Position numbers and translations under genes: made by a program. The notes beneath the pieces were generated by a model. The model had not been told where the DNA came from and did not search any database. It was given only the letters and a program-made list of their open reading frames with translations. A stretch of DNA of 64,000 bases from Nemophila menziesii (Eukaryota; Streptophyta; Magnoliopsida; Boraginales; Hydrophyllaceae). Numbering within the stretch: position 1 is the stretch's first letter; the number at the start of each line of letters is the position of its first letter. The stretch lies in NCBI GenBank assembly GCA_029959085.1, contig JARWIR010000003.1, forward strand, positions 34,716,005 to 34,780,004, read 5' to 3'. Shown one piece after another: positions 1-64,000 of this stretch.

Positions 1-3000
1 GAGTAGCATTAAACACGAAATTATTTCTAGTCAACCAGATAACCCAAAGACAAAGGATCACAGTGCACAGTAAATTCATTTTATCTTTCAAATTACTCCC
101 AGATTGTACAATGTTTCCTATCCAAGTGTTAATGCCAAAGTCAAAGAAGGGGGGAATGTGACAGTGTAGGGGGGATAAAACCCAAAATTTCCTGGTCCAA
201 TCGGATCTAAGAAACATATGCTCAAGGGATTCTTCTTCTTTAAGACAGATATGACAAAGATCAGTAGAAGAGCATCTTCTATTAAATCTGTTTTGTTCAG
301 TAGAAAGAGCATTCATAAAAACGCGCCAGAAGAAGAATTTAAACTTAGGAGGGGCATATGAATTCCAGTTAAGTCTAAGAAGATCTGAATTGGGGAACAG
401 GGATGGACTGGGGTGATGAGAAGGAACAATTAACCCCAACACAGCTGAATTATACCCAGATTTACAGGTATAGATACCATCTTTAGTTAAGGGCCAGATT
501 AATTTAAGGTTCTGAGAAGTCCAAGGAATATTAAGCTTAGAGATAATGGCAACATTCTCAGGGCTAAAGAGTGAATTCAACATATCAAGTTTCCAAGTTT
601 TGGATGAAGAGTAAAACAGATCAGCCACAAACTTAGGAAAAGAGGGGTCTTCAGAGTAAAAATTAGGCCTGCCAATAATGGAGCCTGTCCAGTTGTCATC
701 CCAAATGAGAGTAGAATGCCCATCTCCTATGGGTTTAATCAATTTAGGCTTAAGGAAGAGTAACCCCTTGCGAATACTATTCCAAATCCAGGAGCTACCC
801 CGTACATCCTTAATTTCCAACATATCATTATCAGGGAAATAAATTCCTTTGAGGACACGGTGGACTAGAGAGGAGGGGCGATTCATGATTGACCAAGCCT
901 GTTTAGCTAGGAGAGATAGATTAAAGGCTTCAAGATTCTTAATACCTAACCCCTCAGTTTCCTTAGGAGAGGCAATACGATTCCAATTAATCCAATGGAT
1001 TCCTTGTTCATCCTCATTGCCCCAGAGGAAGTGACAGGTCAAAGAATTAATCTTACTAATAACTCCTTTAGGGATAGCTAAAAGGGACATGAAGTATGTG
1101 GGATAAGCATGGATGATAGAAGAGATAAGAACAGCTTTCCCAGCCATAGAAAGTAAGGATTTTTTCCACCCACTTAGTTTAGAAGCAGTTTTGGCAATTA
1201 GCGAGTCCATAGCTTTTGTTTTAGAGTTACCCCACACAGTAGGTAATCCCAGATATAAGCCAAGGTCCTCAGTAAGAGGCATGCGAAAGGATTCAGAGAT
1301 TAATGATCTCATAGCAGGGGAACAATTGGGACTAACAAAAATAGAAGATTTATTAAGATTAATAGAAAGTCCAGAAGCAAAGCAGAATCTATACAAAGTT
1401 TCCTTAAACGCATGAATTTCCAAATTTGAATTCCTAAGAAAGAAGATTGAGTCATCAGCGAAAAGGAGATGATGTATATGGGGACCCTGTTTACTCAGTT
1501 GGATTCCTTTAATATCCCCTTCCAAAAAATCTTTTTCAATAAGGATAGACAGGACATTAGAGGCAATGGTAAAAAGATAGGGTGAGAGAGGGTCTCCTTG
1601 ACGAAGACCACGGGATGGTATAAAGCTACCTACCTTATTACCATTGATAAGGACATTAAATCTAACCGACGTGACACATTCCTTGATGAGGGTTATCCAA
1701 TTTTCATGGAAGCCAAGCTTACGAAGGATAGAGAACAAGAAAGGCCATCTCACTCTATCATAGGCTTTATGAAGGTCAGCCTTGATAATGGAAAAACTAT
1801 CTTTAGAGTTCTTACGAAGATGTTTCAGTTTATGGATAACTTCATGAACAATAACAATGTTATCTTGGATAAGCCTACCTTTAATAAAAGCGGACTGACT
1901 CGGGGATATGATGTGGGGTATAATACTCGAGAGTCTAAGAACAATGACTTTGGAAAAGATTTTGTATAGGAAATTAGTACAAGAGATTGGTCTATATTGC
2001 CCTATTTTTTGAGGATTTTTACATTTAGGGATGAGAACAATATTAGTTTCGCTTATGTGACCAAGAGGAATAGAACCTAATAAGACAGCATTGCAAATAG
2101 CAAGGATATCATCTTTCAGTATCTCCCAGAATTTACGAAAGAAGGAGCCAGGAAAACCATCTGGTCCAGGTGCTTTAGAGGCGCCTAGAAGCCAAGTAGC
2201 ATTCTTTAGTTCTTCAAGAGTAATAGGGGACAACAACAATTCATTCTGGGAGGGGGAAATGATAGGGGAGATATTGCTAATGATGGGATCAATCCGTCTA
2301 GAACCAGAGTCGGCATAAAGATCTTGAAAGAACCCAACAACATGGTTATTCAGTTCAGACCTCCCTGAGGTCCATGTCTCATCATCTCTAAGAAGGGAAA
2401 TCATTTTATTCGAAGCTCTACGGAGACGGGTGGAAAGATGGAAAAATTTAGAGTTACGGTCACCCAGTCTAAGCCAAAGAACCCTAGATCTAGTAGCCCA
2501 GTATTTCTCTTCAAGAGACCAATAATGTTCAATCTCTTTCGAGATTGAAGAGAATTGCTCCTTCAAAGATCCATCTAGACCATTGGGATTAGCTTGCATA
2601 AGGGCTTCGAGTCTCTTGGAAAGGACATTGATGATGGTAGCGTTATTCCTAAGATTGGATTTCTTCCAGCGAAGAATAGTTTTTTTACATCTTATCAATC
2701 TTTTAGGAAAGCGAGAAGAGGGGGGGGCCAGCAAACAACCGAGAGGAGCTAAGGCAATTCTCAATTGCAGCAGAACAAGAGTCAATATCAAGCCAAGATG
2801 GATCAAGTTTAAATGCAGGTCTAGGAATAAGGATAGGAGGATCATCCCAATGCAGGACCAAAGGCGAATGATCAGAACCAATAGGGGGATAGTTATGAAT
2901 ACACGCATCAGGGAAAAGAGAGAACCAAGAGGCAGAGGCTAGCCCTCTGTCCAATTTCTGAAGGATGAGGCTATCATCACTTCGATTATTCCTCCAGGTA

Positions 3001-3542
3001 AAGGAGCAACCTTTAGCAGGGATTTCATTAAGTTCATTAAGGGTAATATTATTGTTAAATAGTCTAATTTCCGAAGGGTTCTTCCCCAAACCCCCTACTT
3101 TTTCCTGGGTATTACGAGTATCATTAAAATCGCCAATGAAAAGGTTAGGGGAAAGGGGGTCATCTTTAGAGATTTTTCCAATAAGGTCCCATAAATCTTT
3201 TTTACTACCAGCATTAGGGAGAGTATAGATAAAATGAAGATACCATACAGAGTTTAAACTATCAGGGATGGAAAGGGAAATATGGTTAAGAGAAGAAGAT
3301 ATTACCTCTGGATTCCAATCATCCATAACAAAAATAGCAAGGCCTCCAGATATACCCACCGGGTCAACACTCCAAAGCAATCTTATATTTAATTTCTTCG
3401 CAAAAACCAGTAACTTCTTCTTCTTGGTTTTAGTCTCTGAAAGACCAATAACCCGGGGATTCTCCTTAGAAATCAAGTCTCTAAGGTTTTGGACTGTCAA
3501 GGGTGACCCCGAACCTTGACAGTTCCAGAAGATACCGATCAT
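1..3542 (-). pseudogene. LINE ORF2 (endonuclease-reverse transcriptase), one frameshift, cut by the window edge
   Basis: This is the LINE polyprotein that nicks target DNA and primes reverse transcription there. The apurinic-type endonuclease occupies 3542 to about 2860 (starts MIGIFWNCQG; LSETKT; FIGDFNDTRN; GSDHSPL). At the run of eight G at 2720-2727 the frame changes, and the endonuclease frame ends at a TAA at 2703-2705. The reverse transcriptase continues in the adjacent frame with no stop that I can find down to position 2. Landmarks there are SKAPGPDGFPG near 2150, LRQGDPLSPYLF near 1600, the catalytic FADD at 1462-1451, and the zf-RVT region near 350-180 (CHICLKEEESLEHMF). One base fewer in the G run would join both frames, so this may be a recent lesion or an assembly error. 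RNase H, if present, lies outside the window. Confidence 0.85.
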
Positions 3543-5404
3543 GGATTAGGTGGGGGTTGCTCAATGCAACCACCCACTGAAGCAGGCTCGATCATAACCA
3601 AAGGAACAACATCAACCGCCATATCAAGAAGAGGGACTTCAACCAAACCGTCCTCACCTTCCTTAAAACCAACCAACTCAGTATGTGCTAGTTTGCGCTT
3701 CTTAGCGCTAGGACCACCTTTATATTTCTCTGGACGCTCAATCGAAACAGGGATATCAATAAGGGCCAACGAGTTATCATGGACAGGGGTATCTGGTACC
3801 AAATACGAGCTAGGAGACACCATAGGAGTAGACAAATTCGAATCAGGAGATTTAGGGTTATCAACTAGCTCCGGGAAAACAGCATCAATAGAATCAACCA
3901 TAGTAGTATCCACCAATTGGGTAGAAGCTGTTTCTTCATTACCAACAGAAGGGGAGGATGAAATAAGGATAGGGGTCGGTTTAGTAGGAGAAGGAGATGG
4001 GGTAGGAGTACAAGGTAGAGGGGTATTAAAAGGGGTCGGATGAGATGTAGGTATAATGGGAGGAGAAGAGGGAAGGGGTGTCTTTTGAGTATTAGAATTG
4101 AACTCCGGGTTGACCCATTGACGACTTGTTTTCCCATGGGTAGGGTTAGATCTGGACCAGGTGCGAATGGACCACCGATTACCAAACACGGGTTTACCAC
4201 TAACAAAACCTTCCTTTTTAATGGGCCAAGCTGGCCACTTATCACTAGAAGAATCACCACTAACTTTCCTCTTAGATCCGGACCAGTTAGGAGATGATTT
4301 ATGTTTGTATTGATGGGGGGTGGGCCTAGAATCTTTATTATGGATTACCGGGGATTTTTTACCAGATGATTGAGCTGGATCTTGTTTTTTGGCTGGTTTA
4401 AAGATATGGTCAACCCCTGTTGGATCCGAGGAAACATCTTTCAATAACTCCTTAACAACCAAAGCATAAGCCTGTTCAGGCTCTGAGGAACAACCTTGTA
4501 AAAAAGGGGGGACATTCTCATCTTTAATAACACTGACATTCTCAGTATCTTTAGTATTAACTGAGGGGGGACCAGCAATTTGTCTAGGTTTAGATGTAAC
4601 ATCATCAGAAGAGGGGAAGTAAGAGTCATCACTCCCACTGATAATATGAGAGGGGTCATCAAGATCATCCACCACATGGATATATTTACCCCTCCCTTTG
4701 ACCGGAGTAATGCTCATCCAGTCCCCAAAAGTAAACGGAACTCGACCACGTAATCTCTTCTGTTCGTCTTTATAGAGATCACAGTCTCCAGCAGTATGGG
4801 AGAGCATACCACAAAAGAAGCAGAATCTACTAAGCTTTTCAAATCTAACATCCACTTCCAAGGAGGGAAGTGAGGGTCTTTCAATATTAAAAGAACAGAC
4901 GAGGGGATTATCAACCTTCCAAAGAACACGAACACGTAGCAGTTTAGTGGTATCATTCACCACATTAATATCATAAGCAAGGAGAGTACAATCAAGATTT
5001 TTGCAAATGTCCTTAGCATTATCGGGAGTAACAAACGCCGGAGGAAGATTCTGGAAGTGAACCCAGAAAGTAGCAGAAGAGAAATCGGCTTCGCTCATTG
5101 ACATTTCTGGATGCCAAGCTTGAAGAAGGAGGAGGTGACCATTAATAGACCAAGGTCTAAACTTCCAAATGTTAAGAAGGTCATCTCGTGATTCAAAGCT
5201 AAGGAAGAAGGTGTTGAACCCAGCAGAAGTAACATGCATACGAGATCTAAGACCCCACGATCTATACGCAGCAGATTCAACCAAGGATGAGGATACTTCA
5301 GTCTTAGACAAAATCTTGGAAAGGAGCATGAACTGTCGTGAGAGTATTTCATCTTGTTTGAAGGATGGAGTAAGTTTCATGGATATGGTCGGTATCTTAG
5401 CCAT
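3539..5404 (-). CDS. LINE ORF1 protein: DUF4283 domain plus CCHC zinc knuckle
   Basis: This ORF encodes a 621-residue RNA-binding, nucleocapsid-like protein of plant L1 elements, expected to coat the LINE RNA. I chose the ATG at 5404 (MAKIPTISMK) because the DUF4283 homology starts just after it. The frame stays open 106 codons further upstream, but that stretch is leader-like (Ser/Leu/Phe-rich). DUF4283 covers about residues 15-170 (YRSWGLRSR, WHPEMSMSEADF, FWVHFQNLPP). A zf-CCHC_4 knuckle follows (CFFCGMLSHTAGDC, with C-x2-C-x4-H-x4-C spacing). The rest is a long Pro/Ser/Thr-rich tail. The reading frame is intact. Its TGA overlaps the ORF2 ATG in an ATGA arrangement. Confidence 0.88.
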   Translation of the reverse strand: MAKIPTISMKLTPSFKQDEILSRQFMLLSKILSKTEVSSSLVESAAYRSWGLRSRMHVTSAGFNTFFLSFESRDDLLNIWKFRPWSINGHLLLLQAWHPEMSMSEADFSSATFWVHFQNLPPAFVTPDNAKDICKNLDCTLLAYDINVVNDTTKLLRVRVLWKVDNPLVCSFNIERPSLPSLEVDVRFEKLSRFCFFCGMLSHTAGDCDLYKDEQKRLRGRVPFTFGDWMSITPVKGRGKYIHVVDDLDDPSHIISGSDDSYFPSSDDVTSKPRQIAGPPSVNTKDTENVSVIKDENVPPFLQGCSSEPEQAYALVVKELLKDVSSDPTGVDHIFKPAKKQDPAQSSGKKSPVIHNKDSRPTPHQYKHKSSPNWSGSKRKVSGDSSSDKWPAWPIKKEGFVSGKPVFGNRWSIRTWSRSNPTHGKTSRQWVNPEFNSNTQKTPLPSSPPIIPTSHPTPFNTPLPCTPTPSPSPTKPTPILISSSPSVGNEETASTQLVDTTMVDSIDAVFPELVDNPKSPDSNLSTPMVSPSSYLVPDTPVHDNSLALIDIPVSIERPEKYKGGPSAKKRKLAHTELVGFKEGEDGLVEVPLLDMAVDVVPLVMIEPASVGGCIEQPPPNP

Positions 5405-5790
5405 GGCAGAAGAAGTGTGAGAGAGAGTATGGATGAGAGAGAGTGAAAATAGGGAGTAGGGAGAAAGTGAAGAGAACCTTAAACGGTATAAGGGATAAGA
5501 AGGATAGGGAAGCGTATGTAGTACGCCTAGGGATTGAGCAGAAATTAATAAAAAACAAGAATTACAGTAAACAAGGCCAAATACACTTCTCAAGAAGGAC
5601 GAATGATTACCGCGTGAAGAAGAAGGGTTAAGAGATAATGATAACGGGATAATCAATGGAAGGAGATAGGGCGAACTCGGGAACGAGGAGAACCAAGAGA
5701 CAAGATACAGCCGGATAGTCATGAGGAGAGAGAAAGGGTTTTCTAGAGAGAAGGGAGAGCATCATGAAGGAAAGAGAAGGGATATTTTTT

Positions 5791-6420
5791 TTATGTGACT
5801 TAATCACTAAACCTTTGCACTCTATATGTAGTGGTTTCTTACAAAAATTCTGGTTAGCCAATTAATACAAAACAAAAAAAATCCAAAAACAGATATAGAA
5901 ATCTGTAAACACTACACGCTTACTAATCCATGTAATTTATCCATGCATGTAAATGTGTCCTAAACAGATTGATATAACCACAATCAACATGAAGATTATT
6001 TTGTTTTTTCTATGTCGACGCTCAAATGGAGGAATAGGTAAGTTACGAATCATAATGTTGTAAGGCCCACATAGCATAATGTATCCATGTCTTGGACATT
6101 CATAATAAAACTTATTTTTTGTTATGAAGGAAGAACGGATAACACCTTATTTCACACTGTTTCCCACACCTTGGTTGTGGACAAAAATGTTCTTGTTACC
6201 GGAGATCCAAGTTTTCGTCATCCACATCCACTGATTCACTCAAACACATGACGTTGTTTGATACATTAGAAGACCTTGAATACTCCACAGACATTTCATA
6301 GAACTAGGTAATAATTGACAGAAAAAAATATATTAGAAGATATTGATTATATAAACTTTATTTACTCTATGCATGCAAACTAATGAATCAATAAAAAAAG
6401 AACCATAACAATTTAATATG
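5791..6420. other. AT-rich intergenic stretch, nothing recognised
   Basis: No coding frame, terminal repeat or RNA gene could be supported here. The sequence looks unique within the window. Confidence 0.5.
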
Positions 6421-8190
6421 CCATTATATCTACCCAACAAAGGATTATTATGGTGGAGTTGGAGAAGAAGGAAATGTGTTGTTGTTTTTTTTTATATGGG
6501 ACATAATGAAGGATGAGGTCCATCTTTTTATAGAAAGGTGGTAGGTTGCTTGCAGGTTGAATTTGTGTGCTGATTTGATAGGTTTGACTTTTGGATATTA
6601 TATTTTAGTTGAACAATATAGCTTTCAGAAAGATATTTTGCTCTCGTTGCCCTAAACCTAATACTTAATTAAATTATAACGAGATTAGATACTTAATTTA
6701 TTAGTACCTTGACTGATTCTCTTAGATTTAATTAGAATGGATTTATTATTTATTATATTAAACAGTTTTTTTACCATCGTTCAAGGATAGACTAACTTAC
6801 CAAAAAATTTGTTATTATGAATTGTAAGTGACCGAAAGAAGCAACTAAGCAGAATGAAAAAAAATTATTTAGATAGATAATAATGGTTGGTTACAATGTT
6901 CCATTTACCAAAACACAAAACAGTCCAAACATGTAAACATAGAACACTAAACCATACATCCCAACCCAACACTATAGGTTGTCCAAAACAAAAACGAACT
7001 ACAACTACATTAAATCAGTCCAAATTTTTAAACCTAAACACTGAATAAACATAAACAACTAAAACATCCAGCAACAACGAAAGACTGTGAATAACTAGAG
7101 AAATTGAATCTCACGGATTCTTTTCCCCAATGAAGTGCAACCAAAACGTTCATGTTCCCTTTCTCTATTATTTGCTTCTAGCGACTCTACCCTATCACTT
7201 ACCTACTCGATCTTCCTTTCTAAGAACAGGTTTTGTGTAAGATGGTCTTTGACAGTTTCCCTAATGTTCTCCCCCATTTTGGAGGGTTGCTGGGTGGGAG
7301 GAGGCAGTACATGGATGACACCTTCAAATATATTAAGTTTTCGTCTGCTATACACCTGACGAATTGGTGGTATTACGAATGGGCTGCAAATAGAAACAAA
7401 ACATAAAATTCATTATTCAGTTTGACTCTCATTTATTAGTTAACATCCAAAAATAATAAAATTCTAGTCAGAATCGAATACACAGTAGACAACCCACAAA
7501 AAATTAGGCAAAAAAATGTCAACATCCACATCCATATATGGAAAACAAAGTACATATGAATTTTTTTTATGTATTTGCCTTTGTGTAGGTCGTTTAAACT
7601 GGTCATTCACCTTCATTCATACACCGTCTATGACCATGTCAAGTGCAACTTATAAACAACTTTGGATATATGCGTAACTTTAAGTTTAAACTGATTACAA
7701 CTCGTTAGAAACTTAGATCTTTAGATTTGTTGTACTTTAGACCACGGTTAATAAAAATAAATTATGGAAATTAAGTGTTTATAATACCTTTACCTCAACC
7801 TCTTGTTGTGCAGTGGAACTTGCGTCATCTAGATTTGACTATTGAATGAAGGTTGTCACAGAGTTCATCACCATCCTTTTTGATCTAGGTTTTCTCGGAA
7901 AAATCTTATTTACCCTAGTTGGTGGTGGTGGAGGCGGTAGCAGATCAGCTGGTTGCATGAAGTATGGTATCATAGAAAAGTTATAGACCTCGTCCGCCAT
8001 GGAAGTATTCGGAAGATGAAGGTGAAGGGGTACGTGTATAGTTCAAAGGGGAATATTAAACTAAATAATTGTATTTGTTATAATGTATTTAATGGCTTGT
8101 AAAATTATCCAGCAGCTGTTTTAATTATAACCCTAACGTGTGTATGGGGAGTTGTGAGGTCTACTCTATGGGATGGTAAAGGTCATTACA
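6420..8190. repeat. Segmental duplication copy 1
   Basis: This block resembles 9950-11650 in order and orientation. Shared landmarks are TGTGTGCTGATTTGATAGG (6568 here, 10061 in the other copy with one change), the two exons of a minus-strand gene, and an ending around AACCCTAACGTGTG. The copies are well diverged, so the duplication is old. Confidence 0.6.
7096..8000 (-). pseudogene. Two-exon gene of unknown function, copy 1, with nonsense codons
   Basis: I do not recognise this family. Exon 1 starts at 8000 (MADEVYNFSMIPYFMQPADL, then a poly-Pro stretch and a Lys/Arg-rich PRKPRSKRM). Exon 2 (about 7380-7096) reads PPIRQVYSRRKLN and then a coiled-coil-like segment ending LGKRIREIQFL. Exon 1 is stopped by TAG at 7839-7841 and exon 2 by TAG at 7203-7205, where copy 2 (10509-11413) has sense codons. 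A plausible acceptor (TTTGCAG) precedes exon 2. Conservation of exon ends between the two copies shows that this was once coding. The basic region plus helix suggests a DNA-associated or adaptor protein, but that is a guess. Confidence 0.5.
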
Positions 8191-9900
8191 GAACAAAAAC
8201 AATAGACTGCAAGATACAATAGAGTCATTACATCAATTCTTGTTTACGAAAATATTACAATATTAAATAAACCACCATATAATATTGAAATTAACACCAA
8301 TAAATTACCCACTTTAATATCAATTACCATTTAACAACTCTTATTTAACTTTTTATTCCCATGGTCACTGTGATCTCCCGCTGTATTAAAAAAAAAACTC
8401 TTATTTAACTACTTAAAAAGTAGTAATAGATAATATTATAAATCTATATTAACCTTCATTTTTTCTTATTTTAATTTGTATTATTTTTATTCTCTCTTAT
8501 TTGATCTCGTCAACACCATCTTTGACAAATATTGATATATTTTAAAATTAATTAATATTCTTATAATCTTATTACTTTTTGATTAATTAAAAAATACAAC
8601 TTTATACTTCTAAATAAATATCTATACTACCCTAAAAAGGATTTTTAATACAAGTACTACAATATAAAAAATTGTATTATTAAAATCTATTAGGATGTAT
8701 GTTTATACTATTGGGATATGCGACGGTTTATACTAATAGGATTAGAAATCTATAGGATATGAAATCTATACTACTATAATTGTAATCTATACTACTAGAA
8801 TTTTGTTTGTTCTACTAAAAAATAAAAAATCAATACCACTAGATCTTAAATCTATACTATTGAAATCGAAAGTGATTCCACCAACAGTTAACATACTACT
8901 ACCATGATGTATTTTTAAGGAACAGATAGGGAATCATGATCCATTAACAAGATCAACATAAAACTAAAAATGTAATAGTAAAATTATTTTATAATAACAA
9001 CAATTGATTTCACGGTCCTTTCAAAAATTGCATAATTGGCAAAAAAGAAAATTCTTTCTTTGATAAATTTTCTCCAGAAAACAAAGTGCATTTTAGTACG
9101 TATAGAATTCTTCAAAAAACTTCATTTGTAATATAAACATTGAACACAACAGTATACACACACTGCAAAAATTTCTCCAAGCAACCTTTCTCCAAACCTC
9201 TCCTCCCATTACTTTCTTCATTTTTGTACCTTAATTACTTTTAGTGTACGACTGAATTTTTATTCTTTTATGCATTACTATATAATGGCACGTCTTTCTC
9301 ATTTGTTTAATAATTTTTTTGTTTAAAAGAAGGCTAATGTTGGAACTAAATATTTTTAGTATTGGTTAAATATTAAAATAGGTATTAAATGATCATGTCT
9401 AAATTAAGGAGTAGTTAATTGGTGATTAGAGTTATAAGTAGTAAAATAAACTACGGAAATTCTTCCCGTTGATAATTAACTTTTAATAACTATATAGTAT
9501 GGTGAAAATATTTCTCTTTGACCGAGTTATGAATTAATTTATTGATATTTTTTAATCTGGTTTAAATTAATCCATTAGTTTCTTGTAAAACTAAATTGAT
9601 TAACAAATCATGTAAAATCATTGTCAAGTTAGAATACTAAATTAAAAAAATCTTAACTTACATTACACTCCTTCAAATAAAAAATATTTTGGAAAAATAC
9701 ATGATCCACCTACTTTTAGAATTTCAAATAAAATATAAATATTCTCACTAATAATTAAAATTTAAAAAATATCAATATTTATCAGTAGCCATTGATGCTC
9801 TTATTATTTACCCGGTAAACTTTTTTTACATCAAAACCTTGCCTAAAAAAACGAATTACATCATTCCCTCTAATTATCGAATTTTCTAAATTAAAAAAAA
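8191..9900. other. AT-rich intergenic region with degenerate short repeats
   Basis: No gene is visible. Between about 8690 and 8880 a phrase like AAATCTATACTACT recurs imperfectly several times, giving a weak, decayed tandem pattern. The rest is A/T-rich with mononucleotide runs. Confidence 0.5.
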
Positions 9901-9903
9901 AAA

Positions 9904-9925
9904 CCGTTCCCACCCTTTATCAAAG
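9904..9925 (+). promoter_or_regulatory. Recurrent motif CCGTTCCCACCCTTT, copy 1
   Basis: A run of A followed by CCGTTCCCACCCTTTATCAA. The same motif recurs at 11873-11893 (upstream of F-box gene A) and, shortened, at 13921-13944 (upstream of F-box gene B). It may be a promoter-proximal block shared by duplicated genes; no gene follows this copy directly. Confidence 0.3.
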
Positions 9926-9949
9926 TTCGGAAAATAGCTACATTTGAAC

Positions 9950-11650
9950 GAGGAGGTGATTGAAGGAATCGTTGGTGTTAGTTTTTCTTTTTGTAATGAA
10001 AATAATGAGAAGAAAAAATTTTATATGGTGGTGGCAGGGGAAGCTTTAATAATAAAAATGTGTGCTGAGTTGATAGGTTTGATTTATGATTACTATACTT
10101 TATAATTTATATTTAATCATATGGCTCTTCTAGATATTTTGATTATGGCGTTCACCCAAAATCTATTTTATATATTTTATCTTATTTACGTTACAATAAA
10201 ATTTGAATTAAGTTTTAGATTCGCAGTATGTTGGCCCTTTTGGATCCAGATTAACACAAAGTTAAGTTAATGACTTTTGAATCTTCAAAAATCAATTACA
10301 ACAGTCCAAGTACTAACAAGATCCCACTAAAAACACGCTAACCCAATCAAGGGTTAATCTAAAAACAAGTAACATAAAACATTCTAACCCAATACTATGG
10401 GTTTATCTAGCCACCCACCACAAAAGAGTATTACATATCATTAAAACCTTGAATCTTGATTATCAAGATTAAAAAAAATATCCACCGGCACCATCATCAA
10501 GTGTAACCCTAGACAAAAGGAATCTCACATATTCTTTTACCTAGACTTGTGCCTCCGCCAACTGCCTCCTCCGCCTCCCTGGCTCTAATTTTGGCCTCTA
10601 ATAAGTCAACCCTATCAGTTAGCTCATCTACCCTTCGGTCTAGGTAGAGGTTTCTTGTTAAAACATCTTTGAAATTGTCTAGTATTTGGTCTATCATACT
10701 CAAATATGGTTGAGGAAGGGATGGATGTACTCGTTCGCTTGGGCTAGTGAGTTTCCGTCTATAGTACACGTGACGAAGTGGTGGCCAATTATCAATTGCC
10801 TGCATCGTCAAACATGAATTACATTAAATACATTATACTCCAATAATAACTACAAATATTAGTTGTTGAAATAAATACCACTTATTAAATAACAATCAAC
10901 AAAAGAAGAAATTGTCTGTGAGGACCACTTACGTAAAGGACAACCCATTTTAAGCAAAAATCTGTTGTATACATCACTTAAATATGTAACCCTTATTTGT
11001 CTTTCTGAGAACAGAACATTCGTCAAATATGCTATATATACGACATCCTTCTAAGACTAATAGTAGACAAACATAAAACCTAACTTTGAATCTAAGCTAA
11101 ATATTAAGTGTATATTGCTTATCACCTAAATTAAGTTAGATCGTTAGAAAAGTTCTATATGGGAACATGATTGGAAAAAATAATAGGTAAAATAGATTAA
11201 ATAATAACGGTACCTGTTGTTGGACATATGCATGTCCTTCTTGGCTGCCGATTGTCGAATGAATGTAGCGATGGAGTTCATCGGCATCCCTTGGGATCTG
11301 GGTTTCTTTTGGTAGACTTTCTTCACCGTTGAAGGTGGTGGTGACAATGGTTGTAAGTCGGCTGGTTGCATAAAATAAGGTATCATTAAAAAGTTAAAGA
11401 CTTCATCCGCCATTGAAGGGATTTTTTAGGAAGAAGATAGAACGTGCAAGCGAGTAGAGAGGGGATATGAGGAAATGAGGTTAGAGGTTATATGAATGGA
11501 TATAAAGTGATACAAATTATGGTTTTGATATTAATGAATGCGGTGGTGTATGAATTTGGACATATTGGCGGTTTTTCATTTTGCTATAACCTAAACTTAT
11601 TTATGGGGAAGAGTAAGGGCTATCTAGCATAGGGATGAAAAATATCACGT
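9950..11650. repeat. Segmental duplication copy 2
   Basis: Counterpart of 6420-8190, carrying the better preserved copy of the unknown two-exon gene. Confidence 0.6.
10509..11413 (-). CDS. Two-exon gene of unknown function, copy 2
   Basis: Exon 1 runs 11413-11214 (MADEVFNFLMIPYFMQPADL, basic VKKVYQKKPRSQGM, then SIATFIRQSAAKK). The apparent intron is 11213-10800 (donor AACAACAG/GTACCG, acceptor GATGCAG). Exon 2 is 10799-10509 (PPLRHVYYRRKLTSP, then VDELTDRVDLLEAKIRAREAEEA with heptad spacing, ending EIPFV). No internal stop occurs in either exon, but by my count the exons do not join in frame: exon 1 ends in phase 2 and exon 2 needs phase 0. Copy 1 has one more base near the end of exon 1, so this copy may be frameshifted or spliced differently. 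The head-to-head arrangement with F-box gene A suggests a shared promoter region. Function unknown. Confidence 0.45.
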
Positions 11651-11872
11651 TGGAACAATAAATTAACCCTCACTAAACTAATTATGTTTGTATAAAATCT
11701 TGAAAATTATTAAAAGCATACGAAGTACGGTTTTTCTTGTAATTAATTTTGTATGATTTATTTATATTAAATTGACTATAGTAAAAAAACCAGCCTTGAC
11801 ATTTTCTTACCTTTCCAAATAAATTAAAACAAAAAATCATCAAACATTTGAATTTAAATAATAAGAAAAAAA

Positions 11873-11893
11873 CCGTTCCCACCCTTTGTCAAC
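11873..11893 (+). promoter_or_regulatory. Recurrent motif CCGTTCCCACCCTTT, copy 2
   Basis: An A-run followed by CCGTTCCCACCCTTTGTCAA, 116 bp upstream of the F-box gene A start. It lies between that gene and the divergent minus-strand gene. Confidence 0.35.
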
Positions 11894-12008
11894 GTTTAAA
11901 AATCAACAACCTCTATATGTAGGCATTTACAAAATTACTTTTACAACACAACATTTCTTTATCAAAATTTAAGAAACACCCTATATTTACCCAAAATTCA
12001 ATAGAAAT

Positions 12009-13121
12009 ATGAGAAGAATTGTGAGGACTCTCCCAAATAAAATGTGGGAGTTGATTTCGGGAAGGTTAACCGTAAAACAATTGATGCAGTTGAATAGTGT
12101 ATGTCACGGTAGGTACAACTTGATCAAAACCCCACATTTTGTCAATTTCCATTGGAGGCTTAACAAAAACAACGGGGGATGTATTCTCCTATCTAGGTAT
12201 TGATTTGCTCAATATAAATAAACCACGATATCTATGCATTCCATTGTAACATTTGAATCGATCTCACAAAATCTTGATACAACGCCTATTTTTGTTACTC
12301 GACCGAATATTTCCTGGCCTAGTAACGGGTTGATTTGCTTGGCAGATACACAAACTTTATTCTTGTGCAACCCAACATTAAGAGTATTGAGAAAACTACC
12401 CATTCCCAAACTATATGTGTATTATATACTTGGGGGTAAATCTTCTAAGATGTCGGAATCAATGTGCATTGCAAGTATTAAAAAGTTTGCGTTTGATTTT
12501 GACAAAATAAGTAACGAGTATAAAGTAGTTATGTTTATCAAGACGATTAATTAATTTTCAACGGCGTTATACAACATTACTACACAACAGTGGACATCAA
12601 TCAATTATGATTTCCCAAAATTATATGGCATAGGGATACCCACAAATGGTCTCTTGCATTGGACTAAAAAGTACAAGAATGTCGAGGATTCTATACCATT
12701 TCACCGTTACAATATGAATGAGTATCGTATCGTGTCATTTGATATAAACACACATGTGTTTGGTGAATTGGAATTACCTAACGAAGTGGTAGGTAATAGT
12801 TTGAAGTTGTTGAACGACAAACTGGCATTTTTTGCTAGAGTTGGGCCGGAAAGACAGTTTATTGAGATATGGGTTATGCAAGAATATGGTTTGGAAACTT
12901 CTTGGACAAAAAAATCCCAAGTTAGACCATTGCATCACAAAGTTAGTCACATGCAGTGGAAAAACGAATCCCTACTATTTGGAAACAATTACAAACACGA
13001 TCAAAACTGTTTTTTGGTTGAATTGGTATCATGTAACATTAACACCAGATAAGTAAGAATTATCGGCGTGTTCTTTGATTCAATCATGGTTAGACAGTTT
13101 GATTCTGGTTTAATACTCTAA
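12009..13121 (+). pseudogene. F-box protein with F-box-associated (FBA) domain, gene A, several nonsense codons
   Basis: F-box proteins are the substrate receptors of SCF ubiquitin ligases. The F-box is at the N-terminus (LPNKMWELISGRLTVKQLMQ, then LNSVCHGRYNLIKTPHFVNFH). The FBA part follows with PNISWPSNGLICL, LFLCNPTLRVLRKLP, FAFDFDKISNEYKVVMF, GIGIPTNGLLHW and LVELVSCNI. Everything lies in one frame of 371 codons, the usual length for the family, with no intron. The frame is interrupted by TGA 12201, TAA 12219, TAA 12552 and TAA 13050. The last replaces the GAA found at the matching place in gene B, and homology continues to the TAA at 13119-13121. It is therefore a pseudogene despite having no net frameshift. 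Confidence 0.8.
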
Positions 13122-14046
13122 AGATGTAAAGGTTTGGGTGGCCAGGACTCTAGATTATATGTAATTTATATGAATTATTATCATTATGTGTTTGTTTGAT
13201 GAATTAAATAAGTTGTATTTAGGATAATTAGCCAAGGTTGTGTCTAATTGTATTTGTCAACATAATTAATGTAATGTTAGTATGATAAATTGTTTATTAA
13301 ATACTTGTAATTAGTAGGAATATATTAAAAGCAAATTAAAATTACACCCACAATGCAATCCACCTCACTTTCTTTCAAACGTTTTTAAGTGATGTGAAAA
13401 AGCCTAATGTTTCTAAAAAATCTTCTCATAAATTGTTAACAGTTAAATAAATAATATGGTCAACCTTTTGAGTAATAAAAGTAATATGAATTTTTGGATT
13501 CGGTCAAAAACTTCTCATGCATGCAACCTACTAAACGACAATAACTTCCCCATGCATGCATCAAACCAATTTTTTCGGTTCTTATCCTTTTTATATATTT
13601 ATATTGTATACTATAAAAATGGTAAATTTAGATAAAAGTATTTATTATTTATTATTTTTAACTAATTAAACCCCCGACTATCTTATTGTTACATGATGTA
13701 TTCTCAATTTAAATTTGTTGGAAAACTTGATACATTAAATATGCAAGTATATTTATAACAATTGTTTTTTACTACCGAGTTTTGTATTTCGTATTAGCTG
13801 ATATAGACCGAATAAAGGTTTTTTTAATTTTCTTTGTATACCTTAATAATTTAAAAACTTGTAGTACAAAAATTCTCCCTCCCATTTAGTAGTTTTTTAA
13901 AATTCAAAAAAAAAAAAAAACGTTCCCACAGATTTCATCACCTGAAAACCGTCTGCAACTATTATAAATAAGCAATGAAAGTCAATTACTAACTTAAATT
14001 CATTTCTTATAATTACCTTACACAATTATTTCCAAATTTATGTATT
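13122..14046. other. Intergenic region ending in the stranded promoter of F-box gene B
   Basis: Mostly AT-rich without genes. The right end carries the third copy of the GTTCCCAC motif (13921-13944) and a TATA-like ATTATAAATAAG near 13959-13970. These probably belong to F-box gene B, whose coding region now lies about 9 kb downstream because of the inserted LTR and CACTA element. Confidence 0.5.
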
Positions 14047-14504
14047 TGATGTCTCCCTATTTGTTCTAATTATTAACCCTTTGGAGACATCCTTTTAGGT
14101 GAATAAATGACTTATTTGATAGACTTTTAGGCTTATTTGATCATATTGCACTTTCTCCCCTTGGAAATTAACTATTTGCAAATTCTGAGCTTTTGTGCGT
14201 AAATTTGATTGTTTTTAATGCAAAGTTAATCGGTTCTTGAATTCCATGAAAGACCAATCCAAGGAGGAAAAGTGAGAATTAAAGTCTTAGTGTATTTTAG
14301 AGTGTTCGGAAATGTTTTTACGCGAGTTTCTATTTTTAGAGTGCACTTTCCTATTTCTATTTCTTGATTTCTTGATTTATTCTTTTTAAGCATATGCGGT
14401 TTAATTATTTATTTAATGTGAAGCTTTAAAAGATAAATGGTAATTACTTAGAGACCAAGTCAAGATAAAGAAGTAAAGGAAACACTACTGGAAATGCGGT
14501 GTTT

Positions 14505-14790
14505 ACCCACGACAAATTAGCGACGACCCGTAATTCGTCGTTAAACTGACTCAGTTAGCGACGAAAGAAAATTAGCGACAATAATTTACCGTGTCGCTAA
14601 TTAGCGACAACGTATTTGTCGCTATATTTTAGTTTTTCGTCGCTAATTGTTTTTTATTTCTTATTGAATTTTTTTTCTTGACGAACTGCCGTCGCTATTT
14701 TAGCGACTATGTCTGTCGTCGCTATTTTGAAGATTAGCGACGACTAAAGTAGTTTACCCACGACCCGTATTGTCGTCGCTAAACTTCGAT
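14505..14790. repeat. CACTA 5' subterminal repeat array
   Basis: About a dozen copies of AGCGAC(GAC) or its complement GTCGTCGCT occur in both orientations. In CACTA elements such motifs are the binding sites of the TNPA protein that brings the ends together. Confidence 0.8.
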
Positions 14791-15547
14791 CCTATTTAAT
14801 GGCTACAGCAGGTTTTTTAACCCACATAACACACAAAACACCCAAAAAAATCCTCCGATTTTCTCCCAAAAAATCAACAAAATTCCATTTTTTTTTTTTG
14901 CAATTCCTTCTCCACTTCATCTTGCATCATTCTTGGTTCAATAATCAAAGTGGGGCTCCATTAATATCATCTTTCATCAAACAATTTAAGGTAATAATTG
15001 CATGAAATTCAATTTTTTTTTTTTTTTTGAATGCTAATTGTGTTTCATTCTTTCTATATGCTTTGATTAGGTGAATTAATACAACTTTCTTGGTAGGGAA
15101 TTAACATCACTCTTCAATTTATCCATCCAATTCAAGGTATTTCCATTAAATTTCATGCTTTTTAAGCTTTGTATTTAATTGATTATATTAGCAAGTTGAT
15201 ATACCATATGATTAGGTTAATGAATTAAATATTTGTTGGTTGATTATGCATGTGTTGTGTGAATTTATATTTTGTGCTCATATATTTTTACCTGTTTATT
15301 TAATTATTTGTTTTTTTTATATATTCATTCATTAATTTAATGGTTTGTAATATTTATTCATTTAATGGTTTGTAATTTTTATTCATTCAATGGTTTGTAA
15401 TATTTATTCATTCAATGAGTTTGTAATTTTTTTTATTTTGTTTATTGTGTTGTAATTTTTATTCATTTTATTCATTGGGTTGTAATAATTATGTATTTTT
15501 TTTTTTATTAATGTAGTCGCATAGTTTACTCAAATTGTTGTTAAGTG

Positions 15548-17344
15548 ATGGCATCGAGTTCGGGCATGAGTATCGATAAGAGTTGGATCGAATCGAAGAA
15601 TGTGTTAGATGCTGAATATATTTTTGGGGTTTATAAATTTATCGATTTTGCTAAGAAAAGTAGAGGTTATACCGGTTACTTGTCTTGTCCGTGTAAGAAG
15701 TGTAATAATTTTTGCCGATTAAAAACCAATGATGTTATGGCCCACCTTCTAAGAGAGGGGTTTAACCATGATTATAAGGTTTGGACAAAACACGGTGAGG
15801 AAGAGATACAAACACATACACCCCCTGCAAGTAAAGATCCAGTTATAGTAAATGAAATCGAGCATGTTTATGACGATGTGAGACAGAGTTACGATGTTGG
15901 TGGACATCCGGGAGACACCGAGATGAGAGATGCACATATTCCAAGTCGAAGTAGTTTTGACACGTTGTTCGAAGAACTGGAGACAGAATTATTTCCTGGT
16001 TGTGAATCGATGGGTTCGTTGAATTTTATTGCCAAGCTAATGCACGTAAAAGTAAAGAACAAATGGACTAACACCTCATTCACCGAGCTACTGGAGTTGT
16101 TGGGTCGTATTTTGCCTAAACCTCACAATTTGCCCGAATCTTATGAAGCATGCAACAAGAAGTTGAAAAGTTTGGGTATGGGGTATGTTACCATCGACGT
16201 TTGTTTGAACGATTGTGTTATTTATTACAAAGAAAACAAAGACCTTGATAAGTGTCCAGTTTGTAACGAGTCTAGATGGGACCCAAAGAAGGGTATCAAA
16301 GTACCGCATAAGAAGCTTCGATATTTTCCGATTGCTCCTAGATTACAGCGACTATTCGCTTCAAAGCACACCGCTGAAGACATGATTTGGCACCATACCG
16401 GTAACAGTGCAGATCCGGATGTGTTGCGTCATCCGGTTGATGGTGATAGTTGGAAGAGATTTGCAGCGCTACACCCTGAGTTTGCTAGTGAACCTCGTAA
16501 CGTATATCTGGGTCTTGGAATCGATGGGTTTTGTCCTTTCTCTATGCAAAACAACTCGTATAGCATGTGGCCAGTCATATTAACCGTATATAACTTGCCC
16601 CCGTGGGTATGCATGAAGGAAACCACATTCCAGCTTTGTTTGTTGATTTCGGGACCCCGTTCACCCGGTAAGGACATGGATGTCTTTCTTCGTCCTGTTA
16701 TAGATGAGTTGGAAGAGTTGTGGGATAAAGGGATCGTTACGTATGATGCCCACAAGAAAGAAGAGTTTACGATGAAGGTTTGTTTGTTGTCTACCACTAA
16801 TGATTTCCCCGCTAGGTCATACACTTCGGGATGGTCGGGTCAAGGTTACAAAGCTTGTCCCGAATGCATGGATCATACTCCGTCATTGAGTGTGAACAAA
16901 GGGATTGTTTACTTTGACCATAGACGTTGGTTACCTGCCGGACATCCATTTAGAAGCGAATGTGTTTTGTACAAGAAACCCGATGATAGGCGCCCACCGA
17001 AGAAATATAATCCTGCAAGTATTCAGACACAGTTAGATGGGCTTCCCATTGTGTTTCCCGGTAAACACAAGGATTTTGGGGGAAAGATCGTGAAGCAAGA
17101 TGTTAATCGACGATTCAATTGGAAGAAAAAGAGTATTTTCTATCGTTTACCTTATTGGTCTGAAAACTTGTTGAAACATAACATTGACGTTATGCATTGC
17201 GAGAAAAACGTGTGTGATGCTCTTCTCGGTACAGTTACAGGTCTTGATGGGAAAGTGAACAAAGATAACGTGAAGGCGAGATTGGATCTTGAGGAAATGA
17301 AGATTAGAAAAGAATTGTGGTTGACTGAGGAAATGAACACTTAA
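15548..17344 (+). CDS. TNP2-family transposase (tnpD type), C-terminally truncated
   Basis: This is the transposase thought to cut CACTA ends. The ATG at 15548 follows a leader with two likely introns (donors AAG/GTAATAATTG near 14991 and AAG/GTATTTCC near 15137; acceptor AATGTAG near 15516). It encodes 598 residues. The transposase-associated domain covers about residues 10-85 (GYLSCPCKKCNN, DVMAHLLREGF). The TNP2 domain follows from about residue 230 (CPVCNESRWD; DGFCPFSMQNNSYSMWPV; YNLPPWVCMK; GWSGQGYKACPEC). Near residue 545 is DVMHCEKNVCDALLGT. It ends ELWLTEEMNT-stop, and the stop codon comes from the first unit of a minisatellite. The DUF4218-type C-terminus is absent, so the protein is probably inactive. 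Confidence 0.85.
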   Translation: MASSSGMSIDKSWIESKNVLDAEYIFGVYKFIDFAKKSRGYTGYLSCPCKKCNNFCRLKTNDVMAHLLREGFNHDYKVWTKHGEEEIQTHTPPASKDPVIVNEIEHVYDDVRQSYDVGGHPGDTEMRDAHIPSRSSFDTLFEELETELFPGCESMGSLNFIAKLMHVKVKNKWTNTSFTELLELLGRILPKPHNLPESYEACNKKLKSLGMGYVTIDVCLNDCVIYYKENKDLDKCPVCNESRWDPKKGIKVPHKKLRYFPIAPRLQRLFASKHTAEDMIWHHTGNSADPDVLRHPVDGDSWKRFAALHPEFASEPRNVYLGLGIDGFCPFSMQNNSYSMWPVILTVYNLPPWVCMKETTFQLCLLISGPRSPGKDMDVFLRPVIDELEELWDKGIVTYDAHKKEEFTMKVCLLSTTNDFPARSYTSGWSGQGYKACPECMDHTPSLSVNKGIVYFDHRRWLPAGHPFRSECVLYKKPDDRRPPKKYNPASIQTQLDGLPIVFPGKHKDFGGKIVKQDVNRRFNWKKKSIFYRLPYWSENLLKHNIDVMHCEKNVCDALLGTVTGLDGKVNKDNVKARLDLEEMKIRKELWLTEEMNT

Positions 17345-18220
17345 CTTTGACCACAAACACTTAACTTTGACTCTAAACACTTAACTTTGACTCTAAACAC
17401 TTAACTTAGACCATAAACACTTAACTTTGACCACAAACACTTAACGTTGACCATAAACACTTAACTTTGACTCTAAACACTTAACTTTGACCATAAACAC
17501 TTAACTTTGACCACAAACACTCAACATTGACTCTAAACACTTAACTTTGACCACAAACACTTAACTTTGACCACAAACACTTAACTTTGACTCTAAACAC
17601 TTAACTTTGACCATAAACACTTAACTTTGACTCTAAACACTTAACGTTGACCACAAACACTTAACTTTGACTCTAAACACTTAACTTTGACCATAAACAC
17701 TTAACTTTGACCACAAACACTTAACGTTGACCACAAACACTTAACTTTGACTCTAAACACTTAACTTTGACCATAAACACTTAACTTTGACCACAAACAC
17801 TTAACGTTGACCATAAACACTGAACTTTGACTCTAAACACTTAACTTTGACCATAAACACTTAACTTTGACCACAAACACTCAACATTGACTCTAAACAC
17901 TTAACTTTGACCACAAACACTTAACTTTGACCACACACACTTAACTTTGACTCTAAACACTTAACTTTGACCATAAACACTTAACTTTGACTCTAAACAC
18001 TTAACGTTGACCACAAACACTCAACATTGACTCTAAACACTTAACTTTGACCATAAACACTTAACTTTGACCACAAACACTTAACGTTGACCACAAACAC
18101 TTAACTTTGACCACAAACACTTAACTTTGACCACAAACACTTAACTTTGACCACAAACACTTAACTTTGACCACAAACACTTAACTTTGACCACAAACAC
18201 TTAACTTTGACTCTAAACAC
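17341..18220 (+). repeat. Minisatellite: 44 units of exactly 20 bp inside the CACTA transposase gene
   Basis: The unit is TTAACTTTGACCACAAACAC, with variants ending CTCTAAACAC or CCATAAACAC and internal TTAACGTTGA or TCAACATTGA. All 44 units keep 20-bp spacing. The array begins within the last codons of the transposase frame and replaces the rest of that gene. Units 4-20 and 22-38 repeat almost the same order of variants, which shows a 360-bp internal duplication. Confidence 0.95.
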
Positions 18221-18379
18221 TACGAACACCATAGTTTGACTCTAACTGTTGACTCTACACACCCCGAACTCTTAACTTTGACTCTAAACGTTAGCTAAAC
18301 ACCCCCACATGAATAATATGTAAAGTAAAAAAAATGCAAGAAATGGTAAGCTTCTTAATCCATGAAAAAAAAAAAAAAA
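18221..18379. other. Spacer after the minisatellite, with decayed units and a poly-A run
   Basis: Fragments of the 20-bp unit (TTAACTTTGACTCTAAACG) continue to about 18300. A unique stretch and A17 at 18364-18380 follow. No gene is visible. Confidence 0.6.
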
Positions 18380-18381
18380 AA

Positions 18382-18540
18382 TTAGCGACGGCATTCAAAG
18401 AAATAGCGGCGACATTCAACCTTTGAATGTCGTCGCTAATCTTTAACGACGACCTTCAATGGACTGGTCGTCGCTAATAAATAAATCAATTTTTAATTGG
18501 TCATCGTGGGCGGCCAACTTTCCCGTGTCGTCGCTAATCT
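18382..18540. repeat. Internal block of CACTA subterminal-type repeats
   Basis: About six copies of TTAGCGACG or GTCGTCGCTAA lie directly upstream of the tnpA-type promoter, far from either terminus. They match the motifs at both ends. Confidence 0.75.
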
Positions 18541-18546
18541 TTTTTT

Positions 18547-18555
18547 CTATATAAC
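18547..18555 (+). promoter_or_regulatory. TATA box of the tnpA-type gene
   Basis: TCTATATAACC stands just after the internal repeat block and about 20-40 bp upstream of the CA-rich leader exon. That exon ends at ATCAAG/GTAATGATTCC (about 18667). Confidence 0.6.
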
Positions 18556-19108
18556 CCTAACCGAGCTCATTTCTGCAACACACCAACACTCAAAACTCAC
18601 CCAAAAACGCCATTTCCGACCATACGAAGCTATTCCGAGGCATAACAACAACAAATCCGACATCAAGGTAATGATTCCAATCCAATAACACATTCTAATC
18701 TATTATTTTTCAATTTTTTCATTTCTAATTTCTAATATCTTTTCTTGTGTTTTTTTTGTATGATTCCTTCTTCTTGGCATGGATTCATGGACGAAATCTA
18801 CACCATTTCTACGTAACAGGTTTCAATTTCCGGATTAAACTTGCAATTTTTTTTTTTTGATTTTTTTTTTTGTAAAAATTCATGAATGTTCTTAGTAGTT
18901 TGATGAAATCCGAGAATTATGTGTGTGTTTGTGGGTTGTTTGGTAATTTTTTGGTGTTAAATAACAACATGTAATTGCAATTTTATAAAAATTAGGGTTT
19001 TGGTATGATTTTTGTAATTTTAATGTAATAGTTGGTGGATTATTGATTTTTGATTGTGTTGTAAGATATAGGGACCTATTTTCAATATGTTTGATTATAT
19101 GTTTAAGG

Positions 19109-19268
19109 ACTAAATTGCAATTTTAAAAAAAATAGGACTTAAATGCAAAATTTAAAAAAATTAGGACTTAAATGCAAATTTTAAAAAAATTAGGACTTAA
19201 ATGCAAATTTTAAAAAAATTAGGACTTCAATGCAAATTTTAAAAAAATTAGGACTTAAATGCAAATTT
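19109..19268 (+). repeat. Short tandem repeat in the leader intron of the tnpA-type gene
   Basis: Five to six copies of a unit of about 29 bp containing TTAGGACTTAAATGCAAATT followed by T and A runs. It ends just before the acceptor at 19282. Confidence 0.85.
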
Positions 19269-19282
19269 ATGATTTTTTATAG

Positions 19283-20897
19283 ATGGCTGCTGTAATGGGT
19301 AGGAGTCACGGAGGAGATGGGAGGGGTAACGATCCCCCGAGGGGTCCACCACGTTCCAATGCTGACTGTGCCCAACCATCGGGTAATAAAAATTTCAATT
19401 AATGTTTATTTTTTAATTGAGTCAATATATAATTACTAATCATCAGGTGAACGTAAAAGAAGGAGACCTAAGGCTGCCACCTCTATCCGGACAGCTTAGG
19501 AGACCCTCAGGAGAGTCGGCTGGCCCCTTCCAGTTGACTTTTCTGTCATAGACGGCACCTGGAACTTCGTCGGCCCATATAGCAAACACGTGGGTAAGGT
19601 GGCTGGTAATGCTGTTCGAGATGCTGTTCCCCCTTGCTACAAAGAATGGAAAGAGGTCCCCGACCATAACAAAGGGGTAATTATGCAGCGACTGCAGCAG
19701 TTTTTTGATTTGGAGGAGTGGAGGAGGCGAGGGGATTGGAATGAGATAGTTAAGAGGTTGACTTCGATGACATCTGGAGCCTACAGGCGCTACAAGTCGG
19801 ATTTGAAGAACGACTACTACTACACGGGTGAAAAGCCACCAGATGTTGACCCGGTGGTTTGGGAGAAGACGTGTAAGATGTTTGATGACTTGGCGAAACA
19901 GGTAGAAAAAAATGATTTATTAATTATTTTATACATTTTTTTAATGAATTTTATAACTATTTCTTTTTTATTTGTAACAGAGTCAGGCTGATATAAATAA
20001 GAAGAATCGAGAGCAGCAGACAGTTCCGAGCAAGGCGGGGTCAAGGAACTGGTCACAGACTCGGGAGGTGATTATTGAGGTATAAGTTTTAAAAATTAAA
20101 ATTTAATTTAGTATTTTATTTAATTTAATTGTATAATGTCCAGGGGAAGCTGAAGACGGTGACGAAAGAGCCGTTAACATTTACAGATGACGAGACCCAG
20201 GAGGAGATGGAGCTTCCTCCTTTAAGCGGCTATTTCGACCACCTTTCATATGATGCGGCTACGGATAGCTGGCGTGACCAGCGTTTGGAGAAAGCTAGTG
20301 TAAGTCTTTTTTAAAAAAAAAAATTGATTTAATTTTTTTTTATTTTAAATTTTTTTTTTACTTAATCTAATTTATTTTTAAATTGAAATCTAATTGCAGG
20401 GTGTTCTTCGGGAGAAGATGAAGAAGAAGGTTGTGCAGGCCGGAACGGAGGGTACTGAAGTTAGCATCCAGGAGCAGATGGATGCCATGCTCGAGACGAT
20501 CATGGAGGTCCTACACCCACCCAAGACTAAATACTGGGTCCCTACCATTGGTCCGGTCCGGAAACGATCCAGGACTCCTCCACAGCCGGACAGGGAGAAC
20601 GAGGAGTATCTTAGGGCGATTCTGGCTGGGATGAACGAGCTTCGCGTGGCTCAAAATATGGCACCTATACCGGATCCAGCCTCCGCAGCACCCGGGACCG
20701 CAGCTTCTTCTAGTAGGCCGAGTCAACCCCCGAGCATGGCAGACACTCTCTTCGAGGCAGTGAACAGCATGAGAATCGCCCATGGAATGCCGCCAATCAG
20801 CAAACCCGGGCCCACTAGGGAAGAGAGAGGAGATGAAGAGAGAGGAGATGAGGAAAGAGGAGAAGATGAAGAAGATCACCATTTGAGTGATAATTAA
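19283..20897 (+). pseudogene. CACTA second protein, plant transposase Ptta/En/Spm family (tnpA type), one nonsense codon
   Basis: Five coding exons join in frame: 19283-19382, 19447-19901, 19981-20079, 20144-20299 and 20400-20897, all with GT-AG introns. They total 436 codons including the stop. The Transposase_24 (Ptta/En/Spm) core lies in exon 2 of the coding part (CYKEWKEVPDHNKGVI, FDLEEWRRRGDW, MTSGAYRRYKSDLKNDYYY). Exons 4 and 5 give SGYFDHLSYDAATDSWRDQR and a Pro-rich, then acidic, C-terminus (EERGDEERGDEERGEDEEDHH). In CACTA elements this partner protein binds the subterminal repeats. A TAG at 19497-19499 interrupts the frame; a single C-to-T change from CAG would explain it. A non-coding leader exon and intron precede the ATG. 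Confidence 0.8.
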
Positions 20898-21154
20898 GTT
20901 ATCTTTTTTTTAATTTGGTTTGTTTGTATGTTTAAGACTTTATTTATTTCCGTATGTTTGACTTTGACTTTGACTCGTTTGATGTTGACTTTATTTATTT
21001 CACGTTTATTATTTGAATCGAATTATCGTATTTTATATGTATTTTTGGATTTTTATTTATTTATAATTTTGCATTATATTTAAAATCAAAATAATAATAA
21101 AAACTAAAATTTAAATAATAAAGAAAAAAAAAGTAAAAAAAAAAAAAAAAAAAA
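20898..21154. other. 3' flank of the tnpA-type gene
   Basis: AT-rich, with TTGACTTTGACTTTGACTCG near 20958-20980, which echoes the minisatellite unit, and an A-rich run at 21123-21152. Confidence 0.5.
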
Positions 21155-21595
21155 CGAATAGCGACGACCCTTGTCGTCGCTAAACTATTAAATAAAATAA
21201 ATAAATAATGATTTTCGATAAAATGTAAAAAAAATAAAAAATAATAATAATTATTAGCGACGACATCTCTGTCGCTAAACTTTGTCGCTATTTAATTAAA
21301 AAGAAAAGAAAATTGAAATCGATAAAAAATTAATTAAAAACTAATTAATCAATTAGCGACGACATGTCGTCGCTAATATGTCGTAGCGAATTCGTTAAAT
21401 CCGCGACGCCAATCCTCGTGGGTAAATTCCCAAGGAACTAGTCACGAAATCACAATTATTCGTCGCTAATCTCAAATTAGCGACGCTAGGATAGAGACGA
21501 CAATTTAGCGACGAAATGTCGTCGCTAAACGAAATTAGCGACGATTATGCCCGGATTCGCGACGACGCGTGTCGTCGCGAAATCAGGCGAATCCA
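21155..21595. repeat. CACTA 3' subterminal repeat array
   Basis: Fourteen or more GTCGTCGCTAA/TTAGCGACGAC motifs in both orientations, including back-to-back pairs such as GCGACGACGCGTGTCGTCGC. These are presumed TNPA binding sites. Confidence 0.85.
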
Positions 21596-22970
21596 GTAGT
21601 GAAAGAAGATTTACATGGAAATAAGAAGATTTAGGAAAGATATATGCAAAGAAGGAAAAGATAAAGCTGCCTTATGAATCTGAAATTCCAGCCACGTTTC
21701 AAATATGAGTCCATAACTTAAGATTGGCTAGGAATCTGGACGAGGGTCTGCACCAATAGAAAGCTCTTTCCAAGACAAGCAATTTCATATATTGGAACTC
21801 CTCAAACAGATAAGTATTGAATGAGATATGACCAAATCAAATCAGCAGTAGAATCTTACCTTTCCTAGAATTTAGGACTACGAATTTGAGAGTTCTTGAC
21901 TTGTCTTCCACTCCAAATAAATTCGACCTAGGGTTACCTAACACCTATAAATACACCCCTTAACCTCCTCTTTTCACACACTTCAGAGAATTAAACAAGA
22001 GGCTTAAGGTTTTCAAGTCAGAGCAAGAAGGCAAGGAGAAGCTAGTGCTGGAGGAATCCTGTTCTTACATCAACAGTCATCCTACCCTTTAGGTTTTTAA
22101 TTTATCTTTTGTACTTGAACATGAATTCCTTTTATTTTATGTTAGTCTTTAATTTTCTTATGAGCTAAATTTCTTTATACTTTAGAATCGAATTAAAGGG
22201 ATGAACCTTAATTAATTAATCTATGTTTTGAATTTGGGATTGTTTAGATTTAAACTGAATTGAGTTTTATATATTGTATATTACTTTGTTTTCATTACTA
22301 ATTCTTTTAGGAACAACTAGAATTAGCTGTTAGTATTTGGGCTATTCACTTTAGTGGCGTAGTGATCATCCGACAAGGGGGTTTGAATACAGATCTAGGT
22401 AATACCCGTGTAATGTCTGTTATTGACCGACAGGCTTAACTAGTTGCATAGCCAATGAGGTAAAATCATATCATCCAAAGAGGCATATTCGACCATACAG
22501 GTGTTTACCCGACAGGGGGCTAGGAGATATTAGAGTCCCGACTAATATTATAATTCTAATTCTACCCTTAAACATAGCATAGATTATATTGATTAAGTGG
22601 ATTCCTTGCGAGACTCAAGTATCTCTCTTATCTGAAGTTAGTCGTTTATTTGCTTTATTTCCTTTATTTCCTTTCTGTTTATTTAATTTGAGTCTTTATT
22701 TTATTTGCATCTTTTAATTTACAAAAACCAAACAAAAATTCTTATCTTTTATTATCTGTTTAGCAATTATTCTTACTACTTGATTAATATTTGGGTTGAA
22801 GCTAATCCGTCCCTGAGAACGAACTTGATTATCATATATTACTTGGGACAACCATACACTTGCGGTTAAGTGGTTCCTCTTTATTTATCGCTTTATTTTA
22901 TAACACCCTAGGACCCACCAGTATTGTACATGTTTCTTCTAAACAATACATCATAAAGGTGAAAAGTGTT

Positions 22971-24061
22971 ATGAAGAATATCCCCCGATGACTTGATATA
23001 TTTGATTCTGGGCAGGTTATCCGTAAGGTAATTGTTGCAGTCGAAATGTGTAAGTCGACAATGGTACAAGATTATCAATAGTCCTGAGTTTGCCAATGTG
23101 CATCTCAGACTTACATGAAACCATATGGGATGTCTTCTACTCACTACCCACTCCAATGATAAACCACGAGCGTCCGCTCTAACCATGCACTCCTACTAAA
23201 TGTTTGATGCAATATCACCAACTCTAGATACACCCCCTTTTGTCAATATACCAGATGTCTCATGGCCATGTAACAGGTTGATTTGCCTTTCAGATACATA
23301 AGATTTAATCTTATGCAAACTAGACTCAAAATCATACAGAGAAATTCCTAGTCCGAGAGTCTATTTGTCTTCTTATATCGGTGAGGCATCTTCCAGTATG
23401 TCAGATCATCATAACATTGTAATTGTTAAACGATTTGGATTAGGATTTGACAGTATCAGAAACGAGTACAAGATGGTTACGTTTGTTGAGATGGGTAGGG
23501 CGACTGTAACCATGGTTTACAATATTACTAGGAGAAATTGGTTAACGATCAATTTTGAATTCCCGTATTTATCAGGTTTAGGTGTTCCTACAAACGGTTC
23601 CTTGCATTGGACGACAGTTCGCAGGGATAGTGTGGCTCCGTTGCTGTTCATGGTTAATGATTAGAAAGGTATCACATCCTTTCATTTAATTAAAAAACTC
23701 ATGCTTTTGAAGTAATGCCATTTCCTCAAGGAGTGTTAGGTAATAACTTGAGAATGGTTAACGAGTCACTAGCAGTATTTTCTAGAGTTGGAGTTGATAC
23801 ATAGTTCATCGATATATATGGGTAATGTAACAATATGGGTTGGAAGCCTCATGGAAGAAACAAGCTAAAGTGGGGCCCTTTAATTACAAATCTTGTCACC
23901 TGCAATGGAAAACCCTTCTGTGAGGTAGGAATCACGATGATGATAACAACCTTTTCGTGCATGAGCTGATATCATGCAGAATCGACACAGGAGAAGTAAG
24001 TAGACTAGGGTTGTTCTTCAAGTCTATCATGGTTTATGTTGAAAGTATGATTGCAGCTTGA
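22971..24061 (+). pseudogene. F-box/FBA protein, gene B, decayed and separated from its promoter
   Basis: This is a paralogue of gene A. The F-box is readable from 22978 (DDLIYLILGRLSVR, a TAA, then LLQSKCVSRQWYKIINSPEF). The FBA region follows: PDVSWPCNRLICLSDT; an open stretch at 23365-23664 with FGLGFDSIRNEYKMVTF and GLGVPTNGSLHW; then a more damaged C-terminal part to the TGA at 24059-24061 (TGEVSRLGLFFKSIMVYVESM). Stops and frameshifts are scattered through it. The solo LTR inserted just upstream, 50 bp before the first ATG-like codon, so the original leader is cut. Confidence 0.75.
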
Positions 24062-24521
24062 TGACAACAGATAAAGAAGGCTGCTTAGGGAGAAATTATG
24101 GTCTTCTGGTGTTTAGGTTAATTGTTAGTATTAATATGTTTGGTAATTTGCAGTAGTTGTTATTTAGGTAATTAGTTAGGGTTGGAGTTTCATTGTACTG
24201 GGTATTTTAATTCTTGTAATATTAAAAATATGTTTACATTTCCCTTGTTACTATATAATCATAACTTAAATTAGCATAAAAATGGTAATATAGCAAAACC
24301 TACTAAGTATATTTAAACTTTAAAGTGTCTATAATGGAGAAAAATATATCAACACAAAAGGTGGTACCAATATGGTTTCTTAATATTTAAACTTAAAAAT
24401 TAAAAGGTTAGTCAAAAAATAGTCATTTTAATACATTGACTGAGAGTATACACAATTAATACGTATATTGCATTATAAAAAAAAAAGGCTCCATAAAAAT
24501 TATTTAAATAAAATAAATAAG

Positions 24522-24825
24522 GGGAAAATGACCCAAAAAATCAAAATAATATTATTTTCAGCCCAATAACATCAATGACAAAATTTCTTCCCAATAACAT
24601 CATTAACTAAATTTTGTCCTTGATGGGAATCGTCCTTGACGGGAATCGTCCTTGACGGGAATCGTCCTTGATGGGAATCTTCCTTGACGGGAATCGTCCT
24701 TGATGGGAATCGTTCTTGACGGGAATCGTCCTTGACGGGTAAACATGTAATCTTATAATAGTAAGTTAATGGATGATTCTTTGGGGCAAGTATAATATTA
24801 TTTTGATTTTTTGGGTCATTGACCC
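24522..24825. mobile_element. Mutator-type MITE, 304 bp, 9-bp target duplication ATAAATAAG
   Basis: ATAAATAAG is at 24513-24521 and 24826-24834. Left terminus: GGGAAAATGACCCAAAAAAT. Right terminus read inward: GGGTCAATGACCCAAAAAAT. The inverted repeats continue as CAAAATAATATTAT for about 34 bp in total. The 9-bp duplication points to the Mutator superfamily. There is no coding capacity; the centre is a 16-bp minisatellite. Confidence 0.88.
24614..24740. repeat. 16-bp minisatellite inside the MITE
   Basis: About eight tandem copies of CCTTGACGGGAATCGT, with T/C variation at GAYGGG. Unit length is constant. Confidence 0.9.
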
Positions 24826-25190
24826 ATAAATAAGATGGAAACAAATATAGCAACATAAAAGGCGATACCATGGTTTCTTATAATTTTTACTTGAAAAATG
24901 AATGGTTTAGTAAAAGAGTAGTTATTTTAATAAATTGACTGAAAGTATATGCAAAAACTTATATTGTATTATAAGATACGGCTTCATAAAAATTATTTAA
25001 TTAAATAAAATGAAAACAAATATAGCAACATAAAAGGTGATACCATGGTTTATTATAATTTTAACTTGAAAAATGAAAGTTTTAGTCAAAAAGTATTTAT
25101 TTTAATAAATTAACTGAAAGTATATACAATAAATACTTATATTGCATTATCATATACGGCTCCATAAAAATTATTTAAATAAATAAAATG

Positions 25191-26080
25191 GAAACAAAGA
25201 AATTCATTTCCAAAAAAAAATATTTTGAATTTTGGTTAGTCTTTAACTCCCCATGCACCCCACTACACCATGTATTGGGTAGTTATAATAATGGCTCCAA
25301 AATATTTTTATTTATTTTTGTTAAGAGAGTATTCAGAATTATTGACTCGGTTCATACCTACACTACTAGATTGGATGACCAAGGCACTGACCAGTGAGCT
25401 AATCTCAACTGGTTAAAAAACAATTATGTATTAGAAAGAATATTCTACTTTAAAAATTTGTAATAATTTAAAAGATTGTCGTAATACAATAATTAACCAC
25501 ACTAGGCACGCCATTAACACAGATTTAATATCACTTATATTTTTCGCGTAATTTTTTTGGTATTTCATAAATTATATAGATGGCTATTTAAATTTATTAT
25601 ATATTACTGTATATTAGATTTTGTTTTCTTTGTAAAATTTAACAAATGTGATCTAAAGTAATCGTCCATTAATTATTCAAACTAAATGTGATAACATGTC
25701 TAAAAGTTGAAAATTTAAAATTATTCTAATTATTTTACTATTACAAATTGCAATAATAAAAATTTAAAATATTCTAACCATATAAATACTAAATTTTCTA
25801 CTAACAATATAATACATACAAACTTCAAAAAAAATTAAGGGCCATAATAAAGTAAAAGTAAAATCTAAAAAAAATCATACATACCACATGGGTAACTAAG
25901 TTGTAAAACAATTTTACAATTTAAATGACAAGTAATACGAGTTAGGTTTACAAACTAGGTGTTACATAATATTGTCGAATAATGATTTTTTTCCAAGATA
26001 ACATAAATATAACTAAATAAAAATTTAGTCATATCATACAAAACTTAAATAATAAATATTACACTTATATAAACATATAT
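25191..26080. other. AT-rich intergenic region
   Basis: No gene, terminal repeat or RNA could be supported. It borders the 3' end of the FAR1-related pseudogene. Confidence 0.5.
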
Positions 26081-26161
26081 GGGGTGGTAGTCTCAAGAAC
26101 ATCGTCAAGGTGGGTGACATCGTCATCCTCCGGTTCGTCACAAAGATGTCTGTCAGGACAA

Positions 26162-28150
26162 TTAATTTTCTGGTGTCCTGAATATTTGCTCCTTTTTGTT
26201 TGCAACATTTCCATTAGGTCGGGGATCTACAAGATCTTCATTTGTTGGTCTTATAACAGGCGTAGGAGCGTGAACCCCGAACCTGGAACCGTATTCATTA
26301 TCAAAGTTGCTTGTCCGAGCAACAACATTCGTAATGGATTCTAGGGTATCACTGTATCCCCTTTTACTGTGTGTCGCGTGGAAACGCATTTCCTTCCACT
26401 TTGCGTTCAAGTAATCCATCCTGGCAGTCGCTATCTCTGTATGATGAAAATTGGACAAACACTTATCCTGGAGATTCCCACTACTCGAAGGTGTCCACCT
26501 GAACTTGATGCAACAATTAGGGATCTCCCTAACCCCCTCGACCTTCATCATATAGAAACAGTGTCTGAATGGTATTCCATGAGATTCATATAGAAGGCAG
26601 CTGCATTCGAGGGTCACCCTTGACCTGTCTGTAGAAATACAAACTTTCCTTATAAGCTTTGGATAGTTGCGGGATGCAATAACGAAAGTGCGAGAACCGT
26701 ATATTTGTGACCCTTGCGTGTGATATAGGTCACCCTGACTGGCTAATTCCTTCCTTACCTTAAAAAAGTGGCCCTAGTAAAATGCTTGCTCGCGTCAATC
26801 TCAATGTCATCTAACAATGTTGTCGTGACGAGACTAGTTTGGTTAGTGAGGTATTCTTCCTTGCTGGAATTGTCCTTAATGGTTACCATACCATTCAGGA
26901 ATGCTTTGACAAATTCAATAAACTTCACTCTCTTATTTAGAAACCTTTTAAGATAAGCGTTCATACTTTCACAACGCTGAGTTGCCTTGACAAACCCAAA
27001 AAAACTCCCTCGTAATTAGGCCTCGGCCCACATTACACGCTTTTCATAAGTCTCGATTATCCATCTGTCCTCACTGAGATCATGGTCATGTACCACCTTC
27101 CAGCAAACTTCTCCAAACAAATCAACAGAAACTGGCAGACCATGAGTTTCTTAAAAATAGCACCAAATCCATCAACCTTAACGTTAGTAACTATTTTTTG
27201 TTAAGATGCAACTTGCATAACCGATGGCCTACCATAGGGAATACAATTTCGATCACGGCTGCCATGGACCTATAACCGTCTGTTACGACCGATGTAGGTT
27301 TTTCTCATTCATTGTCTCGGTTAACGTCTCTAGTACCCATACATATGATTTAGTTGTCTCATTCTTCACCAAAGCAATGCCAAATATACACGTCCTACGG
27401 TGGTTGTTGACCCCCTCTAGTACAACTAGTGGGAAATAATAATCATTGGTCTTGTAAGTGGCGTCGAAAATGAGGACATCTACAAATACAACAAACTCTC
27501 TTCTAGATCTCCAATCACAAAAAAAACTTGTCAAGACGATTTTCCTCATTCACATTGTGCTTGAAAACAAACAAAGGATCACTCACACACCTACCCTCCA
27601 AATAATCTAATTTCACGTTGACATCACCTTCATTTATCTCATCCGACCTTATCCTACCGAGAGCATTGTATAGATCCTTCCTTAAAAAACCAACATTTTG
27701 ATACGCTCGGGCCTCCCTTACAAACATGTCCATGATCTTAGTGGTTGGTATACTCGAATCACGTAGTGCAATGGCTTGGTCAAGATGGCCTTCATCTATG
27801 TGCCTTTGTGACCTTAGAAAGTGTGACATGGATATAAGAGTTAACGGATGATTATGATCTATGACAAATAGAACCACTACAAAGTAGTCAAAGGTTGGGT
27901 CAAATTTGAATCTGAGCCTAGCCTTACAGTTGCTCTCGAACTCTTTCTTTCATCTCCAAGTAAATTTTTTGCCGAACCCCAACACACAAACGCACGCATA
28001 ACCGACCGACAACCTCACTACCTCCACCTGTCGCCTTATCCAACCGATCCTTCCTAACACTAAAACCAAGCGCGCGAGCATACGTGTTTTATAAAATATA
28101 CACTTCTTCCTCACTGGCAAACCTCATCTTCATGACATCGTCGCAGGTAA
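26162..28150 (-). pseudogene. FAR1-related / MULE-transposase-derived gene, decayed
   Basis: Reading leftwards, the order is as in FHY3/FAR1-type proteins and the MULE transposases they came from. A FAR1 DNA-binding domain lies at 28130-27860 (MRFASEEEVYI, stop, TYARALGFSVRKDR). It is followed by DHNHPLTLISMSHFLRSQR (27850) and a MULE domain at about 27470-27300 (LIFDATYKTNDYYFPLVVLE, GIALVKNETTKSYVWVLETL). A SWIM zinc finger lies near 26610-26560 (CSCLLYESHGIPFRHCFYM, CxC...HxC), then a C-terminal tail ending at 26162. Several stops and frameshifts separate the pieces. No terminal inverted repeats were found, so it may be either a host FRS gene or a decayed MULE. Confidence 0.75.
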
Positions 28151-28259
28151 AAGTTACAAGCCTGTCAACCCGCGTAGGTTTGTCGACCACCGTCGGTTTG
28201 TCAACACCATCACCGGAACAACTACCTATAAAACCAAATATAAAGCTTGATTAGGGAAC

Positions 28260-28800
28260 AACTACTTGGTTCTAGGGTCTACGGTATACTCGATGGGTTT
28301 ACTTCTAATGTTTTTTTTTGTGTAGTATTAAGGGTTTATTGTCTCCTGTTTATGGTTTATAGTTTTTAAGGTATATGGATTAAGGAACATAAACTAAGTA
28401 CTAAGGATTAGGTTTTAGGAGAAAGGGTTTACGATCTAGGAATTAGGGTATAGTGTTTAAGTTTCAAGGATTAGGGGACACAGATTAAGGTAGGGTGCTT
28501 AGTTGTCTACTAATAAGATTTTTGTTTTTGTAATTAATGAATTGGATTTTCCGTTTAAGGAATTCGAGTTTAGGTGTATGGATTAGGGTTTGGGTTCTTA
28601 GTTACGGTTGCATGTTTCCAAGCATTGGGTTTACGGTTAAGTGATACATGATTAGGGTCTAGTGTTTAGGTAAAATGGATTAAGGTTTAATGTTTCATAT
28701 TAATTGTTTAGGGTTTACGGTTTAAAGTTAAAGGATTAGGGTTTACGATTACGAATTTATGATTACGGTATCACGGTTGACTATTTACGACTACAGTTAT
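28260..28800 (+). repeat. Degenerate telomere-like low-complexity tract
   Basis: About 540 bp built from loose variants of GGTTTA, AGGGTTTA, GGATTAGGG and TACGGTTTA, resembling a decayed plant telomere repeat (TTTAGGG) or a diverged satellite. Exact TTTAGGG units are rare. Confidence 0.5.
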
Positions 28801-29419
28801 ATGTGCTATGTTGTTAATATTATATAAACATAATCATGTAACAAACACTAAACCATATAACAAACAAAAATTATAAACGAATCAATGTAATACATAAACT
28901 AACAATTTGAGGCCATTCTTTTTTATATACCCGCAACCGATACACATCATCTACACTTTAACACACTCCTTGCTTCAAGAGATACAACAACTTCAGATGT
29001 TTCTTCAGAATTCTCCACAACCTCCCCCTTTTATAGCCAAAAATCTATATCACCTATTACTATTACAACTTATAGGTAGTTGAAATATTCATTACATTAC
29101 ACTTACTACCACCAACCATATCAACATCACCTTTCTTATCAACATTACTACATTGGAGGAAAATGATAATAAATCAACTACCTACTCAATAAATACAATT
29201 ACAATTGACAAATTTACTTAGTCGGTCTAACCCGATCCGATTAAAAACCGATTACATATACATAACACAATAAGTATCGGGCATCATACATATTTAGAAG
29301 GAAAACAATCACTAACACCAATTAATTTGAAACTCACCAAGATTGACACATGTAAAGTATACATCATCAACCCTATACGACAAAACGATAACCAAACCAT
29401 AATATGGCCCGATAAGCTA
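28801..29419. other. AT-rich intergenic region
   Basis: No supported feature. Short direct and inverted A/T-rich words only. Confidence 0.5.
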
Positions 29420-29721
29420 TCTAATATATAAAATGAAGATCAATAGTTGAATGTGTTATGTGTTATTTGACGTTTTCCATGTGTCATTTTACTTTTTACA
29501 TTTTTCATTTTACTTTGTTATATAATATCTTATATTATTTTCTTTTACTATGATGTGTGTCTTTTATTTTCTTTTTCCTTAAAAATTTGTAATATAAAAT
29601 TTTGAAATACATTGTTTGAGATAATTTTTTCCGATTAACATAGCATATTACAATTTATTTATTTATTATAATTTCAAACTTGAATTGCATTTCCCGTATA
29701 TCTTACCGGATACAAACCTAG
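29420..29721 (+). mobile_element. Probable non-autonomous Helitron, 302 bp
   Basis: It starts TCTAATATATAAAATGAAG after an A and ends ACAAACCTAG before a T, fitting the Helitron rule (A/TC ... CTRR/T, no target duplication). A short imperfect hairpin (CCCGTATATCTTACCGG) lies about 10 bp before the end. There is no coding capacity. Confidence 0.5.
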
Positions 29722-30424
29722 TTAGATTTTATGTCTAAATATTTGGAACGAAAAAGTAACCCTCTTCATTAAATCGGAAATGCCACAAACCTTACATGGA
29801 AGTGACATAATATTTCCGACCAAAAAAAATGACATAATATTTTATTATACTTTAATTCAGATGGTGACACGCGTACGATTCTGTAATTATATCGTATCTT
29901 CGAACGTTGACTTTTAGAAACAAAAAATAAACCTCGTTTGTTTTCTTGAACGAAAAACATTCCTACAGCCGCCATTTTGAAAAAGTATGGGAACAATTTT
30001 ATCGATTAAAATATATTAAACCACACTATTCTTTTTTATTTAAACGAATTGCTACAATTTAGTGACACGACAATTCACTGCGCGCAATAAATGAGGGTAT
30101 ATTGCCTGAATTATGTTCGCCGCATTAATAGCAGAGGGGCAACAAAGACATTTGGTTTTCAATTAGGTAACATTATTTTTTCCTTGGTTCTCCTTGCACC
30201 ACGTCATCGATCCATCGCCGTGTCAAGCATCCTGTCATGCGTACACACACCCCATGTATGCAAGAAATTTCCGACTGCTTGCCCCTCTTATAATTTTTTC
30301 TCTAGGTATAGCTTTAGAGTTTGTATGTTAAGGAGAGAGAAGACATAATACAAGCTAACAAGTGGAGTGTATGACTAGACAACTTTCTATAAAGTGAGAA
30401 ACAATTTATCAGAGACTTTTCAGA
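29722..30424. other. Intergenic region between the Helitron and LINE remnant 2
   Basis: No convincing gene. A plus-strand open frame at 30091-30348 has no recognisable domain. The word AAATGACATAATATTT occurs twice around 29804-29840. Confidence 0.4.
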
Positions 30425-33170
30425 TTTTTTTCTTGTCATTTGAAGGAATTACAATAACCTACTAGAACGATCTAATGTAGCTAAACTATCGGAAAATTCA
30501 ATTAAATATTTTGTCGGACACCTAGACATGTCGATTCCCAGACTACTTAGTTTAGCAACCTTATTCGCAATCTGGTCAAATTCTCTTTTTATGTGAAAGA
30601 TCTTACATCTCAGAAATCTCTTTAGCCAGCTGAGTATTTCACCAATCATTGGACGTATTCTCCAATTGGTACTACCTCCCTGTGTAATACCTTGAACAAT
30701 TCCAAGGTTGTCAGAGTAAAAAGAACTACTCTGAAAATTGAGATCTGCTGCAGATCTCATGGTTTGAAGAACGACCCAAACTTCACCTTCAAGTATTGTA
30801 TTAACTCTAGCTCTTTTGACAATCTTATGGTTGATCAATCCCTCTTTATAAACTCCAATTGACACAATAACCGTTGGTTTCCAGCTAGGGCTGCAAATGA
30901 ACCAAGCCGCTCACGAGCAGCTCGAGCTCGGCTCGGAGAAAAGCTCGTTCGAGATCGGCTCGAATGTAAACAAGCTCAAGCTCAAGCTCCATTTTAAGCT
31001 CGATACGTAAACAAGCCTGCTCGAGCTCGGCTCGTGAGCTCGTTTAAAATTATGAATTATAAATAAAAATAAATTATCTACTTATAAATATATTACTAAA
31101 CCTTCAATATCTAACTAGATATTTTTAATTTCTTTAGACATTTATTTTTTCATTAGTGTTATGTTTCATATTTTCATACCACACACTCATGAAAGTCCCA
31201 TTTCAACCATAAAAAATAAATTGTTCATGAGCAACTCGTGCTCGACTTTAAAAAAGATTGTTCAATAAGTTAAACAAACAAGTTCTAACATTTCTTATTT
31301 GGATGATTGGAAAGCTCGGGCTCGGCTCGTTTAAATTTGAGCTCGGCTCGGTCCGGCTCGTTTAAATTTGAGCTCGGCTCGGCTCGGCTCGAGAAATTAA
31401 ACAAACCAAGCCTGTACATCTACTATTCGGCTCGGCTCGGCTCGTTTGCAGCCCTATTTCCAGCTATTAATAAAGGAGGCATCATTCATCCAAACATAAT
31501 CAGTGTCATCATTAATGAACAGGTTAGTGTTATTATCAGTAGATTTAACTGGGTTGGGCAACTAATCATCCTTATTTGCTCTTCCAAGATCATCAGAAAA
31601 TAAATATTTCAATAGAGATTTTTACTTTTCATTGATTTCTATAATATTCCAAGATTTTTTTTCGAATAGTCCTCTCATCCTTACCTTCCAAATATTCCAA
31701 ATCGTAACAAATACTGTTGCAGTTTCCATTCTCCTATTCCACCCATTTTTTGAATAGTTCTCAATAATAGTTCTTATCCATTCGCTAACAATTCCATTAA
31801 ACGAATCGTCGATTTCGCATTGAAGTTGAGAATTAGCCCAAACACCCATACTAAACAGACATTTAATAAAGAGGTGTGTTATGGATTCCGCCTCATTCTT
31901 GCACCATTCACATATGTCATTATCACTACATTTTCTTTTTTTCAGATTGTACTTTGTTGGAATAGCATTATTGTGTAATGTCCAAATAAAGTTCCTAATC
32001 TTGAGGGGTACATTCAAATCCAAAATAATATTCCACATTTTAGTATCATTAGATTCTCCATCTATGGAGGATTCTCCTTCTTTATCCTTCTCCTTTTATA
32101 CCAACCTATGATAACCAGATTTCGTCGAGTATTCCCCATCTTTAGTCTCTGGCCAAATAATATTATCTTATTTATCGAGTTGCAAAATCGGTAATTTCCT
32201 AATATCAACTATATACCTTGATGTACAAAAATCCTTCAGAATATCGAAATTCCAATTAGAAAAATTATTATTAAAACATTCCGCCAGCTTGTTGATCTTA
32301 CAATCCTTCAGCTTATCTAATTTGTAACCTTTCGAAATTCAAGAGTCACTCCACACATCAATAATAATACTATTGCCGACCTGCCATATACATTCCTCCT
32401 TAAGAAAAAAAATGTCTTTATAAATACTTCCCCAGCTCCAAGATCTTTTATTTTTAAGTTTAGCGTTCCACATGTCTGTATTAGAGAAATAGATCCCTTT
32501 TAAAACCTTAGCCACCAAAGAGTCGGGATTATAGAGGATTCACCATGCTTTCTTTCCAAGAAGAGCTACATTCATCTTACGAAATTTTCTAAACCCTATA
32601 CCACCCATTTTTTTAGCTTTATCAAGTTTTTTCCATTTAATCCAATGGATTCTTTTTTTATCTCCTGCATTCTACCAAAACTTAGCCACGATACTACTAA
32701 GCCTTTTACATAGTGTTATAGGGAATTAAAAAATGGACATAGCATAATTCGGAATCGATTGGAGTACAGCCTTAATCAATACTTCTTTACCTCCATCCGA
32801 TAATAATTTTGAAACCCAACTTGCAGATTTGGCCATGAACTTGTCTGTAATATAGTTTAGGTTTTCAATTTTAGATCTTTTGAGAGACATTGGAATACCC
32901 AAATATTTTCACATAGAATTGTAAGCTCGATGTTTAACATATTAACAATATTCCTTGCTTTATCGTCGGATAAGCCATTACTAAACATAATAGTTGACTT
33001 ATTGAAGTTAATTTTTTGTCTCGAAGCGCCACAGTATTTTGATAAGATATTTTTGAAAGCATTAATTTATTTTTCATTTACCTCCAAGAAAAAAATAAAT
33101 CATCCGCAAACAGCAAATGGGTAAGCCTTAGAGCGGCTCTAGCTAGAGAAATTCATTTTATGTTACCCTC
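30425..33170 (-). mobile_element. Decayed L1-type LINE (remnant 2): RT, zf-RVT and RNase H pieces
   Basis: From right to left: reverse transcriptase pieces (about 33160-32200; INFNKSTIMFSNGLSDDKA, WVFQCLSKDLK) full of stops and shifts. Then an open zf-RVT segment at 32038-31622 (NVPLKIRNFIWTLHNNAIPT, CSDNDICEWCKNEAESITHL), and an open RNase H-like segment at 30865-30449 (EGEVWVVLQTMRSAADL, YSDNLGIVQGI, WLKRFLRCKIFHIKREFDQ). A tail like TTCAAATGACAAGAAAAAAA closes it near 30425. A 571-bp hAT MITE is inserted between the zf-RVT and RNase H parts. Confidence 0.75.
30886..31456. mobile_element. hAT-type MITE, copy 1, 571 bp, 8-bp duplication TTTCCAGC
   Basis: The termini are TAGGGCTGCAAATGA and, read inward from the right, TAGGGCTGCAAACGAGCC. 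TTTCCAGC occurs at 30878-30885 and 31457-31464. Both ends are rich in GAGCTCGGCTCG-type words and the centre is AT-rich. An 8-bp duplication and TAGGG termini fit the hAT superfamily. Confidence 0.9.
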
Positions 33171-33303
33171 TCGACATTCAAAATTGATTAGACCAATTAA
33201 GCCTTCAGTGAGCATAGAAAACAGCAATAATTAACATCTAACTATTGAAACTAACTACTATATTAATATGCCTTAAAAGCAAACATATACCATCTCTTAG
33301 TCC

Positions 33304-33875
33304 TAGGAATATAAATGAACCAAGCCGCTCGCGGGCATCTCAAGTTCAGCTCGGAAAAAAGCTCGTTCGAGATCAGCTCGAATATAAACAAGTTCAAGCT
33401 CAAGCTTAAATTTAAGCTCGTTACGTAAACAAGCCTGCTCGAGTTTGTTCGTTAACGGCTTGTTTATATTTATGAATTATATATTAATATATTATTTACT
33501 TGTAAATGTATTATTGAACCTTAAATACTAACTTGGATATTTTTAATTTCCTTAGACTTTTTTTCATTAATATTACGCTTCATATTTTTATACCACACAT
33601 TCCGTTGAATACCAACCGTTCATGTAAATTCTGTTTCAACCATAAAAAAATAATTTTTTCATGAGCAACCCGAAATCGGCTTTAAGAAAATTTCTATAAG
33701 TTAAACAAATAAGTTTTAATATCAATGATTTGGATAATTAAAAGTTCGGGCTCCGTTCGTTTAAATTTGAACTCGACTCGTTTAAATCTGAACTCACCTC
33801 AACTCGGCTCGAGAAGTTAAACAAATAAGGCTGTACATCTAATATTCAACTCGACTCGGCTCGTTTACAACCCTA
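33304..33875. mobile_element. hAT-type MITE, copy 2, 572 bp, 8-bp duplication CTTAGTCC
   Basis: Same family and orientation as 30886-31456, but more diverged: left TAGGAATATAAATGAACC, right ...GGCTCGTTTACAACCCTA. CTTAGTCC is at 33296-33303 and 33876-33883. Confidence 0.88.
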
Positions 33876-34118
33876 CTTAGTCCAATATACAAATTTTAAC
33901 CTTCGTTTTAAGGTTAGTAATTAAACGACCATTCCTGATTGAGAAATTGACACTATCATTTGAGAGAGAATTCATAAAATTATAAGAACCAATTAGAGGT
34001 AAATGTCTATTAAAGAAATTATTTAAAAAAAGGTGCCTCCAAAAAAACATTTTAGAGAAAACAGCCTCTCCCAAAACTACCCCTAACTAACAATTAAAAA
34101 AAAAAAAAGCCACGCGTG

Positions 34119-34127
34119 TATATATCT
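34119..34127 (+). promoter_or_regulatory. TATA-like element near the left MULE terminus
   Basis: GTGTATATATCTT lies about 130 bp inside the element, ahead of the leader exon that ends at AACAAA/GTAAGT (34359). It is the likely promoter of the plus-strand gene. Confidence 0.45.
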
Positions 34128-34854
34128 TCTGTTTAAAAAAAAAAAAAAAACAAAACGAAACCGTCCATATACAAACAAAACTGCACACGCAAAGACACAA
34201 AACTGCACACACACACTACGAGAGAGAGACGACGACGAAAAGCGAACGGAGAAAAAGACTCACCGGCGACTCACGGAGAATCAACGGCGACTCAACACCG
34301 GCGACTAAACACCGGCAACGACCACAACACAAGTAAAATCCAAACAAAACAACAACAAAGTAAGTACTTCTAAAAACCTAAAATCGATGTTATTGTGTAA
34401 TTTTTTAGTGAAATTTTTTATTCCGACTGTGTTAATGTATGATTCACAAACAAAAACAAAACAAATATACAAATCATGTTGAATTTGAATGATTTTTGCA
34501 TGATTAATGTTTGATTAAGATATACAGTGTTTCTTTATATATAGCGATTTTGTTAGTTTCTAGGGTTTATAATACGATTTTAGGATGAATGTAGTAGAAT
34601 AATGTGATTAACGTAAACAGAAAATGAATTGCAGTGATTAAACATGATTAAAATGTGCAACAGGGACCTATAGTGCAATTATTTTCAAAATATTTGAGGT
34701 ATTAGTGTAAAATATACATAAAACAGGGTCTGAGACTAAATTATTGAGTAAATATTGTGAAGATTATAGACAAAATGTATAGTTTAGGGACCTTATAGTG
34801 TAATTAGTGCATAATATGGAAATCTGCAAACTGTTTTTAGTAAGTGTACTAAAA

Positions 34855-34960
34855 ATGGAATTCCATGTTTAATACAGTTATCAAACATGGAATTTCATGT
34901 CTTGATAACTGTAATAAACATGGAATTCCATGTTTAGTACACTTACTAAAACATGGAATT
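34855..34960. repeat. Palindrome cluster 1 (leader intron of the DUF1985/Ulp1-like gene)
   Basis: Four units of the CATGGAATTCCATG family, one perfect (34919-34932). The linkers AATACAGTTATC and GATAACTGTAAT are complementary, as are the outer flanks. From about 34836 to 34950 the cluster therefore forms one large inverted repeat centred on the second unit. Confidence 0.9.
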
Positions 34961-36321
34961 AACTCAATTTCAGAAATACTAATTTGTTTTCTTGTGCTTG
35001 TGTAAAAACAGGAGAAAATGGCACCAAGAAGAAACATGAATAATGAAGAAGTAGATGAAGTAGAAGAAGGGAGAAAAACAAGAACTTTTAAAGAAACAGA
35101 CAAGTCGAATTCAACTATACTTGTAAAGTTACTGAGTGAAGAAAAATTTAAAGAACATCACATAGAATGGTGCAAGGAAACACCATTCTATGAATTGATA
35201 AATGGATTATACAAGTTAATAAAAAGAAAAGAAAACTTTATACATAGGAAAGGCGATATTATAACTGAAGAAATAATTAAATGCTACTCAAGACAGAAAA
35301 AGGGGTTCGTGTTTGGAGAAAGAGTAATAAAATTCAAAAGAGAAGATGTAGCTGTTGTAATGGGAATCAAAGCAGGAGAGGAAGAATTCCCTAGTCTATC
35401 AAATGAAGAAGCTTGTGAATTAACGGATTGGCATGTCAAGTACTTTGGAGAGAACAAAAGGGTGAAAACAACAGATATAAAAGTGTTGTTGATGAATATG
35501 ATTGAAGACATTCCAGATGTGGAGGGAGAAGGTGAAGATGAAAAGAAGGAAAGAAAAGAAAGAGTGGAGAAAGAAAGGAAGGCAGATTTCCTTCTGTTAA
35601 TGACACTTTTCATAATGGGGAATGTAATGTACTCAAATACAGGAGTTGTAATCAAGAAAAGAGATATTAGGACAACCGAAATGATAAAAGACAATATGAC
35701 GGAATATGATTGGACAGGAAGACTTATAGATTTGCTACAGGAATCCTTGGAAATCTTTAGTAGGACAAATCCGAAGAAAGTAATAGGATGCGTAACAGTT
35801 CTAGTGGTAAGAAACAAGACTAATCTAAAAATACATATATATATATAAGTTTATAAAGTGTACTAATATTATACTTTCTTATGTTGCACAGGCTTGGTTT
35901 TATGAATATACATCTTTGGGAACTAAATTAAGACAAAATGCTTGGCCAAGAATTCTGAGATGGAAGCTAGATTATAGAGACAGAAAGTATAAATCGGCAG
36001 TAATTGACAAACTAAGAAAAAAAGAGGTAAACTAAACATAAGATTTACATATATATAACTTAAACAGTTAACTAAAACTGTACATATCTTCCACAGGTTA
36101 GAAAGAAGATAGTCATAAGCGATGAGGAAAAAGAAAAACTTGGGTTAAAAAAAGATAATGAAGAAGAAGAAGATGACGATAGTGTCGTATCTCTGACACA
36201 AAGAGATTCAGAAGATGAGGAAGAGGAAGAGGAAGAGGAGAAGGAGGAGGAGGAAGAAGCTGAGGAAAAAGCAGAAGAAGAAAAAGGTAAAAAAAAATGC
36301 ATTAGGTTAAGTGTTATAAAA

Positions 36322-36436
36322 CATGGAATTCCATGTTTCAAACATGGAATTCCATGTTTCATTCAGTTTCGTACTGTATGAAACATGGAATTCCATGTTT
36401 TATACAGTATAAACATGGGATTCCATGTTTTGTGCA
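36322..36436. repeat. Palindrome cluster 2 (intron 36287-36485)
   Basis: Perfect CATGGAATTCCATG at 36322, 36343 and 36384, and a one-base variant at 36414. Linkers contain TACTGTATG and TATACAGTAT. Confidence 0.95.
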
Positions 36437-37488
36437 GTTAACTTTTGGTCTTATAACTATTTTTTTTTGGTATTGATGGTTGCAGATGAAGAAGAAGAAG
36501 AAGAAGATACAACTGTAAAAGATTTACATGATGAATTAGATGGGGCTTACAAGAGACAGCACATCCTAGAAAAGGAGAAATCCAAGCTGGAGAAACAGTT
36601 AAAAGAAATAAACGAAAAGGAGAATAAGAAAATAAAGAAGCTGGAAGAATCAAACAAAAAACTGAAAGATCGAGTAAACGAACTAGAGACGGAGAACACG
36701 GAGCTTCACGTGCAAAGAGTAGAAAAAGATTCAATAATCAAAAAGCTCGAGGAAGAAAAGGAGGTGGACCACTATGTAGAGAGCGCAGTGGACTATGGAA
36801 TGTACATGGACACGCCGCCAAAGAAAAACAGTGGACAGGACAGAGAGGGAGGAGTAGAAACAGAGAAAGAAAACGAGCCACCGGTGAATATGGAAACCGA
36901 CAAAGAAAACGAGACGGAGGTGGTAGCGCAAAAGGAGCAAGAAAGTGGAAAAGAAGCGAATCCCGAGGTGCCAGCTGGAGAAATCGTACAAAAGGATGAA
37001 GAAAAAGAAAAAACACCACCTGCCCAGGATGAAGAAGAAGTTCAAATAACGGGAGAAAAAGCAGAGGGTGTAAAAATAAGTTCAATGGTAACAAGGGTGA
37101 AGAGAAATCCAAGAAATGCAAAGAAGAAACTCGAATCGGACTTCACGACACAGAAAACAAAAAGAAGAAAGGTGAGCAAAAACATAGAATTCGATATAGA
37201 GAATACATCGAAGAAAGTAGAAAATGAGAATGAGCAGAGAATGAAAAAACGTCAAGATAAAGGAAAGGCAAAAGTAAATGAAGGAAAAGTCGATGAAGGA
37301 AAAGATGAAGAGGAGAAAAGGTGGGGAAAGGTTGTATATGGAAGAAAAAGGAATAAAAAGAAGAATACTTATGACTTCATAGAAAAGAGACATGTAAAAA
37401 AAGTAAACGATATTTTAGAACAACAAAAGGACAAATTGTAAGATTTTAACTTCTCTTCTATACTTATTTTAATCTTTTATGTATTAAC

Positions 37489-37494
<6 letters not shown>

Positions 37495-37528
<34 letters not shown>
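37495..37528. repeat. (AT)n microsatellite next to a 3' splice site
   Basis: About 17 AT dinucleotides directly before TTTTTGCAG, the acceptor of the exon at 37537. Confidence 0.95.
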
Positions 37529-37531
<3 letters not shown>

Positions 37532-37644
37532 TGCAGGTGTGCTGTGTGGGGAGAAAACATGACTGTACCAGTAACAATTGAAGACATGGAAGCGATAGCA
37601 GAAGAAAAGGCGATCGATATGAGCGTAAGTAGAAAATATTTATA

Positions 37645-37872
37645 ACTGTAATAAACATGGAATTCCATGTTTATTACAGTTATTAGAACATGAAATTCCA
37701 TGTTTATTACATTTCCTAAAACAGTATACATATAAATAACATCGAATTCCATGTTTATTACAGTTATCAGAACATGGAATTCCATGTTTTGGTAACTGTA
37801 TAAAACATGGAATTCCATGTTTATTACACTTACAAAAACTGTATAACACATGGAATCTAATGTTTATTACAG
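37645..37872. repeat. Palindrome cluster 3 (intron 37625-37872)
   Basis: Six units: perfect at 37656, 37773 and 37806, degenerate at 37689, 37740 and 37849. The last unit ends TGTTTATTACAG, which is the acceptor site itself. Confidence 0.92.
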
Positions 37873-38804
37873 GTTATAGAAGCATACTTGGCTCTGCTAC
37901 AGCATGAATTTGATAAGAAAGAAAAACACGAGACAAGTATGGACAATTTATTTATCGTGGAGTACAAAGTTGCACACATGCAAACAGAAACAATGGTAAG
38001 CAAAAATTATTTTCACTACTGAATATATATAAACGATTAATGGAAATTGTTCAATATATGTAGGATTTCGTTAACGGAAATGACCCCGGAATAATGTAAA
38101 AACAAGTGAAGAAGTTATTTTTAAAAGCTGTTGAAAATATCGAAGGTGAAAACATGAGTGTACTCATTCCTATACAAACGGTGGAGGACGAGGATAATGT
38201 AAAAGATTCACACTGGTCACTCTTAGTGTTTGAACTCCACGAGTTCCCCGAAAACAAATGGAGACACTACAACCCGGGAAGGGAACTTAAAAATCAATCC
38301 TTCGCCGACAAATGCAGAAAAAACGCTGAAAAAGTCTTCCACTATCTTGATATGGGGCCTGGACCAGATTCCGAGAACCAGTCTCAACTAGAGTTGAAGG
38401 AGATGAATTGCCCCCAAATGGCTGAAGGAAGCCAAAACAGTGGAGTTTATATTTGCATGTACGCGGAGGACATGTACAACACAGCTAAAATTAGGGAGAC
38501 ATTCGAAAAGAATGAAGCTGAGAAGTTCCGTGCAAGGATGTATATGCAATTCTTAGACAACAAAGATCAAAGAATTAGTTATTCAGACACTTGAAGAATG
38601 TTTGAACTATTATGTTTTTAATTATTTTAGGTTTGTTTAAAGATTCTAATGTTTAAAATGAATTGTAATGAATTCTTAGTTTATTAATTTGTTATGAATT
38701 GTAATGAATTCCAATATTGAAAAAATTCTTAGTATTATATGTTTGTCAATTACTTTATTATAATGTTTCGATACAAACAGGTTACTTGAACAAGAAAGCA
38801 ATTT

Positions 38805-38985
38805 CAATGGAATTCCATGTTTTTCAACTGCACAAAACATGGAATTCCATGTTTTATACAGTTGAAAAACATGGAATTCCATGTTTCATACGGATATCAA
38901 ATACTGAATTCCATGTTTTTGATATTTGTATGAAACATGGAATTCCATGTTTTTCAACTGTATAAAACATGGAATTCCATGTTTT
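38805..38985. repeat. Palindrome cluster 4 (between the two convergent MULE genes)
   Basis: Six units, perfect at 38838, 38870, 38936 and 38968. The span 38838-38981 is a nearly perfect 144-bp inverted repeat centred on the degenerate unit near 38909. Confidence 0.95.
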
Positions 38986-39199
38986 GAAAAATGTAAACCT
39001 GCAAGAAAAACAACTTAAGCTAGTGAGCTAAAAATGATATACTAAAACATAATCACTATAAAAAACAATATAAAACACAAAAAAGTATAAGATCAAAAAT
39101 TATTCAAACCATAACTATAGAATCTGTAAAATGATAAACAATTCAATTTAAAAAAAACTATTAAAAGGAATGTAATGATCGTAAAAAATAAAACAAAAA
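38986..39199. other. 3' flank shared by the convergent MULE genes
   Basis: AT-rich, with no gene; it contains the probable 3' UTRs of both genes. Confidence 0.5.
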
Positions 39200-41719
39200 T
39201 CATATAGCAACTCGGCAAGTTTTGGCATTATGATGTCCTAGTGTGTGACAACGTTGGCAGGTTATCATCTTAGGTTCGTGCTCAAATTCTCCACGAGACT
39301 TGAAACGTTTCGTTCTGGGTCGGCCGGGAGGAACCTTGACGATTGGAGGCTGCACATAAATATCGTTGGGCCCGAGGGGTGGTGAAGGTGTAGCAAACGT
39401 GGAAAAAGCAGGAACGTTCCGAGAGTAGCATTCCTTGTATAATGCGGTCTGATAATACCTCTCGATATACTCTAAACGGTGAACTGGATCTACCGATTTT
39501 TGCAAAACAGCGACGGCATGTGAACAAGGGAAACCGTGAAACTGCCAATCCCCACACGTGCACGAGCATCTATGAAGATCGACAACATGAGAAGGGTCCG
39601 AAACAACTTGATACAATTGTCCTGATTGACGAAAAACTGTCCAAGAACGAGATTTGTTAAAATGTTGTTTGTAGACAAGCTCCGCCTCGGGTACAAGTGT
39701 TGTGCTCCACTTCGAAGACTCTAAAAGCCTTTCTGAAAAGATACGCATTACCCAAAGCCGGATTTGATCGATTAGCTCCATAATTGGTAGTTGGTCCCAC
39801 TGCTCACGCTTCAATCTCGAGTTCACTGCTTCGGCAGCGTTTGAAGTCATCTCCCCGTAACGCTTGCCCTGGAAAAAAGCATTGGAAAAGTTTTCTTTGG
39901 GCAAATTATCCATGAAAGTACGACCAACGGCTTTCCCTTCACGGATGAAAACTTCAAAAGCTATGTCGAATTCTGCAGCGTTTGGAGCATGGGCTACCCT
40001 GTTTAACAAAGTAATCATAGCCTACCTGTATGGACCCAAGCCTCTACCTTTTATCGAGTCCCGAAGATTGTTTCTCAAATGAAATAAACAGAAAGAATGA
40101 AAACCATCGGGAAACACTTCCCTCACGGATGTTATGATACCTTGAAAACGGTCCGAGATGAACGTGATTCGACGATCGTCGACCAAAGGTCTAAGAAACC
40201 TCAAAAATACATTCCAGTTTATGGTGTCCTCGCCTCGGACCACTGCAAATGCAACGGGGAAAATACCTGCATTGGGATAATCAAACAAAACACAATCAAA
40301 ATCATAAAATAAATTAAAAAGAAAAAAAGGAAACAGAAAAATTCAAGAAAAGGAACACAAAAGAAAAGAAATTCCATGTTTCAAAACATGGAATTCCATG
40401 TTTTGTGCAGTTTAAAAACATGGAATTCCATGTTTTGTGCAGTTTAAAAACATGGAACTCCATGTTAGTACAACTAGCATAACATGAAAGCTCCAGGATT
40501 TAATTTCTGTATTAAACATGGAATTCCATGTTTAATACAGTTTCTAAAACATGGAATTCCATGTTTAATACACAAACAAACTCTGAAAAACAGGGGGAAA
40601 TAGAAAAGGAAATCAAAGTTAACTAACCTTTTTTGGCGTCCTTTGCAGTTACAACTAGAAGATGTCCCTTATACTTGGAGTTCAAATGTGTACCGTCTAT
40701 AAAAAGCATTGGACGGCAAGATTTAAAACCGTAAATACAACCACCAAATGCAACAAAGCATCGCTCAAATGTGGAAGTGACTGGATCATACTCGTAATGA
40801 ACTTGTGTGGATGGATCCGCTGATTTCAACTTATCTAAATAAGATCGTAATCGATGGAACGAAGAAGACAAGTCGCCATGAACTTCGTCCTTGGATTTTT
40901 TAGACTATGATGAGCAATCGCGTAAGATATATCGAATCCGTAATTGAATTTCAAATCCCTGATAATATCTTTCGGAACGATATCAGGCTTAGCCCTAACG
41001 TCTTCAACAACCAAATCAGAAATCACGTTACACTTAATAACCTTGCTAACCGTAGATTTCATAACCGCACCACAGTTGTGCTCGTTTATTAACGTACGTA
41101 TGTAGAAAAAGCCGTTGCTACGTTCACGAGAGGCGTAAACTTTCCAAGGACATCCGTTGGTTTTGAAACCTTTGCAATGAACCGAGCATTTATACATGTA
41201 ATTATGAGTAAAGTAATACGTAAAACCTACTTCGCTCGCAAATTTGGCAAGGGCATTACGAAATTCAGCAACTCCCCCATAAAAGCTTTGACCTACGTGA
41301 CTTATTAGTTGACTCCAATGGTTGCTTTTCAGAACCAAGTCTTTGTGAGCACCAAAGGTATGCTCCTTTGGATCGTGGAAAGAAATGACCTTTTTAGAAG
41401 AAGAAGAAGAAGATTCCAGAACGGTGATAGCCGAGCAAGAAGTAGACTGAGAGGCATCGTTTTCACGATCGTCGGTAACATAAATATCCATACGTTGCAA
41501 AGTAGTCTCGCTAACCAAAAATTGCATGTTGGAAAAGTCTTCTTCGCTCTTCAACAAACAGTTGGTGTCATCTCCCACTGAATATACTAGATGCGTGGAA
41601 CTCAAAACAAGGGAAGGCCATTTAGACAACACGTAATCGAAAACAGAATCGAGAGTCGGGAAAAGATCAAACGAACGCATAGAACGTTGAGAACCGTACC
41701 GAACTACAGCCATAACCAT
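39200..41719 (-). pseudogene. mudrA-type MULE transposase, one frameshift and one nonsense codon
   Basis: This is the DDE transposase of the element. A leader exon ends near 42524. Exon 2 is 41719-40628 (ATG directly after acceptor TTTTATGCAG) and exon 3 is 40266-39200. The N-terminal MuDR-type DNA-binding region has FRNALAKFASEVGFTYYFT and CPWKVYASRE. The MULE core has LFIDGTHLNSKYKGHLLV, FISDRFQGI and FHSFCLFHLRNNLRD. The SWIM finger is CSCTCGDWQFHGFPCSHAV, and a C-terminal knuckle reads CQRCHTLGHHNAKTC. Two lesions are visible: a frame change at T6 (40896-40901, plus strand), and TAG at 40024-40022 between GLGPYR and AMITLLNR. With one base restored the length would be about 719 residues, normal for mudrA. 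The intron 40267-40627 and the leader intron carry palindrome clusters 5 and 6. Confidence 0.85.
40367..40563. repeat. Palindrome cluster 5 (transposase intron)
   Basis: Perfect units at 40387, 40419, 40517 and 40550, a variant at 40451 (CATGGAACTCCATG) and a half unit at 40367. At 40517 the palindrome extends to 34 bp through CTGTATTA and TAATACAG. Confidence 0.95.
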
Positions 41720-41811
41720 CTGCATAAAACAATTCATGACATAAGTACTAGAATACAGTAAAACAAACAAAGGAAGAAGTATAAAAAGGGGGGGAAATTT
41801 CTGTGGAGTTG

Positions 41812-42017
41812 TAGAATTCCATGTTTTAAAAATGGAATTCCATGTTTCATGCAGTTTAACACTGTATTAAACATGGAATTCCATGTTTAAAACATGGAAT
41901 TCTACACTGCACAAATCTCTTCACAGAATTCCATGTTTGAAACATGGAATTCCATGTTTCATGCAGTTGCATACTGTACAAAACATGGAATTCCATGTTT
42001 AAAACATGGAATTCTGC
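41812..42017. repeat. Palindrome cluster 6 (transposase leader intron)
   Basis: Eight units: perfect at 41872, 41943 and 41984, one lacking the first base at 41831, and four half units (GAATTCCATG or CATGGAATTC) alternating with them. The roughly 110-bp module around 41831-41900 is repeated around 41930-42017. Confidence 0.93.
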
Positions 42018-42732
42018 AACTGCATAAACCTATTCACAGAATTACAACTCAAACACACAATATACTGCGAGTAAAACAGTTTAAACACAGAATTTAGCTG
42101 TATAGAAGCAAAAAATGAACAAAGTGAAGAATTTAACACAGAATTTACAGAAAAGTAAGCAAAATATGAAGAAATGAAGAATGTAAAAACATTTTCATAA
42201 CAAAAAGAGCTTAAACACAACAATTTGCTAATATCAAAGCAAAATATGAACAAAACTAAGAATATAAACACAAAATCAACACAAAACAAGCAATTCGAAA
42301 AGAAAAACCTTCAAAACAGTAGAATTGGTAAAAGTTTTAAAATGTGAATGAAAATGCTTTAAAAACAGAGAATACATACACATTTATACGTATATATATA
42401 AACTAAAACCTGCAAATCAGCAAAACACCAAAAATGAAATAAAAAATTCAAAAAAAAAGAGAAGATAAAACAGAGCCGAGAGAGAGAGAGAGAGCATGGG
42501 AGGTAGAGGAGATGTTAGATTACCTTTTGGAGAAGAAGAAACAATCGACTAATCTTTGTGAGTTAGATTGGTGAGTGTGATTGAGATGCGTGAGCTTGGT
42601 GAGCTTCTTAGCTTAGCAATGGAGAATCGGTTAGAGGAGAGAGAAAGTGAGAGAGAGAAATATGTAGAGAGAATCTATGTGTGAGTGTGTGATAATAATT
42701 GGGGAATTAATTACCTAGTTTATAATAAGTAG

Positions 42733-42740
42733 TATTTATA
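42733..42740 (-). promoter_or_regulatory. TATA box of the MULE transposase gene
   Basis: TATAAATA on the minus strand, about 145 bp inside the right terminus. A GA-rich leader exon with donor AAAAG/GTAATC (42523) follows. Confidence 0.55.
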
Positions 42741-42892
42741 TTGGATAAAAAGGGAAAAGCAATAATTAAGGGGAGTTTTTCTCTAATTACTTAATTAAGA
42801 AGACATTTATCTCTAAATAAAAAAGTTAGAGGCTTAAAAAAATTAGTAGCCTCATTAAGAATGCATTTTTCTCCAATTACCCCAAATTATAA

Positions 42893-43229
42893 TACAAATG
42901 TTAAAAAAAAAGTGTATTATACATGTTTTATATATACAACAAGAATATAATTAACATGTATTCTCGTTGTTAAATAAAATTAGGACATTATACTCGTCCA
43001 AAAAATAAAATAAAATAAAATAAACTTAGGACATTTACAAAATGGGGCACGTGTTAAGGGGAGTAGGGTGAGATTTTGACACGACCGCGAGAAGTATAAA
43101 AATAAGAATTAATCAATTTTGTACTCCAATAAACTTAATCGGAGTAAAAAAAAGAATAAGGACCATTTTGCAAATTTAAAAAGTGTGGCACCTCCCGCTT
43201 AATTTCCTTTAAATAATCCTCAAATTTCT
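42893..43229. other. Intergenic, probable promoter of the C2H2 gene
   Basis: AT-rich; TTTAAATAA near 43208 could serve as a TATA element. No gene. Confidence 0.4.
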
Positions 43230-43522
43230 TTTGTTGTAATATTCGGTCCTTCGTAGCCTTATCAACCACCGGAAAAACTGATACCGCCGCAGCCTAAAAT
43301 CACCAGAAGAAGATATAGCAGCCACACCAGCCAAGACCATTTTAGGTGATCTTTCTTTTTCAAGCTATTATGTTCTAAGTGTTAGCTCTAGAAACTCTTT
43401 ACTTGTGGCATTCAAGAACTCTTACCATGAGAAAACTATTGCTACGATATCAAAACAGAAAAGAAATTCATATTTTATAAACGCATTTACTGTTATCTAA
43501 ACATATTTGCTTTTTATCAGGA

Positions 43523-43568
43523 AATCAAGATGATATATATATATATATATATATATATCATCTTGATT
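43523..43568. repeat. 46-bp perfect palindrome with an (AT)n centre
   Basis: AATCAAGATGATAT at the left and ATATCATCTTGATT at the right enclose an AT run. It lies in the first leader intron of the C2H2 gene. Confidence 0.95.
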
Positions 43569-43839
43569 ATATCACTCGGATTCATGATGATTCTTTTTCT
43601 TATTTCATCAAATTCTTGAATTTCTTATCACTTGTTTATCTTGTAACATATAAAGATCGATATTTTCTTTTCTTGCCTAGGTATTTCTGTGTGTCAACTC
43701 TCACTGTGATCTGAGAAGAGAAGAACATCATCCCTTAGTTAATTTTATTGTAAGTTGGTTGATATAATATATCTTGACAGGCCATGTTTTCATATCTAAA
43801 AAAATCGTGCATATTAATCACAGGAATAACTAGATAGCC

Positions 43840-44079
43840 ATGGCCGATCATCAGGTAGAAGAGTTAGCACCAGCTGAACAACCAGCAGCTTTTAATCCAG
43901 CGACCTATTGCTTCTTATGCGGGGCAAACTACGCTAAATACGCTTCTTCAATTAAACACCACAACGATTCCGTGCACAAAAAGTTTATCAAGTGTACACA
44001 TCCTGGATGTAAGAATGTTGTGAAGACGAAGAGTGCTCTTTCGAAACACTTAAGAGATATTCATAATCAGCCCAACTGA
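43840..44079 (+). CDS. Small C2H2 zinc-finger protein, 79 residues
   Basis: This intact gene starts with a good context (GATAGCCATGGCC). Two zinc fingers follow an acidic, Ala-rich N-terminus. Finger 1: CFLCGANYAKY then HHNDSVH (C-x2-C, His pair). Finger 2: CTHPGCKNVVKTKSALSKH then LRDIH (C-x4-C-x12-H-x4-H). The protein is likely nuclear and nucleic-acid binding; its targets are unknown. The transcript probably has two leader introns: exon ends 43345 (TTTTAG/GTGATC), exon 43681-43749, and acceptor at 43823. The coding region is uninterrupted and shows no lesions. It stands alone between the MULE and decayed sequence. No plant family could be named. Confidence 0.75.
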   Translation: MADHQVEELAPAEQPAAFNPATYCFLCGANYAKYASSIKHHNDSVHKKFIKCTHPGCKNVVKTKSALSKHLRDIHNQPN

Positions 44080-44249
44080 AAGCTGATTGAATGAAGGTGC
44101 ATGGTAGTTTAGATGTTTTGAGAATTGAGAAGAAGATGCACAAGTTGTTGATTTTTGAGTGCATCATTTACTATTTCTTGCAATGTTGTTGATGAAGGAA
44201 TCATGGTAATATAATTGTGTTCAATCCATAAAATTGTAATGTTTACTTA

Positions 44250-45544
44250 GTGTTTGCATCGATCGAATTTCTGTTTATTATATTACATATTTGAATAGGT
44301 TTACCTTTAATATCTCATTCTTACAATTAGATCAAATTAAAGCTACTGGTTAGATATTATAACTTCTTCATAACAGAAAATAGGCACAACATGATAAGAT
44401 ACTGTTAAAACTAAAGGAGCTGCTGAGATGTACTTATCGAAACCACTTTACCCTCATTTCCAGCTTTCATGGCTTGATATTTTATAAGGTGACCATGCAC
44501 AATCTCTTGTAAATTAGCATTGACTGAAACTGTATGTAGAGTTATCATAGCTTTTGGTTGCCAATCATCAGGTTTTCCTATTCATGACTTTAGATTAAGT
44601 ATCTTAGAAGTTGAGCAATCTTTGAGAAACTGAAGATCGAAAATTGCACCAGAAGCTGAATCCACATGTTTTTTAATATCATGAGACTCCATTAATAACT
44701 CATAATCCCAGCTCCCAGATTTGTATTCCTCGTTCATATAGCATCTAATGTCTGCATTGTTCCATCACATGTGTTGAATCACAGACAGGGCATCGAACCA
44801 TCAGCAATCCAGATACCAGTTTTGATGTTATCTAACACACATCCATCTTTCATCTGCAACATTTTCTCAACAGTTTCTACTTTGGGAACTCTATGAGAAG
44901 CCACTCTAGATTCTCTGTTAATAAAGCAGCTGATGAGTTGAAGGAGAATGCTCCAATTCAAATCCAATCAATATGCTTCTCTTTCTGATGGAACATGAAA
45001 GAGTGACTTCTTTAGCATATAGCTTGCTCCATTTGAATGACATTTTTCCAGGGTTTGGAACTTGAGAGCATTGCCAGAGATTTTCCATCTAAGAACTTGG
45101 AAATCTCAGTCCACAAATCCTCTCTTCATACCAGTTGAATACCAGTTTCTGCCTCGATTAAAGAGCCAAAAATCATCTACGAGAATACGACAAAGGGATA
45201 AGCTTTGACTTCTTGAGGAAAACTATTAACAAGTCATTGGGTTTAAAAGATAAAAGGTTTCAACTCATGCTTCATAAGCTGCTCAAATAAGGAGGACTAT
45301 GCTTACATTTTCAACAAAAAAAACCATGGCTTTTGGCTTGAAAACACTTACTCATCCAAGATTGGAAAGCTGCCTAATGTATAAATGAAGCCAATCTTCA
45401 CTACACGAGGTTTTGGATTCAAATCCACGGTTTATTGGCTCTATTCATCTCATAGGACAACACAAACAAGATAGCAAGGAGGTTGGGTAAGGTCATGGAG
45501 ATTCAACTACGTCCAGTTGCGAATTTTAAAGAACTAAGCTACAT
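44250..45544 (-). pseudogene. Decayed coding remnant of unknown family
   Basis: On the minus strand, coherent peptide-like stretches appear between about 45170 and 44400, for example CVLDNIKTGIWIADGSMPCL, SWDYELLMESHDIKKHVDSA and DDWQPKAMITLHTVSVNAN. Frequent stops and shifts separate them. The pattern (aromatic, mixed, not low complexity) suggests a former protein gene, perhaps of an F-box-associated type, but I cannot assign it. The remainder of this interval shows nothing. Confidence 0.3.
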
Positions 45545-47690
45545 AAAAGTGAGAATTGAGTGGGACATTTTCCACCCACTCGTAGCAAACTAGTCCGTGA
45601 AAGTTGAGGTGCTCTGAAATTCGAGAGGCTAGGGGAGTTCGGTTTGCATGTGGTCTCTTGGATCACCAACTCAACGCAGAGACTCAAGAGAAAACTTGGA
45701 AACGGATTCATGGGGTTGAATCTTCTTTCACCCAAAAATCAGAAGAAAAAAGACTCCATGTTTATTTTCTCAGCCATGGAACAAATCCAGGGACCAGATA
45801 GATTTCCTTGAGAAGAAATTCCAAGCTAACAAGACCTTGGCACAAACGTCAAATTAACATGAAAAAGAGGGAGGCGGTATTTATTATGAGCGATCTGATT
45901 GACTTCACAACTTGTCAAAGGTCCAGCGGATATATATGGGAGTCATTTTGCAGATATAAAAAATGCTGACATGAATTTCACAACACCAAACAATGAGTGA
46001 GACAAGCTTGTAATATCCTTAATTTTCTTAACTTTAAATTCGAACCGAAGTACAAGATTTGAAACCATAGTTAGTTAATATATAATATTGTGAAAACCCC
46101 AAACCTAATTTTATAGTTACGATCAAATGATAAATAAAAGATAAAAGGAAGTAAGAACTTGTTTTATTCTTAACAAAATTGCTCAAACAATAAAAAGAAA
46201 TAAAATAAAAGACCGAGAGATCGAGAATGAGTAGAAAAAGGGAAAGATCAAAGTCTCAATTTTTATAGAGAAATATGGGAGATACTATATTGAAAATGGC
46301 GAAACTATTAATATTTGGACAGATAAATGGTTAGATACGCATTGGAAATTAGAAAAACCGAGTAACTGTGAAATTTATAAAGGGAGGGACCTCTCGAAGG
46401 GCAATTCAACGGAATGTAACACAAACCTATTAGATAAAATCTTCCCGGAGCCTATTATTCTAATTATTTTGAGGGAAATAATATTCGACCGTGATTCATC
46501 GGACAGTTTTGTTTGGCCACATGCAACAAAGGGATAATATTTAACCAAGACAGGGTACAAGGTTCTCACAGATGTCGAACTATATGAATCACCACATCAA
46601 TCAAGCACCGTTCCAACCGGAAGCGTGCTCTGGAGAAACATTTGGCATTCAAATATTCCAACAAAGGTCAGACTTTTTACGTGGAAATCTTGTAATAATG
46701 CTATCCCAACTGGGGGAAACTGGTGAGGAGACATTGTGACATCGAAATCGAGTGGCAATGGTGCAAGATGGAACACGAAACAAGGGAACATCTACTTCTG
46801 ACATGTGGACTGGCAAAATTGGTATGTGCAGTGTCGGCACACCAAATCAACATTCGTCCTGAAATTGATGATTTGGGAGATTGGATTCTTCAGATCATTG
46901 AGACTTTCGTTACAGGTGGATGGAGACGGGACGTTGTTACCTCTTATATTTATTACTTATTTGGAATATTTGGAAATAAAAAATGAAAAGCAGGCATAGT
47001 AACTATCGTTTCGAGCCTAATGACATTATAAGAACCGCGAACAAGTATATGTCTGTACAGTACTTTGGATATGAATAGGTCAACAATCAAGTGGCACGGA
47101 GCACAAACACAAGTCACACAAATGAAGACAATACTAATATGGAGATTCTAATTGCGTTAACTTGTGATGTCTCGTTTGATCAGCCACACACACCAACAGG
47201 AATCGGGGTGGTCCTGATTGATAAAGTTACATGACATCGAACCGACTTTTCAATGATCACCAAGTGTAACTCGACCGTACAAGGGGAAGCGTAGGCGATT
47301 ATTTATGCTTTAGACAGGGCCAGTCAAAATACACACGAGGGGGAAACCATCTTCTCAAACAACCTTGAAACTATTCAAGGTATACAACAAGTGTCGGCTG
47401 CTGATTGGCGGCTCAGACCATGGATTAGGCAAATCAAGAGACAGGCTATGGCAATTGGGCCGGTCGTCTTTAAACATATCCCGCGAAAATTCAATGGTCG
47501 TGCATATAGATTAGCTAAAGATGCCAGACACAGGGAAACCACGGAGTACGATCCACTGTCAATGTTGAAGGCAAGGTTTTTTAGACGTGGAATCGGCTAA
47601 TATTATATGTAATCTTTGAAACTTCTTTCGTGTAAAAAAAATAATAGAGCCAATTACCTATAGAATTAACACAAATATATTTATTATAAG
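45545..47690. repeat. Dispersed repeat R1, interrupted by a LINE
   Basis: 45545-46270 matches 48434-49004 and on to 49400 (R2), and 58239-58820 (R3); the common phrase is CATGGGGTTGAATCTTC. R1 resumes after the LINE at 47650 (CCAATTACCTATAGAATTAA) and ends near 47690. It contains an open frame (45604-45801, FACGLLDHQLN ... FTQKSEEKRLHVYF) partly conserved in R2. On the minus strand this would be the 3' side of the copia-like units in R2 and R3. Confidence 0.65.
46271..47643 (+). mobile_element. 5'-truncated L1-type LINE, 1373 bp, duplication ATAGAG
   Basis: ATAGAG is at 46265-46270 and 47644-47649, and the element ends in a short A run (TGTAAAAAAAATA). It carries RT C-terminal and zf-RVT sequence (WRNIWHSNIPTKVRLFTWKS; MEHETREHLLLTCG; WRRDVVTSYIYYL) and an RNase H remnant at about 47150-47600 (GIGVVLIDK, ALDRASQ, KHIPRKFNGRAYRLAKDAR). 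Several stops and a frameshift show that it is dead. Confidence 0.82.
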
Positions 47691-48020
47691 GGGTATTTGT
47701 TAATTTATTATAAGGGGTATTTGTTAAAAAATGCCTAATAAAAGTACTACTTATTAAATTAAGCATTCAATTATTTATTTAACAAAAAAAAAAACCTAAT
47801 AGAACAATTATTTATAGATAACATCCCGTTTATATTTTTTATACCTTTACTACCCTTATTATTAGATATATTATTTAATTTTTAGTACAATATTTTTAAA
47901 TATTAAACAAATAATAGGGACCTTCCACCACCACTATCACCACCACTACCATGTATTTAACGACCACTACAACCACCACAACCATCACCACAACCACCAC
48001 CACCACCATCTACTACTACT
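47690..48020. repeat. Repeat segment ending in an (ACC)n tract; inverted copy at 60549-60880
   Basis: TTATAAGGGGTATTTGTTA occurs at its left end (twice in tandem). TTATTTATAGATAACAT and an ACC/ACT-rich tract (47930-48010) follow. The same order in reverse complement is found at 60549-60880. Confidence 0.65.
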
Positions 48021-48060
48021 AATTCCATATTACACGCGCGTCCCTGAATTTTTATTTAAT

Positions 48061-48418
48061 ATCGTCATAAATAATTCTAAAAAATCAGAAAAATAAAAAA
48101 AATACATTTTTGGATAAAGCAAATTAATATTTACGTCTATGATTTTTTTTGATTTATTTTAGTTTTTTTAATTTTTTTTTGAAGACACGGATTTTCATGT
48201 TTAAAACACGAAATTCACTGTGAAATAGTAATTTTTTTCGCAGACACAGATTTCCATGTTTAAAACATGAAATTCCATGTTCAAAACATGAAATTCCGTG
48301 TTTGCGAAAAAAAATTAAAAAATTACAAAATATCATAAACGTAAATATATTAATTTGATTTATCCAAATATATAAAGTTCTTTTTTTTTTTGATTTTTTT
48401 AGAATTAGTTATCACGAT
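48061..48418. mobile_element. Foldback element with roughly 100-bp arms
   Basis: The left arm starts ATCGTCATAAATAATTC and includes GGATAAAGCAAATTAATAT; the right arm read inward is ATCGTGATAACTAATTC and GGATAAATCAAATTAATAT. The loop (48180-48310) holds degenerate copies of the MULE palindrome (CATGAAATTCCATG at 48266). No clear target duplication was found. Confidence 0.7.
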
Positions 48419-49004
48419 TTAAAAAAATTTCATGAAAGTGAGAATTGAGTGGGACATTTTCCAGCCACTTGTAGCAAACTAGTCTGTGAAAGTTGAGGTG
48501 CTCTAAAATCGAGAGACTAGGGGAGTTCGGCTTTGCATGTGGTCTCTTGGATCACCAACTCAACGAAGAGACGGAAGAGAAAACTTGGAAACAGATTCAT
48601 GGGGTTGAATCTTCTTTCACCCAAAAATCAGAAGAAAAAAGACTCCACGTTTATTTTCTCAGCCAACAAATCTAGGGACCAGATAGATTTCCTGGAGAAG
48701 AAAATCCAAGCTAACAAGACCTTGGCACAAACGTCAAATCAACATGAAAAAGAGGGAGAGCGATCTGATTGACTTCACAACTTGTCAAAGGTCCGCTAGG
48801 GAGAGCGATCTGATTGACTTCACAACTTGTCAAAGGTCTAGCGGATATATATATATGGGAGCCATTTTGCAGAATTAAAAACGCTGACATGGATTTCACA
48901 ACACCAAACAATGAGTGAGACAAGCTTGTAATATCGTTAATTTCCTTAACTTTAAATTCGAGCCAAAGTACAAGATTTGAAACCATAGTTAGTTAATATA
49001 TAAT

Positions 49005-49196
49005 GAGTAATGATATATACCACCTAAATTCATACCACCCAAATACCACCCAGTGACGTGGCGTAAATTGGTTGGTTACAAATTTTCAATCAAATCAAAA
49101 AAATTAATACATTAATGATTTGTAACCAACCAATTCACGCCACGTCATTGGGTGGTATTTGGGTGGTATGAATTCGGGTGGTATATATCATTACTC
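49005..49196. mobile_element. Foldback MITE, 192 bp, 9-bp duplication ATATATAAT
   Basis: Long, nearly perfect inverted repeats (GAGTAATGATATATACCACC at both ends, continuing through ACCACCCAAATACCACCCA and TGACGTGGCGT for about 80 bp). ATATATAAT is at 48996-49004 and 49197-49205, and R1 has the uninterrupted site. The 9-bp duplication suggests a Mutator-type origin. Confidence 0.9.
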
Positions 49197-49679
49197 ATAT
49201 ATAATATTGTGAAAACCTCAAACCTAATTTTGTAATTACGATCAAATGAGTTATAAATAAAAGGAAAAAGAAAGTAAGATCTAGAACTTGTTTTATTCTT
49301 TACAAAATTGCTCAAACAATAAAAGGAAATATAATAAAAAAACGAGAGATCGAGAATGAGTAGAAAAAGGGAAAGATCAAAATCTTAATTTTTTATATAG
49401 CTAATTACTAATAAAATTAATACAAATATATTTTTTATAAAACTAAAAACATAATATTTATCGTCATAATAGATATTTAATTTTTGTTATGAACATGCAT
49501 ATTAAAATATAATCTTAAAAAATGACCGATAGCAAGTTCGGTTAAATGTTAGGTGTATTAAGTATATCATACAAGTACAAGGTTTGACCAATTTGCAAGT
49601 TCAACTTTCCATATACCAACTCCTTTGACTTCAACCTTATTGTTTTCACCTATATATGTTTACCTCATTTCCTTTAGAA

Positions 49680-50640
49680 TCTGATGGTACTCGACATATT
49701 TCCTTGGACATTGGCTAGATGGTCTGTCGCTCTTGAATCCATAGTCCACAAAGAATAGAATTAGTTAGTAATACAATACTTGTAACATAAAAAAGTTACA
49801 AAAAGGTAAAAGACATTGTTACCTTCTTAGGCTTGTTGCACTCTCGAGCGAAGTGACTCATCTTGTCACAATTATAGTATTTCATCTCACTCTTGTCTTT
49901 TTCTTACATAAAAGTTTTTCCTTATTGTTACCACCATTCTTGTTCTTCTTGAAAGTAGGCTCTTTGAGTTTTTCTTTCTACGGTTCTTGCGCTTATTGCC
50001 AGAACTTTTTTGGGAGCTTGACTCAACAACATACGCCTGACCTTAAGGCTTAATTACATCCAAATGTTTATCTTCTAACGCCACGTGATGAGCGACATCA
50101 TTATTTTTTTTTGATATTTTTCATTGTGAGTCAAGTTTATCTTCGGTGCTTCCAATTATTTGGAAAAGAACAAATCACATCTTGAATGTGTTGTTCATTA
50201 GTAAGGTTATGACCTATAGTCTTAAGTTTCCTAATAAGATTAGCCATCTTCCGAAGATGTTGTTGTACGGTTTGATTAGACTTTTTCTTGTAATTATCAA
50301 ACTTGGCAGTCAATCGACGCAACTTAGTCAAAATCGTATCCCCAAACTTCCCATTGAGAACGTTCCATATTTTGTTAGCAGTGGGTTACTGTTGATACTC
50401 ATAGATAAGATCGTCGTGCATGGAGCTTATCAAGATGCCTTTAGCAGTGAAATATTTCTTTTTCTATTTATCATAAGCCTACATATCCCTTTTCTTTTGA
50501 GTTGTGTTGCCTTCCTCAAGCAGAGACATGACATTTTTAATAGCCTCAAGAACATCTTGTTCCTCCAGAACATAATGTATCTTGAGCTTCAATGGATGTA
50601 GTTCTCACCATTCATTTGTATTCTTTGTTGAAATCATCAA
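49680..50640 (-). pseudogene. Ty1/copia gag and protease start (copy in R2)
   Basis: The minus strand reads LKLKIHYVLEEQDVLEAIKN, then SMHDDLIYEYQQ, KIWNVLNGKFGDTIL and LTAKFDNYKKKSNQTVQQHL, then TNEQHIQDVICSFPNNWKH. This is a UBN2-type gag. A knuckle follows (YYNCDKMSHFARECNKPKK) whose first Cys is Tyr. The protease start is LWTMDSRATDHLA, with Arg in place of the active-site Gly. Stops occur at the DM/AYDK junction and elsewhere. Confidence 0.75.
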
Positions 50641-51150
50641 TGATAGTTTTTTATGTGTTTTTCTATTAAAGTAAGAGATTTTCATCAGCATACATACATT
50701 TATTTGATGATCCAATGTTATCAACATAAATAGAATGAATAAGAAATATAACAAAACAAGTGATAAATAAATTTCACTATATTCTTAAACATATATCGCC
50801 ATTTTTTTCCGTTTAGTCATTTAAATTTAATGGTAAAATAGGTTTCACTAGAACTACCACTTTTTCCAGACATGAAAAAAATATTATAATATGAAGAAAA
50901 AAAAACTAAACATATTACAAAAAAAACAAGTTGCATTCATACATAATGGAAAAACTAAATTGGTATACAGCTAAAGTATATAACTGAGTAAAAAAAACTA
51001 ATGCAAAGATCATACATAACAATGAAAGATAAAAATCTGAAATTAATTACCTAATGAAAGATCTTAACCAAAATATTATGATCATGTGAATTTCACTCGC
51101 AAAGGAATCAACCCTTCAAAATTTTCCTCCTCATAGAGAAGTATCAGATC

Positions 51151-51985
51151 ATAATCATTCAACTTAGTAATAGGTGAATGCATTCCACAGTGACACTTTA
51201 CTAACCTAGTGGACCTATTAAAATGGTTCCACACCTGGATATAGTCAAGGTAGCACTAGCCACTCATATGTAGTTGATCTCCCATGAACACAATCCACGG
51301 GATATGAATTCCACCATAAGATAAGGAGATCTCTCATCAAGTCTCTCGGAAAGGTTCCAAGAAGAGCATCAACCTTATAGTTTTCTCATGAGCTGGGCCC
51401 GATTCATGATACCTTATAACATCTCATTTACAACTTTTAGGTGTTGTATTAGAGTATTATAAAATCAAATCCTATAGTTTTGAAGTGCATTGATCTTGCT
51501 ATCTAAATATCGTCTCTAACTCTATGACCAGATTTTTTGTTACAGACATGTTTTGGTCCATCGGGATCCCCTGGATCGTATCCACACTATTTATCGTTAT
51601 CAGTTAAAATTTAGAATAATAATAGCACATTTTTGAAATAATATTTATTTTAAATACTCTTAAAATCAACAATAATAGTGGTGTAGTCCAGAATTGGAAA
51701 AAGTGGTATGGGTTCGAAACCCCCAAATGTCACATTCAAATTTAACAAAAAACGACCCAAAAAATTCCATGCCAAAAAAAAATTAAAAAGTTAATCACAA
51801 GCCCAAAGTAATTACTTAGCAAAAAGAAATCAATGGTTAGGGTTCAGAAAAAAGAACGCAAAAAAAAAGATATCAAATCTCTTCAAATTCTGATATCACA
51901 TACACATACGTGAAGCAGGCAAAAAAGTTCCAACCTTTTTTTTTTCGTCGAAGCATAATGCATAATTTTTTTCTTTGTCGACTCC
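51151..51985. other. Region without recognised genes
   Basis: Possibly more of the R2 element, since R3 is truncated at the matching point. A tRNA-like B-box word (GGGTTCGAAACCCCC at about 51711) stands alone. No coding frame was supported. Confidence 0.4.
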
Positions 51986-52240
51986 TGATGTCTCCTTTAT
52001 TATGATAGATTAATCTAGTTATGAGACATCTTTTTATGGTTATTTAGTCCATATTTGAGGAATTATTCCATATATTTTGATAGTTTCTTTTTTCTTGTGT
52101 AGTTTTAAATATTTGTTACTTTTAGAATTACTTGTGCATAATTTGTGTGTTAAGTGTGCATATCTTATGTACTTGGATGATATTAGATCCCAGTACAAGG
52201 ATAAGGAGTCTATAAAGAAAGGTCAAACCCAAGTCAAGCT
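51986..52240 (+). repeat. Possible fragment of an LTR related to the solo LTRs
   Basis: It starts TGATGTCTCCTTTATT and has the same short inverted repeat (GATGTCTCC ... GAGACATC) as the LTRs at 14047 and 54096. Similarity beyond that is weak, and no right end is visible. Confidence 0.35.
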
Positions 52241-52602
52241 GTTATAGGACCAAAAAGTCACTTCCGGAAAGCAATGCAATACTGGATCAATTTTTTGAGT
52301 GATTCTTCAATAGATGAAGAGATAAATATAGTGCCCGAAGTAGAAAAGATCTCGAAACATGCCAAATCTCAAAGAGGTGAATTTTCTAGCTTTTAGAGTG
52401 ATTTAAATTTCATCACTTAACTTATATCTCACAATTTGTGTTTCAGTATTTAATGACGAAGAAATAACATCAGTTTTACCCGACCATTCAATAAAGGCAA
52501 TAGAATCTTCAGACATTGTAGCTTCATCAGTGTCAAATGATATTAATCCAACAGACAGATCTATTGGCACAGACAATGAGAAAGAAGGATCATGTATTAA
52601 TA
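52241..52602. other. Short region before the copia element
   Basis: The plus strand reads VFNDEEITSVLPDHSIKAIE and beyond at 52446-52605, after an intron-like TTTCAG. This may be a coding remnant, but no domain was recognised. Confidence 0.3.
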
Positions 52603-53250
52603 TGTGAAGTGTATTTGAGCTAACGTGGAAGTTTGACCTAGTCAATATCCTATGTGGCAGCCTAAGTCAATTGGTCTTTGTTACATTTGGCTTCCTACTC
52701 ATCTATGCAACGTCGTTTAGTTAAGTAAATACGTGAAGTATTTGGACCGTAGATCTTATTTTATTTGAACGACTGAGATTAAAGACCTAGAGGTCCCATA
52801 TAAAAGGCTGATCTCTTCACAACTCTATTCAGTCTCTTCTTCACTCTTTTCAGAAAACGCTCTCGCCTCTTTTACGAGTAAAACTAGGGTTTTCTCTACT
52901 TTTGTATTCATAGCTTGAAATCCTCTATAGTAGTTAGCATAATCTTGTGTAATTACTTGAATCATACTGATTCAAGTGTTGATATTCAGCGTTGTTGATT
53001 ATTGAGTTAGATTAGCAGATTCTATACTTAGGGTTCATTGAATACGATGATTTTCTATAACGGTGATAATTGTAATCGGATATAACAATGGTGATAGTGG
53101 AAATGCGCTCTCAAATCTGAGCCTAACGTGGGTGTAGACAATTTTTGTCAAACCATGATATATCATGTGTTCTTACTTTTTGTTCTCTATATTTTCTTTG
53201 TTTAAAACCTTATTTGAAACTCAATCTTGCAACTCAACGTTTTTACAACA
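52603..53250 (+). repeat. 5' LTR of the copia element
   Basis: TGTGAAG ... TTTACAACA, 648 bp. A TATA box (CATATAAAAGG, about 52797) lies mid-LTR, and the primer site follows directly. Confidence 0.65.
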
Positions 53251-53251
53251 G

Positions 53252-53263
53252 TGGTATCAGAGC
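53252..53263 (+). promoter_or_regulatory. Primer-binding site complementary to initiator tRNA-Met
   Basis: TGGTATCAGAGC, the standard plant copia primer site, one base after the LTR end. Confidence 0.95.
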
Positions 53264-54095
53264 TTGATTAAATTTCATATTAGTTCTGATTGATTCTTGA
53301 CTCTTTTCTAGGGTTTTGAATCCAGCTCTAATCTGCAATTTATTTCCCTTTCTAAATCGAGTTGACTGATTGATTGGTGTTTCTGGTTCTTGAAAATCTT
53401 TTCAGATTCTTTTCACAAGGTTTTTTAAACAGTGTTCAGGTTGAGTGTTGAGACATATTCTTGTTTCCCAGTCTGTTGTTTTCACAAAACTTTTGATATA
53501 AAAGTATTCTTACTTTGAAGTTTTTTTCATGTTTTGTTAGTACTTGTGATTCTTTGTACTAACCTTATGGCTACAACTCAAATTGAGATGTCAGACTATG
53601 ATAGAAAAATTGATTTCGGTAATTGGTAGAAAAAGATGAAGGCGTTGCTGTCTCATCATAAGGTTGGATCTGCCTTGCTTTAAAGACATTAAATATTGGT
53701 TAGAAGGTACTTTGGATAAAGCTGCCGAAATCAATGAAGAAACATTCGATATCATCTTTTTAAATCTATCTGGTTTTTTTATACGAAGAGTGGATGGATG
53801 TGATACTGCACATCTATGGAATAAGTTAGATTCTCTTTACTTTACTAAATATTTACCTAATTTAGCTTTCTTGAAGGGTTCTTTGTTTAACTATAAAATG
53901 GATTCCAGTAAATCTTTAGATGATAATCTTGATGAGTTCTTGAAAATGACCCTTGTGCTAAATGGAACCGCACAGGCTTTAGATCACACTAGTAAATGTA
54001 TGATTATTTTGAATTCTATTCCTGAATCTTATCAAGTTGTGAAAGATGTGTTTCAATATGCTAGTACTGTACCTATCTTTGAACAAGTTGTTACC

Positions 54096-54618
54096 TGATG
54101 TCTCCCTAATTGTTCTAAATATAAGCCCTTAGGAGACATCATTTTAGGTTGAAAATGGTCTTTTTATATAGTCTTTTGTGCTTAAATCGTAATATTCCTA
54201 TTTCTTGTCTTGATGTGATGAATTATTATTTTTAGAGCATATTTGGTTTAATTTGTGTGTTAATGTGAAGCTTTAAAGATAATATGGAAATAAATTATAT
54301 GCCAAGTCAATTCTGGAGATAGAAGGAAACAGAGTTCAATTAGGAAAAGGAAAGGCTGCCAAATAAATCTGAATTTCTATAGCTACGTCTAAATAAGTGA
54401 TGATAAATCCAAATCCGGGACGATTTTGGAAGATCCCTTTTTAAGGTAGATATATATTTCTGTGAGGATTCTTTTGATATCTTACGGGCTAAAAACGGCC
54501 CAGTAACGAAGAAGATATGGTCAAAACAAGTCAGCAATACTTATCCTTATCTACTTACGAATTTGAGTTGGACTTGGACTCTTTTACTTGACCTCTACTC
54601 CAAGATTTCGACCTAGCA

Positions 54619-54676
<58 letters not shown>

Positions 54677-55644
54677 TTCTAAACCTTAGAAAATCATCCC
54701 TTGGCTGCATAAGCTTAATATACATACATAATTCATCATAGAAGTAATCTATAGGATCTAGAAGAGGAAGAAGCAAGAGCTAGAGCTTAACTACATCAAT
54801 TCAACACTTCTTCGTCAGTATTCTTTGGGTAAATTAGTATTAGATCTATTTTGTCTATGAGGTATTTCTAAACTATTTATTCAAGAGTTTTTAGTATGCA
54901 TAATTTCTCTTTAGGATTGTAATTATATGAACCATTGATTATTGTTTTTCTGTTTTAATTTGAATCTGATATTTTAGTATTTAATTGAATTGGTTCTTAA
55001 TTTCCATTGAATATATTCTTGTGCTTGTTTACTATCATTGAAGTCATGAATCAAGGTTAGGTTTTAGTAATTAGGTTATTCACTTAGTGGCGAGTGATCA
55101 CCTTGACGGGGGGTTTAATTACAGAATTAGAATATAGACGCGTGGTATCCGTTATTGACCAACATGCTTGACTAACCACGTAGCCAATTGGGTATAGATC
55201 TCGATCATCTGAACGTAGCTTATAATCACCCTGACGGGGTTTGTAATACTGTACGATAGCTCCTAAGTCTACCCTGACAGGGAGTTAGGAGATAATAGAG
55301 TCCTGACTATTGTGAAATTTCCCATTCACCCTTATTCTTAGGAATCATAAATTCAATAGGATAGATTCATACTTGCATCTCCTTATCTTATTTGCATAAT
55401 TATTAATTATTATTTATTTAATTAGAAAACAAAATACTCCATTGCTTATCTTTTTAGCTAAAACAATTAGAACTATATATTCTGATTTTGAACACGAATT
55501 TAGAATAACTACTTAAATCCCTGTGGAGACGATTTTCCTGTATTTACTTATTTATTACATGGAACGACCCGTACACTTGCGGTCTGTGGATCCTTTATTC
55601 CTTTACTTTTATTGCATTATTTTATAACACACCAGGACCCACCA
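54096..55644 (+). mobile_element. Solo LTR, second copy, 1549 bp, duplication TTACC, inside copia gag
   Basis: Same family as 14047-22920. It starts TGATGTCTCCC and ends GGACCCACCA. TTACC is at 54091-54095 and 55645-55649, and gag continues on the far side. The short inverted repeat near the start is also present (GATGTCTCC ... GGAGACATC). Confidence 0.9.
54610..54673. repeat. (AT)n microsatellite at the TATA box of the solo LTR
   Basis: About 31 AT repeats. The other copy has CCTATAAATACACC in the same place. Confidence 0.95.
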
Positions 55645-57269
55645 TTACCACTTTAAAAACTCGAGAGAATGAGATTAAAATTAGTAGAAGAACTGGCTCT
55701 AATTTGTTTATAAAACCTAGAACAGATACTACACTTGTCCATGAAGTGAATAAACAGAAAAATCTTCCTCTAATAATAAAATAGAGGTAAGGAGACTAGA
55801 AAATGCTTTCATTGTGGGAAAACTGGTCGCTTAAAGAAAAATTGTTTTAAGTCGAAAAATTAATTATTTGTTAATGTGAATGAGTCCAATGTGGTAATCA
55901 TGCCTAAGATTGATGATGATGAATATGAGGTACTAAAGATCACTGATAAGTCTAGTCATGTTAGTTGGATTCTTGATTCTGGTTGTACTTTTCACATGTT
56001 CCCCTCTTCTGAAATGTTTCATGACTTGATTTAAACTTGTAATGAAACTGTGTATATGGGTAATGATCAAACTTGTAATGTGAAAGGTATTGGTATGATG
56101 GTAAACAAATTACTTTGAACAATGTGAGATTCATTTCTGAGTTAAAAAGGAACTTGATTTCTTTAGGTGCCCTTGATGACCTTGGTTGTGTTTCTGAAGT
56201 GTCTAAGGGTAATACACATGTATATAGAAATTCCAAACTGCTTTTCTCTGGAACTAAGTGTGCTGGTTTATATGTTTTGAATGACACTCGTATTTCTTGT
56301 TTGAGTAACACTGTTTTTTAGCCTAAGCTTGCAGCTACTCATAAGTGGAATTTGAGACTTGGACATATAAGTCAACAAGGGCTTACAATACTTAGTAAGA
56401 ATGGTAGTTTTAGTAAGCATACACTTTGTGACTTATCTTTCTGTGAGAACTGTGTATTGGGAAAGCAACATAGGAAAAAGTTTAAGGCTGGTGTACACTT
56501 AGCCTCTAATTGACTAGAGTATGTTCATGCAGATTTATGGGTACTGAAAGGTATGATTCTCTTGGTAATTACAGGTATTCTTTATCTATAGTTGATGACT
56601 ATAGCAGGAGGGTTTAAAATTTTCTTTTGTAAACAAAGGATGAAACTTTTTTTAAAATAAAAGAGTGGAAAGCTTTGGAAGAAAATCAAACTAGTAAAAC
56701 AGTTAAAGTTTGTAGAAATGACAATGGTCTTGAGTTTTTCAATGAACAATTTGATAGTTTTTGTAATGAAAATTGGATTTTAAGACATAGAACAGTTAGA
56801 AAAACCCCTCAGCAGAATAGTATTGCTGAGAGGATGAACAAAACTCTTTTGGAAAAAGTTATATGTCTTTTACTCACCTCTGGTTTACCAAAATGTTTTT
56901 TTGGGGGGGGGATCCTTATATACTGCTACTTATTTAATCAACATGGGCCCCAATAGGTCTATTGATTTTAAATCTCCTATGGAGGTTTGGACTGGATCCA
57001 AACCTGACTTGTCTCACTTAAGAATCTTTGGGTGTGCTGCTTATGCACATCCTAAAGAAGGTAAACTTGACCCTAGATCTTTGAAATGTGTTATGATTGG
57101 TTATCAACAACAACATCGGATTAAAGGTTACAGATTGTGGGATAAGTCAGTTAATGGATTCAAAATTATTGTAAGTAGAGATGTTATATTTGATGAACTT
57201 ACTTTTCCTTGTAGAATTGTGAAGATTCAACAAATTAATTTTCCTAAGAACATAAAATATGACATTTAA

Positions 57270-57640
57270 TAATTGTGTGCGTGTGATGAACTATACCAAT
57301 TCTCTTCATAATCTATAGAATGATATCTAGATATTTAACATATAAATAATATGAAATCATTAGCACCACGAAAAACTATAAGTTTGTTATATATTTAGAG
57401 AAACCGTTAATAGACTTAGATTATACATTCTTAAAATTAGGAATAATAAAATAGGATAATAACTACGGGAGATCCTAAATCCATGTCAAGATCATGAAGA
57501 ATTGTGAGATTCTAGCTAATTTCTCATTTTTTTATTAATAACAAAAAATTAGGGGTTAGGGTTGTCAATGGCAAGGTTTTGTATGAGATAAGAAGTATAC
57601 TTTTAAATAGAAAACTGATTAGATCTCTAAAATGGTACAA
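57270..57640. other. AT-rich, no gene
   Basis: Nothing supported between the end of the copia remnant and the Cys-rich peptide gene. Confidence 0.5.
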
Positions 57641-57645
57641 TTATT

Positions 57646-57894
57646 TCATACGCAATTACATTCATAATGAATACATTTCCCTATAAGACCATATTTCTTA
57701 CACTTTAAGTTACAAAGGATGGTAATACAAAAGAAAGAATAATTTTGCACCTTCCGGCCATAATCAACTTCTGCAACCCTTATTTCCTTCTCTTTGTGTG
57801 TTTCCGCCTTTGCACAGTTAGTCGAGCTTACTACAATTAGGTAGAACAAAATGAAAGAAAGAAAAATTGTCTTGTTTATTGAATACATGGTCAT
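57646..57894 (-). CDS. Small secreted cysteine-rich peptide, defensin-like
   Basis: 82 residues. A typical signal peptide (Lys, then FLSFILFYLIVVSS, cleavage near NCAKA) is followed by a charged spacer (ETHKEKEIRVAEVDYGRK). The C-terminal part has six Cys, spaced C-x4-C-x3-C-x8-C-x4-C-x-C, ending in a gamma-core-like GKCIHYECNC. This resembles plant defensin-like or NCR-type peptides, which act outside the cell in defence or signalling. Six rather than eight Cys, and the lack of a visible intron, make the subfamily unclear. A TATA box is properly placed upstream. The frame is intact, but expression is unproven. Confidence 0.5.
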   Translation of the reverse strand: MTMYSINKTIFLSFILFYLIVVSSTNCAKAETHKEKEIRVAEVDYGRKVQNYSFFCITILCNLKCKKYGLIGKCIHYECNCV

Positions 57895-57938
57895 TCTTTC
57901 CGATATTGTTTGTGAGAAACAAAAATATTATATCTTAG

Positions 57939-57946
57939 TATTTATA
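57939..57946 (-). promoter_or_regulatory. TATA box of the Cys-rich peptide gene
   Basis: TATAAATA on the minus strand, 45 bp before the ATG. Confidence 0.5.
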
Positions 57947-57949
57947 AGA

Positions 57950-58238
57950 AAAAAATATTGTCATTTGTATCTCATGTTAAATGAACTTCAATGAAAATTT
58001 GACTTTATATATTCAATTAAAACTCACATTAATGTATTTTGACCAAAAAAAGGAAAGAGACGGATGAAATTAAGGAAATATTTAGATATAGGAGAAAATA
58101 AATAATAGATGACGAAATAAAAAATGAAAGGAAGAGGAGAGATTACATATTACTCCTTTCGTCCATCAATGTTTGTCATACTTTTTTTTCACACATATTA
58201 AGAAAAACAATTAATCCCTTCTATTTTTACTAAACAAT
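57950..58238. other. AT-rich upstream region of the Cys-rich peptide gene
   Basis: No other feature recognised. Confidence 0.4.
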
Positions 58239-60548
58239 TCATGGGGTTGAATCTTCTTTCACCCGAAAATCAGAAGAAAAAAGACTCCATGTTTATTTTC
58301 TCAGCAATGGAACAAATCCAGGGACCAGATAGATTTCCTGGAGAAGAAAGAGAAGAAAGTACAAGCTAACAAGACCTTGGTACAAACGTCAAATCAACAT
58401 GAAAAAGAGGGAGGCGGCATTTATTATGAGCGATCTGATTGACTTCACAACTTGTCAAAGGTCCAGCGGACATATATATGGGAGCCATTTTGCAGAAATA
58501 AAAAATGCTGACATGGATTTCACAACACCAAACAATGAGTGAGACAAGCTTGTAATATCCTTTATTTTCTTAACTTTAAATTCGAGCCAAAGTACAAGAT
58601 TTGAAACCATAGTTAAGTTAATATTAATATATAATATTGTGAAAACCCCAAACCTAATTTTATAATTACGATAAAATGAGTTATAAATAAAAGGAAAAAA
58701 GAAGTAAGAACTTGTTTTATTCTTTATAAAATTGCTCAAACAATAAAAGGAAATATAATAAAAGACCGAGAGATCGAAAATGAGTAGAAAAATATCAAAA
58801 TCGCAATTTTTTATAGAGCCAGTTACCTATAAAATTAATACAAATATATTTATTATAAAACTAAAAACATAATACTTATCGTCATAATAGATATTTAATT
58901 ATTTGTTATGAATATGCATATTAAAATATAATCTTAAAAAAACAATGACCGACAACAAGTTTGGTTGAATGTCAGGTGCATTAAGTACATCATGCAGGTA
59001 TAAAGTTTGACCAATTTACAAGTTCAACTTACATATGCCAACTCCTTTGACTTCAACCTTATTGTTTTTACCTATATACATTTACCTAGTTCGTTTTAGA
59101 ATCTGATGGTACTGGACATATTCCCTTGGACATTGGCTAGATAGTCTGTCGCTCTTGAATCCATAGTCCACAAATGATTAGAATTAGCTAGCAATACAAT
59201 ACTGGTACAAGAAGTAAAAGACATTGCTACCTTCTTAGGCTTGTTGCACTCTCGTGCGAAGTGACCAATCTTGTCACAGTTATAGTATTCCATCTCACTC
59301 TTGTCTTTTTTCTTACATAAACGTTTTTCCTTATTGTTACCACCATTCTTGTTCTTCTTGAAAGTAGGCTCATTTGAGTTTTTCTTTCAACGGTTCTTGC
59401 GCTTATTGCCAAAACATTTTTGGAGCTTGACTCAACAACATATGTCTGACCTTGAGGCTTAATTACATCCAAAAGTTTATCTTGCAACGTCACATGATGA
59501 GCATCATTTTTTTTTTGATATTTTCATTGCGAGTCAAGTTTATCTTCAGTGCTTCCAGTTATTTGGAAAAGAACAAATCACATCTTGAACGTGTTGTTCA
59601 TTAGTAAGGTTATGACCTATAGTCTTAAGTTTCCTAATAAGGTTAGCCATCTTTCGAAGATGTTGTTGTATGGTTTGATTAGACTTCTTCTTGTAATTAT
59701 CAAACTTGGCAGTCAATCGACGCAAGTTAGTCAAAATCGTATCCCCGAACTTCCCATTGAGAACGTTCCATATTTTGTTCGCAGTGGGTTACTGTTGATA
59801 CTCATAGACAAGATCGTCGTGCATGGAGATTATCAAGATGCCTTTAGCATTGAAATCATTCTTTTTATATTTATCATACGCCTCCATGTCCTTTTTCTTT
59901 TGAGTTGTGTTGCCTTCCTCAAGCAGAGACATGACATTGTTAATAGCCTCAAGAACATCTTGTTCCTCCAGAACATAATGTATCTTGAGCTTCAATGGAT
60001 ATAGTTCTCACCATTCATTTGTATTCTTTGTTGAAATCATCAATGATAGTTTTTGATGTATTTTTCTATTAAAGTGAGAGATTTTCATCAGCATACATAC
60101 ATTTATTTGATGATCCAATGTTATCAACGTAAATAGAATGAATAAGAAATATACAAAACAAGTGATAAAGAAATTTCACTATATTCTTAAACATATATCA
60201 CTATGTTTTTCGTTTAGTCATTCAATTTAATGGTAAAATAGGTTTCACTAGAACTACCACTTTTTCTGACATGAAAAAAACATTATAATATGAAAAGAAA
60301 CTAGAACATATTACAAAAAGAAACAAGTTGCGTTCATACATAATGGGAAAACTAAATTGATATACAGCTAAAGTAAATAACTGAATAAAAGCAACTAATG
60401 CAAAGATCCTACGTAACAATGAAAAATAAAAATCTGAAACAAACTACCTAATGAAAGATCTTAACCAAAATATTATGATCATGTGAATTTCACTCGCAAA
60501 GGAATCAACCCATCAAAATCTTCCTCCTCATAGCGACGTATCAAATCA
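58239..60548 (-). mobile_element. Repeat R3: copia-like unit with gag/protease remnant only
   Basis: Closely parallel to R2, without the MITE. It starts mid-unit (CATGGGGTTGAATC) and is cut at 60548, where a GGT-rich segment begins. It has the same layout of noncoding part plus gag/protease, and no pol. Confidence 0.6.
59096..60040 (-). pseudogene. Ty1/copia gag and protease start (copy in R3)
   Basis: Open pieces: LKIHYVLEEQDVLEAINNVM (59995), LTAKFDNYKKKSNQTIQQHL to SFPNNWKH (59734-59546), and YYNCDKIGHFARECNKPKK (59290) followed by LWTMDSRATDYLA. It shares with R2 the Tyr for the first knuckle Cys and the Arg in the protease DSG motif. Stops and frameshifts separate the pieces. Confidence 0.75.
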
Positions 60549-60880
60549 TAGGTGGTGGTGGTGGTTGTTGTGGTGGTGGTGCTTGCTGTGGTGGTGGTTG
60601 TGGTGGTTGTAGTGGTAATTAAATACATGGTGGTGGTGGTGGAGGAGGAAGTACCCTATTATTTGTTAATATTTAAAAACTAATATTGTTTTATTAAAAT
60701 AAAATAATATATTTAATAATAAGAGTAATAAAGGTATGAAATATATAAAAAAGATGTTTTCTATAAATAATTACTTCATTTCATTAGGCAATTTTTTATA
60801 AAATAAATTATTGAAGGCTTAAAATAATAATTAGAAAGGTTAATGAAAATGTTATCAACAAAAACCCTTATAGTAAACGT
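60549..60880. repeat. (GGT)n-started segment, inverted copy of 47690-48020
   Basis: It begins with a GGT/TGT-rich tract (60549-60650) and continues with TACATGG and AATAATAAGAGTAATAAAGG. It ends near ACCCTTATAGTAAAC, the reverse complement of the 47690 end. Confidence 0.6.
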
Positions 60881-60948
60881 TGTGTCTTTTAATATAACAT
60901 TTTTTCAAATAAACCATCACAACTTTTCAAATCTACATTTTCATCTTC

Positions 60949-60958
60949 TATAAATAGT
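60949..60958 (+). promoter_or_regulatory. TATA box with a leader-like sequence of unknown gene
   Basis: CTATAAATAG is followed by a leader-like stretch (GAGAGAGATAGAAAAAAGC) to about 61190. No coding region follows directly; it could be a remnant of an LTR or of a lost gene. Confidence 0.3.
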
Positions 60959-61378
60959 TGACTAACTCAAATATTTTATTCATTCATTTTGTCAAAGTAT
61001 TAAAATTATAAGAGAGAGATAGAAAAAAGCAACATTATTAAGTTCGTTGAAATTCTTAAGAATTCGTGTGTCAGTTTCTTTTGAATAGTTTTGTCGTTAT
61101 ATCCTGGAGGTTGAAACCAACAAACGTAAGACACCGGTACGTGGCCTAAATACCTTAAAGACGTTGCATCCAATCCGAGACTCGACAAGTAAAGTTATTT
61201 ATCAATTTACTTTTATTTTAATTCTGCATTAGTTTTATATTGTTTACTAACTTATGCAAATGAAACACAATCACAAACACCGTCAAAAATAATTTTAGAA
61301 CTATATATATATTTAGCAATTATTAGTCCACCTGATGTAGCAGTCGCGTTAGAGTCTTAGTAAGTGCTATTCAACATT

Positions 61379-61506
61379 TTCAATGTCATAAGCTCCACTG
61401 GTTAGAGATTTGGTTATCTTTCTAAACAATATAGGTTTAAACCGTGTCAATAACACCGAATCTAAAAATGATTTTTCCATGTAAAATAAATAAATATTCT
61501 TCCGTC
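61379..61506 (+). mobile_element. tRNA-derived SINE-like element between 25-bp direct repeats
   Basis: The core reads like a decayed tRNA: A-box region TAAGCTCCACTGGTTAGAG, B-box region AGGTTTAAACC. An A/T-rich tail follows. The flanks 61354-61378 and 61507-61531 are identical (25 bp, starting GTCTTAGTAAGTGC). Confidence 0.5.
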
Positions 61507-61531
61507 GTCTTAGTAAGTGCTATTCAACATT

Positions 61532-61905
61532 CTTCCGTTAGCTAGATGAATTCGTCAAGCAAATATAAGAATAAAAAATGTCATCATATAATACATATAG
61601 TATCTCATCATAACTATTAATGAGAACACACCTCATACATCAACAAAATGACATAATTTTCTAATTTAGCAATTGAACCGGCTTAGCTAATGGAGTACTA
61701 CTATTAATAAAATAGTCCATTAAATATTATATCACTGCCAACTATTTGTTCTTATTTTTGGCTGAGTCAATAAGGCAATGGTTCTATAATTCTATTTAAT
61801 ACCTGCTTAAATTAGTCTTGTCTTTTGAATAACTGATCATATTAAAATTCATGGGAAATTTTTTGAAAATGGGTGACAAGTACTCCATCAATTAATTTTT
61901 CTTAC
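61532..61905. other. Upstream region of the PP2-like gene
   Basis: AT-rich, no gene; it presumably contains the promoter. Confidence 0.4.
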
Positions 61906-61914
61906 CTATATATG
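61906..61914 (+). promoter_or_regulatory. TATA box of the PP2-like gene
   Basis: CCTATATATG, about 100 bp before the ATG at 62007. Confidence 0.5.
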
Positions 61915-62006
61915 TTGGATGGTTGAAAGTTCAGAGATGCAAGAAAGAGAGGTTTAGCAATTTTTATTTGTTTGTGAGCCAATAGTCTTTTTGGATTAGT
62001 AATAAA

Positions 62007-63590
62007 ATGGTATTGGAGAAAGATCAAATGAGGGCCGAGAGAGCAGCAAAAAGAGCTGAAAATGCAAAAACTAGGGCCAATAATTCTAAGATAAGAGCGG
62101 AGAATGCAACAAAAAGAGCCGAAGAGGCAGAAAAGAGGGCAGAGAAAACAGCAGAAAGAGCTAAAGATGCAAAACAGAGGGCTGAGAACGCTAGGAAAAG
62201 AGCAGATGATGCGGAAAGGAAAGCTGAGCAGGCAACTCAAAAAGCTCAAGATCTAGAAAAGAGGGTTGAGGAAGCAACAAAAAGAGTCGAAGGTCAAAAG
62301 AAGGCCGAGGAAGTAACAAAAAGATCTGAAGATCAAAAGAAGGCCGAGGAAGTAACAAAAAGATCTGAAGATCGAAAGAAAGTCGAGGATGCTGAAAACA
62401 GGGCTAAGGAGTCAGAAAAAAGAGCTAAAGAAGATGAAAAGAAGGCTGAGGAGGCAACAAAAAGAGCCGAAGATCAAAAGAAGGCCGAGGAAGCAACAAA
62501 AATATCTGAAGATCGAAAGAAAGTCGAGGATGCTGAAAACAGGGCTAAGGAGTCAGAAAAAAGAGCTAAAGAAGATGAAAAGAAGGCTGAGGAGGCAACA
62601 AAAAGAGCCGAAGATCAAAAGAAGGCCGAGGAAGCAACAAAAATATCTGAAGATCGAAAGAAAGTCGAGGATGCCGCAAAAAGAACGAACGATGATGAAA
62701 GCAGGGCTAAGGAGTCAGAAAAAAACGATGAAGAAGATGGAAAGAGGGCTATGGAGACAACAAAAAGAGCTGAAGATCAAATGAATGACAAGGAGGCAGA
62801 AGAAAGAGTTGAAGATGCAGAATCACTTCCACATAAATATGAAGAGATTCTATTAGATGCAGATGAACCACTTGACGAATCCTCAAGAAAGAAAGTATAT
62901 GATCAACTACATGCTGGAATTTACTTGTGGAGTAAGAGCGAGGCAAGTATTTATCTCTCTATATTGAAATTTTACTACCTATTTCACGTATTATTTTCCA
63001 TCCATCAAAATTAACAAGACCATTTTATGTTATACATCCAGAAGTATTGGGTTGACAGAAAGAACAGAAACTGTTTCATGATGTCTGCAAAAAATTTCTA
63101 CATCCAAGATGAAAGATTAAAATATATTCTTTGGTCGTTGGTGAATAAATCAGGGTAAGTACAATTGTAATTCAAGTTGTACTTACACTATCTAATCATG
63201 GGTTATTTTTGCAGTGGTGACGTGTCTTTTCCTACATATGAACCAAGCAACCCTACGTGGCTGTATATTGATAAAAGATTCAGAGCAGATTTATGTACTC
63301 CAGAAATTACTTACGAGGTTGTATTTCTTGTTATGTTGACACATAATGTAGTAGAGAATTGTAGGGCTTTAACATTTCGGTTATATGATGGCATACCAAA
63401 GCCACAAACCAATCTCATAAATTTAAAAGACAAAAAATTAGGAGAATGGATTGAGATCCTGGCCGGTGAGTTTGAGGCACCGCCTATGGGGACCAGAATG
63501 ACATATATTAGTTATGGTATAGCTGATTGCTATCCCCATAATAAACAAGGTTTTTTAATCAAAGGAGTTGTAATCCGGCCAAAAGCATGA
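62007..63590 (+). CDS. PP2-like (phloem protein 2 / Nictaba-type) lectin with N-terminal coiled coil
   Basis: Three exons (62007-62942, 63042-63154, 63215-63590) join in frame to 474 residues with no lesion. Residues 1-270 form a long Lys/Glu/Ala-rich coiled coil of KRAE-type repeats. It includes a 47-residue unit present nearly three times (starts at 62370, 62511 and 62652). The PP2 domain follows (GIYLWSKSE/KYWVDRKNRNCFMM, SAKNFYIQDERLKYILW, NPTWLYIDKRF, PEITYEVVFLVML, GEWIEILAGEFEAPP, GVVIRP). PP2-type domains bind N-acetylglucosamine-containing glycans or act in phloem and stress responses. The first intron uses a GC donor (GCGAG/GCAAGT), which keeps the KYW motif in frame. Without that splice the frame would stop at 63012-63014 and lose the lectin domain. 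Confidence 0.85.
62370..62700 (+). repeat. 141-bp tandem repeat within the PP2-like gene
   Basis: Phrase GATCGAAAGAAAGTCGAGGA at 62370, 62511 and 62652, exactly 141 bp (47 codons) apart. The first two units are almost identical and the third diverges after about 25 bp. Confidence 0.92.
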
Positions 63591-64000
63591 GTTGCTTGCT
63601 TGCTTGCGTAAATGGTGTTACGACTCATGAGACTTGGTCCAACACAATATCGAAGATGTAATATTTTAAAGTTTTTTAAAGTACCTACATATATATAGAG
63701 TTTTCTTATTTGTAGTTTTACTCACTCCTATAATTCGATATAATTATTCTCCATCATTATTTTCTTCTTACTTTCATAACCGCTGCAGTATGTATTAGAA
63801 ATTGAACATAATTGTTTGGTTGTATTACTCGTAACAATTCTGTATTAATTTATACCAATGTTTCTTAAATTGGTTGTTCATATAATTTTACCACTAATAT
63901 TGAACAATGTGAAAAGGCACATAAATATAACACAGTTATTTTCCATGTTTGTTTTTATCTCTAAACCTGTTTTAATATTTTTTCTTTCTGACTGATGAAT
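63591..64000. other. 3' flank of the PP2-like gene
   Basis: It starts with a short GCTT repeat (63593-63605). No further gene is visible. Confidence 0.5.

Follow-up and report, generated by a model that had tools for sequence, protein, structure and literature searches.

The window, a stretch of 64,000 nucleotides from the genome of Nemophila menziesii, contains a complete Mutator-like element (MULE) carrying two convergent genes, one of which encodes a transposase and the other a VANC/KIU-like protein; no third gene was found (Table 1). The first-pass annotation had described a complete 8.9-kb MULE with a 9-bp duplication, and this description was borne out, the limits being exact, with AAATTATAA present on both sides. 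Long terminal inverted repeats are lacking in VANDAL elements. Here, the two ends agree at 13 of their 20 outermost bases, as counted by eye in the first 20 bases of each, and the terminal pair is absent from the 25 longest inverted repeats listed out of 347. The Pfam domains DBD_Tnp_Mut (E 3.2e-8), MULE (E 3.1e-9), and SWIM (E 3.9e-11) were identified in the transposase, and the combination of a Mutator-type transposase with a 9-bp target duplication is a feature of VANDAL elements. Both reading frames are interrupted in this copy, which is broken: the transposase has a stop between pieces at about position 40021 and a frame change at about position 40904, and exon 7 of the plus-strand gene contains one in-frame stop in the splice model. 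Since the window copy is damaged, the argument presented here is made from its relatives.

Table 1. Features of the element and of the neighboring foldback repeat (positions in the window).
Feature	Position	Strand	Remarks
Complete MULE	33986..42883	no strand	8898 bp
Target duplication, left copy	33977..33985		9 bp, AAATTATAA
Target duplication, right copy	42884..42892		9 bp, AAATTATAA
VANC/KIU-like gene	35018..38594	+	7 coding exons, splice model
Exons of the plus-strand gene	35018-35806, 35892-36026, 36097-36286, 36486-37437, 37537-37624, 37873-37995, 38064-38594	+	splice model
Exon 1, N-terminal domain, putative remote DUF1985 relative	35018..35806	+	hhalign E 3e-31
Ulp1-like (Peptidase_C48) C-terminal domain	38100..38591	+	E 1.7e-4, 21.9 bits, cut-off 20.7
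MULE transposase gene	39200..41741	-	DBD_Tnp_Mut, MULE, SWIM domains
Palindrome cluster 1	34854..34932		5'-UTR intron of the plus-strand gene, predicted by eye at 34360-35011
Palindrome cluster 2	36322..36427		intron 3 of the plus-strand gene
Palindrome cluster 3	37656..37862		intron 5 of the plus-strand gene
Palindrome cluster 4	38806..38981		gap between the convergent genes
Palindrome cluster 5	40365..40563		transposase intron
Palindrome cluster 6	41810..41997		5' noncoding part of the transposase gene
Foldback (MITE-like) repeat	48009..48432		4 variant palindromes at the center; separate from the MULE

The noncoding DNA of the element is rich in one palindrome. Eighteen perfect CATGGAATTCCATG cores, all located between positions 34919 and 41997, form six clusters, and none of them lies in an exon; the mean number expected from shuffled sequences was 0, and none of the 100 shuffles reached 18. 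These cores and clusters are those previously reported, and the earlier estimate of about 34 units including variants corresponds to the 33 units counted inside the MULE within 3 mismatches. The claim that exons are free of the palindrome holds for the 18 perfect cores and for 32 of the 33 units, but one unit with 3 mismatches, at position 37183, is exonic. The assignment of the clusters to introns or to the intergenic gap is that given by our own splice models. The commonest 20-mer among 213 units from eight loci, several of which are close copies, is AAACATGGAATTCCATGTTT (98 units); as read from its letters, it is free of CG and CHG sites and could therefore not be masked by methylation of either kind. 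The clusters belong to long inverted repeats with imperfect arms, such as those at 34835-34951 and 38833-38986 (96% each), and cluster 6 sits in an inverted repeat with 100-nt arms (87%). A second repeated motif, located at 17335-18280, was rejected as a candidate, being a plain, single 20-bp tandem array.

At least 147 matches were obtained when the host genome (1.52 Gb) was searched with the exon-1 protein, and the copies were classified depending on their identity to the window exon-1 protein: group A (92-100%), group B (about 90%), group C (about 66%), and group D (33-35%), with further copies at 84-85% and 75-76% and many degraded ones between the groups. A search with a group D protein gave 146 matches and revealed group E, which is 39-43% identical to D, accounts for just over 100 of the rows, and often has 2-5 copies together within 30-85 kb. 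Group F consists of L049, which carries a convergent MULE transposase and is one of the 8 loci scoring above the cut-off among the 21 found with Pfam DUF1985 in the genome; its exon alone scores 33.9 bits, just below the cut-off of 35.1. Over exon 1, the identity to the window protein is 24-29% in groups E and F. Apart from these groups, L043 and L048 are 47-48% identical to A, L044 and L047 are truncated relics (51% and 44%), and L050 is a DUF1985-type locus located beside a copia-like element, as judged by eye. Between A and C (L039), the identity amounts to 65% in exon 1, 73-84% in exons 2-3, and 47-69% in exons 4-7, as against 77-89% in the pieces of the transposase, which is the more conserved protein of the pair.

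No match with Pfam DUF1985 was found in the plus-strand protein at E values up to 1; this family was called in none of the eight A-D proteins and was not seen in the first E domain. When profiles were compared with hhalign, exon 1 of groups A-D matched a DUF1985-type set with an E value of 3e-31 (206 columns, 24% identity), and group E matched it with an E value of 2.5e-27; the set has three members, all of which match Pfam DUF1985 (best 3.6e-8). These comparisons support the view that the plus-strand protein is a remote DUF1985 homolog, which would lie beyond the reach of the Pfam family. A homolog search with the N-terminal 330 residues gave 3674 candidates, none of them at an E value of 0.001 or below, and the AlphaFold model of exon 1 alone had a mean pLDDT of 34.5 and was set aside. 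The Ulp1-like domain at the C-terminus is a feature of KIU proteins (VANC with Ulp1), and Peptidase_C48 matches were also obtained in groups D (7.1e-7) and E (3.7e-9). In the window protein, the catalytic Cys is replaced by Ser (NSG, aligned by eye). Alignment by eye likewise gave NSG in groups A and B, DSG in C, and DAG in D, whereas DCG, which we take to be the catalytic consensus of the Ulp1 protease, is kept in the E (L045) and F (L049) copies. The protease part is thus likely to be inactive in groups A-D, judging from these residues. The initial description of a DUF1985/Ulp1-like protein is therefore retained as regards the profile match and the Ulp1-like C-terminus, but Pfam DUF1985 is not recognized and the catalytic Cys is absent.

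The palindrome is present in 7068 copies in the host genome, as compared with 22 copies of its reversed control, and is thus 321 times commoner than the latter. One or more perfect palindromes lie within about 3.8 kb of each of the 30 exon-1 loci retained (the best of the at least 147 matches, including the window copy, L005), while about 0.02 would be expected at the density of the palindrome in the genome; the matched stretch of exon 1 is free of stops at 29 of these 30 loci. Among the seven long A/B/C loci, 9-bp duplications were identified in the window copy, L035, L036, L037, and L039, the ends of L038 and L040 not being resolved, and all five elements with both ends resolved carry both genes and the clusters; the transposase match was not found in L038. 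The seven loci contain 198 palindromes with at most 2 mismatches (2 of which belong to a flanking foldback repeat), and none overlaps any coding match. A private short motif occurring densely in noncoding DNA is another feature of VANDAL elements, although the palindrome is found in the foldback repeat as well. The 321-fold excess over the control and the five elements with both ends resolved speak against the refuting conditions named in the first-pass annotation, with the qualification that the palindrome also occurs outside this MULE, in the foldback repeats.

The top repeated words were then taken from each locus without any preset target. In groups A, B, and C, the word is TGGAATTCCA, with 14-29 copies per long locus; in group D it is the dyad GTGTTNCANNAACAC (12 and 11 copies at two loci), and in group E the dyad GTACTTGNNCAAGTAC (4 and 5 strict copies, and 17 and 20 half-sites). 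The words of group F, AGTTCTGAGYA and AGTACTGAGYA (17 and 10 copies), are asymmetric and come from one locus. The genome counts, as compared with the controls, were 2289 versus 0 for D, 695 versus 1 for E, and 2861 versus 8 for F. Among the 18 columns compared, the first F word and the dyads of A, D, and E are each confined to their own group. The second F word is also present outside F, three times in L043. Half-sites are likewise seen outside their own group: that of A at three places in L043 and at one other place in the window, that of D once in L047, and that of E at one other place in the window. L043 and L048 have 8 palindrome units in total, all of which are variants; TGAAATTTCA, in which both halves are changed alike, occurs twice in each of them, and once each in L040 and L044. 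No comparable array was seen in L044, L047, or L050. The 51 E sites listed out of the 695 are all on contig C1, and 50 of them lie in three blocks of 33-63 kb which carry E genes. In coding spans hand-drawn from open frames, the motif counts were 0 of 23 and 0 of 26 in D, 0 of 18 and 0 of 20 in E, and 1 of 29 in F, the sole F match lying at the edge of the span. In the F locus, 8 motifs are in the minus orientation in the front part and 19 in the plus orientation in the rest. At least nine pairs of D motifs 201-202 bp apart were present in the genome listing, which suggests the existence of a D-type short repeat. Strict matches to the VANC21 and VANC6 motifs show no enrichment, the MULE having one of each and the remaining 55 kb having 2 and 3, respectively. 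The fact that the protein group and the motif change together, by comparison between loci, agrees with the earlier proposal that the protein and the palindrome may form a matched pair of the VANC kind.

Arrays have been gained and lost in different introns. Group A carries cluster 3 in intron 5, and group C has none there but nine units in intron 6; among the 30 copies, the intron-3 cluster ranges from 0 to 7 units, and three units are present upstream of exon 1 in 27 of them, the other three having four, one, and none. The spacings are mostly 21, 32-33, 41, 50-51, and 66 bp in the window and 20-22, 30-33, 40-41, 49-51, 61, and 65-66 bp in A/B/C. The mean cosine at 10.5 bp was 0.68 in A, 0.77 in B, 0.76 in C, 0.71 and 0.65 in D, 0.62 in F, and 0.83 and 0.76 in E, where it is based on just 4 and 7 spacings. 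Multiples of 10.5 bp are thus favored in all four motif groups, with exceptions: many of the genomic F sites listed are off phase, 14 or 18 bp apart, and the phasing over the distinct A-C spacing classes alone is weak (R 0.46, 8 classes). Since the units of an array share descent, the p-values for phasing overstate the effect, and the fact that four unrelated motifs are phased alike is a stronger argument than single p-values. Helical periodicity is said to be a property of VANC targets, as reported by Sasaki in 2022.

The foldback repeat of the window, 355 of whose 388 aligned bases are identical to those of another copy (L001), belongs to a type about 440 bp long with long inverted ends and 3-7 central palindromes spaced 21, 29-33, 40, 51, and 65 bp apart. 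With the palindromes masked, no clear similarity to the MULE was found, the best match (67 nt, E 0.003) lying in the interior of the latter. The possibility that the repeat is a cut-down group C MULE, which was raised by matches to L039, was rejected: these matches lie in the flanks of L039, because the L039 MULE itself (422-9729, duplication AAAAAATAA) lies within a foldback repeat of this type, into which it has inserted. Among nine palindrome places on C1 (L001, L002, L003, and L051-L056), which were hand-picked, mostly as small clusters, and are not a random sample, six are foldback repeats and three are MULE relics, so that the foldback repeat probably accounts for a good part of the 7068 copies. 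This situation parallels that of AT9TSD1, an unrelated repeat which carries the VANC6 motif (PMC5735166).

We consider it probable, by analogy, that a VANC/KIU-like sequence-specific anti-silencing system is involved here, with palindromic targets. The divergent DUF1985/Ulp1-type protein encoded by the MULE would bind the AAACATGGAATTCCATGTTT palindromes in the noncoding DNA of the element, likely as a dimer since the sites are dyads, and would thereby remove silencing marks from its own family; the loss of methylation is inferred by analogy with Arabidopsis VANC. As the catalytic Cys is absent in groups A-D, the protein would have to act by binding and recruitment and not through deSUMOylation. 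Foldback repeats in which these arrays occur would hitch-hike on the protection. The points counted against this explanation include the lack of a Pfam DUF1985 call, the difference between the palindrome and the asymmetric VANC21 sites, the lack of enrichment of the VANC21 and VANC6 motifs, the existence of loci without arrays, the small number of units in L043 and L048, all of them variants, the exceptions to helical phasing, the avoidance of exons, which neutral repeats would show as well, and the broken state of the window copy.

An unlikely alternative is that the arrays grew neutrally, by slippage and strand switching, and were kept wherever no exon was harmed, with no protein binding to them. 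Their avoidance of exons, which is also expected of neutral repeats, the variation of the intron-3 copy number among the 30 copies, and the long inverted repeats, which suggest strand switching, are all in line with this process. Against neutral growth speak the retention of one 20-mer in both A and C, where the plus-strand proteins are 47-84% identical per exon and the clusters lie in different introns, the occurrence of this motif with similar spacings in a separate foldback repeat, and the fact that each gene group has a motif of its own. It is less likely still that the arrays function as hairpins of intron RNA, either giving rise to small RNAs or serving as a splicing device: each unit could fold into a short hairpin, the clusters are inverted repeats, and in 2 of the 8 units of L043 and L048 one position has changed in the same way in either half, but the changes among the 213 units from eight loci are mostly one-sided, with complementary two-sided changes in 7 cells versus non-complementary ones in 15 over the ten position pairs. 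The overlap between VANDAL targets and RdDM targets (PMC10398659) also speaks for this alternative; against it, arrays are present between the genes and in foldback repeats too, and the helical-turn spacing points to DNA. MULE transposases bind DNA, and the motif is present in all five A/B/C elements with resolved ends, but the idea that the palindromes are transposase binding sites serving transposition is very improbable, since the outermost 860 bases on the left and 880 on the right of the window MULE, where such sites would be expected, contain no palindrome (within 3 mismatches), and of the two proteins it is the transposase that is conserved between A and C.

The anti-silencing explanation can be compared with previously described systems. 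Sasaki reportedly described, in 2022, co-evolving anti-silencing systems in eudicots, in which specificity is set by the sequence, density, and helical periodicity of the motifs, a genome may hold many such systems, and non-autonomous elements are protected as well; to our knowledge, no palindromic motif was included in that study. A literature search, judged by title, gave nothing on palindromic VANC targets. VANC/KIU systems with private noncoding motifs have been published in the case of Arabidopsis (PMC5735166; PMC13317346). Arabidopsis VANDAL21 (Hiun), as described by Hosaka in 2017 (PMC5735166), resembles the present element in being of the MULE type, with a transposase and a DUF1985-type protein (VANC21), in having a private short motif that is densely repeated in introns and between genes, and in having arrays that are gained and lost and an anti-silencing gene more variable than the transposase. 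The VANC21 motif YAGTATTAY is asymmetric and occurs in one orientation, whereas the target here is a palindrome of 14-20 bp, which has no orientation; VANDAL21 also has VANB, whereas only two genes were found here; and the present protein differs in lying outside the reach of Pfam DUF1985 and in having a Ulp1-like part (PMC5735166). The likeness to KIU (Kaonashi) consists of a VANC-type protein with a Ulp1-like part in a MULE and of the private noncoding motifs reported (PMC13317346); the present system differs in that Ser or Ala replaces the catalytic Cys in groups A-D, while the E and F copies examined retain it, and in that the sites of A, D, and E are dyads. Spm TnpA and MuDR MURA are likewise element-encoded proteins tied to the loss of methylation of their own element, but MURA acts on the TIRs of non-autonomous copies, whereas the arrays here are internal (PMC10398659).

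The general idea of private, fast-changing motifs is already known, and it is the palindromic targets, the four codes, and the foldback sharers that retain interest. A more far-reaching possibility, which we put forward tentatively, is that this genome may run at least four insulated anti-silencing codes, each pairing a DUF1985/Ulp1-type protein with a motif of its own; three of the four motifs would be dyads read by a dimer, the pseudo-protease would now be a pure reader of DNA addresses, and unrelated foldback repeats would have taken over the palindromic address so as to benefit from the protection. If this is true, sequence-specific anti-silencing would no longer be limited to the asymmetric kind of motif seen with VANC21 but would include palindromic targets, and the groups would provide a natural panel of proteins and motifs for reading the recognition code of DUF1985-type proteins, as well as several orthogonal, sequence-addressed tools for DNA methylation editing. 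It would also be a case where unrelated repeats appear to share the protection signal of a transposon.

The palindrome arrays of the window MULE are also present in a family of foldback, MITE-like repeats. At one host-genome locus, L039 (1-10000), such a repeat holds an inserted subfamily C MULE, which adjoins the palindromes of the repeat; since this is a single case, the position of the insertion is possibly due to chance. The 20-bp tandem repeat of the window, which consists of about 45 contiguous copies and is adjoined by a long open frame, is an ordinary minisatellite.

Group E paralogues occur in sets of three to five per 33-84 kb at four places in the host genome, and similar clusters are present elsewhere. 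These clusters look like giant elements carrying several E genes each. A second dyad, TATGGGAANNTTCCCATA, is repeated in both group E loci read (L045 and L046), and no transposase was seen in the two 10-kb pieces of these loci.

Features of the window and of host-genome loci
Feature	Location
Foldback repeat	window 48009-48432
Foldback repeats	L001, L052-L056
Subfamily C MULE	L039:422-9729
20-bp tandem repeat	window 17335-18280
Long open frame	window 15545-17341
Group E cluster	C340:42097331-42130537
Group E cluster	C35:23571626-23655769
Group E cluster	C1:1670550-1709739
Group E cluster	C1:2200355-2242795
Group E protein, sub-cutoff PMD match	L045:1265-1963
Group E protein, sub-cutoff PMD match	L046:1407-2183
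Second DUF1985-like gene	L046:7699-8340

Downstream of the group E gene of L046 lies a second, distinct DUF1985-like gene (E 3.7e-4, below the curated cut-off). The group E proteins also match the plant mobile domain (PMD), although below the cut-off and at E 5.3e-4 at best, which hints at a relationship between DUF1985 and PMD; a PMD match was also obtained in one DUF1985-type member (1.3e-6).
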